Shown here: positions 1 through 64,000 of the stretch, piece after piece | Position numbering within the stretch: the stretch's first letter is position 1 | Layout: each line of letters begins with the position of its first letter | Origin: Theionarchaea archaeon | Lineage (GTDB): Archaea; Methanobacteriota_B; Thermococci; Methanofastidiosales; SZ-28-30 | Reading direction: 5' to 3' | Assembly (NCBI GenBank): GCA_018992685.1 | Contig: JACVGT010000011.1 | Location: 1 to 64,000, forward strand | DNA: 64,000 bases | Translations under genes and position numbers: made by a program | Notes under the pieces: generated by a model | The model's input: only the letters and a program-made list of their open reading frames with translations | Database searches by the model: none | What the model was told of the DNA's origin: nothing

Positions 1-6
1 ATTCTC

Positions 7-708
7 ATGAGAAAAGGACTCTCACCAATCATTGCTACCATGCTTCTCATAGCAATAGCTGTTGCTGTGGGCTCGGTTGTTTCTATATATGTAACGGGTC
101 ATGCATCAGATTATATGAACAAAGAAGGGCAGCGGAGAGAACGGATCTTGGATAAGGAGGGAGAATCACTGGAGCTGGTCCATGTGGAATCGGCAGGCGG
201 AAACGTTACTGTCACTGTTCAAAATAATGGAACAACGGACGTGGAAGTCACGTATATCACCCTGAATGAGACAGAATACAGTCAACTTTCTCCTTCCACC
301 ATGATCGATTATGGTGAATCTCAGGATATCACAGTTGCCTTTGCTGGTTCTGTTGTTTCAGTGGAACTTGGCAGCAGGCTGGGAAATGTTTTTGTCTTCA
401 ATGCACCCTCTCCACGAATCGAGATTATTAATTCCTTTTTCAATGCAGATAATAAATTGGTTACCTTCTCCGGCGAAGGATCAACAGACGACGGTAGGAT
501 TGTCCAGTGGACCTGGTGTTTCAGGTGGGATGAATCATCAGGGACATGTCTGGGTGGTTGTGACGGATCTGCATTCGCATCAGGATATGGAGAAGTGACC
601 AGTTATTCATATATCGGGTGTAGTGCAGGAACCTATGCTGTGAAGTTGACGGTGACAGATGACACAGGAATGACAGGTGAGGTCCTTGTTTATGTCAATA
701 TCCCATGA
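7..708 (+). CDS. Archaeal pilin-like secreted protein with PKD-like C-terminal region
   Basis: This 233-residue protein starts with a class III (type IV pilin/archaellin type) signal peptide: a short basic stretch ending in RKG, a likely cleavage point after Gly4, then LSPIIATMLLIAIAVAVG as the hydrophobic helix. Such proteins are normally processed by a prepilin peptidase and assembled into, or anchored near, surface filaments. The region from about residue 133 on looks like an Ig/PKD-type beta domain (GEGSTDDGRIVQWTW, then YAVKLTVTDDTG) and contains several cysteines that could form disulfides outside the cell. The stop is 12 bases before the next pilin-like gene, so the two are probably cotranscribed. 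The ATG lies only 6 bases into the window, so its promoter is not visible. The family call is firm; the function in adhesion or surface structure is inferred. Confidence 0.8.
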   Translation: MRKGLSPIIATMLLIAIAVAVGSVVSIYVTGHASDYMNKEGQRRERILDKEGESLELVHVESAGGNVTVTVQNNGTTDVEVTYITLNETEYSQLSPSTMIDYGESQDITVAFAGSVVSVELGSRLGNVFVFNAPSPRIEIINSFFNADNKLVTFSGEGSTDDGRIVQWTWCFRWDESSGTCLGGCDGSAFASGYGEVTSYSYIGCSAGTYAVKLTVTDDTGMTGEVLVYVNIP

Positions 709-720
709 GGTGAAGAAAGT

Positions 721-2610
721 ATGACCATGTCGTGGAAAAAACTGGTTAACAGAAAGGGAGTTTCTCCGGTGATCAGTTTTGTACTTATCATTGCAATATT
801 GTTATCAGTGTTCTCTCTGCTTTTCATGTGGAACCTCAGCCAGGAAGAGCTGAAGACACAAAGAGAGAGGGAAAGGATTCAACAGTTGAAACTGGTGGAG
901 GGTGAATCACTGGCTTTTCTGACTATTCCGTCGGGTTCTGATCCTTTTACCGTCTACAATAATGGAACGGTGGCCCCCGATATCCGGCATGTGTATGTGG
1001 ATGGCAGTGAGATAACAGGGTTTACAGTGGCTCAGGATACAGACAATCCAAGGAAATGGTTGATTTCTACCGGCAGCACCGTGACGACGTCAGCAAAGAT
1101 CGAGACGAGTTTGGGAAACATCTATTCGTACGCTGGACCCACTGCGGTGATTGATCTGCTGTCCTGGAGTGACCTCGATACCAAGGTCATTCTTGTTCTT
1201 GACGGGTCAAAGTCCAATGCTGTGGGAGCATCGATTTCCAGGTGGAACTGGACGTATTCGGAGGGTGGAACAGCCAGTGGGGCTCGAGTCCAGATAGAGG
1301 TCGACAAGCCTCCAGAAGGGAGCAGTGCCTCCCAGGTAATCATCACACTCACTGTTACTGACAGCACCGATATTTCGAATTCGCCCGCTGCCCGCACAGC
1401 AAGTACCTCAATTACCTTGAGCATTCCTCCTGAAGGAGAGACGAGTGGTGAAGGGGAAACTGGGTTTGGAGGAGAAGGTGCTCCCGGTGGCATTTTCATA
1501 TCACTGGGAGGGACTGGTGGAGGTACATCGGTCGCAGAAGGCCGTGTGATTGCTTTTAATATCAAGAATTTTTCAGGAAGAATGATTCCTTTGACTTCAT
1601 TAAGATTCTATGGCGTCAAGAATCCCTCGAATTATACAGTAGACCAGGTTTTCATTGCACCCCCTGGGGTGGAAATGACTGCAGACGATATGTACTACTT
1701 CGGGGTGACAATTGGAGATGGCGGAATCGCACAGTTCTCAAAGCCGTATTATATCGGAGACAGGGATGAAGCGCATATTGAGCTAAGAGCGAGCAGCGGT
1801 GCCAGACCCCAGGAAGGTCACATTTTCATGATCATTATGTATGATGCTTCTACTCCACAGAGCTACTATGTGGTGACGGTTCCCATCAGAACGGCAGATT
1901 ACACAGATGATGTTGAATTCGTGGTGACCGATACGTTTCATGTGACTGGTGATGGATTCATTCTGCAGGGAAAGTCACTTGATCTCAATAACAGACTGCT
2001 GATGTCAGTTGGAGTGGCCTTTTCCACACCGGCAAATTCAGGTGATCCCTGTGAAGACAGAATGCTTGAATTCAATGTGGCCGGGATTGCGTACTGGAAT
2101 GGCTCAATAGCTTCTGGGTCCACCATTTACCTGGGAACGGATACTGATGGGGACGGACAGGCTGACACAGGTGTAACATGGGATAATTCGCGTACGGTGC
2201 AGTTCGAATTCAACTTCAATGATGTTGCTCAGCGATTCTTCTATTTTGTCTATCGATTCGAAGATGGTACTTCAATCGCTCACAAAGTGCCGCGATTCAC
2301 TACTTCCCTGGCCGTAGGAGAAACAGAACGCAAAGAAATCAGCTCATCGACAGGTGGATCTGCCAGCTGGCTCATCGACATTGTTCAAATCGATGCACTG
2401 AACACACCATTGAACCTGAATGTGACCGGACTACCCTGTTTCTGTACTGCAACGTTCGTTCCGGGATCTCCTGTCAGCATGCCCAACACGGTGACCATGA
2501 CCATAGAAGTGTTGCCTGGTGCCCCCACGGGGTTGTACCCCCTCGTGATAACAGGAAACAACAATAACTGGGCAGACTCGTGCGTGGCGTTCTTGTACAT
2601 AGGAGCATGA
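721..2610 (+). CDS. Large archaeal pilin-like surface protein
   Basis: A 629-residue protein with a class III signal peptide: basic N-terminus ending NRKG (cleavage expected after Gly13), then VSPVISFVLIIAILLSVFSLLF. Residues from about 140 to 235 resemble a PKD/Ig-like module (LDGSKSN, RWNWTY, then a VTDS strand), followed by a Gly/Glu-rich linker near 235-275 and a long beta-rich region. A DTDGDGQAD segment near residue 474 looks like a calcium-binding loop. It is far longer than a typical pilin, so it is more likely a filament-associated or membrane-anchored adhesin than a major subunit. GGTGA lies just before the ATG at 721. It sits between a smaller pilin-like gene and a VCBS-repeat gene, forming a surface operon. 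The specific role is unknown. Confidence 0.75.
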   Translation: MTMSWKKLVNRKGVSPVISFVLIIAILLSVFSLLFMWNLSQEELKTQRERERIQQLKLVEGESLAFLTIPSGSDPFTVYNNGTVAPDIRHVYVDGSEITGFTVAQDTDNPRKWLISTGSTVTTSAKIETSLGNIYSYAGPTAVIDLLSWSDLDTKVILVLDGSKSNAVGASISRWNWTYSEGGTASGARVQIEVDKPPEGSSASQVIITLTVTDSTDISNSPAARTASTSITLSIPPEGETSGEGETGFGGEGAPGGIFISLGGTGGGTSVAEGRVIAFNIKNFSGRMIPLTSLRFYGVKNPSNYTVDQVFIAPPGVEMTADDMYYFGVTIGDGGIAQFSKPYYIGDRDEAHIELRASSGARPQEGHIFMIIMYDASTPQSYYVVTVPIRTADYTDDVEFVVTDTFHVTGDGFILQGKSLDLNNRLLMSVGVAFSTPANSGDPCEDRMLEFNVAGIAYWNGSIASGSTIYLGTDTDGDGQADTGVTWDNSRTVQFEFNFNDVAQRFFYFVYRFEDGTSIAHKVPRFTTSLAVGETERKEISSSTGGSASWLIDIVQIDALNTPLNLNVTGLPCFCTATFVPGSPVSMPNTVTMTIEVLPGAPTGLYPLVITGNNNNWADSCVAFLYIGA

Positions 2611-2621
2611 GGAGAGTGACC

Positions 2622-4298
2622 ATGAGAAGAGCTGTGGCACTTGCAATGATTGGGTTCTTTCTTTTTTTTTCTTATCCAATCCTTAGCTGGTACGGACCTT
2701 ACATCGGGTTCGGGTCTGGCAGCGATGCTACTCATTGTCTGGTGCTGGGAGATGTAGACAAGGATGGTCTCGTGGACATTGTGGCAGGAAACTACGGAAC
2801 GCAGAATTTTGTGTACTACGGAAATGGCGACGGCACCTTTACGAGTAGTCACGCTTTTGGAACAGGGACTGACCTAACTCAAGAGGTTATCCTGTGTGAT
2901 GTAAATGGTGACAGCTGGCTGGACATTGTGGTGGGAAACAATCAGCAGCAAAACTACATATACCTTAATGATTTGGATGGGACTTTTGATACCACAGCAT
3001 ACCCATTCGGGACAGGATCAGACAACACCTATGCCATTGCATGCGGACTCGTCAACGGCGATGGATGGGTAGACCTTGTGTTGGGGAACCTTGGCCAGCA
3101 GAACTACGTCTACCTCAGTGACGGAACAGGCAATCCTTTTGATACCATTGTTCCCATTGCTTTTGGTCAGGGAGAGCCATTTTACAGCAGGACATGGGAC
3201 GTGGTGCTTGGAGACATGAACAACGATGGTGATCTGGATGTGGTGGTTGCCAATCACCAGCAATACAACTTTATATATTTGGGAGACGGAACAGGCAGCT
3301 TTGCCACGGGATATGGATTTGGAAGTCAGGAGGAGTTTACTCATTCTCTGGCTGTTGAGTTTATCAACAGCGATTCCTTTCTGGACGTAGTGGAAGGAAA
3401 CTATGATGGACAGAACAGGGTGTATTTGGGAGACGGAACAGGCAACGTAGGGACATCGTTCAATTTTGGTCCCGTGGATGACAGGACTCAAATAGTAACT
3501 CTGACAGATATTGATGGGGATACACACCTTGATGTACTGGTGGGAAATGGAGGAGATACACCTTTCCAGAACAGGGTCTATATAGGAGTGGGGGATGGTA
3601 CGTTCAGTGCCTCATACAATGTGGGCAGTCCTGATACGACGTGGGATGCGGCTTTTGGAGAGTTCAATGGTGATGGGCTTATTGACATCGCGGTGGCAAA
3701 TGAAGGACAGAACAAGATTTTCCTTAATTCCGAAACTACGATGGATAATCTAGCCAGTCTTTTTGACATTAATACATTCTTTGTAGCAGGAGATGCCGCT
3801 TACTGTACAGATGTTTTGGGTTCCTCAAAGATTGCCTTTGGATTGGGAAGAGGTGGTGCATCTCAGAATCCAGAGGGGAGAACAGATCTCATTCTGACTC
3901 AGACGGAACATGACGCCGGGAACCTGATCATTGTGGGAGGCCCAGCAGTCAATCCTCTGGCTACCGAATTTGATAGCATTTTTGGGATTACGTACACCTT
4001 TGTGGAAAATGTGAGTTTTGAGATTCAGTGCGAAGGATACACCATATTCCTGGATATCGCCAATGACTATCCTCAGGAAGACATTTGCATTGTGTACATA
4101 GGAGAGCACAACGGAAGGAACATCATGCTGGTATGGGGATACGGGTGGTTTGGCACGTACGCAGGATCAGCTTATATTGGTGAAATCAGTAACTGGGCTG
4201 TGGAGCAGGGGTTTCACATGCTCATGATCAGGTGGAATGATCTTAATATGGATGGACTCATTCAATCTGGCGAAATAACAGTGCAGGACCGGAATTGA
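2622..4298 (+). CDS. Secreted VCBS/FG-GAP repeat protein with S-layer-like C-terminal domain
   Basis: After a signal peptide (MRRAVALAMIGFFLFFSYPI), about seven repeats of the FG-GAP/VCBS type follow. Each has a GDVDKDGLVDIVVGN-like calcium loop and an aromatic NFVYLGDGTG strand, predicting a seven-bladed beta-propeller on the cell surface. From about residue 385 the repeats stop and a different domain begins (a segment with NLIIVGGPAVNPLA, later WGYGWFGTYAG) that resembles C-terminal parts of archaeal S-layer proteins, suggesting envelope attachment. The frame is open from a GTG at 2580, and an ATG at 2607 overlaps the previous stop, but the ATG at 2622 has a well-spaced GAGGAG and directly begins the signal peptide, so I chose it. 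Likely a surface adhesin cotranscribed with the two pilin-like genes; the ligand is unknown. Confidence 0.75.
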   Translation: MRRAVALAMIGFFLFFSYPILSWYGPYIGFGSGSDATHCLVLGDVDKDGLVDIVAGNYGTQNFVYYGNGDGTFTSSHAFGTGTDLTQEVILCDVNGDSWLDIVVGNNQQQNYIYLNDLDGTFDTTAYPFGTGSDNTYAIACGLVNGDGWVDLVLGNLGQQNYVYLSDGTGNPFDTIVPIAFGQGEPFYSRTWDVVLGDMNNDGDLDVVVANHQQYNFIYLGDGTGSFATGYGFGSQEEFTHSLAVEFINSDSFLDVVEGNYDGQNRVYLGDGTGNVGTSFNFGPVDDRTQIVTLTDIDGDTHLDVLVGNGGDTPFQNRVYIGVGDGTFSASYNVGSPDTTWDAAFGEFNGDGLIDIAVANEGQNKIFLNSETTMDNLASLFDINTFFVAGDAAYCTDVLGSSKIAFGLGRGGASQNPEGRTDLILTQTEHDAGNLIIVGGPAVNPLATEFDSIFGITYTFVENVSFEIQCEGYTIFLDIANDYPQEDICIVYIGEHNGRNIMLVWGYGWFGTYAGSAYIGEISNWAVEQGFHMLMIRWNDLNMDGLIQSGEITVQDRN

Positions 4299-4385
4299 TC
4301 GTTGTCCCTGCGTCGTGTGAGACGGCCTGTGCAGGACTCACTTGGTAGGCTCATACCTTCGTGTCGTTGCTTCACTTCGAGAGAA

Positions 4386-5006
4386 TCAAAGGAGATTCAG
4401 GATATCTTTCAGGCTGTTCAAGACGAAATCAGACGTTTTCATGATAGTCTCATCCCTCGGGTTGTAGGCCAGTCTAAGACCCACTAGTTTAAACAATGAC
4501 ACATCTGGAGCTGCATCTCCCACTGCTGCAAACTCACGAGGAGGAATGGACAGTCTTTGTGACAACCTGCTGATCACCACGTCTTTTTTGTGCGGTTCTA
4601 CATGCATGACTCCCTTCAGCTGTCCGTTCACACAAATCAGATCATTCGCGTGCACCAGTGATGGGTCGATTCCCAGTTGTTGGCCTATCATGTGGGCCAG
4701 AATACTGACTCCCGAGGAAATGATGCAGGGGATTATGTTTCTATCTTTCAGAGCAGCAACAACCATCCCTGCGTGTGGTTCCAAGGTGAAGGCAGAAAGC
4801 CCCCGGTAAACATCTGCAAGAGTCGGAGAATTCCACAGTGAAATATCACGTTCCATCCAGGTTTCGTAGTTGATGTAATTGCTGAAATAGGCATTCCTAT
4901 GGTCCATGATCTTCTCTCTATCTGCCTGGAAATATGTATGAAGCAGTTCCCAGGAGGATTCCGAGATGAGCGTGCCGTCCATGTCAAATGCTACTACACG
5001 TATCAC
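4386..5006 (-). CDS. HAD-family phosphatase, phosphoserine-phosphatase-like
   Basis: A haloacid dehalogenase-type hydrolase of 206 residues. The nucleophile motif FDMDGTL is at residues 7-13 and is followed by a helical cap region. Further on come IISSG (motif II), a basic HKKD stretch (motif III) and GDAAPDVSLF (motif IV), all the parts of an active Mg-dependent phosphohydrolase of the SerB-like subgroup. The frame stays open to 5114, but I chose the GTG at 5006: it gives the normal MIRVVAFDMDG start, has a GGGGTTGA purine stretch upstream, and falls 4 bases after the stop of the upstream PPP phosphatase gene, so the two are probably translated from one mRNA. The substrate cannot be told from sequence; phosphoserine or a small sugar or nucleotide phosphate are possible. 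Convergent with the VCBS gene. Confidence 0.8.
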   Translation of the reverse strand: MIRVVAFDMDGTLISESSWELLHTYFQADREKIMDHRNAYFSNYINYETWMERDISLWNSPTLADVYRGLSAFTLEPHAGMVVAALKDRNIIPCIISSGVSILAHMIGQQLGIDPSLVHANDLICVNGQLKGVMHVEPHKKDVVISRLSQRLSIPPREFAAVGDAAPDVSLFKLVGLRLAYNPRDETIMKTSDFVLNSLKDILNLL

Positions 5007-5010
5007 GACG

Positions 5011-5901
5011 TCAACCCCTTCCAGTATCAGTGCTTTGACCAACCTCCACGTCCATGAGTGATAGTTTTCCATCCCCTGATAGATAGGCAATCTTTGCCCT
5101 GTTACCCATTTCATAGTCAGGGCTTGAGAAAATGCTCAGCAGTCTGTCATCGAAAAAGTATTTGTACCCCTCACTGAAGACTTCGTGTCCTCTCACTACT
5201 CCATCAACATGGTGGGTTTCCAGGAAGTCAGTGAACACTTTTTCTCCGTATGTGTAGTGAATTCCCCTCGCCCAGTTAAATTCAAACCCGGGATGACGTT
5301 CAGAAGGATCATTCCACAATATCTGTCCCAAGATCATGGTGTCTACGTTCAAATCCCCTTTTTTGAGGTCAGCAATCTCCTGTAGCCTGGATATTCCTTT
5401 CGGTATCCCCCCATGGAGCAGGAGAATTCGCTTAAACAGGAGGGCAGGTGAAAAGTACGAGAAGAGAACATTATACTCGTTGTACATCTTTTTGGCCTGC
5501 AGTTGGAATCGTTCCCTACATGCCGAAGAAAATCCATAATATGAATTGACAGAGGGCGTTTCATGGTTTCCTCTCAGCAAAAACACTCTATCCGGAAACA
5601 ACACTTTCATTGCCAAGACGAAATTGATGGTTTCAAGTTGCTGCGATCCCCTGTCCACATAATCACCGAGAAATATGATGTTTGCAGCCTTTTTCTTTTT
5701 CCATACGCGATATATGTATTTTAATGCCTCGAAATCCCCGTGAAGATCTCCTACGACATACGAAGGCCCTGCTTCCACCTTAATGAGGGAAGGCTCATTT
5801 TCTACCAGAGGTCTCACCTTCTGAATGAGTTCTCTCATCTGAGGCACAGTGGTAGTCATGAAACTATCTGGCTCTGCCACAGTGTGCGCTGCAACACTCA
5901 T
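5011..5901 (-). CDS. PPP-family serine/threonine phosphatase
   Basis: A 296-residue phosphoprotein phosphatase of the PP1/PP2A/calcineurin-like superfamily. The metal-binding signatures are intact: GDLHGD at residues 51-56, GDYVDRG at 79-85 and GNHE at 111-114, with later HGG and RGHE histidines that complete the bimetal centre. Enzymes of this family dephosphorylate Ser/Thr in proteins and are found in only some archaea. It lies directly upstream of an HAD phosphatase gene (4-base gap), giving two unrelated phosphatases in one transcription unit. An in-frame ATG at residue 15 is an alternative start; neither has a clear Shine-Dalgarno, and a weak TTTAAG box about 30 bases upstream would fit a leaderless mRNA from 5901. 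Cognate kinases are not visible in the window. Confidence 0.85.
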   Translation of the reverse strand: MSVAAHTVAEPDSFMTTTVPQMRELIQKVRPLVENEPSLIKVEAGPSYVVGDLHGDFEALKYIYRVWKKKKAANIIFLGDYVDRGSQQLETINFVLAMKVLFPDRVFLLRGNHETPSVNSYYGFSSACRERFQLQAKKMYNEYNVLFSYFSPALLFKRILLLHGGIPKGISRLQEIADLKKGDLNVDTMILGQILWNDPSERHPGFEFNWARGIHYTYGEKVFTDFLETHHVDGVVRGHEVFSEGYKYFFDDRLLSIFSSPDYEMGNRAKIAYLSGDGKLSLMDVEVGQSTDTGRG

Positions 5902-5959
5902 TGTTTGACGGACTCATCAGGACTTAAACGTCTTTCTGCTGTCCTCTGCCTGGGCTGCA

Positions 5960-6784
5960 TCAATCGACAATTGATTCCCTGACAGCCATGGCCGCACCGA
6001 TGGCTGTAGCATACTCGCCGTACTTCGGGACAAAGAACTTCATTTCAAACATCTTGCCCCTGTCTTTCATGATGTCCACCAGTTTTTTTACTCGTATGAG
6101 CTTCCCTGTGAGTACAATGTTCCTCTGGTCACAGGAGCGAGCGGCAAACACACTCAACACAAGCAGGGTTTCTGCAATCAAATTGATTATGGCCAGCGCT
6201 CTATCTGAATCGGAAGAGTCTTCACTGAACTTACCAAAATTGGAGGCAGTAGCGTCTGTGGGGAGCGCACCCACTGGGCCTCCTGCTATGTCTCCCACCG
6301 TCAAGTCCACATTCCTCAGATTCCCTTTGTCGGCCAAAGTTTCCAGAGTTCTGAGCGTGTTGATGTTCAGCATGTGTTTGGCAAGTCCCATGAGGCATCC
6401 TCCTCCCACTCCAGTTCCCCCCACGTGGGTGATCTTCGTGTCCTTCACTGATACAAAAGGCGTTCCTGTCCCCATGGAAACCACCAGTGCCTCGTCCAGA
6501 CCAGCCAGAGTTCTTCCACCAATGCCAATTGCTGAAATCTCATCAATCTTCTTGAGGGGAATGCCCAGGATTGCATTGTCAAGAGAAGCGGCGCCTCCTC
6601 CAGTAGCCACAATCGTCTCAATGTCTGAGAGCGTGGAGCCCAGTGTGGTAATCAGTTTACCCAGTGCACCCGATGCGGCCGCCACTGGATCTGATGCTGT
6701 GATGCTGATCACACGTATCACGTTCTTCCCCTTGATAGCGACTGCATCTGTGGTGGTTCCTCCGATATCGATTCCTACGATCAT
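5960..6784 (-). CDS. coaW: Type II pantothenate kinase-like protein (CoaW/Fumble family)
   Basis: A 274-residue ASKHA-fold kinase. It begins with the phosphate-1 loop GIDIGGTTTDAV, has an internal VSMGTGTPF segment (phosphate-2/adenosine type) and the family-typical GGTGVGGGCLMGL stretch; together these match type II pantothenate kinases, which phosphorylate pantothenate in the first committed step of CoA synthesis. The next gene upstream on the same strand is phosphopantetheine adenylyltransferase, a later CoA step, which supports the assignment. Most archaea instead use pantoate kinase plus phosphopantothenate synthetase, so this would be an atypical route; a related ASKHA kinase with another substrate remains possible. 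A TATA element (TTTATATAG on the minus strand) lies near 6805-6815, about 25 bases upstream of the ATG. Confidence 0.75.
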   Translation of the reverse strand: MIVGIDIGGTTTDAVAIKGKNVIRVISITASDPVAAASGALGKLITTLGSTLSDIETIVATGGGAASLDNAILGIPLKKIDEISAIGIGGRTLAGLDEALVVSMGTGTPFVSVKDTKITHVGGTGVGGGCLMGLAKHMLNINTLRTLETLADKGNLRNVDLTVGDIAGGPVGALPTDATASNFGKFSEDSSDSDRALAIINLIAETLLVLSVFAARSCDQRNIVLTGKLIRVKKLVDIMKDRGKMFEMKFFVPKYGEYATAIGAAMAVRESIVD

Positions 6785-6859
6785 TGTGCTTTTCTCTTCA
6801 GTTCCCTATATAAAGGTAACCATACTACTTCTTGAGCAACACCATGGACTGATTCTGTT

Positions 6860-6899
6860 CGAGAGAAAAGAGTCTCGTCTGATTTTTGTGATTTTTTTT
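6860..6899 (+). terminator. Stem-loop plus T-tract on the plus strand, no plus-strand gene nearby
   Basis: CGAGA at 6860-6864 and TCTCG at 6873-6877 can pair, followed by two T-runs up to 6899. Both flanking genes are on the minus strand, so the element would end an unseen plus-strand transcript or be chance. The rest of the 6785-6983 gap holds only the coaW promoter. Confidence 0.25.
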
Positions 6900-6983
6900 A
6901 GTTATGAGGACATGTTGTACAAATCCTGTACCCTGTAGAGAGCTCACAGATTGCTGAACATATCCACCTGGACAAAGATCATA

Positions 6984-7424
6984 TCAGCTGCTTTTCAGTG
7001 ATTTTCGTATTCTCGTGGAAGATATTATGCCTTCCTCATCTCTCAGTAGAGGAATTTCAATAATCTGCAGTTCTCTCCATCCTTTTTCTCTTCTTATTCT
7101 GTTGATCTCTTCTGCGTTCTTTCGTACTTCTGGTGTAACTATGATAGCATCAATGTCTTCAATATCATCTGCAAATCCAATCTTCTCCCTGATTTTCTTT
7201 ATAATGTAATCTGTCCCATAGGAATACCCAAGGCTGGCGAGATATTCTTTCAGGTCTTTCTTTCGTTTTTCATACCTGTAAATTTTCTCAGCATGGGGTT
7301 TGTGAATGATCATGTCATCTGAGCATAACCCGATGAATACATATCCTCTCTCGAAGGCTTCCTTCAGAAAGTAGTGATGGCCCTGGTGAAGATGATCAAA
7401 AGTACCAGATGCAATGATTTTCAT
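6984..7424 (-). CDS. coaD: Phosphopantetheine adenylyltransferase, archaeal type
   Basis: A 146-residue nucleotidyltransferase of the archaeal/eukaryal PPAT family (COG1019). It has the N-terminal GTFDHLHQGH motif (residues 7-16) that binds ATP phosphates, a conserved middle region (IIVTPEVRKNAEEINRIR) and a C-terminal ISSTRIR motif, as in other cytidylyltransferase-fold enzymes. It transfers AMP from ATP to 4'-phosphopantetheine, giving dephospho-CoA. Length is normal for the family. The pantothenate kinase-like gene lies downstream on the same strand, separated by about 200 bases with its own promoter, so the two CoA genes are neighbours but probably not one operon. A TTAAGTATG element just upstream (around 7440-7455) is a possible promoter for a leaderless mRNA. 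Confidence 0.9.
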   Translation of the reverse strand: MKIIASGTFDHLHQGHHYFLKEAFERGYVFIGLCSDDMIIHKPHAEKIYRYEKRKKDLKEYLASLGYSYGTDYIIKKIREKIGFADDIEDIDAIIVTPEVRKNAEEINRIRREKGWRELQIIEIPLLRDEEGIISSTRIRKSLKSS

Positions 7425-7490
7425 GTAACAGCCAACTCATACGCATACTTAAGCATTTTTGTGCTCCTTCAGTCTGAAAAAGCTTATGCG

Positions 7491-8210
7491 CTACTTGGCC
7501 ACATACAGGACAATTCCCTTCTCTTTCACGATTTCAAAAGGAATATTCTTTAGGGAGTGTGAGGTTCCTCTCATCTTTCTGACACGTAAGAATCGCTTCA
7601 AGTCTGAAACCTCTTCTTCCAGGGACAGTACAACGATGCCCCGGGCCAGGAACTCTTCAATACCATATCTCGACACCAAGAAGGGTTCTAGGCTTTCTGT
7701 GATCATGAGTGATGTCAATCCAATCTCGAGAAGCAGTGCACTGAGTCTGAATAACGCCCCACGGAACTCATTACTTTCTCCAACCCTCAACATGAGAGAA
7801 GGGATAGAGTCAAGGACAAGCCTTCTTGCCCCAATTCTGGTAGCGGCACGATGGATGTCCAGAACCAATGCATCGATTTCGAAATTGCTTCCAATGCGAA
7901 GCTCACTGCCCTCAGGGGCCCCCATCCGTAGAGAAGCTGCATCGATAATCATGAGTTTTCCATTTCGCTGGTGTTCTGAAAGATCCCATCCTAGTCCAAG
8001 CATTTCATCCTGAAGATCACATGTCCGTTCCTCTAACGTGATGAGGATACCGGGTTCATTTTTCTCCACAATCCCCGACTGAAGGAACTGGGTACAGAAG
8101 ATAGTCTTTCCTGTGCCTGAACTGCCGCACACGAGGACAGTGGTTCCCCTTGGGTAACCGCCTCCGATGATGGTATCCAGGCCTGGAATGCCAGTTGTTA
8201 CTCTCTCCAC
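7491..8210 (-). CDS. RAD55/KaiC-like RecA-superfamily ATPase
   Basis: A single-domain RecA-fold ATPase of 239 residues. Walker A is intact (GSSGTGKT, residues 29-36), followed by LITLEER and a Walker B strand (ARRLVLDSIPSL). The GTG start at 8210 has AGGAG just upstream. It is closely similar throughout to the protein at 43542-44273 (shared GIxGLDxxxGGGYP, LRVRKMRGT, SRYG.EEF segments), so they are recent paralogues. RAD55-family proteins in archaea are mostly uncharacterised and linked to signalling or DNA processes. Here the gene diverges from a PAS/GAF/DUF835 sensor, which suggests a signalling partnership, but no biochemical role can be read from sequence. A TATA box (CCTTATAAAGG) lies at about 8231-8241 on the minus strand. 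Confidence 0.85.
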   Translation of the reverse strand: MERVTTGIPGLDTIIGGGYPRGTTVLVCGSSGTGKTIFCTQFLQSGIVEKNEPGILITLEERTCDLQDEMLGLGWDLSEHQRNGKLMIIDAASLRMGAPEGSELRIGSNFEIDALVLDIHRAATRIGARRLVLDSIPSLMLRVGESNEFRGALFRLSALLLEIGLTSLMITESLEPFLVSRYGIEEFLARGIVVLSLEEEVSDLKRFLRVRKMRGTSHSLKNIPFEIVKEKGIVLYVAK

Positions 8211-8454
8211 GGCTCCTGTTGTTTCTTATCCTTTATAAGGTTTGACATCGGACAACTCTCTCTTTGCTTAGTTTTTCAAAACAAAAGTGAGGCCTTATCG
8301 AGAAATAGAGACAATTCATAGAATTTCAGACCACGGCCTGTGTCTCAGACTACGCAGTGGATGTAAATCCCCGGGGCAAGATACTGGAAAACACTCTCTG
8401 TCCCTCTTTCATGTACCTCCATTTTGCAGTGGATCTCTGATCCAGTGTATGCGG

Positions 8455-8473
8455 GGAAAGCTATATATAACCT
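8455..8473 (+). promoter_or_regulatory. TATA promoter of the sensor gene
   Basis: GGGAAAGCTATATATAACC is a strong archaeal BRE/TATA element centred about 28 bases before the ATG at 8492, predicting a leaderless or very short-leader mRNA. The rest of the 8211-8491 intergenic stretch holds the promoter of the divergent ATPase and no RNA gene or ORF that I trust. Confidence 0.7.
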
Positions 8474-8491
8474 ACTCGGAAAAAGAAGAGC

Positions 8492-10906
8492 ATGCCTGAG
8501 CAATCATCGAGGAACTCTGTCCTGTTTCAGAATGTGGAGCAGGTCTTGGGAAGAAGAGAGCAGTTGAGTACAAAACTGGAAACCCTCTCACACGTCCTGG
8601 GTAAGCTCGTTGATCACGATTATTATGGTATCGTTTTTAATGCGTCCTACACTCATGAAATGTCAGAGATCTCAACAGCGCTTTCCTCGAGAATTAGAGA
8701 CACAGATGCCACCTTCTGTACTGTGTCGCTCCAGGAGATGGGCTCTGAGCCCAAGGTGCTTTCATGTAAAGATATCTCATCCTTTTTTTCTGGAATTGGT
8801 GCTTCTTTTCCTCTGAGAGAATCCTTGGCCCACTGCGCTGTCGTACCGCTTTCTGTGGATGGATTGCTTGGCCTCTTCTGTGTATTCAGAAGATCCTTAT
8901 TCTCAGACATAGAACTGGAACAGATATCCCTGTTTTCGGCCCAATTAGCGAATGCGATAGTCTTCCATCTTTATTCTTTACAGGAAGGCAGAATCAAATC
9001 TCTTCCCTTTGAGGAATCTAAAGATTACTATGAGAGCATGATTCATACTACAGAAGACATGATATTCACCGTCAGTTTGGAAGGACGATTTGTTTTTGCT
9101 AACAGGAAGGTCACAGAGATTATGGGTAGCGATCTTGTGGGAAAGCATTTCGAAGAAGTTGTTGTTCCTGGATACCGTGAGAAAGTGAAAGAGGAGTTTG
9201 AGAAACGCAAAAAAGGTAAGACATCTTCCGGGTACAGGATCCAGGCTTTCGACAAATCAAGTGAAAGAGTATGGCTTGAAATCAATTCGAATCCTCTATT
9301 CAAGAACGGGCAGATCGTGGGAGTATGTGGAAGTGCAAGGGACATAACTCATCAGATGCAGATTGAGCAGCAGAGGACTCATCTCACCATGATTGCCAAT
9401 GATATCCTTCAGCGAAAGAATCTGACAGAAATCATGGAAACGGTTGCCATCGCCATTCGTGAGCATTGTGGGTTTCAGAGGGTCCTCATTTCTCTGCTGG
9501 ATGACAATTTCGAGGCTGTTCATCTGGCTTTCGCCGGACTCACTGAAGAAGAGAAAGCTCAGGCATACCAGCGTCATCTTTCTCCGGAGCAGAGGAGAAG
9601 CATCTTTCAAGGTAAGTTCAAAGTTGGTCACTCCTATTACATCCCGCATGACCAGACTCCGTGGAGGGAACTGGGTGTTCAGAGCAGAATGAGCCCGGAA
9701 CAGATGAAAGACTGGCATCCCGATGATTTTCTGTTTATTCCCTTTTACGGAGAAGAGAAGAAGGCAATTGGACTGATTTCCGTAGATGACCCGATTGATG
9801 GGAGAGCACCCACTGCTGAGGCCCTGGCCCCGGTGGAACTGTTTGCCACCCAGGCCGCCATAGCCATTGAGAATGCTCGACTGTATGAACAGATCAGCCA
9901 CCATGCGGAAGATCTGGAATCCAAAGTAGTACAGAGAACTCGTGCCCGGGAAGCGCTGCTGGAGACCAACTATCTGCTGCGGGGGACCACCAGCTGGGAC
10001 AAAGGGATGAAGATTATCCTGGAAGGCATTACAAAAGGACTTGGATTTGAGAATGCTGAGTTGTTTCTAATCAATGAAAGCAAGAAGATTCTGGAAAACA
10101 TCGCTGTCGTCGGTACAGAGAAGAAACAAGATATTTCCTTGAATGACATGGGATATGTGGCTGCACAGTGTGTAGCTCAAAAGAAGCCAATCAATGTTAA
10201 GGATGCATCAGAACATGTTTCGAAACAGATAGATCCTGTCCTGGAATCTTTTGCATGGGTTCCCATCATGACCCAGGACGAGGTGCTGGGAGTAATTTCA
10301 GTGTATAATCAGATTTCCGGACGCCCCATTTCAGATGAACAGCTGGATGATCTGCTACTGTTCGCCAACCAGGCAGCTCATTTTGTGGAAAGTACACGGT
10401 TCCTGTTCAGTCCAGTTGTGGAGAATACACTCCCCACTGAAATGAAGTACAGGCTGGAATCGGGAGAGAGCTATCTGGTGGAGAGTGCCCAGCCTGCAGA
10501 AGCATTTGATATCTTTCGTGATGCGGTGACGCATGGGATACAGGGATTCTCTATCTGCAGAATGCATCCAAAGAAGGTCAGACACAAGTTTGATCTTAAG
10601 AGAACTCCCATTTTGTGGCTTTCTACCATCGAGGCAGAAGACACGGTAGATCCCAAAGATCTGGCAAAGATCAACCATATGCTCAACGAATTTTTGAAGC
10701 GGGCTTCTGAGTCTATTCTTCTGGTGGAAGGGTTGGAATATTTGATCATTCAGAACAATTTTGAGAAGGTAGTCAAGGCGCTGCATTCACTGAATGACTA
10801 TGTCACTATGTCCAATTCTCGGCTGCTCGTGCCAATCAATCCCAAGACCCTCTCAGAAAAAGAGCTCAGCATTTTGGAAAAGGAATTCATGGTATTCAAG
10901 AAGTGA
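8492..10906 (+). CDS. Multidomain PAS/GAF sensor protein with C-terminal DUF835
   Basis: An 804-residue cytoplasmic signalling protein with no membrane segment. Domains in order: a GAF-like region at about residues 45-160; a PAS domain at about 175-290 (YYESMIHTTEDMIFTVSLEGRF start, and an associated VWLEINSNPLF/GSARDITH end); a GAF domain at about 295-470; a short helical linker; a second clear GAF at about 490-635; and a C-terminal DUF835 domain at about 650-800. It has no histidine-kinase, cyclase or receiver domain. DUF835 is an archaeal domain commonly attached to PAS/GAF sensors and found near RAD55-type ATPases, and a RAD55 ATPase gene is divergent from this one. The output mechanism is therefore unknown and may act through protein-protein contact. 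The signal could be a small ligand or redox state; nothing in the sequence decides. Confidence 0.85.
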   Translation: MPEQSSRNSVLFQNVEQVLGRREQLSTKLETLSHVLGKLVDHDYYGIVFNASYTHEMSEISTALSSRIRDTDATFCTVSLQEMGSEPKVLSCKDISSFFSGIGASFPLRESLAHCAVVPLSVDGLLGLFCVFRRSLFSDIELEQISLFSAQLANAIVFHLYSLQEGRIKSLPFEESKDYYESMIHTTEDMIFTVSLEGRFVFANRKVTEIMGSDLVGKHFEEVVVPGYREKVKEEFEKRKKGKTSSGYRIQAFDKSSERVWLEINSNPLFKNGQIVGVCGSARDITHQMQIEQQRTHLTMIANDILQRKNLTEIMETVAIAIREHCGFQRVLISLLDDNFEAVHLAFAGLTEEEKAQAYQRHLSPEQRRSIFQGKFKVGHSYYIPHDQTPWRELGVQSRMSPEQMKDWHPDDFLFIPFYGEEKKAIGLISVDDPIDGRAPTAEALAPVELFATQAAIAIENARLYEQISHHAEDLESKVVQRTRAREALLETNYLLRGTTSWDKGMKIILEGITKGLGFENAELFLINESKKILENIAVVGTEKKQDISLNDMGYVAAQCVAQKKPINVKDASEHVSKQIDPVLESFAWVPIMTQDEVLGVISVYNQISGRPISDEQLDDLLLFANQAAHFVESTRFLFSPVVENTLPTEMKYRLESGESYLVESAQPAEAFDIFRDAVTHGIQGFSICRMHPKKVRHKFDLKRTPILWLSTIEAEDTVDPKDLAKINHMLNEFLKRASESILLVEGLEYLIIQNNFEKVVKALHSLNDYVTMSNSRLLVPINPKTLSEKELSILEKEFMVFKK

Positions 10907-11028
10907 ACATTTCTTCTAAAGGACAAAAGGATGAAGTCACGACACTGACACTGGTGGAGTGTTGTGCCTGTCCGAATCTGTTCTTTCTTGAGAGTGCTGT
11001 TCATTTCAGAGGATCAATCAATGCTTAG
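10903..11028 (+). CDS. Possible 41-residue Cys-containing ORF overlapping the sensor stop
   Basis: A GTG at 10903 overlaps the sensor stop codon in a GTGA arrangement, typical of coupled genes. It opens a 41-residue frame containing VECCACPN and ending SINA, whose last 4 bases overlap the end of the convergent AMP phosphorylase gene. There is no Shine-Dalgarno and I know no homologue. It may be chance; the start/stop overlap and the cysteine cluster are the only reasons to list it. Confidence 0.2.
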   Translation: MNISSKGQKDEVTTLTLVECCACPNLFFLESAVHFRGSINA

Positions 11029-12542
11029 CCCACGAACTGCAGAAGCATGTGGTTTTCCCACCTGTCAATGACTCCCATCATAGCACTCTCACGGGCAATT
11101 CTTTCCGCTTGCTGGAGCTTGTGGGATTTTTCAGCAAAAATCTCCATTAGGACGTCGCCCTCCTGAACCATGGTTCCCATCTTTTTGTACAATCTGACTC
11201 CTGCTCCTGTGTCTCTTGGACATCCCGCGGCTGTGGCTATCCTGACCAGTGAGGGGTTGTCGATCCATCTTACAATTCCAGGACTTTCAGCATAGATTCT
11301 TGTCACGTGGCTCCCTACTGCTATGTCATCAGGGTCGACATCCGGATCACCACCTTGGGCAGCAATAATTTCCCTGAGTTTTGCATCAGCTTTCTTTTGT
11401 TCCAGTGCTTTTTGGGCCATGAGCCTTCCCTCTTCTCTTGAGTGAGCTTTTCCAACCAGTGATAGCAAGATTCCACACAAAGAGGTTACCTTTTCCTTCA
11501 AGTCCGAACTTTCACTGGAGGAAATCGCTTTCAGAGCTTCCCGTGCTTCCAATGCGGGGCCGATGCAGTGTCCAATGGGCTGTTCCCCCAGGGTAATTCC
11601 GCACTGTATGTTCAGATCAAGTTTTTTCCCGATATTGACAAACTGGTCTGCCAGTCTGTGAGCTTTCTCAGGAGTTTTTATCTTAGCATCAGACCCCGTG
11701 GGAATGTCAATCACCACATGAGTCGCTCCTACACTCTTCTTCTTGCTGAGAATAGAAGCCAGTAACAGAGGGTCAACCCCCAACGGATGCTCAATTTGTA
11801 TCAACAGGTCATCTGCAGGTGCCAGGTCCAGTGCTCCTCCCCATACCAGGCACCCATTCGTTTTTCGTGTTACTTCTTCAATCTCTTCCAGGCCCAGCTC
11901 CACTGGCATGAGCATTTCCGCCCTGTCAGCTGTTCCTGCAGGAGAGGTAATGGCTCGGGATGAGGTTTTCGGAATTAGTAGCCCCAGAGATGCGATGACT
12001 GGTACCACCAGCAGGCTGGTCTTATCCCCCGGGACTCCTCCAACACTGTGCTTGTCACACACCACATCCCCGAAGGTCATGATGTCACCAGTTTCCACCA
12101 TAGCTTCTATCAGTGATGTGGATTCTCCCATGGACAGTCCTTTCAAGTGAAGGGCCATGATGAAAGCCGTCAATTCCAGATCATTCAGGTTTCTTTCTAC
12201 CACATCTCTTATGATTTCTCTGATTTCTTCTCCTGTTAATTCAATTCCTTCAATCTTGCGGCGAATGTATTCCTTTGATTTGAGTGGACGTCGGGCGGAC
12301 ACTTCGACCTGCTGTCCTGTCCTCACACCCAGCTTTTCCTTAATCTCATCGAAAATGCCAATTTCACCAGGGCGGACAAATCGTTCTGATGTGTTGATCA
12401 CAGCGGTGACTGAACCAGATTCGGCTTCAATAACAACGCGGTCCAGAGAATAAACACCTAATTCAAGTGCATCCTGTAAATTAAGGACGGCAACAGTCTT
12501 CCCGCCAGTATCAAGATCGTATGGTTTCACTGTCATTTTCAT
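11025..12542 (-). CDS. deoA: AMP phosphorylase
   Basis: A 505-residue member of the thymidine/AMP phosphorylase family. It has the archaeal N-terminal extension (about 85 residues), then the helical domain and the family signature DKHSVGGVPGDKTSLLVVP that binds phosphate, followed by SSRAITSPAGTADRAE. The archaeal long form phosphorolyses AMP (also CMP, UMP) to ribose-1,5-bisphosphate plus base, feeding the AMP pathway with ribose-1,5-bisphosphate isomerase and type III RuBisCO. Those partner genes are not in this window. The start is MKM at 12542; a second ATG two codons in is equally possible, and no clear Shine-Dalgarno precedes either. It stands alone, convergent with the sensor gene. The family assignment is firm; the substrate follows from the length class. 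Confidence 0.92.
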   Translation of the reverse strand: MKMTVKPYDLDTGGKTVAVLNLQDALELGVYSLDRVVIEAESGSVTAVINTSERFVRPGEIGIFDEIKEKLGVRTGQQVEVSARRPLKSKEYIRRKIEGIELTGEEIREIIRDVVERNLNDLELTAFIMALHLKGLSMGESTSLIEAMVETGDIMTFGDVVCDKHSVGGVPGDKTSLLVVPVIASLGLLIPKTSSRAITSPAGTADRAEMLMPVELGLEEIEEVTRKTNGCLVWGGALDLAPADDLLIQIEHPLGVDPLLLASILSKKKSVGATHVVIDIPTGSDAKIKTPEKAHRLADQFVNIGKKLDLNIQCGITLGEQPIGHCIGPALEAREALKAISSSESSDLKEKVTSLCGILLSLVGKAHSREEGRLMAQKALEQKKADAKLREIIAAQGGDPDVDPDDIAVGSHVTRIYAESPGIVRWIDNPSLVRIATAAGCPRDTGAGVRLYKKMGTMVQEGDVLMEIFAEKSHKLQQAERIARESAMMGVIDRWENHMLLQFVG

Positions 12543-12619
12543 AGCGTATTTTAGGAGCCATTCTTAATTAACCTTTTCCAGCCACATCTTTCTATACTCG
12601 GTTCATCATTCCTTTTTCC

Positions 12620-12692
12620 TGAAGCTACTATCGCGACCGAAACTTTTATATACCTCTGCACATAAGAAGTTACGCTTGCAGTAGTAGCTTCA
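12620..12692. promoter_or_regulatory. Promoter flanked by an 11-bp perfect inverted repeat
   Basis: A strong TATA element (CGAAACTTTTATATACC, about 12637-12653) is flanked by TGAAGCTACTA (12620-12630) and its exact reverse complement TAGTAGCTTCA (12682-12692). The downstream arm lies at or just after the expected transcription start. This layout suits an operator for a dimeric regulator of the thiol-relay operon, or a 5' leader element. Regulator unknown. Confidence 0.5.
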
Positions 12693-12717
12693 AGCGATCA
12701 TGGAAAGGAGGGACACT

Positions 12718-14478
12718 ATGGCTAGCAGCCTTCCAGTAACTGCAGAAAGAAGAGTACGAAGAAGACCCCAAGAAGTAGATGAATCTGAGGAACGGAAATC
12801 AGAGTCAGAGTCTGAACCATGTCCCTACAGAATAACAGGAAAAGCATGGACCAGGTTTGCTCTGTCTTTTGTTGTACTATACGCGGTGCTGGCAGCTTCC
12901 ATATTCAGCGTATTTGCGTTCCAGGATCAGTCACCTGCTCTCATTCAGGGAGTGGGAGAGAGAGAAGTCACGCCAGGCGGTGAAGCAAGTTTTACCATCC
13001 AGGTGAAGAACCCCTCAATCCTGAAGAAGGATATTACCCTAAACCTGGAGAAAGACCTGCCTTCTGGATGGATGGCGAGTTTCTGTGATGAAACCCAATG
13101 CTTCTTTGAAAGCTGTTCTGTAACCCTGGATTCGCTTGGAGAGAAGTCCTATTTTGTTCATGTGATCACTGACGAAACAGGTCAGGCAGGAACTGTATCA
13201 GTTGAAATGGTTCACCAAGGTGAAATTCAGAAAGACATTACTTTCACAGTTACTACTACAAAACAGGCAGATTTCACCTTAGAACTAACCAGCAGCGAAA
13301 GAGAGCTCTCTGAAGTTGCATTTGATGTGCTCATCGTGAATACCGGCAATGTTGAGGACTCATTTACCGTATCCCTGCCTCCTGGTGTTGCAGCTCGCGT
13401 CAGTGAGGATGCAGTCACCCTGAAACCTGGAGAAAAAAAGGAATTGACTGTCTATATTGAGGGCTCCTCGGCTGTCAATACGTCACTCATCGTGACCTCA
13501 CGAGAGGGTGTATCCAGGACGTTGTACTTGATCAATGAACAGGCCCTGACCTATGATTTCGAAATGTATGCTGCCAAGGACTTCTACATCGAGGAAGAGG
13601 AGGCCACCATCAGCTTTGACATCATTAATACAGGAGATGCTCCTGACACCTTTAGTGTCAGTGCTACCTGCCTTGCCCCTGAATGGGAGGTGGCGTGCAC
13701 ACCTCAGGCTCTTGATCTTGAAGCGAAAAAATCAGGACGAATAGTCCTCTCAGTAAAGAGAGGAAAAGGAAAGAGCGCTTCCATCATTGCAACTGCCTCG
13801 TCAACCAGCGGACTGTCAAAGAACATAAAGCTGAATATTTTCTTGCAGGAAACCCAGGGAAAAACTGTTCTGGCGGAGTATTTCACCGGCACCTGGTGCT
13901 ACGTGTGCGGTTACGGGGAAAGGGCGCTGAGGCAGCTGGCAGAAGAAATAGAGAACCTTATTGTCCTGGTCTATCATCTGAAAGACGATATTGAAACCTC
14001 AGGCAGTGCAAAGCGGGCCACAGGACTGTATGGATTCACTGACACCGTGTCTACGCTGGTGGTCAACGGAACAAAGTATGCGTACTACTCTTCAGGTGGG
14101 GAAGGAGCCATCTATTTCAAGTACAAGAAGATTATCGAAGAGATGATGGCAGAGCCTTTGAAGGCCGAAATCTATGTATCTGGACGTACGGTGGAAAGTG
14201 TGGCCTACATTACGGCAGAAATCCACTCCTATACTTCAGGTACCTACGATGTGTATTTTGTCCTGTTCAAGAACAACTTCGAGTACCGTGGTGAAATCAA
14301 GCAGTACATCGTGAGAGATGTCACCGGTCCGCAAAGGGTCACGCTCCTGGGAGAAGTCCTTGTATCCACAGAGTTTATATTACCTGCAGGCGAACCCTAT
14401 GAAGGGTATGGTGTGGTGGTCATCATACAGGACCCCCGGACCCTAGAAGTGCTTCAAGCTACGCAATACATGTTATAG
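12718..14478 (+). CDS. Membrane-anchored extracytoplasmic thioredoxin-fold protein with NEW3/CARDB-like domains
   Basis: A 586-residue protein with a charged cytoplasmic tail (about 45 residues), one transmembrane helix (FALSFVVLYAVLAASIFSVFAF) and a large exterior part. Residues about 80-375 form two or three tandem beta domains resembling NEW3/CARDB modules (TPGGEASFTIQVKNP, LEKDLPSGWMASF, LKPGEKKELTVYI). A thioredoxin-like domain follows from about 380, with its redox pair in TWCYVCG at Cys394 and Cys397, and a final beta region. The combination suggests a surface oxidoreductase receiving or passing electrons via the CcdA protein two genes on. I chose the ATG at 12718 because AGGAGGGAC is ideally placed; an ATG at 12700 lacks a Shine-Dalgarno. 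First gene of a three-gene operon with 11- and 9-base gaps. Substrates are unknown. Confidence 0.75.
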   Translation: MASSLPVTAERRVRRRPQEVDESEERKSESESEPCPYRITGKAWTRFALSFVVLYAVLAASIFSVFAFQDQSPALIQGVGEREVTPGGEASFTIQVKNPSILKKDITLNLEKDLPSGWMASFCDETQCFFESCSVTLDSLGEKSYFVHVITDETGQAGTVSVEMVHQGEIQKDITFTVTTTKQADFTLELTSSERELSEVAFDVLIVNTGNVEDSFTVSLPPGVAARVSEDAVTLKPGEKKELTVYIEGSSAVNTSLIVTSREGVSRTLYLINEQALTYDFEMYAAKDFYIEEEEATISFDIINTGDAPDTFSVSATCLAPEWEVACTPQALDLEAKKSGRIVLSVKRGKGKSASIIATASSTSGLSKNIKLNIFLQETQGKTVLAEYFTGTWCYVCGYGERALRQLAEEIENLIVLVYHLKDDIETSGSAKRATGLYGFTDTVSTLVVNGTKYAYYSSGGEGAIYFKYKKIIEEMMAEPLKAEIYVSGRTVESVAYITAEIHSYTSGTYDVYFVLFKNNFEYRGEIKQYIVRDVTGPQRVTLLGEVLVSTEFILPAGEPYEGYGVVVIIQDPRTLEVLQATQYML

Positions 14479-14489
14479 GAGGAAATATC

Positions 14490-14939
14490 ATGAGTCGAAA
14501 GAGAGATATGTTCATTGGAATGACATTCCTCGCAGTGCTGGGAGTATCGTGCTTCTACGTACTGGGAGGGAACGAGAACGGCCCCACGGGTTACCCCTTC
14601 TCATCGAATTGGGTATGGAACGATTATGAAAAGGTGATGCAGCAGGCCCGGGCTGAGAATAAATACGTGGTGATCGATTTCTGGGCTGTGTGGTGCGATG
14701 AGTGTAAGAAAATGGATAGGGTAGCCTTCAGAGATCCTGAGGTATGTCGCTTGCTGGATGAATGTGTCCTGCTGAAAGTGGATGTAGATATCTCGCCTCA
14801 GCTGAAATCCGAATTCCGGGTGATGGGTATGCCCACCGTGGTGATTGTGTCTCCCGAAGGTGATGAAGTCATGAGGGCAGTTGGATATCAGACCACAGAA
14901 CAGATCACGAGACTCTTGACGGAGGTTCTTGGATCATGA
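14490..14939 (+). CDS. Secreted/membrane-anchored thioredoxin (DsbD gamma-like)
   Basis: A 149-residue protein with an N-terminal hydrophobic helix (MFIGMTFLAVLGVSCFYVLGG) and then a thioredoxin fold. The active site is FWAVWCDECKKM (Cys69, Cys72), the later cis-proline is in MGMPTVVIV, and the sequence resembles the C-terminal domain of DsbD and related TlpA/thioredoxin_7 proteins. It would act on the outer face, shuttling reducing equivalents from the membrane protein CcdA encoded next to it to substrate proteins, possibly including the thioredoxin-domain protein encoded just upstream. AGGAGG precedes the ATG. Operon position and short spacing make the functional link strong, though the direction of electron flow is inferred from DsbD-type systems. 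Confidence 0.85.
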   Translation: MSRKRDMFIGMTFLAVLGVSCFYVLGGNENGPTGYPFSSNWVWNDYEKVMQQARAENKYVVIDFWAVWCDECKKMDRVAFRDPEVCRLLDECVLLKVDVDISPQLKSEFRVMGMPTVVIVSPEGDEVMRAVGYQTTEQITRLLTEVLGS

Positions 14940-14948
14940 GGTGGTACC

Positions 14949-15641
14949 ATGGATGATGTGGGATTAGTCACTGCTTTCTTGTATGGAATGCTCTCCTTTG
15001 TTACTCCCTGCATTCTTCCTCTGGTGCCTGCGTATATCACCTACATAACAGGGGTGGACTTAGAGACGTTGCAGAAAGGTGGGATAGGGAGAAAGGTTAT
15101 TTTCCTGAATTCTTTGCTATTTGTCATGGGATTTTCGATTATTTTCATGCTGTTGGTGATCCCAGCTAATGTAGTGGGGAATCTCCTCTTGCAGTACCAG
15201 GTTTGGATTCAGCGCATTGCAGGGGTTATTATTGTGGTGTTTGGACTGCATATTGCAGGGATTATCAATATTGGAATATTGAATGTGGAGAAAAAGCTGC
15301 ATCTGACTGAAAAACCCCGAGGATATTTCGGTTCCCTGGTTATCGGCATGACCTTCGCTCTGGGCTGGTCCCCGTGTATTGGACCGATTCTGGCTTCAAT
15401 TATTCTAATAGCTTCTACCCAGTCCATGAGTACAGGAGTACTGCTTCTGGGAGTGTATTCTGCTGGACTGGCGATTCCCTTTCTGGTGGTTGGACTCATG
15501 ATTGGTCATTTCCTGGAATACTACCAGGGCATTCTGAAGCACACACGGGAGATCATGCTGGTGTCGGGACTGGCGCTGGTTTTCGTTGGCGGGCTGATGA
15601 TTCTGGGATTGTTTCAGAGGTTCTTTTCTGTGCTTGGTTAA
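14949..15641 (+). CDS. ccdA: CcdA/DsbD-type thiol electron transporter
   Basis: A 230-residue membrane protein with about six transmembrane helices. It has the two conserved motifs that carry the redox cysteines of the family: FVTPCILPLVPAYI (Cys21) in the first helix and WSPCIGP (Cys143) in the fourth. CcdA proteins move reducing equivalents from cytoplasmic thioredoxin across the membrane to exterior thioredoxins. It is the third gene of the operon after two exterior thioredoxin-fold proteins, giving a complete relay (cytoplasm, membrane, surface). GAGGTGG precedes the ATG, 9 bases after the previous stop. A role in cytochrome c maturation is the alternative but no cytochrome genes are nearby. 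Confidence 0.92.
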   Translation: MDDVGLVTAFLYGMLSFVTPCILPLVPAYITYITGVDLETLQKGGIGRKVIFLNSLLFVMGFSIIFMLLVIPANVVGNLLLQYQVWIQRIAGVIIVVFGLHIAGIINIGILNVEKKLHLTEKPRGYFGSLVIGMTFALGWSPCIGPILASIILIASTQSMSTGVLLLGVYSAGLAIPFLVVGLMIGHFLEYYQGILKHTREIMLVSGLALVFVGGLMILGLFQRFFSVLG

Positions 15642-15722
15642 GATGACTGATAGCTGCAACGGGCAAGAATCAGCGTACCAGAATGTTTATAATGAACCTC
15701 AGGTATTCCCACACGTGACTCC

Positions 15723-16856
15723 ATGAAGATTGCTCTTATCCAGAATGTTACGCTCAATGATCACCGGTCAGTTCACTCTCATCATGTTGCCTGTGAGTTA
15801 TGCAGGCGGGGTGTGGATGTGGATGTCATCGTGCAGAAGACGGAAGAGGAGCTCCAATATACAGAAAGACCGTATCAGCTGATAGAACTCCCCGGAGAGA
15901 CGTACTCCATCAAAGGACAACTCCAGTTCATTCTGAATTCATATCATCACCTGAAAGGGGCAAGGTACGATGTTATCCATGCGAAAAATCCTTTTTCTTC
16001 TCTTTTCTCTGCAGTACTCTTGAAAGAATTGGGGAAAATTGATTCCCGAATTGTATATGATATGAGGGGGTTGTGGATAGAATTTGGCGCTGACACGGGT
16101 AAGTTCCCTTCTTTCTTGAAGCATGGACTTGAGATGGTGGAAGAGATGCTCATCAAGAAGTGTGATCAGATGGTGGCTATATCATCCTCATTGCAGGAAA
16201 TCCTCTGCAGGAAAGGAGTTCCGAGCAGCAAGGTGACAGTGATTGTGGGAGCGGGAATTGATATTCAGAAGATACAGTCGCTGGAACCCGTGCTTTTTTC
16301 TGAGGGTCTGGCCAATTTAAAGCGTGTTGGCTATGTGGGCACCATTAGTGTCGCCAGAGAGTCTCATAAGATCATAGAGGCATTTGAGACAATTAATCGC
16401 GATGATTGTGCCCTGCTGATGATTGGCCCCGTTATAGAGCCTGAGATTTTTGACGATTTGACCAGATACAGAGAGAGAATCGTGCTACCAGGGTTTGTCC
16501 CCCAGTATGCGGCACTTGAATATCTGAAATCCTGCCAGGTGGCTATTTCCTATCACGACATTGAGAGTCCCGCCTATACGGTGGCTGTTCCATCCAAGAT
16601 TCTGGAATACATGGCTGCAGGGATTCCCATCGTGGCCACCGACCACCAAATGTACAGGAATATACTGGAAGATGGGAGGACTGCAGTTCTGACAAGTCAG
16701 AATCCTCATGATTTTGCTCGTGGCATTGAATATGTGCTGGAAAACCCGGAGGTTGGCGAGAAAATGGCAGAGAATGCCAAAAGAGAAGCAGAGAAGTTTT
16801 CTATACAGAAGGTTGTGGATCAGTTGATGGCAGTATACGAGAGCGTTCTGAAATAG
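15723..16856 (+). CDS. Glycosyltransferase family 4 protein
   Basis: A 377-residue GT-B fold glycosyltransferase. The N-terminal half opens with MKIALIQNVT and has a Rossmann pattern and DVIHAKNPF. The C-terminal half has the nucleotide-sugar binding segment with GxVG (RVGYVGTISVAR) and the family EX7E region (ESPAYTVAVPSKILEYMAAGIPIVAT). Such retaining enzymes transfer a sugar from a nucleotide donor to glycans, lipids or small molecules; donor and acceptor cannot be predicted. It stands alone between the thiol-relay operon and the convergent subtilisin gene; a TATA box (GAATGTTTATAATG, 15681-15694) is about 35 bases before the ATG. Likely cell-surface glycan or lipid glycosylation. Confidence 0.85.
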   Translation: MKIALIQNVTLNDHRSVHSHHVACELCRRGVDVDVIVQKTEEELQYTERPYQLIELPGETYSIKGQLQFILNSYHHLKGARYDVIHAKNPFSSLFSAVLLKELGKIDSRIVYDMRGLWIEFGADTGKFPSFLKHGLEMVEEMLIKKCDQMVAISSSLQEILCRKGVPSSKVTVIVGAGIDIQKIQSLEPVLFSEGLANLKRVGYVGTISVARESHKIIEAFETINRDDCALLMIGPVIEPEIFDDLTRYRERIVLPGFVPQYAALEYLKSCQVAISYHDIESPAYTVAVPSKILEYMAAGIPIVATDHQMYRNILEDGRTAVLTSQNPHDFARGIEYVLENPEVGEKMAENAKREAEKFSIQKVVDQLMAVYESVLK

Positions 16857-16962
16857 CCGTGCATCACTCGCGAGGATATTCGATTTACGGTGGATAAAAT
16901 TTGTTGTGGACATTGAAGACAATCAGTTTCTCATGGGTTGATTGTGAAAAGGAACCCAGAGG

Positions 16963-16982
16963 AAACAAAAAAAGAAAAAAGA
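16963..16982 (-). terminator. T-tract terminator of the subtilisin gene
   Basis: On the minus strand, about 15 bases after the protease stop, there is a run of Ts broken by single Cs (plus-strand A-rich 16965-16980). T-runs like this end transcription in archaea without a hairpin. Confidence 0.55.
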
Positions 16983-16995
16983 GAATCTGCGTTGT

Positions 16996-18546
16996 TTATT
17001 TTCGTAATGCTGTTCCCAGACCAAGGAGCATCAGGAGCAGAACTGTCCCTAGACAGCTTCCACCACATGAGCATCCACAGTCACCATTTGCTGGCGGCGA
17101 TACATTGGGGTTGCTGATAACCTGGGCCACTGCTGCATACGCATCCACGCGGCCCCAGCCCCACAAACAGTCTTTGTTGACATTGCCCTTATCAATAGCT
17201 GTGGCACCCAGACAATTCTTGATTTGTAGGGGGGTTGCCGTTCCTCTTGCATCAAGCATCAGAGCAGCCACTCCTGCGATATGGGGCGCTGCCATTGAAG
17301 AACCAGACATGGCCACATCATTACACGCTGTTCCTGCATCAGCAGCATAGATGGATACACCAGGTGCTGCAATGTCAGGCTTGAATCTCCCGTCAGTGGT
17401 GGGGCCTCTGGAGTTGAAACTGGCCAGTGCGTCCGATTTGTCTGATGCTGTAACAGTAATCACTTTTTCAGCATCGCCAGGTGTGCCAACTGTACAGCAT
17501 GCTCCATCGCCACCAACTACCGCAATCACCACGACACCCTGGTCGACAGCCCAGTTCGACTCCTGCGCTAGAGCAGACGTGCCATCGCCACCTGCGCCTC
17601 CCAGTGACAGATTGATGATGTCAGCTCCATTGTTCACTGCCCAGTCAATCCCTGAGATGATGGTGCTTTCTGAACCACTTCCTGCGCTGGTTAAGACCTT
17701 GCAGCCCATGAGAGAAGCACCAGGGGCTACACCTTTGGCAGTGTACTCACCTGCAGCAATGGATGCACAGTGCGTTCCGTGTCCATTGTCATCGTAGGGT
17801 GTGGTCTGACTGTTGATATAGTCAATCCACGCCACAATCTTCCCCGAGGGGAAGTCACAGTGGTTGGGGTCAATGCCAGTGTCAATGATGCAGATCTTAA
17901 TGCCAGCTCCATTGTACCCCACAGACCAACAATCATCTGCATTGATCAAGGGGACACTCTGGGCCAGGCAGGCATGGACTTCAAGATCATCTTCCAGGAA
18001 CAGGACTCCCGGATCTTCAGCGAGAGGTCCGATATTAGCGACAGGAACTTGCATGGAAGCACCTCTTCCACTCATGAACTGGTGGGTGACTGTCCCATAC
18101 TTTTCCAGGCCGACTGGTGTACCTTCCCTGCACAGAACCAGGATAGTGACCTCTCTTCCGGGGGGCAGCCCCTTGATCTTGTCTTTGAGGTTCCACTTAA
18201 TTCTGGCCACATCATTGGGGACCACAGCCACGTACTCTGTAGGCCCAATTTCGGTGAGATGCTCTTTGGGGACTTTGTAAATTGTGTCAGTAACCTGTAC
18301 TAGAGGAAGCTTTTCAATGTTAATCTCTTTTGAGATTCTGGTCAGAACTCCAGGATTGTAGGCAATCTCAAAGTAATGAGAGTCTTCGTTAACGATTTCA
18401 CCCTTCACTTCCACCAGATCCCGGCCCTCGTACCCAAAAGTCTGTACATGGATAGTGACTGTATGAGACTGTGCGTTCGCAGAAAGTGCTGAAAAAAGAA
18501 GAATACCAATGACAACGCATACTACTACCTTCCGGTTTCTTACCAT
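16996..18546 (-). CDS. Secreted subtilisin-like serine protease (S8) with C-terminal membrane anchor
   Basis: A 516-residue pre-pro-protease. It has a signal peptide (MVRNRKVVVCVVIGILLFSALSANA), a prodomain to about residue 200, and a complete subtilase catalytic domain: Asp222 in IIDTGID, His256 in NGHGTHCA and Ser417 in SGSSMAAPH. The C-terminus is unusual: CGCSCGGSC followed by a hydrophobic stretch (LGTVLLLMLLGLGTAL) and RK. This is the Cys/Gly motif, helix and basic tail layout of archaeal C-terminal sorting signals such as CGP-CTERM, so the enzyme is probably anchored to the surface. The frame extends upstream to 18909, but the ATG at 18546 has AGGAGGTG and begins the signal peptide. 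It fits a proteolytic lifestyle together with the Opp importer and S9 peptidase. Confidence 0.9.
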   Translation of the reverse strand: MVRNRKVVVCVVIGILLFSALSANAQSHTVTIHVQTFGYEGRDLVEVKGEIVNEDSHYFEIAYNPGVLTRISKEINIEKLPLVQVTDTIYKVPKEHLTEIGPTEYVAVVPNDVARIKWNLKDKIKGLPPGREVTILVLCREGTPVGLEKYGTVTHQFMSGRGASMQVPVANIGPLAEDPGVLFLEDDLEVHACLAQSVPLINADDCWSVGYNGAGIKICIIDTGIDPNHCDFPSGKIVAWIDYINSQTTPYDDNGHGTHCASIAAGEYTAKGVAPGASLMGCKVLTSAGSGSESTIISGIDWAVNNGADIINLSLGGAGGDGTSALAQESNWAVDQGVVVIAVVGGDGACCTVGTPGDAEKVITVTASDKSDALASFNSRGPTTDGRFKPDIAAPGVSIYAADAGTACNDVAMSGSSMAAPHIAGVAALMLDARGTATPLQIKNCLGATAIDKGNVNKDCLWGWGRVDAYAAVAQVISNPNVSPPANGDCGCSCGGSCLGTVLLLMLLGLGTALRK

Positions 18547-18625
18547 GGATTCACCTCCTTTCCGTTTAGTATGGCACCCGGGACAATTGGGGTGCTCAAT
18601 CGCTTTCCCTTCTCTATTCTTTCCA

Positions 18626-18710
18626 CCTATATAAATCCTCTCATGATGTGTAGTATTACAAGTTCTTTCATGAAGTGAGCAGGCTCTAGTGATAAAGGCT
18701 TTATACAGAA
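18626..18710. promoter_or_regulatory. Divergent promoters for subtilisin and deacylase
   Basis: Minus-strand GGATTTATATAGG (about 18627-18640) would serve the subtilisin, giving a leader of roughly 60 bases. Plus-strand GGCTTTATACAG (about 18697-18708) lies 25 bases before the deacylase ATG at 18727. The two boxes face away from each other in a 180-bp gap. Confidence 0.55.
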
Positions 18711-18726
18711 CCTCACAGGGGTCACC

Positions 18727-20355
18727 ATGCATGAGGTTGCTATCACCAATGGGCGCATCGTTGATGGAACGGGAAATCTGTGGTATAAGAGTGATATTGG
18801 CATTGATAATGGAATGATAGCTGAAATTGGATCGAATTTGAGGGGTGAAACAGAGATTGATGCATCGGGTAAAGTGGTATGTCCTGGGTTTGTTGATATC
18901 CACTCTCATACTGATTTTATCCTCCCTTTTTACTGCAGTATGGACTCATTTGTTCATCAGGGTATCACTACCTGTGTGGTAGGAATGTGTGGGTCAAGTC
19001 TGGCACCGGTGCATCCGGGAAAAGAGGAGGAATTCAGGAAGCAGGCAAGTGCGTTCATTCCTTTTTTTAGGGATCTGGACATTAGCTGGCATACATTTTC
19101 TGAGTATCTTTCAGAACTGGAGAAGAGTTCAATTCCCTGTAATGTTGTCCCAGTTGTGGGGTATGAGAGTGTCCGAATGGCGGGCGGCCCCGGATTTGAG
19201 GATCGGCCCCCTACTCCCGAAGAACTGGTTACCATGGAGGGCCATGTTAGAGAAGCCATGGAGGCGGGAGCCTTTGGTATGAGTACAGGGCTTATCTATG
19301 CTCCACAAACGTATGCAACAACTGAGGAGCTCATCGAACTGGCAAGAGTGGTGGGTCAGTACGGCGGGCTGTATTTTTCGCATATCCGCGGCGAGGGAAG
19401 GACGCTCATGGAGGCGGTGCGGGAGTTTATCAGGATAGTGGAGAAGTCTGGGTGCAGAGGAGGACAGATAGCGCATTTCAAGGTTTCAGGAAAGAAATAC
19501 TGGGGAACGAGTGTTGAGGCTTTGAAACTGGTAGAAGAGGCCAACGAGAGAGGGATCAATGTAACATATGATTCGTATCCCTATGACAGGGGATTTTCTT
19601 CATTAGTGACCGCATTGCCGCCCTGGGCCAGAGAGGGTGGTCTTGAAATAACGTTGCAGCGACTAAGAAACCCTGATGTTCGAGAGCGCATCAAGGAAGA
19701 AACTGTGAAAGATGTACCCTATGTGAGTTGGGAGAACTGGATCAAGACCAATGGGTTTGAAAAGTTGTATGTCTCTCGAGTGAATCGAGAGAAATGGAAG
19801 GACATTGAAGGCAAGAGTCTTTCCGAGATTACTGTCATGAAAGGGTTTTCTGATGAATGGGAGACTCTTTTCACACTGCTGCTGGAAGAGGAGCTTGGAG
19901 TCCAGATTACCTTGGAATCCATGTGTGATGAAGATATCCGCTGTATTATGACCAGCAGGTATCACATGGTGGGAACAGATGGGCTGGGAATACCTCAGAA
20001 TCCTATGCTGGGAACATTTCATCCCCGGTTTTTTGGCACATATCCTCGGATTCTGGGGAAATATGTGCGGGAGGAGAGAGTTCTTACACTAGAAGATGCT
20101 GTCCGCAGGATGACCTCTTTTCCGGCCCAGAGGTTGGGATTACACGACAGAGGGGTTCTGAAGAAACATATGTGGGCAGACATAGTGATATTTGACCCAG
20201 ATGCTATTATTGACACGGCTACGTACCAGGATCCTCACCAGTTTCCGGAGGGCATATGCTACGTCATTGTGAATGGTTATACAGTCCTCAAGAATGGTGA
20301 GCAGGTGAAAGCCATCCCGGGCAGAGTCTTGCGAAAGCGTTTCAGAAACCCATAG
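18727..20355 (+). CDS. N-acyl-D-amino-acid deacylase (D-aminoacylase, amidohydrolase family)
   Basis: A 542-residue amidohydrolase-superfamily enzyme. It shows the N-terminal small beta-domain (ITNGRIVDGTG), the metal-binding VDIHSHTDF motif after KVVCPGF, and later features of the D-aminoacylase subgroup: EAGAFGMSTGLIY, FSHIRGEG, QIAHFKVSG, and the C-terminal GVLKKHMWADIVIFDP return of the small domain. These zinc enzymes hydrolyse N-acyl-D-amino acids or related cyclic or linear amides. Length is normal. It is monocistronic, divergent from the secreted subtilisin; no signal peptide, so it acts in the cytoplasm. It could recycle D-amino-acid derivatives from bacterial walls or damaged peptides. 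A dihydroorotase or hydantoinase role is less likely given the subgroup motifs. Confidence 0.85.
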   Translation: MHEVAITNGRIVDGTGNLWYKSDIGIDNGMIAEIGSNLRGETEIDASGKVVCPGFVDIHSHTDFILPFYCSMDSFVHQGITTCVVGMCGSSLAPVHPGKEEEFRKQASAFIPFFRDLDISWHTFSEYLSELEKSSIPCNVVPVVGYESVRMAGGPGFEDRPPTPEELVTMEGHVREAMEAGAFGMSTGLIYAPQTYATTEELIELARVVGQYGGLYFSHIRGEGRTLMEAVREFIRIVEKSGCRGGQIAHFKVSGKKYWGTSVEALKLVEEANERGINVTYDSYPYDRGFSSLVTALPPWAREGGLEITLQRLRNPDVRERIKEETVKDVPYVSWENWIKTNGFEKLYVSRVNREKWKDIEGKSLSEITVMKGFSDEWETLFTLLLEEELGVQITLESMCDEDIRCIMTSRYHMVGTDGLGIPQNPMLGTFHPRFFGTYPRILGKYVREERVLTLEDAVRRMTSFPAQRLGLHDRGVLKKHMWADIVIFDPDAIIDTATYQDPHQFPEGICYVIVNGYTVLKNGEQVKAIPGRVLRKRFRNP

Positions 20356-20523
20356 GAATAGCTGTCAATGATTTTGAGAAAAGTGGGGGATTTCTGACTT
20401 TCTACAGAACCGGAATAGCTGTACGGGCTAGTACTCTCCTTTCCCCGGTCTTGGAGTGGATTCAGGGCTCAATCCCAGAGCCAGAAGTGTAACCTTTAAA
20501 AGTGAGTATTCAACACAACGTTC

Positions 20524-21864
20524 ATGAATCGTAAAACTGGGTTCCTGTTGATTATTGTTGCAATACTGGCAGTATCTACACTGGCATATTTATTCCCTTC
20601 TCGAAAACCTGAGGAGGGTACCCCCCCGGAGTCACAGCAGCCTGAAAAGGAAGCCCCGTTGTTGTGGACAGTGCCTCTGCAAAATTTCACATCCCAGTAT
20701 TTTGAGGGGAACCTTTTCTGTGTTGCAGACAATGAGGTTAAGGTGTTTGATGGTGGGACGGGAGCCCTGAAGTGGAGTGCCAGAACAGAATCGTTGATTG
20801 TGTCCTTTGATTACACTGAAAATACATTCTTGATAGCTGAGCAGGGACTAGTCGTGGCATTTGATGCTCGAACTGGAGAAGAGAAATGGGAGCATTCCCT
20901 GGGAGAGGGGGAATACTGCTCAAAGACTGGGAAGTACCTGGAGGCAGAAAATGGAGTTGTATACGTTGGCACTCCCACACCTTCGGTGTACTGTCTCGAG
21001 GCAAAAGATGGAACAGTTGTCTGGGATTACAGTGAAGGATTGGAGATCTGTCCTCAGATCAAGATCATCGGGGACAGACTACTAATACACAGTATGAAGG
21101 TGGTGTGCCTCAAGAAGAAGACGGGTGAGTACGTATGGGAGTTTTCTGATTATGCGCCGGGCGCCCTCTACTATGAGGGTGTCATGCTACTGAATGCAGT
21201 TGACAAGACGGGTCACTTCTATTATGCGTTGGTAGACGAAGAGACAGGAGAAGTTCTGTGGCAGGAAAGCAGTTTCAGCATTCCAGATCTCGGATACAAG
21301 AACGGGCTATTGTACTTGAACAAGGCAAGGAGGTTACAGCGGTTTGATATCCATGACGTGAAATCGGGTTATACGTGGCAGTATGGGCATGGAAAAGAGA
21401 TTGCTACGTGGACTGAGGCAGATAAAGGTGCAGTCATACTGCTATACAGCCAAGAGGGCACGAATTATCTATTAGATTCTCTTGTCCTCGTAGATAACGA
21501 AGGGTCAGTGGTCTGGGAACACCAGTATGGAGGCATAGAGTGGAACCCTGCGTATAAAGTCCACCTGGAGGTTCTCAAAGAAGAGATTCTCGTGCTGAGA
21601 GAAGGAGGGTACATTGAAGCGTTCAGTAAGGATGGGGTAAAAACGTGGGAAACGAAAATACAGGAAGCCAGTGACAGTGTCATGGTACAGGGGGACACGG
21701 TCTTCATAACTGCACAGGACGGGATATACTGCCTGAATACCAGGGGGTTCTTATTGTGGGAGTACCACACTGGCGTCGAGAAAGATTCATTGGATATTTT
21801 CGAGATCAATGATGGGAAAATCTTTGTAGCAGGAACGCAGGGGATATATGTGTTTTCTCTGTGA
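20524..21864 (+). CDS. Exported PQQ-type beta-propeller repeat protein
   Basis: A 446-residue protein with an N-terminal signal or anchor helix (KTGFLLIIVAILAVSTLAYLF), a Pro/Glu-rich linker and then repeats of the PQQ-like beta-propeller family. Each repeat has a VKVFDGGTGALKW or VVAFDARTGEEKWEH-like strand pair, up to a final IYCLNTRGFLLWEY. The WxxxL tryptophan docking motifs are visible in most blades. In archaea these proteins are usually structural or binding modules rather than PQQ quinoproteins, and no metal-binding dehydrogenase motif is evident. The ATG lies about 26 bases after a CCTTTAAAAG box, so the mRNA is probably leaderless. It precedes the S9 peptidase gene by 54 bases and may be cotranscribed. 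Confidence 0.75.
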   Translation: MNRKTGFLLIIVAILAVSTLAYLFPSRKPEEGTPPESQQPEKEAPLLWTVPLQNFTSQYFEGNLFCVADNEVKVFDGGTGALKWSARTESLIVSFDYTENTFLIAEQGLVVAFDARTGEEKWEHSLGEGEYCSKTGKYLEAENGVVYVGTPTPSVYCLEAKDGTVVWDYSEGLEICPQIKIIGDRLLIHSMKVVCLKKKTGEYVWEFSDYAPGALYYEGVMLLNAVDKTGHFYYALVDEETGEVLWQESSFSIPDLGYKNGLLYLNKARRLQRFDIHDVKSGYTWQYGHGKEIATWTEADKGAVILLYSQEGTNYLLDSLVLVDNEGSVVWEHQYGGIEWNPAYKVHLEVLKEEILVLREGGYIEAFSKDGVKTWETKIQEASDSVMVQGDTVFITAQDGIYCLNTRGFLLWEYHTGVEKDSLDIFEINDGKIFVAGTQGIYVFSL

Positions 21865-21918
21865 AGAGGAGTATTGTATTCGTATCCAGAGGGGTTAATT
21901 GACCATGGAGGAGTGGAA

Positions 21919-23838
21919 ATGCCTGACAAGAAAATTGCACCGTACGGGTCATGGAAGTCACCCATCACTTCGGATCTGATAGGGTCTGAGACGATTGCTC
22001 TGGGGCAAATTGCTCTGGAGGGTGATGATACGTACTGGATGGAGGTTCGACCTTCAGAAGGCGGTCGGTACGTAATTGTCAGACTATCTCATGATGAAAC
22101 AAGTGATGTAACACCTTTGCCGTACAGTGCCAGAACCCGAGTGCACGAGTATGGTGGTGGAGCTTTTGCGGTTGAAGATGGGATTGTGTACTTTACAAAT
22201 TTTGATGATCAAAGGCTGTATAGCCAGAAGATTGGAGAGGACCCAATCCCTATTACATCAGAAAAAGCCCTTCGGTATGCTGATATCGTCGTAGACAAAC
22301 GAGGAGACCTCATCTGTGTACAGGAGGATCATACTCACTCGGATCGTGAAGCAGTGAATACTTTAGTTAGAATAACTCCTGAATCAGGGAGTTCTCAAGA
22401 TCTGGTGTCAGGAAATGATTTTTATTCTACACCTCGGTTCAACCCTGATCAGACTATGCTGGCCTGGCTCACCTGGAACCATCCTTGTATGCCCTGGGAT
22501 GGCACTGAATTATGGGTTGCAGAATATTCGCCTGAAGGATTGATGAACCCTCAAAAAGTGGCAGGAGGCACTGAAGAATCTGTTTTCCAGCCTGAGTGGT
22601 CTCCTGATGGTAGGTTACACTTTGTGTCTGATAGGTCAGGCTGGTGGAACCTGTATTGCTGGGATTTCGATGAGATAACTCCTGTTTTGTTGATGGAGGC
22701 TGAATTTGGAGTCCCCCAGTGGCGATTTGGCCAATGTACATATGGGTTCTTATCTGGAGGGGACATTGTGTGCACGTTCTCTCAGAAAGGGGAATGGCAT
22801 ATGGGCATCATAGACAGTGAAACGGGTTCTTTGGATGTGTTGGAGACACTATACACGCTCATGGAGTATGTGAAGGTTACAGACGAGAGAGTGGTGTTTC
22901 GTGGAGGGTCTCCAGATGAATGTAATTGTATTGTTGAATTGGATGTGAAGAAAGGGGAGTTCAGGGTACTACGCAGGGAGAACCCTTCCAGTGTTGAAGA
23001 GGAGTACCTTTCTAAACCGGGGGTTATTGAGTTTCCTACAGATAATGGATTAACGAGCTATGCAATTTATTATCCTCCCAGAAACAAAGAATACATGGGT
23101 CCTGAGGATGAAGCCCCTCCCCTGATAGTGAGAAGCCATGGTGGACCTACAGATGCTGCTGATACTGCTCTGGATCTCAGGATACAATACTGGACCAGCA
23201 GGGGATTTGCCGTGGTGGATGTGAATTACGGGGGGAGCACAGGATATGGCAGGGAATATCGGAATCGACTTCAGGGGACCTGGGGGATCACGGATGTTTC
23301 CGAATGTGTGAATGCTGCATTATATCTGGTGGAAAAGGGAAGAGTGGATGCGAACAGGGTGGCTATTAGAGGGGGGAGTGCTGGAGGATATACGACATTG
23401 TGCGCACTCACGTTTCATGATCAGTTTAGAGCGGGAGCAAGTTATTACGGTGTCAGTGATCTGGAAGCACTGGCCAGGGAAACTCATAAGTTTGAGTCTC
23501 ACTATCTGGATAACCTGGTGGGGCCTTATCCTGAAGCTCGTAAAGTGTACGTAGAACGTTCTCCCATCTATTATGTGGATCAGTTATCGTGTCCCGTGAT
23601 TTTCTTCCAGGGATTGGACGACAAAGTGGTGCCTCCGAATCAGGCTGAGATGATGGTGGAAGCACTGCGTGAGAAAGGGATACCGGTGGCTTACCTTGCG
23701 TTTGAGGGAGAACAGCATGGATTCCGCAGTGCAAAGAATATAAAACGCGCCTTGGATAGCGAACTATATTTTTACAGTAAGATATTTGGGTTTTTAGTGG
23801 CTGATCCAGTAGAACCTATTGTTATTGAGAATTTGTAG
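21919..23838 (+). CDS. S9-family prolyl oligopeptidase-like serine peptidase
   Basis: A 639-residue peptidase with an N-terminal beta-propeller (about residues 30-370, e.g. FNPDQTMLAWLTWNHP and FQPEWSPDGRLHFVSDRSG) and a C-terminal alpha/beta-hydrolase domain. The catalytic triad is visible: Ser487 in RGGSAGGYTT, Asp567 or Asp568 in GLDDKVVPP, and His600 in EQHGF. This is the dipeptidyl aminopeptidase/acylaminoacyl-peptidase type, which trims short peptides in the cytoplasm. The frame is open from a TTG at 21874, but the ATG at 21919 has GGAGGAG correctly spaced. No signal peptide. It would finish degradation of peptides brought in by the Opp transporter encoded further on. Confidence 0.9.
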   Translation: MPDKKIAPYGSWKSPITSDLIGSETIALGQIALEGDDTYWMEVRPSEGGRYVIVRLSHDETSDVTPLPYSARTRVHEYGGGAFAVEDGIVYFTNFDDQRLYSQKIGEDPIPITSEKALRYADIVVDKRGDLICVQEDHTHSDREAVNTLVRITPESGSSQDLVSGNDFYSTPRFNPDQTMLAWLTWNHPCMPWDGTELWVAEYSPEGLMNPQKVAGGTEESVFQPEWSPDGRLHFVSDRSGWWNLYCWDFDEITPVLLMEAEFGVPQWRFGQCTYGFLSGGDIVCTFSQKGEWHMGIIDSETGSLDVLETLYTLMEYVKVTDERVVFRGGSPDECNCIVELDVKKGEFRVLRRENPSSVEEEYLSKPGVIEFPTDNGLTSYAIYYPPRNKEYMGPEDEAPPLIVRSHGGPTDAADTALDLRIQYWTSRGFAVVDVNYGGSTGYGREYRNRLQGTWGITDVSECVNAALYLVEKGRVDANRVAIRGGSAGGYTTLCALTFHDQFRAGASYYGVSDLEALARETHKFESHYLDNLVGPYPEARKVYVERSPIYYVDQLSCPVIFFQGLDDKVVPPNQAEMMVEALREKGIPVAYLAFEGEQHGFRSAKNIKRALDSELYFYSKIFGFLVADPVEPIVIENL

Positions 23839-23947
23839 GTAGTGAATTTGGATTTTGGCTGACCAGCATTTTCTTGAACTCAAGTGGGCAAACGGGTGTC
23901 CCTTTGATTGCTCTTCCTCATGAAGTTACAATGAGAGAAACCTTATT

Positions 23948-23967
23948 AGGATATCCTTGGATATCCT
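23948..23967. repeat. Twin GGATATCC palindromes before the DUF2080 gene
   Basis: AGGATATCCTTGGATATCCT contains two copies of the self-complementary octamer GGATATCC separated by 2 bases, making a nearly symmetric 20-bp element. It ends 4 bases before the ATG of the small DUF2080-type gene, so it could be an operator overlapping its promoter or a remnant of an element end. Confidence 0.4.
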
Positions 23968-23971
23968 ATAT

Positions 23972-24133
23972 ATGAGGAAAATTGAGATCATTGACAATGA
24001 GAAGATCGTGCTCACCGATGAAGTAGAAATGGTATATGAGAAAGAAATAACTCCGTTTGGAAACAGCGCAAAGATTGGTGCTCCAAGAGAATATATCGCC
24101 AGGAGGGCTTATGTCATAATCCTAAAGAAGTGA
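23972..24133 (+). CDS. DUF2080-family putative transposon-encoded protein (solo)
   Basis: A 53-residue protein, too short for most ORF cutoffs. Its central and C-terminal pattern EKEITPFGNSAKIGAPREYI followed by AYVIILKK closely fits the DUF2080 family of small archaeal 'transposon-encoded' proteins, which have a short beta-rich N-terminus and the GNSAKI core. Family members usually lie beside transposase genes; none is visible here, so this is a solo or stranded copy. There is no Shine-Dalgarno; TATA-like AT-rich sequence and twin GGATATCC palindromes abut the start. Function unknown; a DNA-binding antitoxin-like or regulatory role is possible. It lies between the S9 peptidase and ProRS genes. 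Confidence 0.7.
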   Translation: MRKIEIIDNEKIVLTDEVEMVYEKEITPFGNSAKIGAPREYIARRAYVIILKK

Positions 24134-24167
24134 AAATGAATTCTGTCCCAAAGCCGTAGAAACCGAA

Positions 24168-24182
24168 ATCTTTATATACAAA
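24168..24182 (+). promoter_or_regulatory. proS promoter
   Basis: AAATCTTTATATACA is a consensus BRE/TATA. Transcription should start near 24200, giving a leader of roughly 90 bases before proS, unusually long here. A 14-codon ORF (24200-24244, beginning MKLTRRDLF) sits right at the predicted start site. Confidence 0.65.
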
Positions 24183-24291
24183 TGAGTTCAGCCAGTTTCA
24201 TGAAATTGACAAGAAGGGATTTATTTCCAGGCTGCTCGTTTTAGAATCCACCTAGGGGAAACCTTCTTGCTGCATTTTAGGAGGAATTTCT

Positions 24292-25722
24292 ATGAGTGAA
24301 GACTTAGGCATAACCATAAAGAAAGAAGAGAATTTCTCAGAGTGGTATAACCAGGTAGTCTTAAAGGCTGAACTGGCAGACTATTCACCGGTGAAAGGGT
24401 GCATGGTAATCCGCCCTCACGGATACAGAATCTGGGAACTCATCCAATCCTTCCTGGATACCAGAATCAAGGAAACAGGCCATCAGAATGTGTACTTCCC
24501 GCTGTTCATACCGGAGCACTTCTTTGAGAGAGAAGCTGAGCACGTGAAGGGATTTTCCCCCGAAGTAGCATGGGTTACCCATGGTGGAGATACACCTTTA
24601 GAAGAGAAGCTGGCTGTGAGGCCCACCAGTGAGACTATCATGTATGACATGTATTCCAAGTGGATCAGGAGCTGGAGAGATCTTCCACTTCTTCTGAACC
24701 AGTGGTGCAACATCGTGAGATGGGAAACCAAGATGACCAAGTTGTTCATGCGCACCAGGGAATTTCTGTGGCAGGAAGGCCATACAGCTCATGCCACCAA
24801 AGAGGAAGCCGACGAGGAAGCCCTGAAAATGTTGGATGTCTACAGGGAAGTGTATGAGGATTTGCTGGCCATCCCCGTGATACCGGGAACGAAGACAGAG
24901 AGTGAAAAGTTCCCGGGAGCCTTGTACACTTTGACACTGGAGTCTTTAATGCCTGATAAGCGGGCTACCCAATCTGCCACCACCCATAATCTGGGACAGC
25001 GCTTCTCAGAAGCGTTTAATATCACCTTCATCGACAAGGATGAACAGAAGAAATCTGTGTGGCAAACCTCCTGGGGATTGTCCACCCGATCCGTGGCAGT
25101 AGCTGTCATGGTGCATTCAGACGATAAAGGGTTGGTCTTACCTCCCAGGGTAGCTCCCATTCATGTGGTGATCATTCCTATCATCTTCCAGGAGAGTAGA
25201 GGAGCTATCCAGGAGATGGCCTTGAAAGTCAAAGAGATGCTTGGGACGGTTGCTGTTGTCCTGGATGATAGGGAAGAATATACAGCAGGGTGGAAATTCA
25301 ACCACTGGGAAGTCAAGGGAGTCCCTGTGAGGATAGAGATAGGTCCTAGAGATGTGAAAAAGGACCAGGTAGTCCTGGTGAGACGGGATACGGGTGAGAA
25401 GCGGGCAATCCCTACGAACACCGTTGAAGAAGAGGTCCAAAAGACACTGACCAGTATCCAGGAAGATCTATTCAGAAAAGCCAAGAAATTCCTTGAGGAG
25501 AATACTGTCACAACAGATAATTATGAGGATCTCAAAGCCTACATCGAAGACAAGAAACTGGTGAGAACCAACTGGTGTGGTTCTGATGAGTGTGAAGCCA
25601 TCATCAAAGACGAAACAGGAGCATCCTCATGCTGTATTCCCTTCAACGAAGAGACCACAGGTACCTGCGTCTACTGTGGAGAAGATGCCAAATATCCGAT
25701 TTATTTCGCCAGACACTACTAA
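24292..25722 (+). CDS. proS: Prolyl-tRNA synthetase, archaeal/eukaryal type
   Basis: A 476-residue class II aminoacyl-tRNA synthetase that charges tRNA-Pro. It lacks the bacterial editing insertion and has the archaeal-type architecture: catalytic core with class II motif 2 (FMRTREFLWQEGHTAHATKEEA), the motif 3 region with GLSTRSVAVAVMVHSD, an anticodon-binding domain, and a C-terminal zinc-type domain with cysteines in NWCGSDECEAI and TCVYCG, ending in the family-typical terminal Tyr. AGGAGG lies 7 bases before the ATG. A T-tract follows the stop. It is monocistronic with a 90-base leader. Assignment firm. Confidence 0.97.
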   Translation: MSEDLGITIKKEENFSEWYNQVVLKAELADYSPVKGCMVIRPHGYRIWELIQSFLDTRIKETGHQNVYFPLFIPEHFFEREAEHVKGFSPEVAWVTHGGDTPLEEKLAVRPTSETIMYDMYSKWIRSWRDLPLLLNQWCNIVRWETKMTKLFMRTREFLWQEGHTAHATKEEADEEALKMLDVYREVYEDLLAIPVIPGTKTESEKFPGALYTLTLESLMPDKRATQSATTHNLGQRFSEAFNITFIDKDEQKKSVWQTSWGLSTRSVAVAVMVHSDDKGLVLPPRVAPIHVVIIPIIFQESRGAIQEMALKVKEMLGTVAVVLDDREEYTAGWKFNHWEVKGVPVRIEIGPRDVKKDQVVLVRRDTGEKRAIPTNTVEEEVQKTLTSIQEDLFRKAKKFLEENTVTTDNYEDLKAYIEDKKLVRTNWCGSDECEAIIKDETGASSCCIPFNEETTGTCVYCGEDAKYPIYFARHY

Positions 25723-25740
25723 TTTTTTCTTTTTCTTTAT
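25723..25740 (+). terminator. T-tract terminator after proS
   Basis: A pyrimidine run with about 14 Ts (25723-25739) directly after the proS stop, typical of archaeal factor-independent termination. The next gene is convergent. Confidence 0.65.
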
Positions 25741-25766
25741 CCACAAAACCAGAAAAAGGAAAGGTA

Positions 25767-26669
25767 TTACATTATCTTGTCTCCCTTCTCGTACCGCTCC
25801 TTTTTCACTTCCAGTGATTCCCAGGTAAGGTCATAGATTCTCTCCAGATCCATGTACTGTCCCTTCTCTTCGTACATCTTTCGAATGACGTCGCGCATTC
25901 CCTTGGTCTTCAAATCACCAATAGCAACAGCACCAAACAGGAATTTTCCATCCACTTCTTTCGCATCGTCTACCACTTCTATTCCCTCGATTCCGGCTGG
26001 AGGATACGCATTTACATCTGCCAGGACCCTAATAGAGGGTGTTTTCATCCAGATATCCTTCTTCATCAACTGGATACCCGCTTTCCCCGTACCAATAATA
26101 ATCTGACCGTCCTCCACAGCTTTCATGCATTCTTCATCATTGGAAACCTGCAATGGTGTAATATCTCTGTTGTACTTCTCCTTTATCTTTTTGCACACAG
26201 CCTCGGCCTTCTCCTGCTTTCTCGACGTCAATACCACTGAAGCTCCCTCTCTGTGGAGCAGCACTGATACCCGTTCCCCTACAGCGCCCGTCCCTGCCAG
26301 GACCACAGCCTTCATTCCTTTCATATCACCCAGTACGTCCTTTATCTTGGCCACGGTAGCAGCAGAGGTCGTCGTGTTCCCGTCAGGATCTGCCATGACA
26401 GATACTTTGAAATCACCAAAAAACGTCTTTTTTGCCTTCTTCATCATCTCATCTGCCAGATCGGAATCATTGCCGCCAAACAAAATCGCCGTGTTCACCA
26501 GTTTCTTGGGTCTTCTGGTGAATATACACCCGTGGACCATGCTGGTGATATCGTCCGGGGAAACATTCCCGAAGGGTAGAACTATATCTACGTCGGAATC
26601 GTAGGCTACAATTAGATCAAAGAGGCTGGGCTGTTTCTCATTGCTTACATAGACTAGGATTTTCTTCAT
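25767..26669 (-). CDS. mtdB: NAD(P)-dependent methylene-tetrahydromethanopterin dehydrogenase-like (MtdB family)
   Basis: A 300-residue Rossmann-fold dehydrogenase. The N-terminal domain has the pattern of MtdA/MtdB enzymes (PFGNVSPDDITSMVHGCIFTRRPK and then LFGGNDSDLADEM). The nucleotide-binding loop is AVVLAGTGAVGERVSVLLHREGA, followed by VVLTSRKQEKAE, and a GTGKAGIQLM segment occurs late in the fold. MtdB oxidises methylene- to methenyl-H4MPT with NAD(P)+ in one-carbon metabolism. Many archaea use a different, F420-dependent enzyme (Mtd) for this step, so a pyridine-nucleotide enzyme is notable. The ATG at 26669 has AGGTGA; a TTG at 26693 is the weaker choice. It is convergent with proS; no other C1 genes are near, so the exact pterin substrate is inferred. 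Confidence 0.72.
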   Translation of the reverse strand: MKKILVYVSNEKQPSLFDLIVAYDSDVDIVLPFGNVSPDDITSMVHGCIFTRRPKKLVNTAILFGGNDSDLADEMMKKAKKTFFGDFKVSVMADPDGNTTTSAATVAKIKDVLGDMKGMKAVVLAGTGAVGERVSVLLHREGASVVLTSRKQEKAEAVCKKIKEKYNRDITPLQVSNDEECMKAVEDGQIIIGTGKAGIQLMKKDIWMKTPSIRVLADVNAYPPAGIEGIEVVDDAKEVDGKFLFGAVAIGDLKTKGMRDVIRKMYEEKGQYMDLERIYDLTWESLEVKKERYEKGDKIM

Positions 26670-26906
26670 GAATTCACCTGCATTTACTTGCAAATCCTGT
26701 TTAAACGTTTTTCCGTTGGCATACGTAAAGATTGATCCAATGCAGACCTTTTAGTCCCAGCAGTGTACGTAGTAGCTGAAATGGATCCAGATATGAGGTA
26801 CAGGAGTTACAGCATAAAGGATTGACCTCCACGGAAGAGGAGAAGAAAAAAGAAGGAAATCAGAAACTACGTATGGACTCCAGGGACAGGAAACGAAAAA
26901 GGGAAC

Positions 26907-27326
26907 TTATCTCTCACGTCTCTGGAAGACCGAACACCGGAATCCAAACTTCTCATTGTACAACGAACAGGCTTCCTCCCTGAACTGCTGTGTCCCTTTG
27001 AGTAATATCGTCACCTTACCGGAGCGGATCATCTGATCCGGATCGCCTTTGATGGTGTAGGGCGTATAGGGTTCAATGCCACTGGGGTAGTAGTAGATCC
27101 AGATTTCACCAATAGTCCTGTTGTCTTCCCTGTAAATGAGGTGACAGAAATGGGCTTCTTCATTAATAGAGCACTCGATGACCTCGCCATCAAGCTCGTC
27201 TAAAACGTAGTCCTTGGCACCGTTTTTCTCACCAATACCATCACTGTAGAAGACAATCACCAGAACGACAACAGCTACAATAACCAACAGAATAACCAAG
27301 AGGGCGAATTTCGTTTTTCTTTCCAT
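26907..27326 (-). CDS. Small single-pass membrane protein, unknown function
   Basis: A 139-residue protein with a strongly hydrophobic N-terminal helix (FALLVILLVIVAVVVLVIVFY) and an exterior or lumenal domain of about 105 residues. The domain has four cysteines (IECSINEEAHFCHLIY and EEACSLYNEKFGFRCSVF) that could make two disulfides. I do not recognise a family. It is divergent from the DUF2391-like gene and preceded by 5' AATAAACC-type promoter sequence. The 213-base stretch 26694-26906 after it, up to the mtdB start, holds only an A-rich region (about 26845-26865) that reads as a T-tract terminator on this strand. Confidence 0.6.
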   Translation of the reverse strand: MERKTKFALLVILLVIVAVVVLVIVFYSDGIGEKNGAKDYVLDELDGEVIECSINEEAHFCHLIYREDNRTIGEIWIYYYPSGIEPYTPYTIKGDPDQMIRSGKVTILLKGTQQFREEACSLYNEKFGFRCSVFQRRER

Positions 27327-27430
27327 GAACCAGAAAAGGAACTGAACTTAATAAACCTTTCCCACTCGGTGACGCATTCAGAGATCACGAAAAAGACAAC
27401 CCTTATGAAGACCCCCTTCTTTACCAGAGC

Positions 27431-27937
27431 ATGGAAGAGAAATCACTGGAAGCCAGGATATCAAAACTGGAACAGGGATTTGACAGACACTCCCAGCGGT
27501 TTCAGGCATTGAAATCGCGCATCAAGACGGAGCCCGAAATCTTTGGGTTTGATGATATGGCACAGCAGATTATTGGGGCAGCTCTTCTTTCCAGCCCCTT
27601 CTGTGCAACAGAAGAGATCTGGCGCCTTGCCAATTCCATCAGCCTTTACAGGGCTGTTGGCATTCTTGGACTGTCTGTCGTTCTGGGAGTGATCCTCATT
27701 TATTTTACTGATTACCAGAAAGTGGCTGACCACGAACGATTTGGCCAGTACGCCCCCATCAGGATTGTCTCTCTGGTGTGCGTGTCCTATGGAATAGTAA
27801 CCATTATCTTGTTTGTTCTTGGAGTGTTCAACTATCAGGTGGTGGCAGAATTCGGGCATCTGTGGAGGGTGAAAGTTGTGGTCCTGGTGGGATTCTTTGC
27901 AACGTTGGGTGGAGCGATAGCCGATGTCATCAGGTAG
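27431..27937 (+). CDS. DUF2391-like integral membrane protein
   Basis: A 168-residue protein with a short N-terminal coiled-coil-like segment (LEARISKLEQGFDRHSQRFQALKSRI) and then about four transmembrane helices. The segment FGFDDMAQQIIGAALLSSPFCATEEIWRLA matches the conserved start of the DUF2391 family of putative integral membrane proteins. Function is unknown in this family. It is followed after 48 bases by a secreted HExxH protein with its own TATA box, so they may be independent. Confidence 0.6.
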   Translation: MEEKSLEARISKLEQGFDRHSQRFQALKSRIKTEPEIFGFDDMAQQIIGAALLSSPFCATEEIWRLANSISLYRAVGILGLSVVLGVILIYFTDYQKVADHERFGQYAPIRIVSLVCVSYGIVTIILFVLGVFNYQVVAEFGHLWRVKVVVLVGFFATLGGAIADVIR

Positions 27938-27985
27938 TAACCCCGGTTGTGCAAACCCTTTTAAGACATACAGTGAGTGAGACCC

Positions 27986-29296
27986 ATGAGAAAAGGGTAC
28001 CTGCTGGCGGCACTGCTCTTGATGACAGTGTTCTCCCCGATACAGGCAGTAGATTGGCAGGAATACGAGTCTGATCATTTCATCTTTTTCTACAGTCCTG
28101 ATCATCTGACAGATGATGAGATTATGGCTGTGGCTGAGACGCAGGAAGCCCTTTTTGCACAATTAAGTGGAATACTAGGGACAGATTGCCAGGAAAAGAT
28201 CGTATATTACTTGTATGGGAATAGGGAGGACTTTCAAGGGATTCCGGGGGCCTATTGCACGGGATCAACTGTCGTATATTTGTGCATTTTCTGTGTGGAC
28301 ATCTGTAAGAACGGGTTGAATGATTCACATGAACTGACTCATTCACTGGCCAATACCATTGGGTTCCAGCACGGACTGCTTGCCGAAGGGCTTGCCATCT
28401 ACATAGAGGAATACGTCATTGCGCATCAGAATCCCCATGCTATTGCACAGATTCTCTATACTGAGAATCGGCTGACTCCTCTGGAGGACATTATGAAGGA
28501 CTATTGGTGTGATATTCTCTATAATTATGATATCTCAGGTTCTTTCACGATTTTCCTAATCGAAGAGTACGGAATGGATACGTATAAGGCGCTGTACAGC
28601 ATGCCTCTGGGGTATGCTACCATTGAAGAAGTGTATGGGAAGTCTCTTGATGAACTGGAGCAGGAATGGATACAAACAATTCAGAAAGCTGACGTAACCC
28701 AGAAGGAGAGGGATATTGTACGATACAGGGATTCCATAAAAGAGGGGTTGGCTATTTATCTTGATTTGGGATTCCTGCCCCCTGATTATGCTACCTATCC
28801 CGCACGGGCAGAAGAGGGTATCTGTTTATTCAGGGAGAAGTATAAGGAAAATCCAGAGGAAGCTTTCGGGTACTTGCCCCAGTTCAACGAGGGTATGGTA
28901 GCATGGAAAGAAGCTATTGAGACATTCGAGAAAGGTCTTGAGGCTACTGATCTTGAGGAGAAGGCGGAGCTGTTTGGAAGGGCGCAGGAGCTGTACAGGG
29001 TGGCAGGAGATGCACGAATGGTTGAGCGATCTGGGAATTTTAGAGAAGCGTATGAGGCGCTGGTGATCACAGAAAAGTATGTGCAGGAAAACAAGATGGT
29101 TCAGGCAGAAGAGGAATTGGAAAAGGCAAAGGAATTGCTGCTGACCCTGAGGGAGCCAGAGGAGCAGGTGGATTTACTGGATCAGCATATTCGAGCATGG
29201 AAAGACCGGTGTGTTCCTGGATGGGGGGCAGGGTTCATTATTGTTCTGTTATGTGTTCTGCTGATGAAAGGATTCGTGAAGCTCAAGAAAGGATAG
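27986..29296 (+). CDS. Exported gluzincin-like metallopeptidase homologue
   Basis: A 436-residue protein with a signal peptide (MRKGYLLAALLLMTVFSPIQA) and a peptidase-MA-like region: YESDHFIFFYSP, then the zinc motif HELTH and, 20 residues later, GLAIYIEEYV supplying the third ligand, as in gluzincins (HExxH plus downstream Glu). The C-terminal 170 residues are helical and Glu-rich, with TPR-like pairs (EKAELFGRAQELYRVAGDA, ENKMVQAEEELEKAKELL), followed by a final transmembrane helix and KLKKG. So it is probably a surface-anchored protease or protease-like binding protein. The GTG at 27977 is an alternative start, but the ATG at 27986 sits 25-29 bases after CTTTTAAG and directly begins the signal peptide. 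Substrate unknown. Confidence 0.7.
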   Translation: MRKGYLLAALLLMTVFSPIQAVDWQEYESDHFIFFYSPDHLTDDEIMAVAETQEALFAQLSGILGTDCQEKIVYYLYGNREDFQGIPGAYCTGSTVVYLCIFCVDICKNGLNDSHELTHSLANTIGFQHGLLAEGLAIYIEEYVIAHQNPHAIAQILYTENRLTPLEDIMKDYWCDILYNYDISGSFTIFLIEEYGMDTYKALYSMPLGYATIEEVYGKSLDELEQEWIQTIQKADVTQKERDIVRYRDSIKEGLAIYLDLGFLPPDYATYPARAEEGICLFREKYKENPEEAFGYLPQFNEGMVAWKEAIETFEKGLEATDLEEKAELFGRAQELYRVAGDARMVERSGNFREAYEALVITEKYVQENKMVQAEEELEKAKELLLTLREPEEQVDLLDQHIRAWKDRCVPGWGAGFIIVLLCVLLMKGFVKLKKG

Positions 29297-29465
29297 ATGT
29301 CCAGATAGTTGAGGCTATAACATGTTCTGGCTTGTTCGAGGTATGCATTTATAAAAGACAATGGTTTCTAAGTAAATCCTATTCTTAATCGACCTTCTAG
29401 CAGTTGAAACCTCCTTCACTCAGTCAAATAACAAACCTTATAACCACCTTTTCCTTGGTGATATC

Positions 29466-31172
29466 ATGAAGGACCTTGTGGAAAAAGAGATCAGACAGAA
29501 GGCCCAGACTCTCTACAATTACATGGACGACGTCGAAGCAAAACCCATCCCTTTCAAAGGAGACTGGGGATTCTCAACTACAATAGCGTTTAAGATAGCA
29601 GGAACCCAGAAGGGAAACTTTCACAATGCTCTCAAGGAAATCTCAGAAACCTTGGCCTCTAATTTAGAATTCGGAAAAGAAGTCTCTCGAGTAGAAACAG
29701 TCAATGGCTATATAAATATTTACCTCAATGCCAATACATATGCTCAAAACGTCATAAAAACCATTTTGAATACTCAGTATGGAAAAGGAGTCACCAAGAA
29801 AGACAAAATCATGGTGGAATATTCTCAGCCCAACACTCACAAGGCCTTTCACATAGGTCATCTCAGAAACACCTGCCTTGGAGCATCCCTGGTCGATGTC
29901 CTCCGTTACGCAGGCTATTCGGTGGTGGCTGCCAACCTCATCAACGATACCGGAGCCCACGTGGCGAAGTGGCTATGGTGCTATTCAACCTATCACAAGG
30001 CAGAGGCACCACCTGAAAAAAAGAGTGAATGGCTGGAACATATCTACGTGGAAGCAACTCAGAAACTCGCCAAGAATCCAGAATACGAGCTTCAAGTCAA
30101 AAAAATGCTCCAGCGACTCGAGCAGAAAGACCCCGAGGTCACCAAGATCTGGGAACAGACCAAGCAATGGTCCATGGATGAATTTCACCGCATCTACAGT
30201 GAATTGGGCGTACAATTTGATGTCTATTTCTACGACTCCACCCTCTACGAAGAAGGAAAAGAGATTGTCCAGGAACTCGTGGAAAAGGAAATTGCTGAAG
30301 AAAGTGAGGGTGCTCTCATCATAGATTTGGATCACCTTCTGGGAACAGATGACGTGTACAAAACCTTTGTCGTTCTTCGCTCAGATGGGACAGCCCTCTA
30401 CCAGACCAAGGATCTCGCTCTGGCAAAGCGAAAATTTGAGGGCTACGGCATTGATCGTTCCATTTACGTGGTAGGCTCAGAACAAAAACTGCATTTTCAG
30501 CAAGTGTTCAAGACTCTTGAGCTAGCGGGCTTCAAGCAGGCCAAAAAATGCTATCACCTTTCCTATGAACTTGTCATGCTCAAAGGAGGAAAAATGTCGT
30601 CCCGTTTGGGAAATATCGTCTTTTATGATGACCTCTATTCGGAAGTCTATGAAGAGGCATTAAGAGAAGTAGAAAAACGTGATATTGTGCAGGAGAACAA
30701 AGAAGAAACAGCCAGGATGGTGTCCATGGGCGCTATCAAGTTTTCCATGCTGCGAAAGGACAACAACAAGGTCATTGTCTTTGATCCCAAGGAAGCAGTC
30801 AACTTCGAAGGTCAAACCGGTGCGTATGTGCAGTATGCCCATGCCAGGGCTTCCCGTATCTTGGAGAAAGACGCGTACGATCTGAATGCTATGGAATTCG
30901 AAGAGCTGACAGTGCAGGAGAGAAACCTTCTGGAAGTCCTGACAAAGTTCCCCGATTCTGTTGAGCAGTCAGCAGAACGCTACAAACCCAGTATCATGGC
31001 AACGTATGTCTTTGACGTGGCCAAGGCCTTCAATGAGTTCTACCATGCCTGTCCAGTGCTGCAAGCAGAGCCGGCAACGAAGAATGCGAGACTGGCTCTG
31101 GTCTCGGCAACAACTCGCATATTGAAGAGCGGATTGCAGCTCCTGGGAATCGAGGCCCCCGAAAGGATGTAG
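29466..31172 (+). CDS. argS: Arginyl-tRNA synthetase
   Basis: A 568-residue class I synthetase that charges tRNA-Arg. The N-terminal Add1 domain recognises the tRNA D-loop. The class I signature HIGH is in YSQPNTHKAFHIGHLRN, the second signature is GGKMSSRLGN, and the C-terminal DALR helical domain ends the protein (VLQAEPATKNARLALVSATTRIL). TATA-like ACCTTATAACC lies about 30 bases upstream. The gap 29297-29465 holds another TATA-like CATTTATAAAAG but no gene I can support. Assignment firm. Confidence 0.97.
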   Translation: MKDLVEKEIRQKAQTLYNYMDDVEAKPIPFKGDWGFSTTIAFKIAGTQKGNFHNALKEISETLASNLEFGKEVSRVETVNGYINIYLNANTYAQNVIKTILNTQYGKGVTKKDKIMVEYSQPNTHKAFHIGHLRNTCLGASLVDVLRYAGYSVVAANLINDTGAHVAKWLWCYSTYHKAEAPPEKKSEWLEHIYVEATQKLAKNPEYELQVKKMLQRLEQKDPEVTKIWEQTKQWSMDEFHRIYSELGVQFDVYFYDSTLYEEGKEIVQELVEKEIAEESEGALIIDLDHLLGTDDVYKTFVVLRSDGTALYQTKDLALAKRKFEGYGIDRSIYVVGSEQKLHFQQVFKTLELAGFKQAKKCYHLSYELVMLKGGKMSSRLGNIVFYDDLYSEVYEEALREVEKRDIVQENKEETARMVSMGAIKFSMLRKDNNKVIVFDPKEAVNFEGQTGAYVQYAHARASRILEKDAYDLNAMEFEELTVQERNLLEVLTKFPDSVEQSAERYKPSIMATYVFDVAKAFNEFYHACPVLQAEPATKNARLALVSATTRILKSGLQLLGIEAPERM

Positions 31173-31223
31173 GTCGGACCGGAAGGATTTTTAAGGCAGC
31201 TTCTCCAGTGGGCGTGTGATTTC

Positions 31224-31742
31224 ATGATTGACTATAAGAATATGTCCAGAGATGAAGTGCTCCAGAAAGCGTACGAGATTGCTTTTGCATATGAAAGAGA
31301 TTATGGTAATTGTCCTCAGTCCTTGCTGGCCACCATGCATGACATGTTCAGCATTGGAGATGAAGAGGTCTTCAAGAGTGGGACAGGAATGGCAGGGGGA
31401 GGAGCCCTTGCGGGGCAGGGTACCTGTGGTGCTTTGATAGGGGGATTCATGGCGATCGGCCTGGTATTTGGCAGAACTCCTGAAGACTACAGGTCAAAAA
31501 AAGGAGCAGGAAGAGCATATAGAGCGGCAAAGGAGCTGCATGACCGGTTTGTCAAGGAATTTGGCGGGGTGGTGTGCAAGGACGTTCAGAAGAGCATTTT
31601 TGGAAGAGGGTTCAACTTACTGGACAAAGAGGAGTATCAACTTTTCGAGAAGATGGGGGGTCACAGAGACAAGTGTACTCATGTGGTGGGAAAGGTAGCT
31701 ATGTGGACAGCAGATATTATTCTGGATGAACTCACGAAATAA
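31224..31742 (+). CDS. C_GCAxxG_C_C family redox-type protein
   Basis: A 172-residue protein of the C_GCAxxG_C_C family. Cysteines are in YGNCPQSLL, GQGTCGALIGG, FGGVVCKD and RDKCTHVVG, and the Gly-rich GTGMAGGGALAGQGTCGA stretch is the family hallmark. Members are thought to bind a metal or Fe-S cluster or act in redox reactions, but no enzymatic activity is established. It follows argS after 51 bases with its own TTTTTAAGG box, so transcription is probably separate. The following 80 bases to the Opp operon (convergent) are T-rich on this strand and could serve as terminator. Confidence 0.8.
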   Translation: MIDYKNMSRDEVLQKAYEIAFAYERDYGNCPQSLLATMHDMFSIGDEEVFKSGTGMAGGGALAGQGTCGALIGGFMAIGLVFGRTPEDYRSKKGAGRAYRAAKELHDRFVKEFGGVVCKDVQKSIFGRGFNLLDKEEYQLFEKMGGHRDKCTHVVGKVAMWTADIILDELTK

Positions 31743-31822
31743 ACTGTCAGGCCCATTTCATTCTTCTTTCTTTCTGTTGTATTTCCTGCTGTACTTCCTT
31801 CTCGCTGCCAGGAGGTTCCCGT

Positions 31823-32779
31823 TCACCTCAAGTGACAGGCAACAAAATGGTCTCCACCCTTGTTCTCCAGCGCAGGTTCTTGCTGGGAACAGATCTCCTT
31901 TGCATACATGCATCTGGTGTGGAACCGGCATCCTGGAGGAAGATGCGTGGTACTAGGAACGTCTCCCTTCAATACGATTTCCTTCCTCTTGAATGAGGGG
32001 TTTGGCACAGGCACTGCAGACATCAAAGCCTCTGTATAGGGGTGCAGGGAATTGTCAAATAGCTCTTTCTTTGGCGCCATTTCCACAATCTTTCCTACAT
32101 ACATGACTGCCACCCTGTCACAAATATGACGTATGACACTGAGATCATGAGTTACAAATAAATACGTGAATCCGAATTCCTCCTGGAGATCCTGCATCAG
32201 ATTCAGGATCTGGGCCTGTATGGACACGTCCAGGGCTGAAACTGGTTCATCTGCCACAATGAAATCAGGATCAACAGCCAGAGCACGGGCAATGCCAATT
32301 CGCTGCCTTTGCCCTCCTGAGAACTCGTGGGGGTATCTGTTCATCTGTTCCTGAGTGAGCCCCACCTTGTCCATAATCTCCAGCACTTTCTCTTCTTTTT
32401 CTTTTCCTGAAAACAGGCCATGGACTTCCATGGGTTCAGCAATGATTGCTCCCACTGTCATTCTGGGGTCAAGGGACCCAAAGGGATCCTGATAGATGAT
32501 ACTCATATCTCTCCTGTATTTTCTCATTTCCTGCCTTTTGAGGGAGGTAATGTCCTCTCCTTTGAACATGATACTGCCGGAATCAGGTTCATATAGCTTG
32601 AGTATTGTCTTTCCACAGGTCGTCTTGCCGCACCCGGATTCTCCCACCAACCCTAGTGTTTCTCCTTCTTTTATGGCAAATGACACATCGTCTACAGCCC
32701 TGTTGATTAAGGGCTTTTTCAGGAGTCCTCCCCCTACATTGAAGTATTTTGCCAGGTTCTTGACCTCCAGCAGTGTCAT
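31823..32779 (-). CDS. oppF: Oligopeptide/dipeptide ABC transporter ATPase (OppF/DppF)
   Basis: A 318-residue ABC ATPase. Walker [10 protein letters not shown], the Q-loop, the signature [10 protein letters not shown], Walker B ([13 protein letters not shown]) and the H-loop are complete. The C-terminal extension with [13 protein letters not shown] is characteristic of the Opp/Dpp family; the conserved cysteines there may bind an Fe-S cluster as described for some Dpp ATPases. It pairs with the OppD protein to power peptide import. The start ATG overlaps the stop of oppD by 4 bases (ATGA), so it is translationally coupled. Last gene of the five-gene opp operon. Confidence 0.95.
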
Positions 32780-33744
32780 GGTATCTCCTCCAGAAAACAG
32801 CGGGTAAAATGGCTATTTTCTCGTTCTACCAGCTGGGGTTGCTCCCGTGCACACATCTCTGATGCGTGACTGCACCGGGGGTGGAACCTACATCCCGGGG
32901 GTATCTGAATCAAGTTGGGAACATTCCCCTCAATAATCCTCAGCCGGTTCCTGTCCACATCCAGCCGTGGTATGGCCTGGTATAGTCCCACCGTGTACGG
33001 GTGCAGTGGATTATTGAAGATGGCTTCAACACTTCCGTATTCCACGATTTCCCCTGCATACATCACAGCTACAGTGTTGCACTGCTGAGCTATTACTCCC
33101 AGATCATGAGTAATCAGAAGAACAGAGGCCGAGAAGTCCTGCTTCAGCTTTTCCATCAGCCGGAGAATTTGAGCCTGTATAGTGACATCCAACGCTGTGG
33201 TGGGTTCATCCGCTATCAAGAGCTTCGGATTGCAGGAAAGGGCCATAGCAATCATGACTCTCTGGCGCATTCCTCCCGATAACTGGTGAGGATACTCTTT
33301 CATTCTCCGTTCTGGATCGGGGATGCCCACGACGTGCAGCATATCAGTGGCCTTCTTGCGGGCTTCCTCCTTATCCAATCCCTGGTGCAGCTGGATAGCT
33401 TCCATGATCTCATTGCCCACCGTGAAAACAGGGTCTAACGAGGTCATGGGTTCTTGGAAGATCATGGATATCTTGCATCCTCTTATCTTCTGCATTTGTT
33501 CTTCTGTCTTCTTCAGCAGGTCTTCGTTTTCAAGTAATACCTGACCTCCGACGATCTTCCCTGGAGGCCAGCTGATGAGCCGGATGATGGATAGAGCAGT
33601 CACGGATTTCCCGCATCCTGATTCTCCCACCAGTCCAAAGGTTTCTTCCTTCTCTATGGTGAGACTTACATCATCCACAGCCTTGACGATGCCATCATCA
33701 GTGAAAAACTGAGTCTTCAGGTTGTTGACTTCTAGGAGGCTCAT
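32776..33744 (-). CDS. oppD: Oligopeptide/dipeptide ABC transporter ATPase (OppD/DppD)
   Basis: A 322-residue ABC ATPase with Walker [10 protein letters not shown], signature [10 protein letters not shown], Walker B ([13 protein letters not shown]) and a complete C-terminal Opp/Dpp domain ([13 protein letters not shown] with its cysteines). It forms the heterodimeric nucleotide-binding pair with OppF. Both ends overlap the neighbouring genes by 4 bases, showing tight coupling. Confidence 0.95.
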
Positions 33745-34637
33745 AGCTTGGCACCTCCCTTCAGTCGTGGATCCAATGCATCTCGCAATCCATCACCCAA
33801 TAGATTCAGCGATATTACTGAAAGGAGTATAGCTATCCCGGGAAAAGTAGCAGCCCACCATGCCCCTGTTACCAGGTACTTCCGTGACAGTGACAGAGCG
33901 AGACCCCACTCGGGTGAGGGCGCCTGCGCTCCCACTCCCAGAAATCCCAGAGCTGCAGCATCCAGAATGGCAGTGGCCAGCATCAAAGTAGAATACACAA
34001 TGATGGGGGCAAGTGAGTTGGGCAAGACGTGTTTGAAAATGATCCGCCAGGTAGATGACCCGATGGCATGCTCCGCCTCGATATATTCTGTCTCTTTTAT
34101 TGATAGCACAGCTCCTCTTACCACCCTGGCCATCTGAGGGGTATACACGATACCAATGGCCAGCATGGCCTTGTCAATTCCCCTCCCAAGCGTACCTGCC
34201 ACCACCAGAGCCAGCAGTAGTGCAGGATAGGCAAATAGAATATCTACAATACGCATGACAACATTATCTACAGCTCCTCCAAAGTATCCTGCTGAGATAC
34301 CCATGAGAATACCCATGCCCACAGCGAATCCTAGGGCAACAAACCCCACACTGAGGGTGACTCTCCCTCCATAAAACAAGCGCGAAAGCAGGTCCCGTCC
34401 CAAGGCATCTGTACCGAGGTAAAACCCTGGTAACCCGTCATCGGACCAGAACCCTGGTTTCAGCTGACGATCAAGATCTACATCATGAGGGTCATGAGGG
34501 GCAAACAGAGGAGCACCCACACTCAGAGTGACTATGATAAACAGCAGTCCCAGCCCAAACATGGCTGACTTATTCTTCCGCATCTGGCGCGTGACATCTT
34601 GAATCCGTGTTCGTCTCTTGATTTCTTCTTCTGCCAT
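33741..34637 (-). CDS. oppC: Peptide ABC transporter permease (OppC/DppC)
   Basis: A 298-residue permease with a cytoplasmic N-terminus, six transmembrane helices and the binding-protein-dependent transport domain. The EAA loop ([26 protein letters not shown]) contacts the ATPases, and the N-terminal extension with [18 protein letters not shown] is typical of OppC. It forms the channel with OppB. The start is 11 bases after the oppB stop and has a TAGGTGAT Shine-Dalgarno; its stop overlaps oppD. Confidence 0.95.
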
Positions 34638-34648
34638 AGTATCACCTA

Positions 34649-35653
34649 TTATTTGTACTTGATACGCGGATCGATGTAGACGTAAATGATATCAGTAGCC
34701 AAGTTAATGATCACGAACGCAGTGGCAAAGAACAGCGTAAATCCTTGAATCACAGGATAGTCATAGGCCAGTATAGCGTCTGCAATGTACTTGCCCAGTC
34801 CTGGCAAGGTAAATATCGTTTCTGTCAGTACTGCCCCCCCCATGAGCAATCCAACATTCATACCGATAACAGTGACGATGGGGATCAATGCATTACGAAT
34901 AGCATGTTTGTAGACAACCACTCGTTCTGAGAGGCCTTTTGCTCTCTCCGTTCTGATGTAATCCTGCCGCAGGACTTCCAGCATGGAAGACCTGGTCATT
35001 CTGGCGATTGTGGCCATGGGAATGGTGGCCAAAGCCACGGAAGGCAATATCAGGTGCTTGATACTGTCTAGAAATGCTTCCCCATTAAATGTCAGGATGC
35101 TGTCCAGGATGTTGAGTCCGGTAATCCGTTCCAGGTAGATACCTGTGGTCAGCCTCCCCCCTATGGGAAGTACTCCAAGTTTGACTCCAAAAATGAACAG
35201 CATCATCAGTCCAAGCCAGAACACAGGCATGGACACACCAAACAGGGCTCCAAACATGACCCCATAATCAACTGGTGAATACTGACGGACAGCGGAAACA
35301 ATTCCAGCAAGAATACCAAAAAATGATGCGATAATCATGGCAAATATCGATAGCTCCAAGGTGGTGGGTAGTCGTTCCACAATTTCAACCGTAACCAATT
35401 CACGGGATTTGATTGATCTTCCCAAGTCACCTTTCAGAGCCATTTCAATCCAGATAAGGTACTGTTCATAAATAGGTTTGTCCAGGTGGTATTTTTCCCG
35501 TATCTGTTCTAGTACCTGGGCAGTGGCGTGTTCACCTGCCAGATTGACGGCAGGATCTCCTGGTGCTGCTCGTACCAGCACGAAGGTGATAATAGAAACA
35601 CCAAAAAGCACCACTACGAGCATTGCCAATCGTTTCAGGACATATTCTTTCAT
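34649..35653 (-). CDS. oppB: Peptide ABC transporter permease (OppB/DppB)
   Basis: A 334-residue permease with six transmembrane helices. It starts with MKEYVLKRLAMLVVVLFGVSIITFVLVRAAPGDPA, the standard OppB N-terminus, and has the EAA loop (EVLRQDYIRTERAKGLSERVVVYKHAIRNAL). GAGGTGAAAAG precedes the ATG. A T-tract lies between it and oppA, so the binding protein may be made in excess over the membrane parts. Confidence 0.95.
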   Translation of the reverse strand: MKEYVLKRLAMLVVVLFGVSIITFVLVRAAPGDPAVNLAGEHATAQVLEQIREKYHLDKPIYEQYLIWIEMALKGDLGRSIKSRELVTVEIVERLPTTLELSIFAMIIASFFGILAGIVSAVRQYSPVDYGVMFGALFGVSMPVFWLGLMMLFIFGVKLGVLPIGGRLTTGIYLERITGLNILDSILTFNGEAFLDSIKHLILPSVALATIPMATIARMTRSSMLEVLRQDYIRTERAKGLSERVVVYKHAIRNALIPIVTVIGMNVGLLMGGAVLTETIFTLPGLGKYIADAILAYDYPVIQGFTLFFATAFVIINLATDIIYVYIDPRIKYK

Positions 35654-35662
35654 CTTTTCACC

Positions 35663-35682
35663 TCAAAAAAGAAAAAAGGGAA
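35663..35682 (-). terminator. T-tract between oppA and oppB
   Basis: The 33-base gap between oppA and oppB reads on the minus strand as two runs of six Ts split by one C (plus-strand A-runs 35665-35677). It could end a fraction of transcripts after oppA, as is common for transporters needing excess binding protein. Confidence 0.45.
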
Positions 35683-35686
35683 AGAT

Positions 35687-37414
35687 TTATTTTCTTTTGA
35701 TTCGCAGGACAATTCCTCCCACCAAGAGAAGAGCGACGAAGAGTGTTCCCAGTCCAGCTCCTCCTTCTTCTTCTACCCATACAGGATAGAAGAACTTTCT
35801 GCTTGTGGGGTGAATGACGTAACCATGCACCGTGGACAGGAAGGCAAGGTTCTGGTCGGCATGTGCAATGAAGACATGGGAGCACTGGTCTACCAGAAGT
35901 TTGTTTGCCTGTTCATACAGAGCACCTCTCTCATCCTGGTCATACGTCAACAGCGCCCTGTTGAGAAGATCCTGGAATTCAGGGTTCTTCTTGAATCCGA
36001 TGTTACCTGCACTGCCTACTGTTGCCTTGTCCTGGGAGTACAGCACATTGAGGAAGTTGTCAGGGTCACCGTTGTCCCCTGTCCATCCCAGCATAGCCAT
36101 GGCGTGCTTGCCGGCCTCAGTGTCCTGCAGATAGGTACCCCAGTCTTCAGTGAACAGCTCCACCGTGATACCTACTTCTGCCAGATCTGCCTGGATTGCC
36201 TCTGCAATCTCGGTGGGTACAGGGAAGTACGGTCGTGAAACAGGCATGTGCCACAAGACTACTTCAAACCCGTCAGGGTATCCTGCTGCTGTCAGGAGGT
36301 CCCGTGCTTTCTGTGGATTGTACTCATATCCTGTGATGGCATTGTTGTATCCAAACAGGACAGGGGGCATCCCCTGGTTGGCCGCAGTAGCTGCTCCCTG
36401 GTACAGGTTCCTGACTATTGCATCTTTGTCAATAGCATGAGCAATGGCCTGCCTTACACGGACATCATTGAATGGCTCAAAGGCTCCAGTCACGTCCACT
36501 TCTTCACCTGAATCCCACTTACCATTCTCGTTTGCGTCAACGTATCCTTCGCCGCAGTTCAATGCAATGTATCCCACGTTCATTCCTGCCTGTGAGATCA
36601 GCTGCAGTTTTGGATCATTCTTGATAATGTCCAGCTGCTTGGGGTCAACGTGCTCAATTCCGTGGACTTCTCCTGCCTGCAATGCCATTAACCGGGCCGA
36701 TGGATCTGGAATAACTTTGAAGACCAATTCATCAATTTGGGGCGGGTCTCGCCAGTAGTCCTCGAAAGCCCTCAGAGTAATGTGGTCGTCCTTAACCCAT
36801 TCCACAAACTCAAAGGGTCCAGTTCCTACAGGGTTCTTAAAGTAATCCTCCCCGTATTGTTGTGCAGCCTTTTCACTAACAATACACACAGTAAACATAG
36901 CCAGACTTGTCATGATCGAAGCATTGGGCTGCCTCATGTGGATAGCGACCTTGTACGTATCCAGCTTCTCCACACTCTCAATATCAGTGTACATGTAGCC
37001 CCAGTAGGCCCATTCACCTTTGTCGTAGTACCAGTTGCTTGAATCGTACTGTCTTGCGAAGGAGAAAACCACGTCATCAGCAGTCACTTCACCAAACCCG
37101 TGATGGAACTGCACACCTTTTCTCAGGTTGAACGTGATAGTTTTCTTGTCATCTGAGACATTCCAGTCTGTTGCAAGGCATGCCCTGATGTTGGTGGTTC
37201 CACCATCATATTCTACAAGACCTTCGTGTATGTTGTCCATCCTCTGGATGGATTCACCGTCTGTAACATCTGCAGGATCAAGTCGTACTGCATCACCGGA
37301 TGAACCGAAGATAAAGATTGTTTTCGTCTCTGGTGCCTTTTCTTGGCCCACACATCCGGCCAATAAGGTTACCAAAACCAGCACAGCTGCGATCGCTTTA
37401 AGTTTTGTTTTCAT
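35687..37414 (-). CDS. oppA: Peptide ABC transporter substrate-binding protein (OppA/DppA), doubly anchored
   Basis: A 575-residue extracellular binding protein of the SBP_bac_5 family. It has an N-terminal signal with lipobox-like LVTLLAGCVGQ and a typical start of the mature domain (IFIFGSSGDAVRLDPADVTDGES). Later come family segments AKHAMAMLGWTGDNGDPDNFL and the peptide-lobe region. Unusually it ends with EEEGGAGLGTLFVALLLVGGIVLRIKRK-type sequence (a hydrophobic helix then basic residues; split here: EEEGGAGLG, then the helix). So it may be held at both ends, or the C-terminal helix may be its only anchor. It captures oligopeptides for OppBCDF. AGGGAAAAC precedes the ATG. First gene of the operon, with a palindrome between promoter and start. 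Confidence 0.92.
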   Translation of the reverse strand: MKTKLKAIAAVLVLVTLLAGCVGQEKAPETKTIFIFGSSGDAVRLDPADVTDGESIQRMDNIHEGLVEYDGGTTNIRACLATDWNVSDDKKTITFNLRKGVQFHHGFGEVTADDVVFSFARQYDSSNWYYDKGEWAYWGYMYTDIESVEKLDTYKVAIHMRQPNASIMTSLAMFTVCIVSEKAAQQYGEDYFKNPVGTGPFEFVEWVKDDHITLRAFEDYWRDPPQIDELVFKVIPDPSARLMALQAGEVHGIEHVDPKQLDIIKNDPKLQLISQAGMNVGYIALNCGEGYVDANENGKWDSGEEVDVTGAFEPFNDVRVRQAIAHAIDKDAIVRNLYQGAATAANQGMPPVLFGYNNAITGYEYNPQKARDLLTAAGYPDGFEVVLWHMPVSRPYFPVPTEIAEAIQADLAEVGITVELFTEDWGTYLQDTEAGKHAMAMLGWTGDNGDPDNFLNVLYSQDKATVGSAGNIGFKKNPEFQDLLNRALLTYDQDERGALYEQANKLLVDQCSHVFIAHADQNLAFLSTVHGYVIHPTSRKFFYPVWVEEEGGAGLGTLFVALLLVGGIVLRIKRK

Positions 37415-37431
37415 GTTTTCCCTCCTATTGT

Positions 37432-37447
37432 GAGAACTAGAGTTCTC
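37432..37447. promoter_or_regulatory. Palindromic operator candidate upstream of oppA
   Basis: GAGAACTAGAGTTCTC has perfect 7-bp arms with a 2-bp centre. It lies 18 bases upstream of the oppA ATG, about where transcription from the TATA at 37471-37483 should start. A repressor bound there would block the opp operon. Confidence 0.5.
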
Positions 37448-37469
37448 CTTAGTTCAAAGACAGCTTTTT

Positions 37470-37484
37470 CAATATATAAAGCTT
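37470..37484 (-). promoter_or_regulatory. opp operon TATA box
   Basis: Minus-strand AAGCTTTATATATTG, about 57-70 bases before the oppA start. The rest of the gap up to about 37730 shows no gene, RNA or repeat that I can support. Confidence 0.65.
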
Positions 37485-37778
37485 TCGATGTTCATAGTTT
37501 GAAGAGTTCTTCGTCAGTCTTCTGCTCTATAGGCTAGAAAACACATTCTGATCAACGAGGTGGCAAAATTTCTCGACTATCTGAGATGTTCCTCAGGTAT
37601 TTCCACCACAGAATGAGAAGGGACCCTTACCCTCAGTTATTGATTTCTCGGATGGGGTTCATGCAGCTCCTCCTGTTCTAGCTTGATCTCATGAATTGCA
37701 GGGGATTTTCGATTACACGGTCTGGAGCCCCCGAACTCTTTTAAGTGCTCATTCCCCAGGTGGTCTGTGAACTATACC

Positions 37779-38183
37779 ATGGTGGAAACGGATTCAGGCT
37801 ACAGGGTATTCCAAGACCGAATTGCCCTCCTGGATGGAATGCAGCTCAGGTTCCTCTATGATGTAGGACGTTGTCAAATTGCCGATACAAATTCGCTCTT
37901 TGCCTATTTTGAATCCATTGAAGCCTTTGAGCAACTGATTGCCCTTGACCTTGTCACCCTGCGGCCTCATCGAGTGCCCGGACCCGGGGAGAAAAAGGTG
38001 ATCCAGTGGAAAGGGATCCTGTTCTATGCAATTCAGGCTTCCGTATTTAGACCAGAGGTAACAGAGAAGGGCATCCACCTCCTTCAGGAAGTGAAGAAAA
38101 GTGATTCCTTCTCAGCATGCATGGAAGATATGGACCAGAAAATCGCAGAGAAACTCGTGTACCTGAGGATTGAGCATGACTAG
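37779..38183 (+). CDS. Hypothetical protein, first of a coupled pair
   Basis: A 134-residue soluble protein that I do not recognise. It is hydrophilic with mixed helix and strand and no Cys cluster or membrane segment. The middle carries AYFESIEAFEQLIALDLVTLRPHRVPGPGEKK, and the end is helical and charged. A GTG at 37767 would add four residues; an ATG at 37779 is chosen. A TTTTAAG box lies around 37739-37745. Its end overlaps the next gene by 8 bases, so the two products are probably functionally linked. Confidence 0.55.
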   Translation: MVETDSGYRVFQDRIALLDGMQLRFLYDVGRCQIADTNSLFAYFESIEAFEQLIALDLVTLRPHRVPGPGEKKVIQWKGILFYAIQASVFRPEVTEKGIHLLQEVKKSDSFSACMEDMDQKIAEKLVYLRIEHD

Positions 38184-38814
38184 AAAGCCCTTGTACTATG
38201 TTTCCAGAGAAAAGAAGACCTACCACATTGGGTTCCGGAGCTCGGGGAGAAATGAACTGCTGAAATCACGGCTTTCGCGTTTTATGGAAGGGTTTACAGC
38301 GGATTCATGGCTCAGAGAGACTGATTCTGCAGTGTACGCCTTTTGCCGTTCTCTTCCCGAGAGTGTGGTGAATCTCTGGTTCTCGCAGATTTCACGAGAA
38401 CGTTCTGCCATCAAGGAATCAAGAAATGCAGTAAAAGTGGGAAAAGACGGAAGAGCTTCAAAAGCTGTAAAGGTAAGGAAAACAGGAAAGTACAATAATC
38501 TGGTCTCCTCTGTGATTCGTCAGCTTCCACGAAAGAGAATTCGCAGCATAGGGGAGCTCTACTACAGGATTCCTCCCTCTGTTCCTCCCGACATTTCCAG
38601 GACTGGTAGGAGGAAAAGGAAAAAGGATCTTGCAACACTCAAAGAAGAGGTCATGGCTCAACGATTGTGGGAACCATTTGTCCCCACATGCAGTGAATGT
38701 GCTTTCTGGGAAAAACACATCCTCCCCTACAGCCAGGTGAATACAGGCCAGTGCAAGGCTACGAGAAATCTGGTAGAGGGAGAGAACAAGGCCTGCTCTG
38801 AATTTCAAAAGTAG
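38176..38814 (+). CDS. Hypothetical basic protein with C-terminal Cys cluster
   Basis: A 212-residue, strongly basic protein. Residues about 75-150 are rich in Lys and Arg (KVRKTGKYNN, RQLPRKRIRS, GRRKRKKD), suggesting nucleic-acid contact. The C-terminus holds four cysteines in the order CSECAFWEK, QCKATRN, ACSEFQ, a pattern that could bind zinc or an Fe-S cluster. No family is recognised with confidence. The ATG at 38176 overlaps the end of the previous gene and has GAGG upstream, so they are translationally coupled. The pair is followed by a separate promoter for the AI-2E gene. Confidence 0.55.
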   Translation: MTRKPLYYVSREKKTYHIGFRSSGRNELLKSRLSRFMEGFTADSWLRETDSAVYAFCRSLPESVVNLWFSQISRERSAIKESRNAVKVGKDGRASKAVKVRKTGKYNNLVSSVIRQLPRKRIRSIGELYYRIPPSVPPDISRTGRRKRKKDLATLKEEVMAQRLWEPFVPTCSECAFWEKHILPYSQVNTGQCKATRNLVEGENKACSEFQK

Positions 38815-38896
38815 GATGAGGGTATCATCTTATAAATTCTGGGTTACAAGCGCGTTCATTGGTAACCTTTAAAAATTCCAAATTCACGAACAGGAT

Positions 38897-40075
38897 ATGG
38901 ACTCACGACTCTGGAATGCAATCAGCATCATTGCGTTTTCTATCCTTCTGCTGCTGGGGTTTTATGTTACGCACTTCCTTCTAGATGTCCTCCTGATTGC
39001 AGTCATCATATCCTACATGGTCAGGCCTGCAAAAGAGAAGTTGCCCTTCAAGAATGAGACACTTTCAACTCTTCTGGCTGAGATTATCGTCCTAGTACCA
39101 CTTTTCCTCTTCTTGGTCTTTACCTTTCTTTCCCTTGCGAATGCGCTTGTGGCGCAGCACGCATTGAAATCCGTGCTTCAGGACATCGGAGCAATAGGGG
39201 AAACTGTCAACAGAATTGTGGGAGATTTTCTGCAGTTTCTAGGAATCAGCGAAACTCAAATTGCCGAGGCCTCTCTGGAGACGCTGACCTCACGAATTGA
39301 GGTTCTCACTCAGGACATAACAGAGACTGTTGTAACCTGGGCATTCAAACTTCCCAGCGTTATAATTCGACTGTTTCTGGCGACTTTTCTCTCTTTCTAT
39401 TTCGTGCGTGATGGGAAAAGTCTGAGAGATGCTTTGATTAAAATAACTCCAGACAACAAGAAGGAGAAAATTGCCAGAATGGTGACAGCCTGCGATGCAG
39501 TAATATATGGCATTGTGGTGGGGTATCTTTTCAAGGCTATCATCACAGCATTTCTCTCCATTATTGTATTCTACTTCCTTGGGATTGGTAACCCTTTTGT
39601 CATGGGAGTCGTGCTTGCGGTTTTTGATTTCATCCCTTTGATCGGACCCTGGACTGTCTTCCTCGGCTTGTTTCTATGGTATGCACTCCAGGGACAGGTA
39701 GCCTATGCCATCGAGGTGGCAGGAATCTGTTACTTCACCATCTCTCTGGTGCCGGAACTGTACATTCGTCCCAAGGTATCAGGGACGATTTCTCAGGTTC
39801 ATCCCATGGTGATGCTGGTAGGGATTCTGGGCGGTATCTTGTCTATGGGTCCTATCGGAGTTATTGCAGGTCCCCTCATTCTTGGAATGATTGTGGTGAT
39901 CGTCAAGAGCTACTTTCTGGACATGCGTATTGAGAAGGAAGACATTATTGGCAGGCTCCTGATAAATGCTGGGGCCCGGCTGAAGAAGCTGAACCCCAGA
40001 CAGGGCAGAGAGGCTCCTGAAGACAAAGATGAGAATGGTGAGGATGGAAGATCCGCCGGGGTGGAACAGTCATGA
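38897..40075 (+). CDS. AI-2E family transporter-like membrane protein
   Basis: A 392-residue integral membrane protein of the AI-2E/UPF0118 family: two N-terminal helices, a cytoplasmic or exterior segment of about 80 residues, and a C-terminal group of helices with the family stretches YFVRDGKSLRDALI, GIGNPFVMGVVLAVFDFIPLIGPW and GPIGVIAGPLILGM. Members are exporters of varied substrates, some implicated in Na+/H+ exchange; here the substrate is unknown. The C-terminal tail is charged. A TTTAAAAA box about 25 bases upstream suggests a leaderless mRNA. The stop overlaps the next gene's ATG, so the two membrane proteins are coupled. Confidence 0.85.
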   Translation: MDSRLWNAISIIAFSILLLLGFYVTHFLLDVLLIAVIISYMVRPAKEKLPFKNETLSTLLAEIIVLVPLFLFLVFTFLSLANALVAQHALKSVLQDIGAIGETVNRIVGDFLQFLGISETQIAEASLETLTSRIEVLTQDITETVVTWAFKLPSVIIRLFLATFLSFYFVRDGKSLRDALIKITPDNKKEKIARMVTACDAVIYGIVVGYLFKAIITAFLSIIVFYFLGIGNPFVMGVVLAVFDFIPLIGPWTVFLGLFLWYALQGQVAYAIEVAGICYFTISLVPELYIRPKVSGTISQVHPMVMLVGILGGILSMGPIGVIAGPLILGMIVVIVKSYFLDMRIEKEDIIGRLLINAGARLKKLNPRQGREAPEDKDENGEDGRSAGVEQS

Positions 40076-41085
40076 CCAACTGGAAATCACTCATCCTGCT
40101 TCTTGCTGGAATAGGTATCATTGCTCTTCTTATTCACCTGGCAGGAATGGAAAGAGTTTTCGATCTGCTCTCGGAGGCTGATTTCAAGTTCGTTGCGGCA
40201 GCAGTAGGCTGCCAGGTCATGGCATTGCTCCTATGGTCGTGGCGGTGGAAGATCCTGCTGCATCCGTTTCATGTAGCTCCATTGAGGAGATGCCTTTCAG
40301 GAATTCTCATTGGGACATTCTTCAACAATATCACTCCGATTGCCAAGGCAGGAGGTGAACCCTTCAGAGCCTACTACTTGGGGGAAAAAGAAGAGGTACG
40401 GTTTGAAGACACTTTTGCCACGGTGGCTATGGACAGGATCATGGAGAGTCTCCCGTTTCTGATTGTTTTCGTTGGCTCTGTGGTGTATGTCACGTTCCAT
40501 CACGGGACCAGTGGTGAAATGATCATTGTTGTGGGGTTTGCCCTTTTTCTTAATATTCTCCTGCTGGCGGGAGTATTGTATCTTTCGTACAATCTGGGAG
40601 CTGCCAAGAGATTGATATTCATGTTTTTTGGGTTGGTGGGCCGCTTTTCCAACAGATTGGAAAAGTATGAGAGTGCAGTGGAAGAAGCTGTAGAACGATA
40701 TCATGGTGCCATAAAGATGTTATTTTCCCATCAGACGAGACTCTTCGCTTCTTTCTGTATTTCATCAGTATTCTGGCTTCTTTTAATTCTCAGGAACTAC
40801 TTAGTAGTTCTTGCCCTCGGATATGAAGTCGAATTCTCGGTTATTGTGGTGATCCAGACCGTAAGCACCCTTGTTGGAATCATTCCCATATTGCCAGGAG
40901 GTCTGGGTTCGACTGATGGGATCATGATATTCCTGTATCTTTCTTTCGGATTTCCGGCTGCAGCAGCAGTGAGTGCCTCTCTCCTGGACCGATTCATAAG
41001 TTACTGGATGGTGACCACACTCGGTGCTGTTGTCGTAATTGCTGAGCGGAATCTGCTGAGAGGACAGGATTCCTCGTCTGGGTGA
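40072..41085 (+). CDS. Flippase-like (UPF0104/LPG synthase TM domain) membrane protein
   Basis: A 337-residue membrane protein with seven or eight helices and the lysylphosphatidylglycerol-synthase transmembrane/flippase-like domain. Typical segments are NNITPIAKAGGEPFRAYYL, FATVAMDRIMESLPFLI and the late IPILPGGLGSTDGIMIFLYLSFG. Archaeal relatives such as AglD are linked to glycosylation or lipid handling, and the family generally lacks the synthase domain, as here. It is coupled to the preceding AI-2E gene by an ATGA overlap. Function is inferred as membrane lipid-linked transport. Confidence 0.8.
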   Translation: MTNWKSLILLLAGIGIIALLIHLAGMERVFDLLSEADFKFVAAAVGCQVMALLLWSWRWKILLHPFHVAPLRRCLSGILIGTFFNNITPIAKAGGEPFRAYYLGEKEEVRFEDTFATVAMDRIMESLPFLIVFVGSVVYVTFHHGTSGEMIIVVGFALFLNILLLAGVLYLSYNLGAAKRLIFMFFGLVGRFSNRLEKYESAVEEAVERYHGAIKMLFSHQTRLFASFCISSVFWLLLILRNYLVVLALGYEVEFSVIVVIQTVSTLVGIIPILPGGLGSTDGIMIFLYLSFGFPAAAAVSASLLDRFISYWMVTTLGAVVVIAERNLLRGQDSSSG

Positions 41086-41200
41086 TGATGATCACTCCTC
41101 CTGAGATGTAGGTGCCACACGATATTTTTCGCTAGTGTATGCACCAAAGCTGCAGGCAGGCCACAGGGATTTCTGAATTTGGGGCTTCTGTCGGTTCCTG

Positions 41201-41226
41201 AAGTATCTCCTCCTGATACTTTTTTT
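41201..41226 (+). terminator. Hairpin plus T-run downstream of the membrane-protein pair
   Basis: AAGTATC and GATACTT pair around a TCCTCCT loop and are followed directly by a run of Ts, an intrinsic terminator shape 115 bases after the flippase-like stop. The remaining gap 41086-41500 holds no ORF or RNA that I can support. Confidence 0.5.
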
Positions 41227-41436
41227 GCCAGAAGACTGGATGAACTCTCTGCTGGGGATCATAGAATCCCGTTCCGGGAGCCGGAGTATTCCACTCGCAA
41301 AAATATGGCGACGTTCTCACTGTGCTCTTCTTGATGCGAGAGTGAAGTACCTCCAATGTCTTCAATAGAGGGAGAATGGAGGTATTCGTGCCTTTCATTT
41401 CTGTGTAACCCTGAAAAACACTGAACAATCAAAGTC

Positions 41437-41453
41437 CAGAAAGATTTATAAGT
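41437..41453 (+). promoter_or_regulatory. Promoter of the eL21-rpoF-DUF655 cluster
   Basis: AGAAAGATTTATAAGTG is a good BRE/TATA about 50 bases before the eL21 ATG. Confidence 0.6.
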
Positions 41454-41500
41454 GATGAGATGAAAGCGATACACATCTCAGTCTAACGTTTGGTGATTAT

Positions 41501-41794
41501 ATGGAACGGTCAAAAGGCATCAGAAGCAGGACCAGATACAAGATGAAGAAGAAGCCCAGAGAGCGAGGGCTACCTTCTCTGTCCCGCATTCTCCAGGAAT
41601 TTGAATGCGGGCAGTATGTGCACATAGATATTGAGCCCTCTATTCACAAAGGGATGCCTCACCCTCGATTCCAGGGGAGGACTGCTGTGGTTAGAGAGAA
41701 ACGGGGCAGTTCCTATGTTCTGGAAATTCGAGAAGGATCAAAGCACAAAACCATAATTGCGCGACCTGAACATCTTCGGCCTCAGGAGGGATAG
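41501..41794 (+). CDS. rpl21e: Ribosomal protein eL21
   Basis: A 97-residue basic protein matching archaeal and eukaryotic large-subunit protein eL21: an N-terminal RSKGIRSRTRYKMKKKPRERG tail (split: RSKGIRSRTR, YKMKKKPRERG) and an SH3-like core ending TIIARPEHLRPQ. It stabilises 23S rRNA helices in the large subunit. It is the first gene of the conserved archaeal cluster eL21, rpoF, DUF655, with spacings of 2 and 0 bases. Confidence 0.95.
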   Translation: MERSKGIRSRTRYKMKKKPRERGLPSLSRILQEFECGQYVHIDIEPSIHKGMPHPRFQGRTAVVREKRGSSYVLEIREGSKHKTIIARPEHLRPQEG

Positions 41795-41796
41795 GA

Positions 41797-42135
41797 TTGG
41801 ATGGGAAGCAAATTGAAAAGTCTGAACCAGTTACCCTAGCTGAGGTTAGAGCTATTCTTTCCTCTCGCAGAGAGGCTGGGGATCTTCTGTATGAGCAGAG
41901 CATTGCTCTGGATCATGCCAACAAGTTTGCCCGCCTGGACATTGAAAAGGCTCACAAACTCGTTGAAGAGCTGGTGGAATCAGGAGTCCGGAAGGATATG
42001 GCCTGTAAACTTGCTGATCTTCTTCCCCAGAGCAAAGAAGAGCTCCAGATGCTCTTTCCAAAAGAACGGTTCATTTCAGATGAACCCCTGATAGAAAAAA
42101 TCATTTCGACTATTCAGAAATATGGGGAGAGCTAG
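41797..42135 (+). CDS. rpoF: RNA polymerase subunit F (Rpb4 homologue)
   Basis: A 112-residue helical protein of the Rpb4/RpoF family, which with RpoE (Rpb7) forms the stalk of archaeal RNA polymerase. The EPVTLAEVRAILSSR start, the coiled middle (HKLVEELVESGVRKDMACKLADLLP) and the C-terminal PLIEKIISTIQKY helix are typical. The start is a TTG at 41797 with AGGAGGGAT 3-10 bases upstream; the nearby ATG at 41801 is in another frame. Its position after eL21 confirms identity. Confidence 0.92.
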   Translation: MDGKQIEKSEPVTLAEVRAILSSRREAGDLLYEQSIALDHANKFARLDIEKAHKLVEELVESGVRKDMACKLADLLPQSKEELQMLFPKERFISDEPLIEKIISTIQKYGES

Positions 42136-42678
42136 ATGCAAAAAACGTATGAAGACTATGGTGTTGTCCTTGACTTTCTGCCCCAGGGCTATCCAACAGA
42201 GAAAGGGTTCAAGAGAACCCCCATCGTGCAGCTCCTGGGGGAAGCCCACTTCTCTCTATTGGAGGCAATCCCGCGAGGTCATCTGACATCCCACGAACGG
42301 GTCTTCATAGGAAAGGGAAATCGTAAGAGAATTAACCACATAAAACGACGGTTGAGTCATGATGATCTTACCAGCTCTGCAAAGGCAGAGTTGCCCTATG
42401 TTGTTGAAGAAGTGGTGGAACGGTGCGAACAGCAATTTGTAGAGTTTTTCAATACTTCCCGTGCCATCACCATACGGTATCACCAGCTGGAGCTCTTGAG
42501 TGGAGTAGGGAAGAAGCTCATGAATGAGCTTTTGACCCAACGCAGGAAAGAAGAATTCAAGAGTTTTGAAGACATCAAGCAGAGAATTCCCTCTGTCCCC
42601 GATCCCAAAAGGATGATTGCCAAGAGAATCGTCACTGAAATAAAAGGGGAAGACAAATATCACATTTTTGTATTCTGA
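42136..42678 (+). CDS. DUF655 protein (OB-fold plus helix-hairpin-helix)
   Basis: A 180-residue protein of the conserved archaeal DUF655 family. The N-terminal beta part carries VVLDFLPQGYP and later VFIGKGNRKRINHIKRRL. A helical region follows, then a helix-hairpin-helix (YHQLELLSGVGKKLMNELLTQR). This suggests RNA or DNA binding. The gene is consistently found with eL21 and rpoF in archaea, often followed by a dimethyladenosine transferase, which is absent here. The ATG follows the rpoF stop directly. Exact function unknown; a translation or RNA-processing role is inferred from context. Confidence 0.88.
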   Translation: MQKTYEDYGVVLDFLPQGYPTEKGFKRTPIVQLLGEAHFSLLEAIPRGHLTSHERVFIGKGNRKRINHIKRRLSHDDLTSSAKAELPYVVEEVVERCEQQFVEFFNTSRAITIRYHQLELLSGVGKKLMNELLTQRRKEEFKSFEDIKQRIPSVPDPKRMIAKRIVTEIKGEDKYHIFVF

Positions 42679-42887
42679 TGTAGCGACCTTTTCTTCCAGA
42701 AAGTACAAGCGAAAGTCCAGCATGCTCCTGGTCTGACTCCCCACCAGAGGATTCACCATAAAGGGTTCAAGAATGTCGATACCCAGATGAAAGAACGACG
42801 GCTTTCTCATGGTTGCGTGATGAGCTGCTCATCCCTCTCAGGGTTGAACAACAAAGAGTTTTTATGCTCTTCTCCCATGTGACAGCA

Positions 42888-43484
42888 ATGAGTGCAAGCA
42901 TCTATCCCATGGGGTCGATTTTCTTCTTCTATATCTTCTTCATAGTGTTGGTCATAGTCATGGTGTACGGCTTGTGGGAGCTCCAGCAGGCGCACCTTGA
43001 GCAGATGCCGAACCCACTTTCCGCAGCCTTCTTGGGAATTCCTGACACTATCAACCTTTTTGACGAGGTGCAGGCCATGCTCAGAATACAGAACGTGGGA
43101 AAGACCCGGCTGAAAAATGTCCGGGTGATGTGGGGTTCAGTATGGACTCTTTCTCTGGAGCCTGAAGCGCACGTGGATATTCCCTTTAAACTGGACACCC
43201 TAACTGCAGGAAATCACTCCATGAATGCCCGCGTGTGCTACAAGCAATGGGACGTAACCATTCTATGTTTTTACCACGTCTTTCTCAGAAGACTTACTCA
43301 GAAAGAGAAATATTTAAGAATTCTAGGATTGAAAGCAGGTGCATCCCGGAGAGACATAAAAAGGGCAAGGAACAGGCTGGCTAAGAAATATCATCCAGAC
43401 AAGGAAATGGGGAATGAGGAGAAAATGAAGGAAGTTAATGAAGCCTATCGGCGGCTCATGCAGGACTTAGATCCCCATACATAA
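42888..43484 (+). CDS. Membrane protein with C-terminal J-domain
   Basis: A protein of about 198 residues: an N-terminal transmembrane helix ([22 protein letters not shown]), a beta-rich middle resembling a CARDB-type domain ([18 protein letters not shown]), and a C-terminal J-domain with the HPD motif ([26 protein letters not shown]) preceded by [12 protein letters not shown]-domains stimulate Hsp70 ATPase. If the J-domain is cytoplasmic, a second membrane pass is needed, and [15 protein letters not shown] could supply only a weak one. The frame is open from a TTG at 42813; I chose the ATG at 42888, about 27 bases after a TTTTTATGC box. The topology and partner are unknown; I have not seen this architecture before. 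Confidence 0.6.
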
Positions 43485-43541
43485 TTTCTCTTGACCAGCC
43501 AATAATCAGCTCGAAAACACATTCATCTATCATGACGGCAA

Positions 43542-44273
43542 TCAATACTGTTCTCCGTGATAATAAATGACAATACCGTCCTGTTGGATTTCAAACGGCA
43601 GCTTCCTCATGGTGTGCTTTGTTCCTCGCATCTTCCGTACCCGTAGTGTGCGTTTCAGATCGTGACCTTTTTCCTCGAGATCCATGATTATGACACCCCG
43701 GCAGACGAATTCCTCCACACCATACCGGGAAATCATGTTGGGGCGCACACTCTCTGTGGTCAGCAGAGACGTCACACCAATCTCCAGGAGCAGAGAGCTC
43801 AGGCGGTAGATAATGCCTCTGATCTGGCCCGTGTCAGTTACCCGCAGCTCCAGAGAAGGGAGAGAATCAATGACCAGCCGTGTTGCCTGAATTTTCTTGG
43901 TTGCCCGGTAGATTTCAGTTACCAGTGAATCTATGTCGAACCCCTTGGGCATGGTGTACTTCTCTCTGGTATGTAAACCAGAGCGGGTTGAAGCGGCATC
44001 AATGATGACCAGTCTCTCTTCGTCTTCGAACTTCTTGAAATCCCAGCCCAATGAAAGCATTTCGTTTCTCAGGTCTTCGGGTCGCTCTTCCAACGTCACG
44101 TAGATGCCTTTCTCGTTGTAGTCTCGTAGACCGCGATACAGGAATTGGGCGCAGAATACGGTCTTTCCAGTACCAGACGCACCAGTAACGAGTATGTTCG
44201 TTCCGGCGGGATACCCTCCGCCCATGACTTCGTCCAATCCCTCAATACCTGTCTTCACCCGTTTCATTGACAT
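43542..44273 (-). CDS. RAD55/KaiC-like RecA-superfamily ATPase
   Basis: A 243-residue single-domain ATPase with intact Walker A (GASGTGKT), VTLEER and Walker B (TRLVIDSLPSL). It is the closest homologue in the window of the protein at 7491-8210 (similar length, shared GGGYPAGT, SLLLEIG.TSL, LKRTLRVRKMRGT). It is divergent from an Lrp-type regulator gene, and both promoters share the TATATATAAG core. Function probably regulatory; a circadian role should not be assumed. Confidence 0.85.
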   Translation of the reverse strand: MSMKRVKTGIEGLDEVMGGGYPAGTNILVTGASGTGKTVFCAQFLYRGLRDYNEKGIYVTLEERPEDLRNEMLSLGWDFKKFEDEERLVIIDAASTRSGLHTREKYTMPKGFDIDSLVTEIYRATKKIQATRLVIDSLPSLELRVTDTGQIRGIIYRLSSLLLEIGVTSLLTTESVRPNMISRYGVEEFVCRGVIIMDLEEKGHDLKRTLRVRKMRGTKHTMRKLPFEIQQDGIVIYYHGEQY

Positions 44274-44286
44274 GATTTTTCTTCTT

Positions 44287-44299
44287 ACTTATATATACT
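44287..44299 (-). promoter_or_regulatory. TATA box of the RAD55-like gene
   Basis: Minus-strand AGTATATATAAG, 14-26 bases from the ATG at 44273, predicting a leaderless mRNA. Confidence 0.6.
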
Positions 44300-44321
44300 T
44301 TTCGCTTTTTTCCCAAATCTC

Positions 44322-44338
44322 TTTGGAAATCTTCCAAA
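44322..44338. promoter_or_regulatory. Perfect dyad between divergent RAD55-like and Lrp genes
   Basis: TTTGGAAATCTTCCAAA has 7-bp perfect arms and a 3-bp centre. It ends 2 bases before the TATA box (TTTATATATAAG, 44341-44352) of the Lrp gene. Lrp/AsnC proteins bind short dyads of about 15-17 bp and often control their own gene, so this is the expected kind of autoregulatory operator; it could also control the divergent gene. Confidence 0.6.
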
Positions 44339-44369
44339 CATTTATATATAAGGGCATCTATGTACATAT

Positions 44370-44834
44370 ATGGACCAGCTTGATCGAGAGATCTTAAGGG
44401 AACTGTTGCAAGATTCGCGAAAGCCCACCTCAGAGATTTCGAGAGAACTGAATAAGCCAAATTCCACCATAGATTTCAGAATCAAGAAGATGATGGAAAA
44501 GAACATTATAAAAGGATTCACCGTCATAACTGATCAGTCTGCCCTTTCCAAAACCTTTGCACAGGTAATTGTGGACGTTGAAAAACCCTTCTTCAAGGAC
44601 AGGTACCGGGAAGTTATAGAAGATGTGGCTCATCGATTGGCTGAACACACTGAAATATGTGTGATTGCTGCCATACGGGAGGGGAAGCTGTTCTGCATTG
44701 TCGCCTGTGCGGATGCTCTGGAGCTCAATGAATTCATTAACGAGAAAATCAAGATGACTCCATTCGTGCGCTCCTGCGAAACAGAGGTTTTTCTTGACGT
44801 TTATAAGAACAATGTGTGGGTGGAGGACTTATAG
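44370..44834 (+). CDS. Lrp/AsnC-family transcriptional regulator
   Basis: A 154-residue regulator. The N-terminal winged helix-turn-helix (LDREILRELLQDSRKPTSEISRELNKPNSTIDFRIKKM; recognition helix around NSTIDFRIKKM) is followed by a ligand-sensing RAM-like alpha/beta domain from about residue 65 (VIVDVEKPFF, ICVIAAIREGKLFCIVACAD). Dimers or octamers bind dyads and respond to amino acids or related small molecules. A dyad lies directly upstream. Its 3' end overlaps the convergent membrane-protein gene by 86 bases. Targets and ligand unknown. Confidence 0.9.
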   Translation: MDQLDREILRELLQDSRKPTSEISRELNKPNSTIDFRIKKMMEKNIIKGFTVITDQSALSKTFAQVIVDVEKPFFKDRYREVIEDVAHRLAEHTEICVIAAIREGKLFCIVACADALELNEFINEKIKMTPFVRSCETEVFLDVYKNNVWVEDL

Positions 44835-46593
44835 TAGTGGCTCGATACCGGATTCCAACCCAGTATTCACCTATGGCGAAATATGTGTCTACTGGTGGCA
44901 GGGTTTCTTTGTTGCGGTAAACGAAGACTGCAGGTCTCTCTTCTTGTCTGGCCAATTCAATAGTCTTTTGCGCTTCTGCACTTCCCACTTCAAACCACAT
45001 GCCATTGTCCACAGGACGTCCGGTGAGGACGACAATACGGTCAGCGAGAGAGGGTTCATCGACATGAATGATCTGATTCGGATCAGTATTCTGTTCTATG
45101 AATGCTTTCAGGGCAATGTCAGCTTCACGTAGTCCAGGTTGTAGGAAATGGAGTCCTACTGCCCCATCAAGTGCAGTAATGCTGGGGAGGATAGGTGACC
45201 CACTTCCTGGCACACCAATGGCAATCAGAGGCATGGGGATCAGTCCTATCAGGAGGAGGAGAGCTACCCTCTTCCGGGAGGTGATCCACTTCTGCAGGTA
45301 CAATGCAATGAAGATGGCCCAGAAAGGTGCCGTGTGGAACCAGTACCGTCCACCGTAGAAGACGAGGGCAGGAAGAAACCCGATCAGGATGTACTTTACG
45401 AGGTCTCGGTTAATCCCCGAAGACTGTCTCAGCCCTTTGATCCCAAAACCCAGAAAGATGGGGTTGAAGATCTGCAGCGACAGCATGCCGATAATCAATC
45501 CCAGAACAGGGTTTCCCACTATTGTGCCAAAACTCCTCAGGAAATCCCGGAACAGAAAAACCCTCAGAGCCCACGGAAGGTAAAAAATCAAAGAGAGTAC
45601 AACAAACTTCCGGTAAAAGGAAAAATACGTCCTGAACTTATAGGAGAGAACCAGTAAACACACCAATACCAGAAAAGGGAAGGAGAGATGGGAATACAGG
45701 CATAAGACCATGAAGAAGACTGACCAGCCCAGCCGCTTGGAGAGAAAAGCCAGCAGCAATAAGGGAAAGAAGAGGTTAACCAGAGAGCTGGGCATAACTC
45801 CAATGAATATCAGCAGGAACGTGGCATCCATAGACAAAATGATCAGAGCGATAAAGGCGATTTTGGATGAGAATAAGAGGCGGGCGAAGTACCAGGAGGT
45901 GAGCAATGCTACAGGATACAAGACGATCTGCAGCACTTTGGCCCCCTCAATAACGTGGTCAGCATCCTCACTGAAGAAGGTAATCAGGATGTGAAGCAAA
46001 GGAGGATATAGGTGAGGTCTGCCCACAGGCTGGTACTCCCAGGTGTCCCACAGGGGAATCTCCTTCAGCTCAATGATCTTTCTGGCTACTGCCATGTGAT
46101 ACCAGCCATCATCTCCAAAAGGCTGAAATTTATCAGCATTAACCAGAAAACTCAAGAAAATGAAGAGGATAATGAGGAGAGCCAGTAAATCAAGTTTCTC
46201 CGTGGCGAAACGCAGTCGAGGCCGGGAGAATACCTCGCCGTCTTTTGAAATAACAATGGCTTCCTTCCACGCAATTGGACTTTCTTCTTTCTCACCAATT
46301 CGGAATCGAGCATAAATCACCTTGACCACACGGGCTACAGGAAGGAGGAGGAGAAAGATCCATAATCTGGTCAGAAGCACTATGGAGAAGATGAGGAGTA
46401 CATTTGCTACAATCAGCAGGATGACTCTGAGAAGTGAAGAACGCACCTCCCGTCTGTACAGGTATAGAGCCAGGGGGGCTGTGAATATCGTGGACAGGTA
46501 GAACCCAGGCCTGTGCCATCCTCTGGTGGCGATTTTGAGACACGCCTGCTCGAAATAGTCAAACCCCTTGGGAAGCCAGGTTAAAGGGTTCAT
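44749..46593 (-). CDS. Polytopic membrane protein, GT-C glycosyltransferase-like
   Basis: A 614-residue membrane protein with about 12 helices. A loop after the third or fourth helix contains FQPFGDDGWYHMAVARKI, and then WDTWEYQPVGRPHLYPPLLH. An acidic loop followed by an aromatic/His loop is the layout of GT-C enzymes such as oligosaccharyltransferase (STT3/AglB) and mannosyltransferase relatives, which use lipid-linked sugars. The C-terminal about 120 residues form a soluble exterior domain (NTDPNQIIHVDEPSLADRIVVLTGRPVDN). No WWDYG-type STT3 motif is visible, so it is probably a dolichol-phosphate-sugar transferase or uncharacterised GT-C. The last 86 bases overlap the convergent Lrp gene. 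Confidence 0.6.
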   Translation of the reverse strand: MNPLTWLPKGFDYFEQACLKIATRGWHRPGFYLSTIFTAPLALYLYRREVRSSLLRVILLIVANVLLIFSIVLLTRLWIFLLLLPVARVVKVIYARFRIGEKEESPIAWKEAIVISKDGEVFSRPRLRFATEKLDLLALLIILFIFLSFLVNADKFQPFGDDGWYHMAVARKIIELKEIPLWDTWEYQPVGRPHLYPPLLHILITFFSEDADHVIEGAKVLQIVLYPVALLTSWYFARLLFSSKIAFIALIILSMDATFLLIFIGVMPSSLVNLFFPLLLLAFLSKRLGWSVFFMVLCLYSHLSFPFLVLVCLLVLSYKFRTYFSFYRKFVVLSLIFYLPWALRVFLFRDFLRSFGTIVGNPVLGLIIGMLSLQIFNPIFLGFGIKGLRQSSGINRDLVKYILIGFLPALVFYGGRYWFHTAPFWAIFIALYLQKWITSRKRVALLLLIGLIPMPLIAIGVPGSGSPILPSITALDGAVGLHFLQPGLREADIALKAFIEQNTDPNQIIHVDEPSLADRIVVLTGRPVDNGMWFEVGSAEAQKTIELARQEERPAVFVYRNKETLPPVDTYFAIGEYWVGIRYRATTISPPPTHCSYKRQEKPLFRRSARMESS

Positions 46594-46725
46594 CTCCCCA
46601 CCTCCCCATTAAAGCATAAAAGGTTACTGGTGCCAGTCCAGTGATTCCGCCTGTAATCCTGATGACAATACTTATATGGTTCCTTCCCCAACCACCACAA
46701 TAACCACACAAAAGGTGTAGAATAC

Positions 46726-48615
46726 ATGAATAACGGGAAGGTAACCCTCGATAGAATGAGAGAACAGTACCCAGAGAAGTTTAAAACAGAACCCGGGATA
46801 TTTGAGAATATCCATCGGGGAGACTACATATTCATCGGTACAGCCTGTGCTGAGCCACAGTACCTTGTAGAAGCCTTAATAAACTATGTAGAATCATATC
46901 CCAAAGCCTTTTTTGATGCTGAGATCATTCATGTGTGGACACTGGGTGTCGCTCCCTATACTGATGAGAAATTCAGATCAAACTTCAGGCATGATTCTTT
47001 TTTTGTTGGAGAGAATACCAGGTCAGCAGTAAATAAAGGGTGTGCTGATTATACCCCTATCTTTCTGTCAGAAGTACCACACTTATTCTATGATGGTATC
47101 GTCCCCGTGGATGTTGCTCTGATACAGACATCACTTCCAGACAGCCATGGGTACATGAGTCTGGGTGTCAGTGTTGATATCACAAAGGCTGCAACTGAAG
47201 AGGCGTCTCTTGTAATTGCGCAGGTCAATTCCAATATGCCACGGGTACATGGAGATGGGTTCATCCACATAGATGATGTGGATTTTGTAGTTCCTCATGA
47301 TGAGCCAGTCCTCGAGTATGAACCACAGGTATCTGATGAGATTGCCCAGCAGATAGGCACCTACGTGGCACCACTGGTGGAAGATGGTGACACCATTCAG
47401 GTAGGATATGGAAGCATACCAAATGCTATCCTGTCCAACCTCGGTCAGAAAAAGCACCTGGGAGTCCACACTGAACTCCTGGGAGACGGCATTGTGGATC
47501 TCATGAAAGCAGGTGTTATTGACAACAGCAGAAAGGCGATAGACAGGGGGAAAACCACAGCCACCTTCTGCATGGGTACAAAAGAAACCTATTCATATAT
47601 CCATGATAACCCTTCCATCGAATTCAAGATCGTGGACTATACGAATAATCCGTTGATTATTGCCCGGCACGACCACATGACAGCCATCAACAGTGCTCTG
47701 GAAATCGACCTCACCGGGCAGGCCACGGCAGAGTCCATTGGAAAAACCTTCTACAGTGGTATTGGAGGACAGGCAGACTTCATGCGAGGGGCTGCTCTTG
47801 CCCGAAATGGGAGGACAATCCTCACCTTGCAGTCAACAGCAGAAAATGGTGAGGTGTCGCGGATTGTCCCCTTCCTGAAAGAGGGTGCGGGTGTAACCCT
47901 GAACAGAGGAGACATTCACTATGTAGTCACAGAATGGGGAATTGCGTACCTGCATGGCAAGAATATCAGGGAACGGGCCATGGAGCTGATTGCTATTGCT
48001 CACCCGAAGTTCAGGCCCTGGCTGATCAAGGAAGCAAAGAACCTCAATCTCATCTACAAGGACCAGGCCTTCATCCCCGGGAAGAGAGGAGAGTACCCTG
48101 GAGAGCTGGAGATGTACAGAACCACAAGAGAAGGGCTGGAAATCTTGTTGAGACCTGTCAAGATCAGCGATGAGCCCTTGCTCAAGGATTTCTTTTACTC
48201 TCTGTCAGATCAGAGCATGTACAGGCGATTCATCTCCCAGCGTAAAGACATGCCCCATGAAAGGCTGCAGGACTTCGTGGTCATTGACTACACCAAGGAG
48301 ATGGTGATCCTGGCTGTGATCCAGGAAGAAGAACGGGAAGAAGTGGTGGGGGTGGGTCAGTATGGTATCGATGATATCACTCACACTGCAGAAGTTGCCT
48401 TCGTAGTCCGTGATGACTATCAGAACAAAGGAGTGGGAACTGAATTACTAACGTATCTGACATACCTTGCAAAACGACGTGGGTTACTGGGCTTTACGGC
48501 AGAAGTCCTCCTGGAAAATAAGCCCATGCTCCATCTATTTGAAAAAATGGGATTTGATATACAGAAGAGAACAGATGGAGGAGTATACGAACTGAGAATG
48601 GCTTTCAGAGGTTAA
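46726..48615 (+). CDS. Acetyl-CoA hydrolase/transferase-family CoA-transferase fused to GNAT domain
   Basis: A 629-residue fusion. Residues about 1-430 are a type I CoA-transferase of the acetyl-CoA hydrolase/4-hydroxybutyrate CoA-transferase group (PDSHGYMSLGVSVDITKAA, QVGYGSIPNAILSNLG, HTELLGDGIVDLMKAGVID, GIGGQADFMRGA). Residues about 460-628 are a GNAT acetyltransferase, with the acyl-CoA loop in VRDDYQNKGVGTELL. The first part moves CoA between acids. The second may acetylate a protein lysine, as the Pat-type GNATs fused to acyl-CoA ligases do. It lies 3 bases before the ADP-forming CoA ligase gene, so the three-gene module manages acyl-CoA energy. A TATA (CTTATATGG) lies about 46671-46681. 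Substrate acids unknown. Confidence 0.88.
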   Translation: MNNGKVTLDRMREQYPEKFKTEPGIFENIHRGDYIFIGTACAEPQYLVEALINYVESYPKAFFDAEIIHVWTLGVAPYTDEKFRSNFRHDSFFVGENTRSAVNKGCADYTPIFLSEVPHLFYDGIVPVDVALIQTSLPDSHGYMSLGVSVDITKAATEEASLVIAQVNSNMPRVHGDGFIHIDDVDFVVPHDEPVLEYEPQVSDEIAQQIGTYVAPLVEDGDTIQVGYGSIPNAILSNLGQKKHLGVHTELLGDGIVDLMKAGVIDNSRKAIDRGKTTATFCMGTKETYSYIHDNPSIEFKIVDYTNNPLIIARHDHMTAINSALEIDLTGQATAESIGKTFYSGIGGQADFMRGAALARNGRTILTLQSTAENGEVSRIVPFLKEGAGVTLNRGDIHYVVTEWGIAYLHGKNIRERAMELIAIAHPKFRPWLIKEAKNLNLIYKDQAFIPGKRGEYPGELEMYRTTREGLEILLRPVKISDEPLLKDFFYSLSDQSMYRRFISQRKDMPHERLQDFVVIDYTKEMVILAVIQEEEREEVVGVGQYGIDDITHTAEVAFVVRDDYQNKGVGTELLTYLTYLAKRRGLLGFTAEVLLENKPMLHLFEKMGFDIQKRTDGGVYELRMAFRG

Positions 48616-48618
48616 AAT

Positions 48619-50748
48619 ATGACGGATCCACCAGATATTACATACCTGTTCGAGCCCCGCTCTGTGGCGGTAGTTGGTGCCTCTCACGATGAGTCCAAGG
48701 TGGGGTACAAGGTGCTGGAGAACATCGTCAAGGGAGGATTCACAGGGGATGTCTATCCTGTGAACCCGAAGGGAGGGGAGATTCTGGGACTCCCTGTCTT
48801 TGAGCGCGTTGAGGATTTGCCTGAAGGTGTGGATATTGCATTTATCATCATCCCTGGGAAGTATGTGTTTGAGGCTGTGAAAAGCTGTGCAGAAAGGAAG
48901 GCGAAATTCCTCCCGATTATCTCTTCCGGATTTTCTGAAGTGGGGAACATTGAAGAGGAGCACAAGATGGTAGAGTATGCCAGAGAGCACGGCATGCGGA
49001 TTTTGGGCCCCAACATTTTTGGCATCTATTCGGCTGGAGTCTCCTTAAATGGCACCTTCGGTCCCCCCCATATTCTCAAAGGAAATGTAGCCATCGTCAC
49101 CCAGAGCGGGGCTTTAGGCGGTTCAATGATAGGAAAGACGGCTGTGGAGAATATCGGGCTATCCACCATGGTCTCAGTGGGGAATAAGGCAGATATTGGG
49201 GAACCTGACCTTCTGCGATATTTGATGAAGTCTGATACCGCCAGAGTCATCTTCATGTATATTGAAGGAGTGAAAGAAGGGGAGGAATTGATCACAGTAT
49301 TGAGTGAGGCCACACGGGTAAAACCTGTCATTGTCATCAAATCAGGCCGATCGAAAAGAGGTGCTATGGCGGCAGCCTCTCACACAGGGTCTCTGGCAGG
49401 CCAGGACGAGGTTTTTGATGCTATTATGAAACAGTGTGGTGTCTTGCGGGCAGAGAGCCTGCAGGAAGCCTTCAACTGGTGCAAGTTTCTGGCCAGTGCC
49501 CCTTTACCGAAAGGGAATGCCACCGTAATCGTCACCAACGGCGGAGGTCTTGGGGTCATGGCTACCGATGCCTGTGAGAAGTACGATGTCAGTCTGTATG
49601 ATGATACTGAAATCCTGAGGGAAGCCTTTTCAGATGCGACGCCTGACTTCGGGTCTACAAAGAACCCTGTGGACATAACCGGGCAGGCCACTCCCCAGCA
49701 CTATGAATCTGCATTGAGAGCTGCTCTCGATCATGAAAGTATTGACAGTATCATTGCTCTGTACTGTGAGACTGCAGTTTTTGACCTCGAGGCATTTGTA
49801 GAACTCATGAGGCAGTACCATCAGAAAGCACTCCAGGTGGGAAAACCGCTCCTCTTTTCACTCCTGGGTGGTGGAAGGATTGAAGAGTGTATCCGTTCTC
49901 TCAAGAATGAAGGAGTCCCTGTATATGCAGATGTGTATGAGTGTGTCAGCTGTCTGGGAGCACTCTACCAGTATTACCATCACTCTTTAGCTGAGGAAGA
50001 GCTCCCTGAAGAGTATGATATTGATTACAGTACCATCAATACTGTGGTAGAGAAGGCTACTGCAGAAAATCGGTATTTCCTCCTCTCTCATGAGGCTCAA
50101 GCCATCATGGAAGCTGCACGAATTCCCACTCCTCAGAGTTATATTGCCAGGACCCTGGATCAGGCCGTTGCTTTTGCAGAGAAGGTGGGGTATCCTGTGG
50201 TCATGAAGGTGGTCTCCAGGGATATCATACACAAGAGTGATGCAGGTGGAGTTGCCCTTGACCTGGAGAATAAGGAAGAGCTCATGGATGCATACCAGGC
50301 CATCCTGTATAACTCGAGACAGTATAACCCTCATGCCAGAATTGATGGCATCGAGGTCGCTGAAATGGTGGAGAAAGGAACAGAGACTATTGTGGGAGCC
50401 CGCATAGATCAGGCCTTTGGTCCTGTGGTCATGTTTGGTCTCGGTGGGATCTATGTTGAGGTCATGAAGGATGTTTCCTTCAGGGCTTTTCCCCTGAACC
50501 GTGAGGAAGTACTGACCATGATGAAGGAGACCCGATCGTACCCCCTTCTGCTGGGAGTTCGGGGGGAAGAGAAAAAAGACATCGAGAGTGTCCAAGATGC
50601 TATCATGAAAGTGGGTGCAGTGATTCACAACTGTGCTCTCATTACTGATATTGAGGTTAACCCCCTGGTTGTGTACGAACGGGGGGTCAAAGCAGTAGAT
50701 GTGAGGATTCTCCTGAAGAGAGAGAAAGGTGGTGATATTAATGAATAA
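48619..50748 (+). CDS. ADP-forming acetate/acyl-CoA ligase, fused alpha-beta form
   Basis: A 709-residue enzyme that converts acyl-CoA, ADP and Pi to the acid, CoA and ATP, the main substrate-level phosphorylation step of many heterotrophic archaea. The N-terminal CoA-binding domain (FEPRSVAVVGASHDESKVGYKVLENI; split at FEPRSVAVVGA) is followed by the succinyl-CoA-ligase-like domains with the phosphohistidine in AAASHTGSLAGQ (His255). From about residue 480 there is an ATP-grasp domain (VGYPVVMKVVSRDIIHKSDAGG). Alpha and beta parts are in one chain. AGAGGT precedes the ATG. The upstream CoA-transferase/GNAT fusion and the downstream DRTGG protein overlap or abut it, suggesting linked regulation by acetylation. 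Confidence 0.93.
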   Translation: MTDPPDITYLFEPRSVAVVGASHDESKVGYKVLENIVKGGFTGDVYPVNPKGGEILGLPVFERVEDLPEGVDIAFIIIPGKYVFEAVKSCAERKAKFLPIISSGFSEVGNIEEEHKMVEYAREHGMRILGPNIFGIYSAGVSLNGTFGPPHILKGNVAIVTQSGALGGSMIGKTAVENIGLSTMVSVGNKADIGEPDLLRYLMKSDTARVIFMYIEGVKEGEELITVLSEATRVKPVIVIKSGRSKRGAMAAASHTGSLAGQDEVFDAIMKQCGVLRAESLQEAFNWCKFLASAPLPKGNATVIVTNGGGLGVMATDACEKYDVSLYDDTEILREAFSDATPDFGSTKNPVDITGQATPQHYESALRAALDHESIDSIIALYCETAVFDLEAFVELMRQYHQKALQVGKPLLFSLLGGGRIEECIRSLKNEGVPVYADVYECVSCLGALYQYYHHSLAEEELPEEYDIDYSTINTVVEKATAENRYFLLSHEAQAIMEAARIPTPQSYIARTLDQAVAFAEKVGYPVVMKVVSRDIIHKSDAGGVALDLENKEELMDAYQAILYNSRQYNPHARIDGIEVAEMVEKGTETIVGARIDQAFGPVVMFGLGGIYVEVMKDVSFRAFPLNREEVLTMMKETRSYPLLLGVRGEEKKDIESVQDAIMKVGAVIHNCALITDIEVNPLVVYERGVKAVDVRILLKREKGGDINE

Positions 50749-51775
50749 GATAGTAGTGGCATCAACACGAGAGAATGCTGGAAAGACCAGTTTCATTGTA
50801 GGGTTAACCAGGGCGTTACAGTGTGAGGTTGGATACATGAAGCCTTTCGGAGACAGGCTCTTGTACAGAAAAAAACGGTTATGGGATTATGATTCTGCAG
50901 TGATGGCCAATATCTTTGGGCTACGAGAAGACCCAGAGAATATTACCATTGCGTTCGAGCACTCCAAGATCAGGTATATGTATGATGAAGAAGGTACAAA
51001 GGAGAAACTTCTGGAAATGGCGGCCAATACGGGGGAAGGTAAAGATCTGCTCATTGTGGAAGGCGGAAAGGACCTGACTTACGGGATATCTGTGTTTCTG
51101 GATGCTGTCTCTGTGGCGCGGCATCTGGAGGGAGAATTACTCTTGGTCCTGGGTGGCGGTGACGAGACAATTGTGGACGACATTACATTTGTCAGGAAAT
51201 GTGTGGACATGAAAGGAGTTGACCTGAAAGGAGTGGTCATCACCAAAGTTCGAGACCCCAGAGAGTTCACTGATCTTTACATGGATAGTATTGCAGAACT
51301 GGATGTGCCAGTGCTGGGGATTATTCCCTACGAAAAGGAGCTGACGTATTTGTCTGTAGGATATCTGGCCGAATTCCTGTTTGCCAAGGTTCTGGCAGGT
51401 GAGAATGGATTAAACAATGTTGCAAGGCACATTTTTGTAGGTGCTCTGTCTGCTCATGCAGCCATGAGAAATCCTCTCTGGAAGGAGGAAGACAAGCTGA
51501 TTATCACCGGTGGAGACCGGACAGACATGATCCTGGCTGCTCTGGAGAGTGACACAGCGGGAATTGTCCTGACCAACAATGTCCTACCACCTTCAGCAAC
51601 AATTTCAAAGGCTGCTACCCGGAATATACCGCTGCTTCTGGTGTCTTCTGATACATATCAGACAGCAAAACAGGTTGATGATCTGGAACCTCTGCTGACC
51701 AGAGAGGACGTAGGGAAGATTGACCTGCTGGAGAAACTGGTACGAGAGCATGTGAAGCTTGAAGAAATCTGCTAG
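50741..51775 (+). CDS. BioD-like P-loop protein with DRTGG domain
   Basis: A 344-residue protein with an N-terminal P-loop domain resembling dethiobiotin synthetase (STRENAGKTSFIVGL, LLIVEGGKDL) and a C-terminal DRTGG domain (LIITGGDRTDMILAALES). This is the COG0857 family, equal to the N-terminal regulatory half of long bacterial phosphotransacetylases but without the catalytic half. DRTGG domains are thought to sense nucleotides or acetyl metabolites. It starts at an ATG inside the end of the ACD gene (8-base overlap) with AAAGGTGGTGAT. So it is probably a sensor or regulator of the acyl-CoA ligase rather than a Pta enzyme. Confidence 0.85.
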   Translation: MNKIVVASTRENAGKTSFIVGLTRALQCEVGYMKPFGDRLLYRKKRLWDYDSAVMANIFGLREDPENITIAFEHSKIRYMYDEEGTKEKLLEMAANTGEGKDLLIVEGGKDLTYGISVFLDAVSVARHLEGELLLVLGGGDETIVDDITFVRKCVDMKGVDLKGVVITKVRDPREFTDLYMDSIAELDVPVLGIIPYEKELTYLSVGYLAEFLFAKVLAGENGLNNVARHIFVGALSAHAAMRNPLWKEEDKLIITGGDRTDMILAALESDTAGIVLTNNVLPPSATISKAATRNIPLLLVSSDTYQTAKQVDDLEPLLTREDVGKIDLLEKLVREHVKLEEIC

Positions 51776-52063
51776 CATCAAAGGAGAAAACGTGGCGTCA
51801 TGAAAGGCAGTGAATCGACAGCGTAGACTGGAGTCTTGATGCGAGAAAATGAACTCTTTTTTCTAATGAAAGAAAGTACATAACCTGCACTTCAGAAAGA
51901 GTCCACAGACTGAATCATATAGTTGCTTTGGATGTTGCACTCTGTGACATGGGGAGTGGGGGGATTGATTGGGCACGTGACCGTCCTCTGCTGAACAATG
52001 AGGATCTCGCGGTATTCATCGAATAGCAGAAGAATTCTTATAGTCGTACCCGGTATGTACGTC

Positions 52064-54112
52064 ATGAGATCATTAGTCGCGTTTGCCATGATCCTCCTAA
52101 TTTTCTGCGGTTGTGCTGAGCAATCACGTGACGAAGAACCAGTATCCTCAGCCACCCTTCCTGACCGGACATCGGCTGGACCTGTGATTGAAGCACCTTC
52201 TGAAGAACCCGAAGAATTTCTCTTTCCCCTCTCTCCAGAAGACGAAGAAGCCTATTCAAAGGCGCTCCACGATATCGAACAGTACAGAAAAGGAGATGTC
52301 ACCGTAACTGTTGTCAGCAAAGAAGGAACCTCTCTTCCCAATGTGACCGTGGAATACCATCAGGTCAAGCACAGCTTCTTGTTCGGCATCTTCACCCCGT
52401 ACAACCCTGACATATTCCAGTTGATGAAAGAAGCGGGGATCAATTATGTTACCTTCCACTTTAACTGGCAGGCTACAGAACCTCAGGAGAACACATTTGA
52501 CTTTCTTGGATTGGAATATGCTTGGGGTGTGAACCCTCTGTATGATCAGGGATTCACATTGAAGGCTCACGCTCTAACCTGGATGTCAGATGAGGTGACT
52601 CCAGACTACATGAGGAACGTCTCTTTCCAATCATATAAGGAAAAATCCTGCCAGCACATTCATGACATTGTTTCTCATTTTAAAGAACAAATACACATCT
52701 GGAACGTCATCAATGAACCCATGGCAGAGTGGGCAAACATCTACAACCTCTCTGAAGAACAGGTAGAAGAGGCCATTACAACAGGGGTAGAAGCAGTGAG
52801 AAAGGCCGATCCTCAAGGGAGAATCATCATTAACAATGCATCACCTGCAGGTGAAAACCACATTATACCGCCATATGATTTTCTCAGAGATTTAAAAGCA
52901 GATTATGATATTGTTGGTCTTCAGATGTACTATAATGGGTATACCCAGGAATATGAGGCGCCTCGTAGATCTCTTGCATATCTGGCTTCTCTGGTAGATC
53001 AGTTTTCAACACTAGAGAAGGAAATTCACATTACGGAGTTATCTGTTCCGTCTGAACCGGAAAAGGGGAGGAAGGGATACTGGGGATATCCGTGGAGTGA
53101 AGAACTGCAGGCCCAGTATGCACAGGTGGCCTACACATTATTCTTTTCGAAGAAGGAAGTGAAGGCTGTGACCTGGTGGGACGCATCTGATGCTGCATGT
53201 TTCATGTACCATGGGGGGTTGCTGGATGAGAATAACAATCCGAAAAGAATCTACTACGCGGTAAAAACCTTGATTCAATCGTGGACAACCCGTGGAACGC
53301 AGGTGACAGATGTCAATGGGAATATTGCATTCAGAGGGTTTGGCGGCCTCTATGAAGTGAAAATCAATGATGATGAGACAGGGCTGGTGTATGAGGGGAT
53401 GTTTGAGGTGAACGAACAGAACGTGAATGATATTTTGATCGTGATTGATCCTGAAACACTACAGAAAGAACAAGATCTGAAAAGACAGCAGACAATCGAG
53501 GAATTGAACAGGGTGGTCACAGACATCAAATGGCTCTTGGACTACTGGAAGAATCAAGGAAAAGACGTGACGACTCAGGAGAGGGAATTAGAAGATGTTC
53601 TGATCCTGGAACCAGAGGAAGCTCTTGAAGAGGCAGTAGCTCTCCGACTACAGGTTGCGATTGAAAGGGAATCAGTACACAGCTGGGAGACGTTCGAAAA
53701 CACGAATAAATCTCTTTTTGATCTTTCATGGGCTGATTCTGGAGTCTTACTGACAAGTGGGGCTCTATACAAACCAATATCATTAAAGAAAGGGAGGATT
53801 GCAGTGAGAATCTTGGCCAAAGGTGATGAAGGTGGAGGTGCCTTCCCATTCTTTTTTGTTATGGCAGGAAGTTCTGTGTCGGATGTTATCCGCATTACCA
53901 GTTCTCAATGGCAGTGGTATGAAATCGTACTGGACACAAATGGAGCAGAGGACATTGCACTCATCTTCACCAATGACTATTACGACCCAAGAACAGGAGA
54001 AGATCGGAACCTGTATATTCAGGAGGTAATCATCACTGAATATCTCTATTCTGATTGGTCATCCTTATCATACTTGAAAGGAGGCCCCAGTCTCTATCAC
54101 TTTGCTCATTAG
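52064..54112 (+). CDS. Secreted GH10 endo-xylanase-like glycoside hydrolase with xylan-binding-like C-terminal domain
   Basis: A 682-residue exported enzyme with an N-terminal signal (MRSLVAFAMILLIFCGC, possibly a lipobox). Residues about 75-110 are a small beta domain. The GH10 TIM barrel spans roughly 110-410: TFHFNWQATEP, KAHALTW, acid/base Glu218 in WNVINEP, nucleophile Glu325 in ITELSVPSE, and TWWDASDA. A helical segment follows (about 465-540), then a C-terminal jelly-roll (about 545-660) with FTNDYYDPRTGEDRNLYI, a signature resembling calcium-dependent xylan-binding CBM36/60 modules. GH10 enzymes cut beta-1,4-xylan and are rare in archaea. I chose the ATG at 52064, 27 bases after a TCTTATAG box; ATGs at 51998 and 52055 are also in frame. 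The gap 51776-51997 shows nothing else. Confidence 0.88.
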   Translation: MRSLVAFAMILLIFCGCAEQSRDEEPVSSATLPDRTSAGPVIEAPSEEPEEFLFPLSPEDEEAYSKALHDIEQYRKGDVTVTVVSKEGTSLPNVTVEYHQVKHSFLFGIFTPYNPDIFQLMKEAGINYVTFHFNWQATEPQENTFDFLGLEYAWGVNPLYDQGFTLKAHALTWMSDEVTPDYMRNVSFQSYKEKSCQHIHDIVSHFKEQIHIWNVINEPMAEWANIYNLSEEQVEEAITTGVEAVRKADPQGRIIINNASPAGENHIIPPYDFLRDLKADYDIVGLQMYYNGYTQEYEAPRRSLAYLASLVDQFSTLEKEIHITELSVPSEPEKGRKGYWGYPWSEELQAQYAQVAYTLFFSKKEVKAVTWWDASDAACFMYHGGLLDENNNPKRIYYAVKTLIQSWTTRGTQVTDVNGNIAFRGFGGLYEVKINDDETGLVYEGMFEVNEQNVNDILIVIDPETLQKEQDLKRQQTIEELNRVVTDIKWLLDYWKNQGKDVTTQERELEDVLILEPEEALEEAVALRLQVAIERESVHSWETFENTNKSLFDLSWADSGVLLTSGALYKPISLKKGRIAVRILAKGDEGGGAFPFFFVMAGSSVSDVIRITSSQWQWYEIVLDTNGAEDIALIFTNDYYDPRTGEDRNLYIQEVIITEYLYSDWSSLSYLKGGPSLYHFAH

Positions 54113-54160
54113 GGTGGTCCCTACTGAATAGTTCAAGAAGAGAAGTGACTCACACTGAGA

Positions 54161-54178
54161 TCATGATCATGATCATGA
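54161..54178. repeat. Perfect 18-bp palindrome upstream of rpl10e
   Basis: TCATGATCATGATCATGA is its own reverse complement and consists of overlapping TGATCA units. It lies 49 bases after the GH10 stop and about 145 bases before the promoter of rpl10e. It may be an operator, a terminator hairpin for the GH10 mRNA, or chance. Confidence 0.4.
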
Positions 54179-54318
54179 GATTGTTCCTCCTTTGATTTAG
54201 ATGATTTCCCAGAGTCTATTCCAACTGGTAGATTCCACATATGTATATACAGTGATCAGAAAAAGACAGTTTTCCCTCATTCTTTGTGGAAAACTTTGTC
54301 CAGCCGGTTCATCTCCAC

Positions 54319-54335
54319 GCAAGATTTATAAAGCT
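54319..54335 (+). promoter_or_regulatory. rpl10e promoter
   Basis: GCAAGATTTATAAAGCT is a good TATA about 35 bases before the ATG at 54365. The rest of 54113-54318 holds the palindrome and no gene. Confidence 0.6.
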
Positions 54336-54364
54336 CTCTTCATCTCTAGGCACAGGTGATTCTT

Positions 54365-54871
54365 ATGGCACATTTACGACCTGGAAAAATCGACCGGAAT
54401 GTGGACAAACCCTCATACACACGGAGGAAGTACATACGCGGGGTTCCCGGTATCAAGATCGTGCACTTTGATATGGGAAATACCAGGCGGATCTTCCCCT
54501 TTGAGGTTTCGCTTGTGGTCAAAGAACCGATTCAGATACGGCACAATGCCCTTGAAGCTGCGCGTGTTATCTCTCACCGGTATCTGGAAAAACGAGTCGG
54601 TCCTACCAACTATCACATGAAGATCAGGACTTTCCCTCACGAGATTCTGAGGGAAAACCGCATGGCATCGGGGAAGAAGGCGGACCGGTATGGAGACGGC
54701 ATGAGGCGTTCCTTTGGCAAGCCAATGGGAACCGCAGCTCGGCTGGAAGAAAATCAGAAAGTGATTTCCATCTGGGTGGATGAAAACAGGATTTCTCACG
54801 CTAAGGAAGCTTTGAGAAAAGCAGGACATAAGTTCCCAGTTCGAGTGTCTATCTGCGTGGAAAACGCCTGA
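54365..54871 (+). CDS. rpl10e: Ribosomal protein uL16 (L10e)
   Basis: A 168-residue large-subunit protein of the uL16/L10e family that binds near the peptidyl-transferase and A-site tRNA. Typical archaeal segments: HLRPGKIDRNVDKPSYTRRK, EAARVISHRYLEKRVGPTNY and KADRYGDGMRRSFGKPMGTAAR. A GTG at 54356 is in frame, but AGGTGATTCTT places the start at the ATG 54365, which also matches the family N-terminus. Confidence 0.96.
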   Translation: MAHLRPGKIDRNVDKPSYTRRKYIRGVPGIKIVHFDMGNTRRIFPFEVSLVVKEPIQIRHNALEAARVISHRYLEKRVGPTNYHMKIRTFPHEILRENRMASGKKADRYGDGMRRSFGKPMGTAARLEENQKVISIWVDENRISHAKEALRKAGHKFPVRVSICVENA

Positions 54872-54882
54872 TATTCCTCCAA

Positions 54883-55317
54883 CTAGTACCTTTTTCTTCC
54901 ATAACTTCTGTCCCGGCTTCCATATCTCCTGTCCTGACCTCCAAATCGGGGTCGGGGCTGGCGTTCTACTTTCTTATCGGATACGTTGCTTTCCATGTTG
55001 GGCTCTATTTCCTCAGAACTCACCTCCATGTGCCCAAGCCTCCCTAGACTGAGCCGCATGGAATCTTTAAATACCGTAATGTAGCCGTTCGTAATGGAAT
55101 AGCTCGTTCCTTCGTGGACAGTTTCGATGTTCTCATTCCAGACACTGAGAATGATGCAGCCAGTAGAGTCGCCCACCAGAACATCAGAGACACGGTGTGC
55201 AGAACCATCCTTTCTGGACACTACATCACGAGGTTCGCCCTTATTGATGACCTGCACCTTGAGATTCACATTCCGGGACCCCGGATTAAGATCTGCAATT
55301 TTCATGATCGGTTCCAA
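54883..55317 (-). CDS. OB-fold single-stranded nucleic-acid-binding protein
   Basis: A 144-residue protein with one OB fold (MKIADLNPGSRNVNLKVQVINKG, then VLVGDSTGCIILSVWNENI and TSYSITNGYITVF; split at VNLKV) and a flexible Arg/Gly/Tyr-rich tail (RYGSRDRSYGRKRY). This is the organisation of archaeal single-OB SSB proteins related to RPA and hSSB1. It binds single-stranded DNA in replication and repair. The frame opens with a TTG (55317) that has GGAGGT 6 bases upstream; the next ATG (55305) has a spacing of 18 bases, so TTG is preferred. It is convergent with rpl10e, 11 bases apart. Confidence 0.85.
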   Translation of the reverse strand: MEPIMKIADLNPGSRNVNLKVQVINKGEPRDVVSRKDGSAHRVSDVLVGDSTGCIILSVWNENIETVHEGTSYSITNGYITVFKDSMRLSLGRLGHMEVSSEEIEPNMESNVSDKKVERQPRPRFGGQDRRYGSRDRSYGRKRY

Positions 55318-55469
55318 ATAGATACCTCCTCTTCTTGGTTACATGTTGTCCTTTAAATGGTTTCGGGTAAACGCGATCTGTCCCTTCGTTCGTGGTGGGT
55401 CCACAGGCACGTGACATGAGCCACTCACAAGAACGAGACAGGTGAATCTGATCTCCTTTCCCACTCTGT

Positions 55470-55796
55470 CTATTTGTCGCCCGTCAAATTCAGGATTGCT
55501 GCAGCAATGTCACCGTTGGACTCCTTGAGTGCGTTCTCGGCCTCATCTCGTGTGCACGCTGTCTGTTCCATCACCATCTTGATGTCTCCCTCTGGAATCT
55601 CCTTATGTCTTCTTCTGGTTGTGTAGTTGCCTGACACTTGAAAGGTCTTCTGACCGGCAGCACTAATGGATGCCACATCAGGGTTCTTGAATACGTATTC
55701 TTCATCGGGAGTTCTAATAATGACTTCCTCTGCTTCGATTTCACTCATCTTGACGCCAGCTTGCTTCATCAACCTGCGCATCCTTGTATCGAACAT
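55470..55796 (-). CDS. nac: Nascent polypeptide-associated complex protein (archaeal NAC)
   Basis: A 108-residue protein with the NAC beta-barrel domain (EEVIIRTPDEEYVFKNPDV, ISAAGQKTFQVSG) and a C-terminal UBA domain (VMEQTACTRDEAENALKESNGDIAAAILNL; split at TRDEAENAL). Archaeal NAC is a homodimer that binds ribosomes and nascent chains. GGAGGG precedes the ATG. It is 10 bases after the RAD55-like gene and is probably cotranscribed with it. The interval 55318-55469 contains no further gene. Confidence 0.95.
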   Translation of the reverse strand: MFDTRMRRLMKQAGVKMSEIEAEEVIIRTPDEEYVFKNPDVASISAAGQKTFQVSGNYTTRRRHKEIPEGDIKMVMEQTACTRDEAENALKESNGDIAAAILNLTGDK

Positions 55797-55806
55797 TACA
55801 TCCCTC

Positions 55807-56544
55807 CTACATGATACGCTCTTTCATGTCGAAAAGCAGTCCTTCCTTACCAATGCGGTAACCCACATTCTTTGTGTTATAAACCATTTTCTTGAACTTG
55901 TAAATATTCATGAACAGCTCTGTAAAGTGATGGCCTACCACCTTCCGTGAGAAATGGACCACATTGTCTGCCAGGTAGAGCAGTGCAGTCTCCACTTTGG
56001 GATCGTGCATTCCGTCCACCAGGATGAATACGTAGGAACCTCCATATCGCTTGGCCATCATGCGCATACGATCAAAGAATTCACACACCATGTCGGGGCT
56101 GTTGTTCTGCAGGATGAAAGACAAAGAATCCACCACACACCTGCATTCTCCACGGGTCTTCTTGATCTGATCAAATAAGGCATGTTCTATCTGGTCCATG
56201 GCTGTGAGATCGTGCGCAAAGATCTTGAAAGGTGCGATTTTCTCGTCCGTATACTCCCTGTAGCGGGGGGTGAATGCATCAATGAAATGCAGTGTCCTGT
56301 TGTAGTACATGTTGACATCCCATCCAAAGAAGGTGATGTCCTCCAGAATGTCCTCTGGAGCTTGGTTACTGGTAAAGTAGACTCCTTCACCCCCATCTTT
56401 TAATCCACGGTACAGTATGCTCCAGGCTACCACTTCAGCTCCGCTTCCTGGATGGGAGTGCAGTATCGTTGTAGTTCTGTCGGGAATGCCGCCACCAACC
56501 AAAATGTCTAGGTCCTGACTACCCGTGCTGTAGACCTTCACCAT
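55807..56544 (-). CDS. RAD55/KaiC-like protein with degenerate Walker A
   Basis: A 245-residue RecA-fold protein that aligns along its length with archaeal RAD55-type ATPases (YSTGSQDLDILVGGGIPDRTTTIL start, GVYFTSNQAPEDILEDITFFGWD, CRCVVDSLSFIL as the Walker B strand). However, the P-loop reads SHPGSGAEV: the invariant Lys and the following Ser/Thr are replaced. It probably cannot hydrolyse ATP in the usual way and may act as a regulatory partner of an active paralogue. The two other RAD55-like genes in the window keep their P-loops. It lies upstream of NAC with a 10-base gap. Confidence 0.75.
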   Translation of the reverse strand: MVKVYSTGSQDLDILVGGGIPDRTTTILHSHPGSGAEVVAWSILYRGLKDGGEGVYFTSNQAPEDILEDITFFGWDVNMYYNRTLHFIDAFTPRYREYTDEKIAPFKIFAHDLTAMDQIEHALFDQIKKTRGECRCVVDSLSFILQNNSPDMVCEFFDRMRMMAKRYGGSYVFILVDGMHDPKVETALLYLADNVVHFSRKVVGHHFTELFMNIYKFKKMVYNTKNVGYRIGKEGLLFDMKERIM

Positions 56545-56830
56545 GGGTAGTACTATAGCGCGTCGCTCTTAAAAGGTTTGCTTTACAATCGATTTCAGAA
56601 TGCACAGGATGAGCGCTATTCCGCAGGTATGAGGTGGGCTGCCATGGTCTCGTCTGAAAGACTTTCTGCCCCTTTTACGGATTCACAGAGGTTCGTGTGC
56701 ATATTTTTACGGTTCTCTCGTTGCCTCTCTTTTCCTGAATCCGCACCTGGGACAGCAGAAGCTTTCATTTGCCAGAAAGATCAGATATCCCACCACAATG
56801 TTCAAAACCAACAATGAAAGCCAGGAGAGT

Positions 56831-56926
56831 ATGCCTTTAATCTACCGTGAGAATTTGTATGTTCTTATGGCTATTGCATCATGTTATTCTCTGTTTTTTT
56901 CACCTCTGGCAAGGTGGTTAGGTTAA
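56831..56926 (+). CDS. Possible 31-residue hydrophobic peptide upstream of the RiPP locus
   Basis: ATG at 56831 preceded by CCAGGAGAGT (AGGAG spaced 3 bases) opens a frame of 31 residues beginning MPLIYRENLYVLM, with a hydrophobic middle (LMAIASCYSLFF), one Cys and RWLG at the end. The same frame is open from 56633 and has an earlier ATG at 56798. It ends 52 bases before the precursor TATA box. No family is recognised. Listed because it has a Shine-Dalgarno and sits next to the peptide locus. The rest of 56545-56978 shows nothing else. Confidence 0.25.
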   Translation: MPLIYRENLYVLMAIASCYSLFFSPLARWLG

Positions 56927-56976
56927 TGACCTAAATGTAAGCTCAAGAAAGACTCTGGTATAACGATACTATCGAA

Positions 56977-56990
56977 ACATTTATAAATAA
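56977..56990 (+). promoter_or_regulatory. Promoter of the RiPP precursor
   Basis: ACATTTATAAATAA is a near-consensus TATA (with a purine-rich ATCGAA before it as BRE). Transcription would start near 57012, right at the AGGAGGTG ribosome-binding site of the precursor gene (57014-57021). Confidence 0.7.
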
Positions 56991-57028
56991 GAAAGAGAAT
57001 AATAGCAAAACTACAGGAGGTGCGAACC

Positions 57029-57127
57029 ATGAAGTTTAACGTAAGGAAGTTGGAGACCGTCTCAACTACTGTTGCTGCAGCAGATGACGTGGTCCCTTGG
57101 AAAGAAGCCAAGCTGCAGTGCCTGTAA
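57029..57127 (+). CDS. RiPP precursor peptide candidate (32 residues)
   Basis: A short gene with its own TATA box, AGGAGGTG 7 bases before the ATG, and a T-tract after the stop, all signs of a real, strongly expressed small gene. The peptide begins MKFNVRKLETV, has a Ser/Thr/Ala-rich middle and an ADD motif, and ends VVPWKEAKLQCL. Basic/amphipathic N-terminus as leader and a short C-terminal core is the layout of PqqA-like and other single-core RiPPs. The core holds one Trp, two Lys and one Cys (next to last residue), residues often cross-linked by radical SAM enzymes. It is followed by three PqqD-radical SAM-SPASM enzymes and a PqqD-M50 protease. The cluster context makes the assignment good; the modification and cleavage sites are inferred. 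Confidence 0.8.
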   Translation: MKFNVRKLETVSTTVAAADDVVPWKEAKLQCL

Positions 57128-57150
57128 TCTTTCCAAAAGGGATCTAGAAA

Positions 57151-57181
57151 GTTTTCTTTGACTTTTTTGTTTTTTTTCTTT
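57151..57181 (+). terminator. T-tract after the precursor gene
   Basis: Three runs of 4, 6 and 8 Ts lie 24-54 bases after the precursor stop. This should terminate most transcripts, giving much more precursor than enzymes, as usual in RiPP loci. Read-through would feed the enzyme genes. Confidence 0.7.
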
Positions 57182-57210
57182 GCCACATTGATGGTTATCC
57201 GGTGTGAAAA

Positions 57211-58551
57211 ATGCCTTACCTGCGAATAATCAAGACCTCAGTGATCAGAACGATTCCTCTGGGAGTGTACCTATGTGTCCCTCACGGGTTTGCGTCTGAA
57301 GCATACTATCCTGTGATGGAAGTTGACGAATCCATAAAAGAGGTTCTCACCCTCTGTGACGGGACACGAACTCGAGAGGATATCCTCAGTCACCTTGCTG
57401 CAGAAACTGGAGAATCTGTGGAGGAGGTGGCGGAAGGATTTGACCAGTTTGTGGAATACATGGTACAGGAGGGTGTACTGGAATGGAGAGAAGAACCGTC
57501 TCCTCTTGAGCCTCTTTACTTGAAGAATAGACCACTGGGGATTATCATGGAGATAACGTCCGACTGCAACCTGCAGTGCCCAATGTGTTATGCTGATTCA
57601 GGAACTGGGCACTCGTGCGATCTAGCGCTGGATGATGTGACCGCCATTGTTGAGGCATCTAAGAAAATGAGGTCAACGTCTCTCGTTATCACTGGAGGCG
57701 AGCCCCTCCTCCGGAAAGACCTGGTGATCTACATGCTGAAAGAGCTCTCCCCCGTAGAGACAGTGGACGTGGCTCTCTTTACAAATGGTACGCTCGTTAC
57801 CAGTGAATATGCACGAGACCTGTATGATGCAGGGCTAAGGCACGCTATTGTCAGTGTGGACGGACACACAGCAGAACTGAACGACAAAATACGAGGTCAT
57901 GGGGCTTTTGAGAAGACAATTCAAGGTATTCATTATCTCAGAGAACGTGGTATTCAAGTCAATGTTGTAACTACGATTTCTCAGACCAATTATCCATATA
58001 TGAAAGAGATCAGAGAGTTTACCTCCCAAATCGGAGACGGCAGCGGCTTGATCCCTGTTTCTCCTTTTGGAAGAGCTGCCCCGGAAATTCTCTTGACTCC
58101 AGAAGGAGTGTTCAGTGTCATGATGGCAAATCTTCCTCCTGGAGAACTTGAAATCAGTATCCCCCCTCGTGATAGATGCAATGTGGGACAGAGTGTTTAC
58201 ATTAGAGCTAACGGAGACGTCTTTCCCTGTGTGAATATGCAGATCCCTGAATTCAGGATGGGGAATATTCGAGAGGAAGATTTCTGGGAAATGTATCAAT
58301 CAGATCTGGTACGAAACCTCTTGCAACTGACAGTCAAGGACTTTGAGCAGTGCAGAGACTGTGATATTCGCTATTACTGCGGAGGCTCGTGTAGAGGGTT
58401 TGCTTACAAACTGAATGGCTCGTTGTACCTTCCAGACCCCTGGAATTGCGGGGCAAATAAGAAACTGACTGAAGAGATTTTGAAAAATGGTGGAGAGACT
58501 ACCAAGAAAGGACTCCGAGAGCTGCTAAAATCCACCAAGGAGTTACTATGA
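57211..58551 (+). CDS. RiPP radical SAM/SPASM enzyme 1 with N-terminal PqqD-like domain
   Basis: A 446-residue enzyme. Residues about 5-95 are a PqqD-like RiPP recognition element (PVMEVDESIKEVLTLCDGTRT, HLAAETGESVEEVAEGFDQF). The radical SAM domain follows, with the 4Fe-4S CxxxCxxC as CNLQCPMC (Cys119, 123, 126) and the SAM-binding GGEPLLR. The C-terminal SPASM domain has cysteines at about 323, 340, 381, 384, 390, 394 and 413 for auxiliary clusters (CNVGQ, FPCVN, QCRDC, YYCGGSCRG, NCG). It would bind the leader of the precursor encoded 84 bases upstream and modify its core through a 5'-deoxyadenosyl radical. Nearest relatives by domain order are PqqE/MftC-type enzymes. No Shine-Dalgarno is strong before the ATG; the product chemistry is unknown. 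Confidence 0.88.
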   Translation: MPYLRIIKTSVIRTIPLGVYLCVPHGFASEAYYPVMEVDESIKEVLTLCDGTRTREDILSHLAAETGESVEEVAEGFDQFVEYMVQEGVLEWREEPSPLEPLYLKNRPLGIIMEITSDCNLQCPMCYADSGTGHSCDLALDDVTAIVEASKKMRSTSLVITGGEPLLRKDLVIYMLKELSPVETVDVALFTNGTLVTSEYARDLYDAGLRHAIVSVDGHTAELNDKIRGHGAFEKTIQGIHYLRERGIQVNVVTTISQTNYPYMKEIREFTSQIGDGSGLIPVSPFGRAAPEILLTPEGVFSVMMANLPPGELEISIPPRDRCNVGQSVYIRANGDVFPCVNMQIPEFRMGNIREEDFWEMYQSDLVRNLLQLTVKDFEQCRDCDIRYYCGGSCRGFAYKLNGSLYLPDPWNCGANKKLTEEILKNGGETTKKGLRELLKSTKELL

Positions 58552-58579
58552 GGAAGAGATTTTTCATCATACCAGTCTG

Positions 58580-58690
58580 GTGAGAGATGAAGCCATCCGA
58601 GAGAAAGAGCCGAAAATAATAGACCTGTCCCGTTTCTTGGGAGTCCATGGAATTCCAGTGTATATTCCTGACTTTCTTCTTGGAATATAG
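58580..58690 (+). CDS. Possible 36-residue ORF between enzymes 1 and 2
   Basis: The 165-base gap between the first two enzyme genes contains a frame open from 58529 to 58690 with a GTG at 58580. It reads as a plausible amphipathic peptide (VRDEAIREKEPKIIDLSRFL, then PVYIPDFLLGI). It has no ATG and no Shine-Dalgarno. It could be a second small peptide, a remnant of the duplication that made the two enzymes, or chance. Confidence 0.2.
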   Translation: MRDEAIREKEPKIIDLSRFLGVHGIPVYIPDFLLGI

Positions 58691-58716
58691 GCTGGAACAT
58701 GTGCGGAGGTGATGAA

Positions 58717-60063
58717 ATGCAATATCTAAGAGTGACAAAGACACCAATCGTCAGAAGAATGCCGCTGGGAACATATGCATGTTTCCCTTCAGGGTTTCAA
58801 CTTGAATCCTTCTATCCAATAATGGAAATCGACGGATCCATAGAAGAGGTTCTCACCCTCTGTGATGGAACACGAACTCGAGAGGATATCCTCAACCACC
58901 TTGCTGCAGAAAGTGGAGAATCTGTGGAGGAGGTGGCGGAAGGATTTGACCAGTTTGTGGAGTACATGGTACAGGAGGGTGTACTGGAATGGAGAGAAGA
59001 ACCGTCTCTTGTTGAGCCTCTTTACAGAGAGAACAGACCCTTCAGTATCACCATAGACATTACATCAGCGTGCAACCTTCAATGTGACTTCTGTTCGGCT
59101 GATTCAGGGGCCCCACGGGGTGATGATCTGACAATGGAACATATCGACCCTCTTCTTGAGCAGGTGAAAAAGTGCAAACCCACGCCTTTTGCCATAAGCG
59201 GCGGAGAGCCCCTTCTCAAGAAGGAAATGGTACTCCACATTTTGGAAGAACTTGCTTCCATTAGAGAAACTGCTGTGACCATTTTTACTAACGCGACCCT
59301 GGTGAATAGAGATTATGCTCAACAGCTTTATGATGCAGGACTGAGATATGCACGAGTCAGTGTGGACGGGCACACAGCACAGGTGCACGATGCAATACGA
59401 GGAAAGGGAACGTTCCAGAAGACGACTCAGGGAATACAGTATCTGAGAGAGCTTGGCATTCACGTCAATACCGTGTCTGTGATTTCCAAGACGAACTATC
59501 AGTATCTGGGTGAGATCAGACACTTTGTTAATCACATTGCAGACAGCTATGGTCTTGCTGTTGTGCAGGAGTATGGAAGGGGTGCAGAGTCTGGGCACCT
59601 GCTTCTCAGTGAAGAAGAACGGTTCAATGTTAATATGTCCAATCTCAGAACAGAAAACATTCAGACGAATGTCAGCCCTCGAGACAGATGCAACGTAGGA
59701 GAGACCATCTACATCAGAGCCAATGGAGATATCTTTCCGTGCTTCTATCTTCAGTTCCCCGAATTCAGAGTGGGTAATATTAAGGAGAACGATCTCTTTG
59801 AAATCTACGAACACAAGATCATGAAGGACCTGTTGAAAATGACTGTTGCAGATATCGAGGAATGCCGGGAGTGCGAGATCCGGTACTACTGTGGAGGCGC
59901 ATGCAGAGGGTTTGCGTATCTGGAGCACAGCTCAGTTCACGTTCCAGATCCTCTGAACTGTGAAAAGAACAAAACGATCGTTCGCATGATTCTGGAAAAG
60001 GGTGAGGAGAATACGAAGCAACTGCTCAGAGAAGTGTTGGATTCAACTTCAGCACTGGGATAG
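58717..60063 (+). CDS. RiPP radical SAM/SPASM enzyme 2 with N-terminal PqqD-like domain
   Basis: A 448-residue paralogue of enzyme 1. Starting at the ATG 58717 (GGAGGTGAT directly upstream; an ATG at 58699 is poorer), the radical SAM cysteines fall at the same positions 119, 123 and 126 (CNLQCDFC). GGEPLLKK and the full SPASM set (CNVGE, FPCFY, ECREC, YYCGGACRG, NCE) are present. The PqqD-like domain is almost identical to that of enzyme 1, even at DNA level over 180 bases, whereas the catalytic domain differs at many positions (for example SADSGAPRGDDL against YADSGTGHSCDL). So the two likely recognise the same leader but act at different sites or steps. Confidence 0.88.
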   Translation: MQYLRVTKTPIVRRMPLGTYACFPSGFQLESFYPIMEIDGSIEEVLTLCDGTRTREDILNHLAAESGESVEEVAEGFDQFVEYMVQEGVLEWREEPSLVEPLYRENRPFSITIDITSACNLQCDFCSADSGAPRGDDLTMEHIDPLLEQVKKCKPTPFAISGGEPLLKKEMVLHILEELASIRETAVTIFTNATLVNRDYAQQLYDAGLRYARVSVDGHTAQVHDAIRGKGTFQKTTQGIQYLRELGIHVNTVSVISKTNYQYLGEIRHFVNHIADSYGLAVVQEYGRGAESGHLLLSEEERFNVNMSNLRTENIQTNVSPRDRCNVGETIYIRANGDIFPCFYLQFPEFRVGNIKENDLFEIYEHKIMKDLLKMTVADIEECRECEIRYYCGGACRGFAYLEHSSVHVPDPLNCEKNKTIVRMILEKGEENTKQLLREVLDSTSALG

Positions 60064-60105
60064 TTCTCTTTATTGCAGCAGTATCCATGGATCGAAGGGA
60101 GGGAC

Positions 60106-61461
60106 ATGAAGATGGATCATGTGAAGAAGCAATATCCTCGGGCTGTCCACCAGGTTGTCATCAGGCATACACGTGTTGGAGACTTCTTGATGTCAGGTGA
60201 CAGCTTGCTTGAAATGGATGGTCCGTCTCTTGAGGTAGTGAACTTGTGTGACGGTTGTCATACTGTCCAGGACATAGCAGAATGGGCAGCCAGAGAAGCA
60301 GACGAGCCTGTGGAAGAGGCGTATGAAGGGCTGATCCAGTTTCTGGACATGCTTTCAGGAGAAGGTGTCATTGTCTATAAGGATTCTCCAGACCCTTTCA
60401 ACCCTGTCTATTGCTATGATAGGCCGCTCTCTGTGATCTGGGAGATTACGTATGCATGCAATCAGCGGTGCAGGTACTGTATTGCTCAGGCTGGTACCCC
60501 TGATCCTGATGAACTCTCCCCACAGGAAATAGACAGAGTGCTGGACGAGCTGGTGGAACTTGGAATTGGGTTGATCAACATAACAGGAGGAGAGCCCCTA
60601 CTGAAAATGGATACTGCCCTTCACATAGCAAGGAGGGCCTCGGAGAATGGCATTGATCTCGAGCTGTTGACCAATGGAATGTTGATAACTTCCGACGTGG
60701 CTCAGAATATCTATGATGCAGGCATCCGGCATGCTCAGGTCAGTCTGGACTGTGTACGGCCAGAGGTTCATGATAACCAGAGGGGGGTGAAAGGTGCCTG
60801 GAAGAAAACTGTGAGTGGTATCCGAAACTTGAGAGATGCAGGAGTCAATGTCATGGCAGCGGCAGTCATGACCAGTGAAAACTTACAGTACTTTGAAGAG
60901 ACAAAGCAGTTTCTCAGGGAGATAGCTAATGTCGTCAAGATGGGTTCTGTTTTGCCAATGGGGCGGGGGGAGAACAGTATTTTTCTGCTCCCTCCTGAGG
61001 ACTATCTCACCTTTCTTAAATTGAGGAATACTGAAGAAGCCACGCTCACAGACTTCATTTTCTGCAGAGAGAAATGTTCTATAGGTACAACGCCTGTGAT
61101 TTCGCCACGGGGAGATGTGTATCCCTGCATGTTGACGAAATACGATGAACTGAAACTGGGAAATGTGAGGGATACGTCCATACACGCTATTTATGAGAAT
61201 TCTGATTTGCTTCAGGAGCTTTTCGACTGGAATGTGGACAAGGTAGATGCCTGCCATTCTTGTTGGAATCGCTACTACTGTGGAGGAGGGTGCAGGGGGT
61301 GCGCATTCGCATACCACGGGACTATTTATGGAAATGATCCATATCAATGTGCTGCCCGGAAGAAATTCGCTCGAGAGCTTCTTGTACGGGGAGATCCAGA
61401 AACTCGAAAAGCACTGAAACATCTAATCTTTTTAGCTAAGCATGACTCTGGTAGAGGATAA
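60106..61461 (+). CDS. RiPP radical SAM/SPASM enzyme 3 with N-terminal PqqD-like domain
   Basis: A 451-residue, more divergent member. PqqD-like region at about 5-95 (VNLCDGCHTVQDIAEWAARE), radical SAM motif CNQRCRYC (Cys118, 122, 125), ITGGEPLLK, and SPASM cysteines (CSIG, YPCMLT, ACHSC, YYCGGGCRGCAF). The first cysteine of the SPASM part (REKCSIGT) and an extra Cys in GCRGCAF differ from the other two. GGGAGGG supports ATG 60106 or the ATG 60112; a TTG frame opens at 60073. Its end is 2 bases before the protease gene. It probably carries out a distinct step on the same precursor. Confidence 0.87.
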   Translation: MKMDHVKKQYPRAVHQVVIRHTRVGDFLMSGDSLLEMDGPSLEVVNLCDGCHTVQDIAEWAAREADEPVEEAYEGLIQFLDMLSGEGVIVYKDSPDPFNPVYCYDRPLSVIWEITYACNQRCRYCIAQAGTPDPDELSPQEIDRVLDELVELGIGLINITGGEPLLKMDTALHIARRASENGIDLELLTNGMLITSDVAQNIYDAGIRHAQVSLDCVRPEVHDNQRGVKGAWKKTVSGIRNLRDAGVNVMAAAVMTSENLQYFEETKQFLREIANVVKMGSVLPMGRGENSIFLLPPEDYLTFLKLRNTEEATLTDFIFCREKCSIGTTPVISPRGDVYPCMLTKYDELKLGNVRDTSIHAIYENSDLLQELFDWNVDKVDACHSCWNRYYCGGGCRGCAFAYHGTIYGNDPYQCAARKKFARELLVRGDPETRKALKHLIFLAKHDSGRG

Positions 61462-61463
61462 CC

Positions 61464-62705
61464 ATGGCTGATTATGATATAACGGATGAGAGTGTAGTCA
61501 AATTCCATGACTTATTCAGAGGTGAAGAGGACGAATCCATCACCGTAGGAAGGCAGGATATCGGGAAGTATGTCAGTCTCCCCAGAGATGCTGTGGAGGT
61601 CATCGATCTCCTGGATTCAGGACAGAAGGTTGGGGAAGTCAAAAGAGTCCTGAAGGACAAATATGGAGAAGACGTGGAAATCGAAGAGTTCATTGAAGAC
61701 ATGATTAAGAACGAAATGGTGAGGTCAATAGATGGATTCGAGATGGTCACGACGTCAAAACTACAAAAAGACCTTTTCAGTAGAGTAACTGCTCGCCATG
61801 TGGGGTGGATGTTCTCGAAGGTAGCATGGGTCATGTATATTGGCATGGCTATCTCATGTCTCATCATTTTTGCCCTTATTCCTGATTATATTCCATCTCC
61901 ACGTGATTATTTCTTCCATCCGTTGTATTCTGTGGCTGTTGGCTTCATGTTTTTCCTTGGATGGATTTTTGTGGCTATTCACGAACTGGCGCATTTGTTT
62001 GCGGCAAAATCTGTGGGAATTGAAGGGAATTTCAGTTTGAGCAATCGGTTGATCTTCATCGTGGCGCAGACAAACCTGGGCAATATCTGGACCATCCCGC
62101 GCAGAAGACGATTTGTCATCTATCTTGCCGGCATGGCGTGGGATTCAACATTGGTATTCATCTGTCTAGTACTGCTCTTCTTGTCTGATCATGGAGTGAT
62201 AACGCTCTCAGTCCTCTTGTACAAGTTCGTGAAAGCAGTGATTTTTGCCAAGGTGTGGACAATAATCTGGCAGTTTAGATTCAACATGCAGACCGATATC
62301 TACTACTCCATTGCCAACTACTTCAGGTGCCGAAATTTATTGGGCGATGCTCAGACCTACATAAAGAATTACAGTTCCAGATTCTATTCCCGAATAAAAG
62401 AGGCCGACATGAGCGGCATACCGGGAGATGAAATGAGAGTAATCAAGTGGTATGCTCTTCTCTACTTCGTTGGCACATCCATAACATTGGCCAGCTACTT
62501 TCTGAGAAATTTGCCCCTTGTCCTGCTCCAGATAATGAAAGCATTTGATGGACTCGTGATAGGCTACTCAGCAAGCCATGCAGATTTCACTGACGCAGTG
62601 GTGCTCATAGTCTTGAATGCCTTCAGATACGGACTCTTAGGATTCGTTATTTTGAGACCAAGATGGAATTGGCTGAAGGAGCGGTTTGCGGGTGCAAGAG
62701 CTTGA
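61464..62705 (+). CDS. PqqD-like domain fused to M50-type membrane metalloprotease
   Basis: A 413-residue membrane protein. Residues about 20-95 form a PqqD-like recognition domain (SLPRDAVEVIDLLDSGQKV, KDKYGEDVEIEEFIEDMIKN). Then come about seven transmembrane helices with the zinc motif HELAH (His173, Glu174, His177) in AIHELAHLFAAKSVGIEG and a third ligand region NMQTDIYYSIANYF (Asp278). This is the pattern of the peptide-associated M50 (site-2-type) proteases found in RiPP clusters, sometimes called YydH-like. It should recognise the same leader, cleave it in or near the membrane, and may release or export the mature product. The ATG is 2 bases after the enzyme 3 stop, so it belongs to the operon. 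Confidence 0.85.
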   Translation: MADYDITDESVVKFHDLFRGEEDESITVGRQDIGKYVSLPRDAVEVIDLLDSGQKVGEVKRVLKDKYGEDVEIEEFIEDMIKNEMVRSIDGFEMVTTSKLQKDLFSRVTARHVGWMFSKVAWVMYIGMAISCLIIFALIPDYIPSPRDYFFHPLYSVAVGFMFFLGWIFVAIHELAHLFAAKSVGIEGNFSLSNRLIFIVAQTNLGNIWTIPRRRRFVIYLAGMAWDSTLVFICLVLLFLSDHGVITLSVLLYKFVKAVIFAKVWTIIWQFRFNMQTDIYYSIANYFRCRNLLGDAQTYIKNYSSRFYSRIKEADMSGIPGDEMRVIKWYALLYFVGTSITLASYFLRNLPLVLLQIMKAFDGLVIGYSASHADFTDAVVLIVLNAFRYGLLGFVILRPRWNWLKERFAGARA

Positions 62706-62730
62706 AAATCTATACTGCTTTGCCAATACC

Positions 62731-62743
62731 GGCATTTATATCT
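62731..62743 (+). promoter_or_regulatory. Orphan TATA box after the RiPP operon
   Basis: GGCATTTATATCT is promoter-like, but the next gene (thiW) starts about 250 bases later and has its own TATA (GCTTATAAG, 62941). The intervening 62760-62940 contains no ORF that I trust and no tRNA or TPP-riboswitch pattern; an untranslated RNA is possible. Confidence 0.35.
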
Positions 62744-62989
62744 TCTTTCGGTCACTGGGTGAGCATAGGTTCTTGATGAGCCTGAAAGCTTGACTCTCAT
62801 TCGATGTTAATCTTCGAGAGGTTCCGCACAAGAAGGAGTGGAATCCTGCTGTCTGCGAGGTGACGCTGTGAAATCTCTGGAATATTCAACCTTTTTGCGT
62901 ATTCCTAATCAGGTCAAGTGTCCAGCAATTAAACCCAAATGCTTATAAGTAGATTGTAGTTTCCTAGAACTGAGTAATAGGTGACTCCC

Positions 62990-63478
62990 ATGAATAGCAG
63001 GCTATTAACCTACATTGCAGTGTTCGGCGCACTGGGCGCTGCCCTTGGATGGATTTCCATTCCAGTAGGACCAACCAAAGTGTTTCCGCTGCAGCATACC
63101 ATAAACGCTGTATCCGGAATACTGATGGGACCGTGGGCTGTCATATCTTCTCTCATTGCAGCCACTGTCAGATTCTCAACCGGAACAGGGAGTATCTATG
63201 CATTCCCTGGAAGCCCTTTTGGGGCTTTGGTAGTCTCCTTGTTGTACAGACTTACAAAGAAAGATCTAGCAGCTCTGACTGAACCCTTGGGAACTGTGGG
63301 GATTGGTGCAACCCTGAGTGCGTTACTCATCGCTCCTTTCATCACAGAGAGTGCGCCCACTCTTTGGTTCTTTTGGACTGCCTTTGCAGCAAGCTGCATT
63401 CCCGGAGCTGTCCTGGGCTACTTCATCCTGAAAATTCTGAGGAGGTCGAATGTGGAGCTTTACAGACCTGGAGAATAA
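62990..63478 (+). CDS. thiW: ECF transporter S component ThiW
   Basis: A 162-residue membrane protein with five or six helices matching ThiW, the substrate-binding subunit of an energy-coupling factor transporter for the thiazole precursor of thiamine. Family segments visible: ALGAALGWISIPVGPTKVFPLQHTINAV (split at IPVGPTKVFP), GILMGPWAVISSLIAATVRFSTGTGS and AFPGSPFGALVVSLLYR. The frame is open from a GTG at 62981, but the ATG at 62990 is correctly spaced from AGGTGA. A TATA lies at 62941. Its end overlaps the P-loop gene by 29 bases, so they are coupled. ECF energising subunits are not in the window. Confidence 0.88.
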   Translation: MNSRLLTYIAVFGALGAALGWISIPVGPTKVFPLQHTINAVSGILMGPWAVISSLIAATVRFSTGTGSIYAFPGSPFGALVVSLLYRLTKKDLAALTEPLGTVGIGATLSALLIAPFITESAPTLWFFWTAFAASCIPGAVLGYFILKILRRSNVELYRPGE

Positions 63479-63965
63479 GAAGACTCTTATCACTGGTGAG
63501 GTCCATACGGGGAAAACCTACCTAACCCAGACTCTGCTACAGGAAGCTGAATCCCTAACCAGGGATATAGCCGTCATTGATATGGCTCCGGAACCCACCA
63601 AAGGGGTGGGGGGAAAGCTTCATCCAACGTCATCCGAGACAGAATACTACACAACAGAAATACTAACACCCAGACTCTCAGGGAAAACTGCTCAAGAAGT
63701 CATTCAGCTAGCAGAAACTAACAAGGAACGAATAGATGTCCTTTTTCAGAATTACATCCCGCGTGCCATTCTGTTCATCAACGACGTTTCTATCTATCTC
63801 CAGAGAGGAAGTGTCAGAACTGTTCTTCACACTATATCTTCCTCACGAACTGTCATCATGAATGGGTATCTGGGCACAAGCCTGGGAGAAGACCCATTTT
63901 CTCAGAAGGAGAGAGAATCCATGCTCAATTTACAGAAATCTTGTGATATACTAATCAGGAGGTGA
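63450..63965 (+). CDS. Uncharacterised P-loop NTPase-like protein coupled to thiW
   Basis: A 171-residue protein with a Walker A (GEVHTGKT, residues 16-23) and a Walker B-like strand (RAILFINDVS). It contains a Ser/Thr-rich middle and no membrane segment. It starts at an ATG with GGAGG 4 bases upstream inside the end of thiW (29-base overlap) and is followed by another gene after 4 bases. It is too short for a complete ABC ATPase and lacks the ABC signature motif. I do not recognise the family; a role in thiamine-precursor metabolism or transport is inferred only from coupling to thiW. Confidence 0.6.
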   Translation: MWSFTDLENKKTLITGEVHTGKTYLTQTLLQEAESLTRDIAVIDMAPEPTKGVGGKLHPTSSETEYYTTEILTPRLSGKTAQEVIQLAETNKERIDVLFQNYIPRAILFINDVSIYLQRGSVRTVLHTISSSRTVIMNGYLGTSLGEDPFSQKERESMLNLQKSCDILIRR

Positions 63966-63969
63966 TCTT

Positions 63970-64000
63970 ATGGAAAGAATATCTGCACAGGAGAGAAATT
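63970..64000 (+). CDS. Start of a gene cut by the window end
   Basis: ATG at 63970 with AGGAGGTGA overlapping the preceding stop begins an open frame (MERISAQERN) that runs off the window. It is probably the third gene of the thiW unit. Function cannot be judged. Confidence 0.5.
   Translation, partial: MERISAQERN

Follow-up and report, generated by a model that had tools for sequence, protein, structure and literature searches.

Sactipeptide maturases form a thioether between the sulfur of a cysteine and an alpha carbon. SuiB and WgkB are SPASM enzymes that link lysine and tryptophan (PMC5491770; PMC8092268). The epipeptide locus of Bacillus subtilis (yydFGHIJ, or epeXEPAB) encodes a small precursor, a radical SAM enzyme and a membrane protease (PMC7026026), and the M50 proteases EpeP, TglG and TmoG process other RiPPs (PMC10885120). 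Radical SAM RiPPs have been predicted in archaea, but few RiPP products from archaea have been identified (PMC12144867).

The stretch analyzed (the window) covers the opening 64 kb of contig C3 in the 3.03 Mb genome of an uncultured archaeon of the Theionarchaea. Direct reading of positions 56980 to 62705 gave, in this order, a TATA box, the sequence GGAGGTG, an ORF of 32 codons, a T-tract and four co-directional genes (Table 1). The locus resembles the epipeptide locus in combining a small precursor and radical SAM chemistry with a protease in the membrane for maturation or export of the peptide. However, the epipeptide locus has one modifying enzyme and an ABC immunity transporter, whereas the archaeal locus has three SPASM enzymes, each with a PqqD domain fused to it, and its peptide has another core. 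No gene for export or immunity lies next to the locus in the window, and the epipeptide reports consulted describe no PqqD-like domain in the protease. The locus is very probably a RiPP pathway, and this reading, made in the original prediction, gained support from the conservation of the small ORF and from the PqqD-like domains. The promoter, the 32-residue ORF with its Shine-Dalgarno sequence and the T-tract had likewise been described correctly, and all are present in that order between 56980 and 57181. Scans with Rfam models and for tRNAs found nothing.

Table 1. Features of the archaeal locus in the window
Feature	Position	Strand	Basis
TATA-type promoter element TTTATAAATA	56980..56989	+	Direct reading
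Shine-Dalgarno sequence GGAGGTG of the precursor gene	57016..57022	+	Direct reading
Precursor peptide gene, 32 aa, ATG at 57029	57029..57127	+	Homologues, purifying selection, leader motif in common with bacterial ThiF-M50 loci
T-rich tract between precursor and enzyme genes, probable partial transcription terminator	57163..57181	+	Sequence; function inferred
Enzyme A, PqqD-radical SAM-SPASM, 446 aa	57211..58551	+	Pfam; CNLQCPMC and 7 auxiliary Cys
PqqD tract of A, codons 38-100, homogenized with B	57322..57510	+	Third-position identity
Enzyme B, PqqD-radical SAM-SPASM, 448 aa	58717..60063	+	Pfam; phmmer to SkfB 6efn
PqqD tract of B, homogenized with A	58828..59016	+	Third-position identity
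Enzyme C, PqqD-radical SAM-SPASM, 451 aa	60106..61461	+	Pfam; tree
PqqD-like domain and M50-type membrane metalloprotease, 413 aa	61464..62705	+	Pfam, hhalign, full-length archaeal and bacterial homologues
Zinc motif HELAH (H173, E174, H177)	61980..61994	+	Invariant in 7 homologues
Third zinc-ligand candidate D278 of the protease	62295-62297	+	Invariant in 7 homologues

The precursor peptide and its archaeal relatives

The peptide encoded in the window (MKFNVRKLETVSTTVAAADDVVPWKEAKLQCL) can be divided into a leader (MKFNVRKLETVSTT), a spacer (VAAADDVV) and a core (PWKEAKLQCL). A default tblastn search with this peptide found a second copy on contig C19 of the same genome (E 6e-10; MKFNVKKVESISTTAVAPAAKNPWKETKMQCL), and a search with the same peptide found a third on contig C7 (MSIAVRKLEKKKTTAFTDNVWKESKMVCL). 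A profile built from these three peptides detected two further copies in the sister genome, the Theionarchaea MAG SZ_28-30 (G001; E 1e-19 and 7e-13; MKFNVKKVETVSTTAMAIVDDAGGPWMESKNQCL and MKFNVKKVESVSTTAVAPAAKNPWKETKAQCL). The original prediction had made its survival depend on conservation of the 32-residue ORF, and homologues were found at these four further loci in two genomes. All five precursor genes lie immediately 5′ of a gene for a homologous PqqD-radical SAM enzyme, each is preceded by an identical GGAGGTG and, at a similar distance, by an AT-rich TATA-like box, and T-tracts are found at the equivalent place 3′ of each. A precursor family was not found in NCBIfam.

The archaeal leaders follow the pattern V-[RK]-K-[LV]-E...TT, and the cores of the five peptides share the consensus W-[KM]-E-[AST]-K-x-[QV]-C-L-stop, in which the second position is methionine in one sister-genome precursor. 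The C-terminal CL is invariant in all five, as are W, E and K nearer the start of the core. Between the C19 precursor and its sister orthologue (G001b), 12 of the 15 nucleotide differences fall at third positions (dN 0.046, dS 1.01). The comparison of the five peptides, together with the mostly third-position change in this pair, shows that leader and core are conserved while the spacer varies. On this comparative evidence, the small ORF is a conserved gene under purifying selection. Among 115 genomes of the phylum, the DNA pattern for WKExK..CL-stop matched at three loci of the window's genome only, and a reversed control pattern gave zero matches in the same genomes. The arrangement is thus beyond chance, since the precursor recurs four more times upstream of homologous enzymes and the pattern search had a clean control.

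The C19 and C7 loci each consist of a precursor, one PqqD-radical SAM enzyme and the protease. This is the basic module, and the A/B/C set of the window is a local expansion of it, as the other two loci of this genome have one such enzyme each. In the sister genome, one contig holds precursor a with genes for a B-type and a C-type enzyme, followed by precursor b and the 5′ part of a C19-type enzyme gene, and another begins inside a C19-type enzyme and continues with the protease and an MFS transporter. The sister site that is syntenic with the window (G001:C8, from a KaiC-like gene to thiW) retains only a remnant of the protease with an in-frame stop, so that an ancestral locus was probably present there and has since decayed. 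No other intact example of the arrangement in the window was found. Among the 115 genomes of the phylum, the protease occurs in two only, that of the window and its sister, both of one genus. A protease-profile scan of genome contigs found the sister species only, a result that says little about absence elsewhere because it used two exact peptide patterns only and missed homologues of the plasmid type. A scan of viral contigs found none.

Modifying enzymes, recognition domains and protease

Enzymes A, B and C match PqqD (PF05402) with scores of 29.5, 26.0 and 30.6 (Pfam cut-off 23.4), and Radical_SAM and SPASM exceed their Pfam cut-offs in all three. The CxxxCxxC motif and seven auxiliary-cluster cysteines are present in all eight radical SAM homologues aligned. 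The fourth protein carries HELAH and scores 20.2 bits against M50 (PF02163), below the cut-off of 27.2, and a full-length homologue from Nocardia passes the same cut-off (34.1 versus 27.2). The residues H173, E174, H177 and D278 are shared by archaeal and bacterial relatives alike. For the N-terminal 100 residues of the protease, PqqD was the best Pfam match in all four archaeal homologues, each time under the cut-off (E 0.0013-0.02), and hhalign aligned this region to the genuine PqqD domains of the same genome with a probability of 92% (E 5e-07). The original prediction had assigned N-terminal PqqD-like domains to all four genes, a point on which it was prepared to fall, as well as CxxxCxxC and SPASM cysteines to three and HELAH to one. 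Pfam bears out the domains in A, B and C and hhalign that of the protease, and the motifs are present in the aligned homologues.

By phmmer, enzyme B matches SkfB (6efn) with an E-value of 5.5e-16. Its AlphaFold model was mediocre (pLDDT 57); Foldseek returned SkfB, CteB, SuiB and anSME, which contributes little beyond the sequence comparison. Models of two protease sequences were of no use (pLDDT 37). None of the NCBIfam RiPP families among the matches listed reached its curated cut-off: WgkB, a top match of A and B, scored about 131-141 bits against 650, and StsB scored 137.9 against 625. A role in defense seemed unlikely, as PADLOC gave only generic viperin-like radical SAM matches and the enzymes also carry SPASM and PqqD domains.

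The recognition domains of A and B have a history different from that of their catalytic domains. Over codons 38-100, 58 of 63 third positions are identical between the two genes, versus 168 of 383 outside (P = 6e-14), and the same holds at fourfold sites (26/27 within the tract, 29/85 outside; P = 3e-09). The catalytic domains of A and B are 52% identical, and that of B is closest, at 59.5%, to the sister-genome enzyme adjoining precursor a. In a tree of catalytic domains, B joins this counterpart with support of 0.70, whereas in a tree of the PqqD tracts A joins B with support of 0.94. A similar tract joins the pair of A/B-type enzymes in the sister genome (20/23 third positions, P = 3e-04); it is short because the contig ends there. 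Enzyme C belongs to a separate clade with the C7 enzyme and the C-type enzymes of G001, and each of the two enzyme clades occurs alone with a near-identical core elsewhere (C19, C7). The simplest reading of the near-identical PqqD tracts, despite the much lower catalytic identity, is gene conversion of the leader-binding part, and we infer that the converted tract was retained because A and B must read one leader. Three maturases with private recognition domains acting on one precursor had been proposed for this locus; the three enzymes stood, but privacy did not fully hold for A and B, and the other loci of this genome have one enzyme each.

A common leader in bacterial ThiF-M50 loci

Full-length relatives of the protease are encoded on bacterial plasmid records (24-31% identity, E down to 8e-46) from Priestia, Nonomuraea, Streptomyces, Nocardia, Actinacidiphila and Macrococcus. 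Most of these protease genes adjoin a gene for a ThiF-family adenylyltransferase, with no radical SAM gene annotated nearby; at the archaeal loci no ThiF gene was recognized and radical SAM enzymes are found instead. The N-termini of the ThiF proteins align with the recognition domains of the archaeal radical SAM enzymes with an hhalign probability of 91%.

A leader profile of 12 positions was trained on the five archaeal leaders only, so that circularity was avoided, and was used to score 605 small ORFs with a ribosome-binding site from 11 bacterial loci. The top nine ORFs (scores 21-32) all lie beside ThiF or M50 genes, on the same strand, at nine loci. The best of 1149 control ORFs scored 19.0, below all nine. 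As most of these controls came from archaeal DNA, with a base composition unmatched to that of the bacteria, a fairer comparison is with the remaining ORFs of the bacterial loci, of which only one unrelated ORF (21.0) came within reach of the nine. The nine include ORFs in Nonomuraea (LQIRKLEKVETT and VKIRKLEKIETT), Nocardia (ISIRRLDKKETT), Actinacidiphila (IGFRRLERVETT) and three related Streptomyces plasmids (IKVRKVEDVKAT), which count as one observation since the peptide is identical. One Streptomyces locus has two tandem copies of the small ORF. Priestia has three identical tandem ORFs (MKKIVVRKLATVTVPQLRPGT) upstream of the ThiF gene that resemble the archaeal leader, with a profile score (16.2) below that of the best control. 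Under this profile the Macrococcus locus yielded no leader-motif ORF. The motif of the group can be written as [VIF]-R-[KR]-[LV]-[DE]-x-[VIK]-x-T-T, and the window precursor fits it.

That the leader crosses domains is the least expected feature of the system and the one that lends itself best to testing. With moderate confidence we propose that the leader R-K-L-E-x-V-x-T-T and a PqqD-M50 protease that reads it define a RiPP group that extends across Archaea, Actinomycetota and Bacillota, in which different modifying enzymes can fill the same role, namely ThiF in bacteria and between one and three radical SAM-SPASM enzymes in Theionarchaea, where gene conversion would keep the recognition domains in step. 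No paper that joins M50, ThiF and the leader motif was found in the openly searchable literature, and the motif is not named in the main text of a survey of recognition motifs from 2025.

Proposed pathway and comparison with known systems

A RiPP operon in which the precursor is bound by its leader, modified in its core by radical chemistry and released by the M50 protease is, with high confidence, the best account of the locus. The T-tract would halt most transcripts ahead of the enzyme genes, so that the precursor is presumably made in excess. The leader FNVRKLETVSTT would be bound by the PqqD domains of the three enzymes and of the protease, and A, B and C would then carry out 5′-deoxyadenosyl radical chemistry on the core of about 10 residues, PWKEAKLQCL. 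A homogenized A/B tract alongside catalytic divergence is as expected if both enzymes read one leader. The likeliest products would be cross-links with the invariant cysteine (a thioether) and/or with Trp/Lys. A cysteine thioether as the main modification is our tentative first guess, with a chance somewhat under even, as the nearest solved RiPP enzymes, SkfB and CteB, form thioethers and the core has one invariant cysteine. A carbon-carbon link between Trp and Lys in that role is unlikely, if allowed by the W-K-E start of the core, which recalls streptide and tryglysin. Finally, the M50 protease, on the same leader, would cut the modified peptide at the membrane and free a short product from its C-terminal end, probably to the outside of the cell; that the protease performs the final cleavage is probable. 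Epipeptides and pearlins also rely on M50 proteases for this step (PMC7026026; PMC10885120).

Other readings of the locus have been weighed against this one. The product might be a peptide-derived redox cofactor akin to PQQ or mycofactocin, used inside the cell and not secreted. The PqqD-radical SAM-SPASM architecture is that of both systems, the best NCBIfam match of enzyme C is the mycofactocin maturase (155.7 bits versus a cut-off of 265), and C-terminal residues are among the most conserved of the core. However, no mycofactocin or PQQ family cut-off was reached, the final enzyme is a membrane protease, and no dehydrogenase or other obvious cofactor user was recognized beside the locus. The diverging copies in each genome and the loss at one sister site favor an accessory product, so that we regard a cofactor as improbable. 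Alternatively, as in pearlins, the peptide might be a scaffold on whose C-terminal Cys-Leu the enzymes act before the M50 protease clips off one amino acid or a dipeptide in modified form. TglG and TmoG cut such modified C-terminal residues from scaffold peptides (PMC10885120), and an invariant CL terminus would fit such a role, but residues upstream in the core are equally invariant and no enzyme that adds amino acids to a peptide C-terminus was recognized beside the locus; we consider this quite improbable.

Hardly credible is a third reading, in which the 32-residue ORF is a regulatory leader peptide (attenuator) of the downstream enzymes and their substrate lies elsewhere. A short ORF followed by a T-tract and structural genes is the layout of an attenuator, yet purifying selection spans the leader MKFNV(K/R)K(L/V)E..STT rather than a run of one codon, and the enzymes bear RiPP recognition domains. 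Furthermore, bacterial loci with the leader motif hold tandem ORFs (three in Priestia, two in one Streptomyces), which suit precursors and not attenuators.

The locus offers a concrete archaeal system that is small, in which a single precursor with a short core meets an enzyme set open to testing. The homogenized recognition domains would be a natural record of enzymes held on one substrate. Should the leader prove to be shared, it would make up, together with the protease, a portable release module that serves two unrelated chemistries, one in Archaea and one in Bacteria, and precursors overlooked by gene callers could be found with it as a new motif.

RiPPs are a known kind of product, but the combination of this leader, a PqqD-M50 protease and a threefold SPASM set in Theionarchaea could not be matched to a described class. 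SkfB (6efn) and CteB (5wgg), the nearest solved RiPP enzymes by sequence, are radical SAM enzymes with auxiliary Fe-S clusters, and by this likeness the single core cysteine of the archaeal peptide could be a thioether donor. Compared to sactipeptide systems, the archaeal core differs in having one cysteine with invariant W, E and K. Compared to streptide and tryglysin, it starts with W-K-E and has no WGK motif, and while tryglysin uses a separate recognition protein, WgkC, the archaeal enzymes have fused PqqD domains. The pearlin proteases TglG and TmoG, likened here by description, are also membrane M50 enzymes acting at peptide C-termini (PMC10885120), but pearlins have other modifying enzymes. 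The bacterial ThiF-M50 loci use a ThiF adenylyltransferase in place of radical SAM enzymes and have cores unrelated to the archaeal ones, but they are alike in the PqqD-M50 protease, in the leader motif of the small ORF and in an RRE-like N-terminus on the modifying enzyme.

Small ORF, tandem precursor genes and the syntenic site

The 36-residue ORF that lies within the window locus has no homologue among the loci compared. Where synteny places the window locus in the sister Theionarchaea genome SZ_28-30 (G001), there is a protease remnant flanked by thiW and a CHAT-like gene, and this remnant probably marks a local loss of the locus in that genome. The tandem precursor genes found at two bacterial operons (L058 and L064) are absent from the listed annotation.

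Coordinates of the features, local to each locus (G000, source genome)
Feature	Locus	Position	Strand	Remarks
36-aa ORF MRDEAIREKEPKIIDLSRFLGVHGIPVYIPDFLLGI	window	58580-58690		between enzymes A and B
Protease remnant with a stop	L017 (G001:C8)	9159-9354		55% identity over 65 residues
Three identical tandem precursor genes	L058, Priestia	4063-4339		adjoin ThiF-M50 operon
Two differing tandem precursor genes	L064, one Streptomyces	6307-6507		adjoin ThiF-M50 operon
SPASM radical SAM gene and TldD/TldE-like protease pair	L015 (G000:C7)	1786-5401	minus	Pfam PmbA_TldD
113-aa ORF, C-terminal end CVCACVSCACACACVSCACACASGGGF	L020 (G000:C1)	start 7080	minus
TldD/TldE-like pair, 30-aa ORF, PqqD-radical SAM fusion, in that order	L018 (G000:C17)	5686-10670
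46-aa ORF with CC motifs, then four genes	L022 (G000:C3)	12211-17455		about 84.2-89.5 kb of C3, outside window

Candidate RiPP loci in the source genome

Immediately past the C7 copy of the locus, which has a homologous precursor, lie the SPASM radical SAM gene and TldD/TldE-like pair of L015, and a flavoprotein gene and an ABC-2 permease gene come next after the pair on the opposite strand. On C1, the 113-residue ORF is located 5′ of another PqqD-radical SAM gene and appears to be a Cys-rich RiPP precursor of another kind. The gene group on C17, in which the 30-residue ORF MKYVEPEVFEFAEESITDKCLAMWATFTPT, with AGGAGGTG, sits between the protease pair and the fusion gene, is possibly another RiPP locus. 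Judging from their sequences, the four genes of L022 probably encode two radical SAM-like proteins, a PqqD-like protein and a B12-binding radical SAM-like protein; a putative relative of the last, at L045 7407-9185, adjoins precursor a, one of two precursors in G001. A domain search of the single archaeal genome G000 gave 17 PqqD matches, which points to a RiPP repertoire of unusual size.
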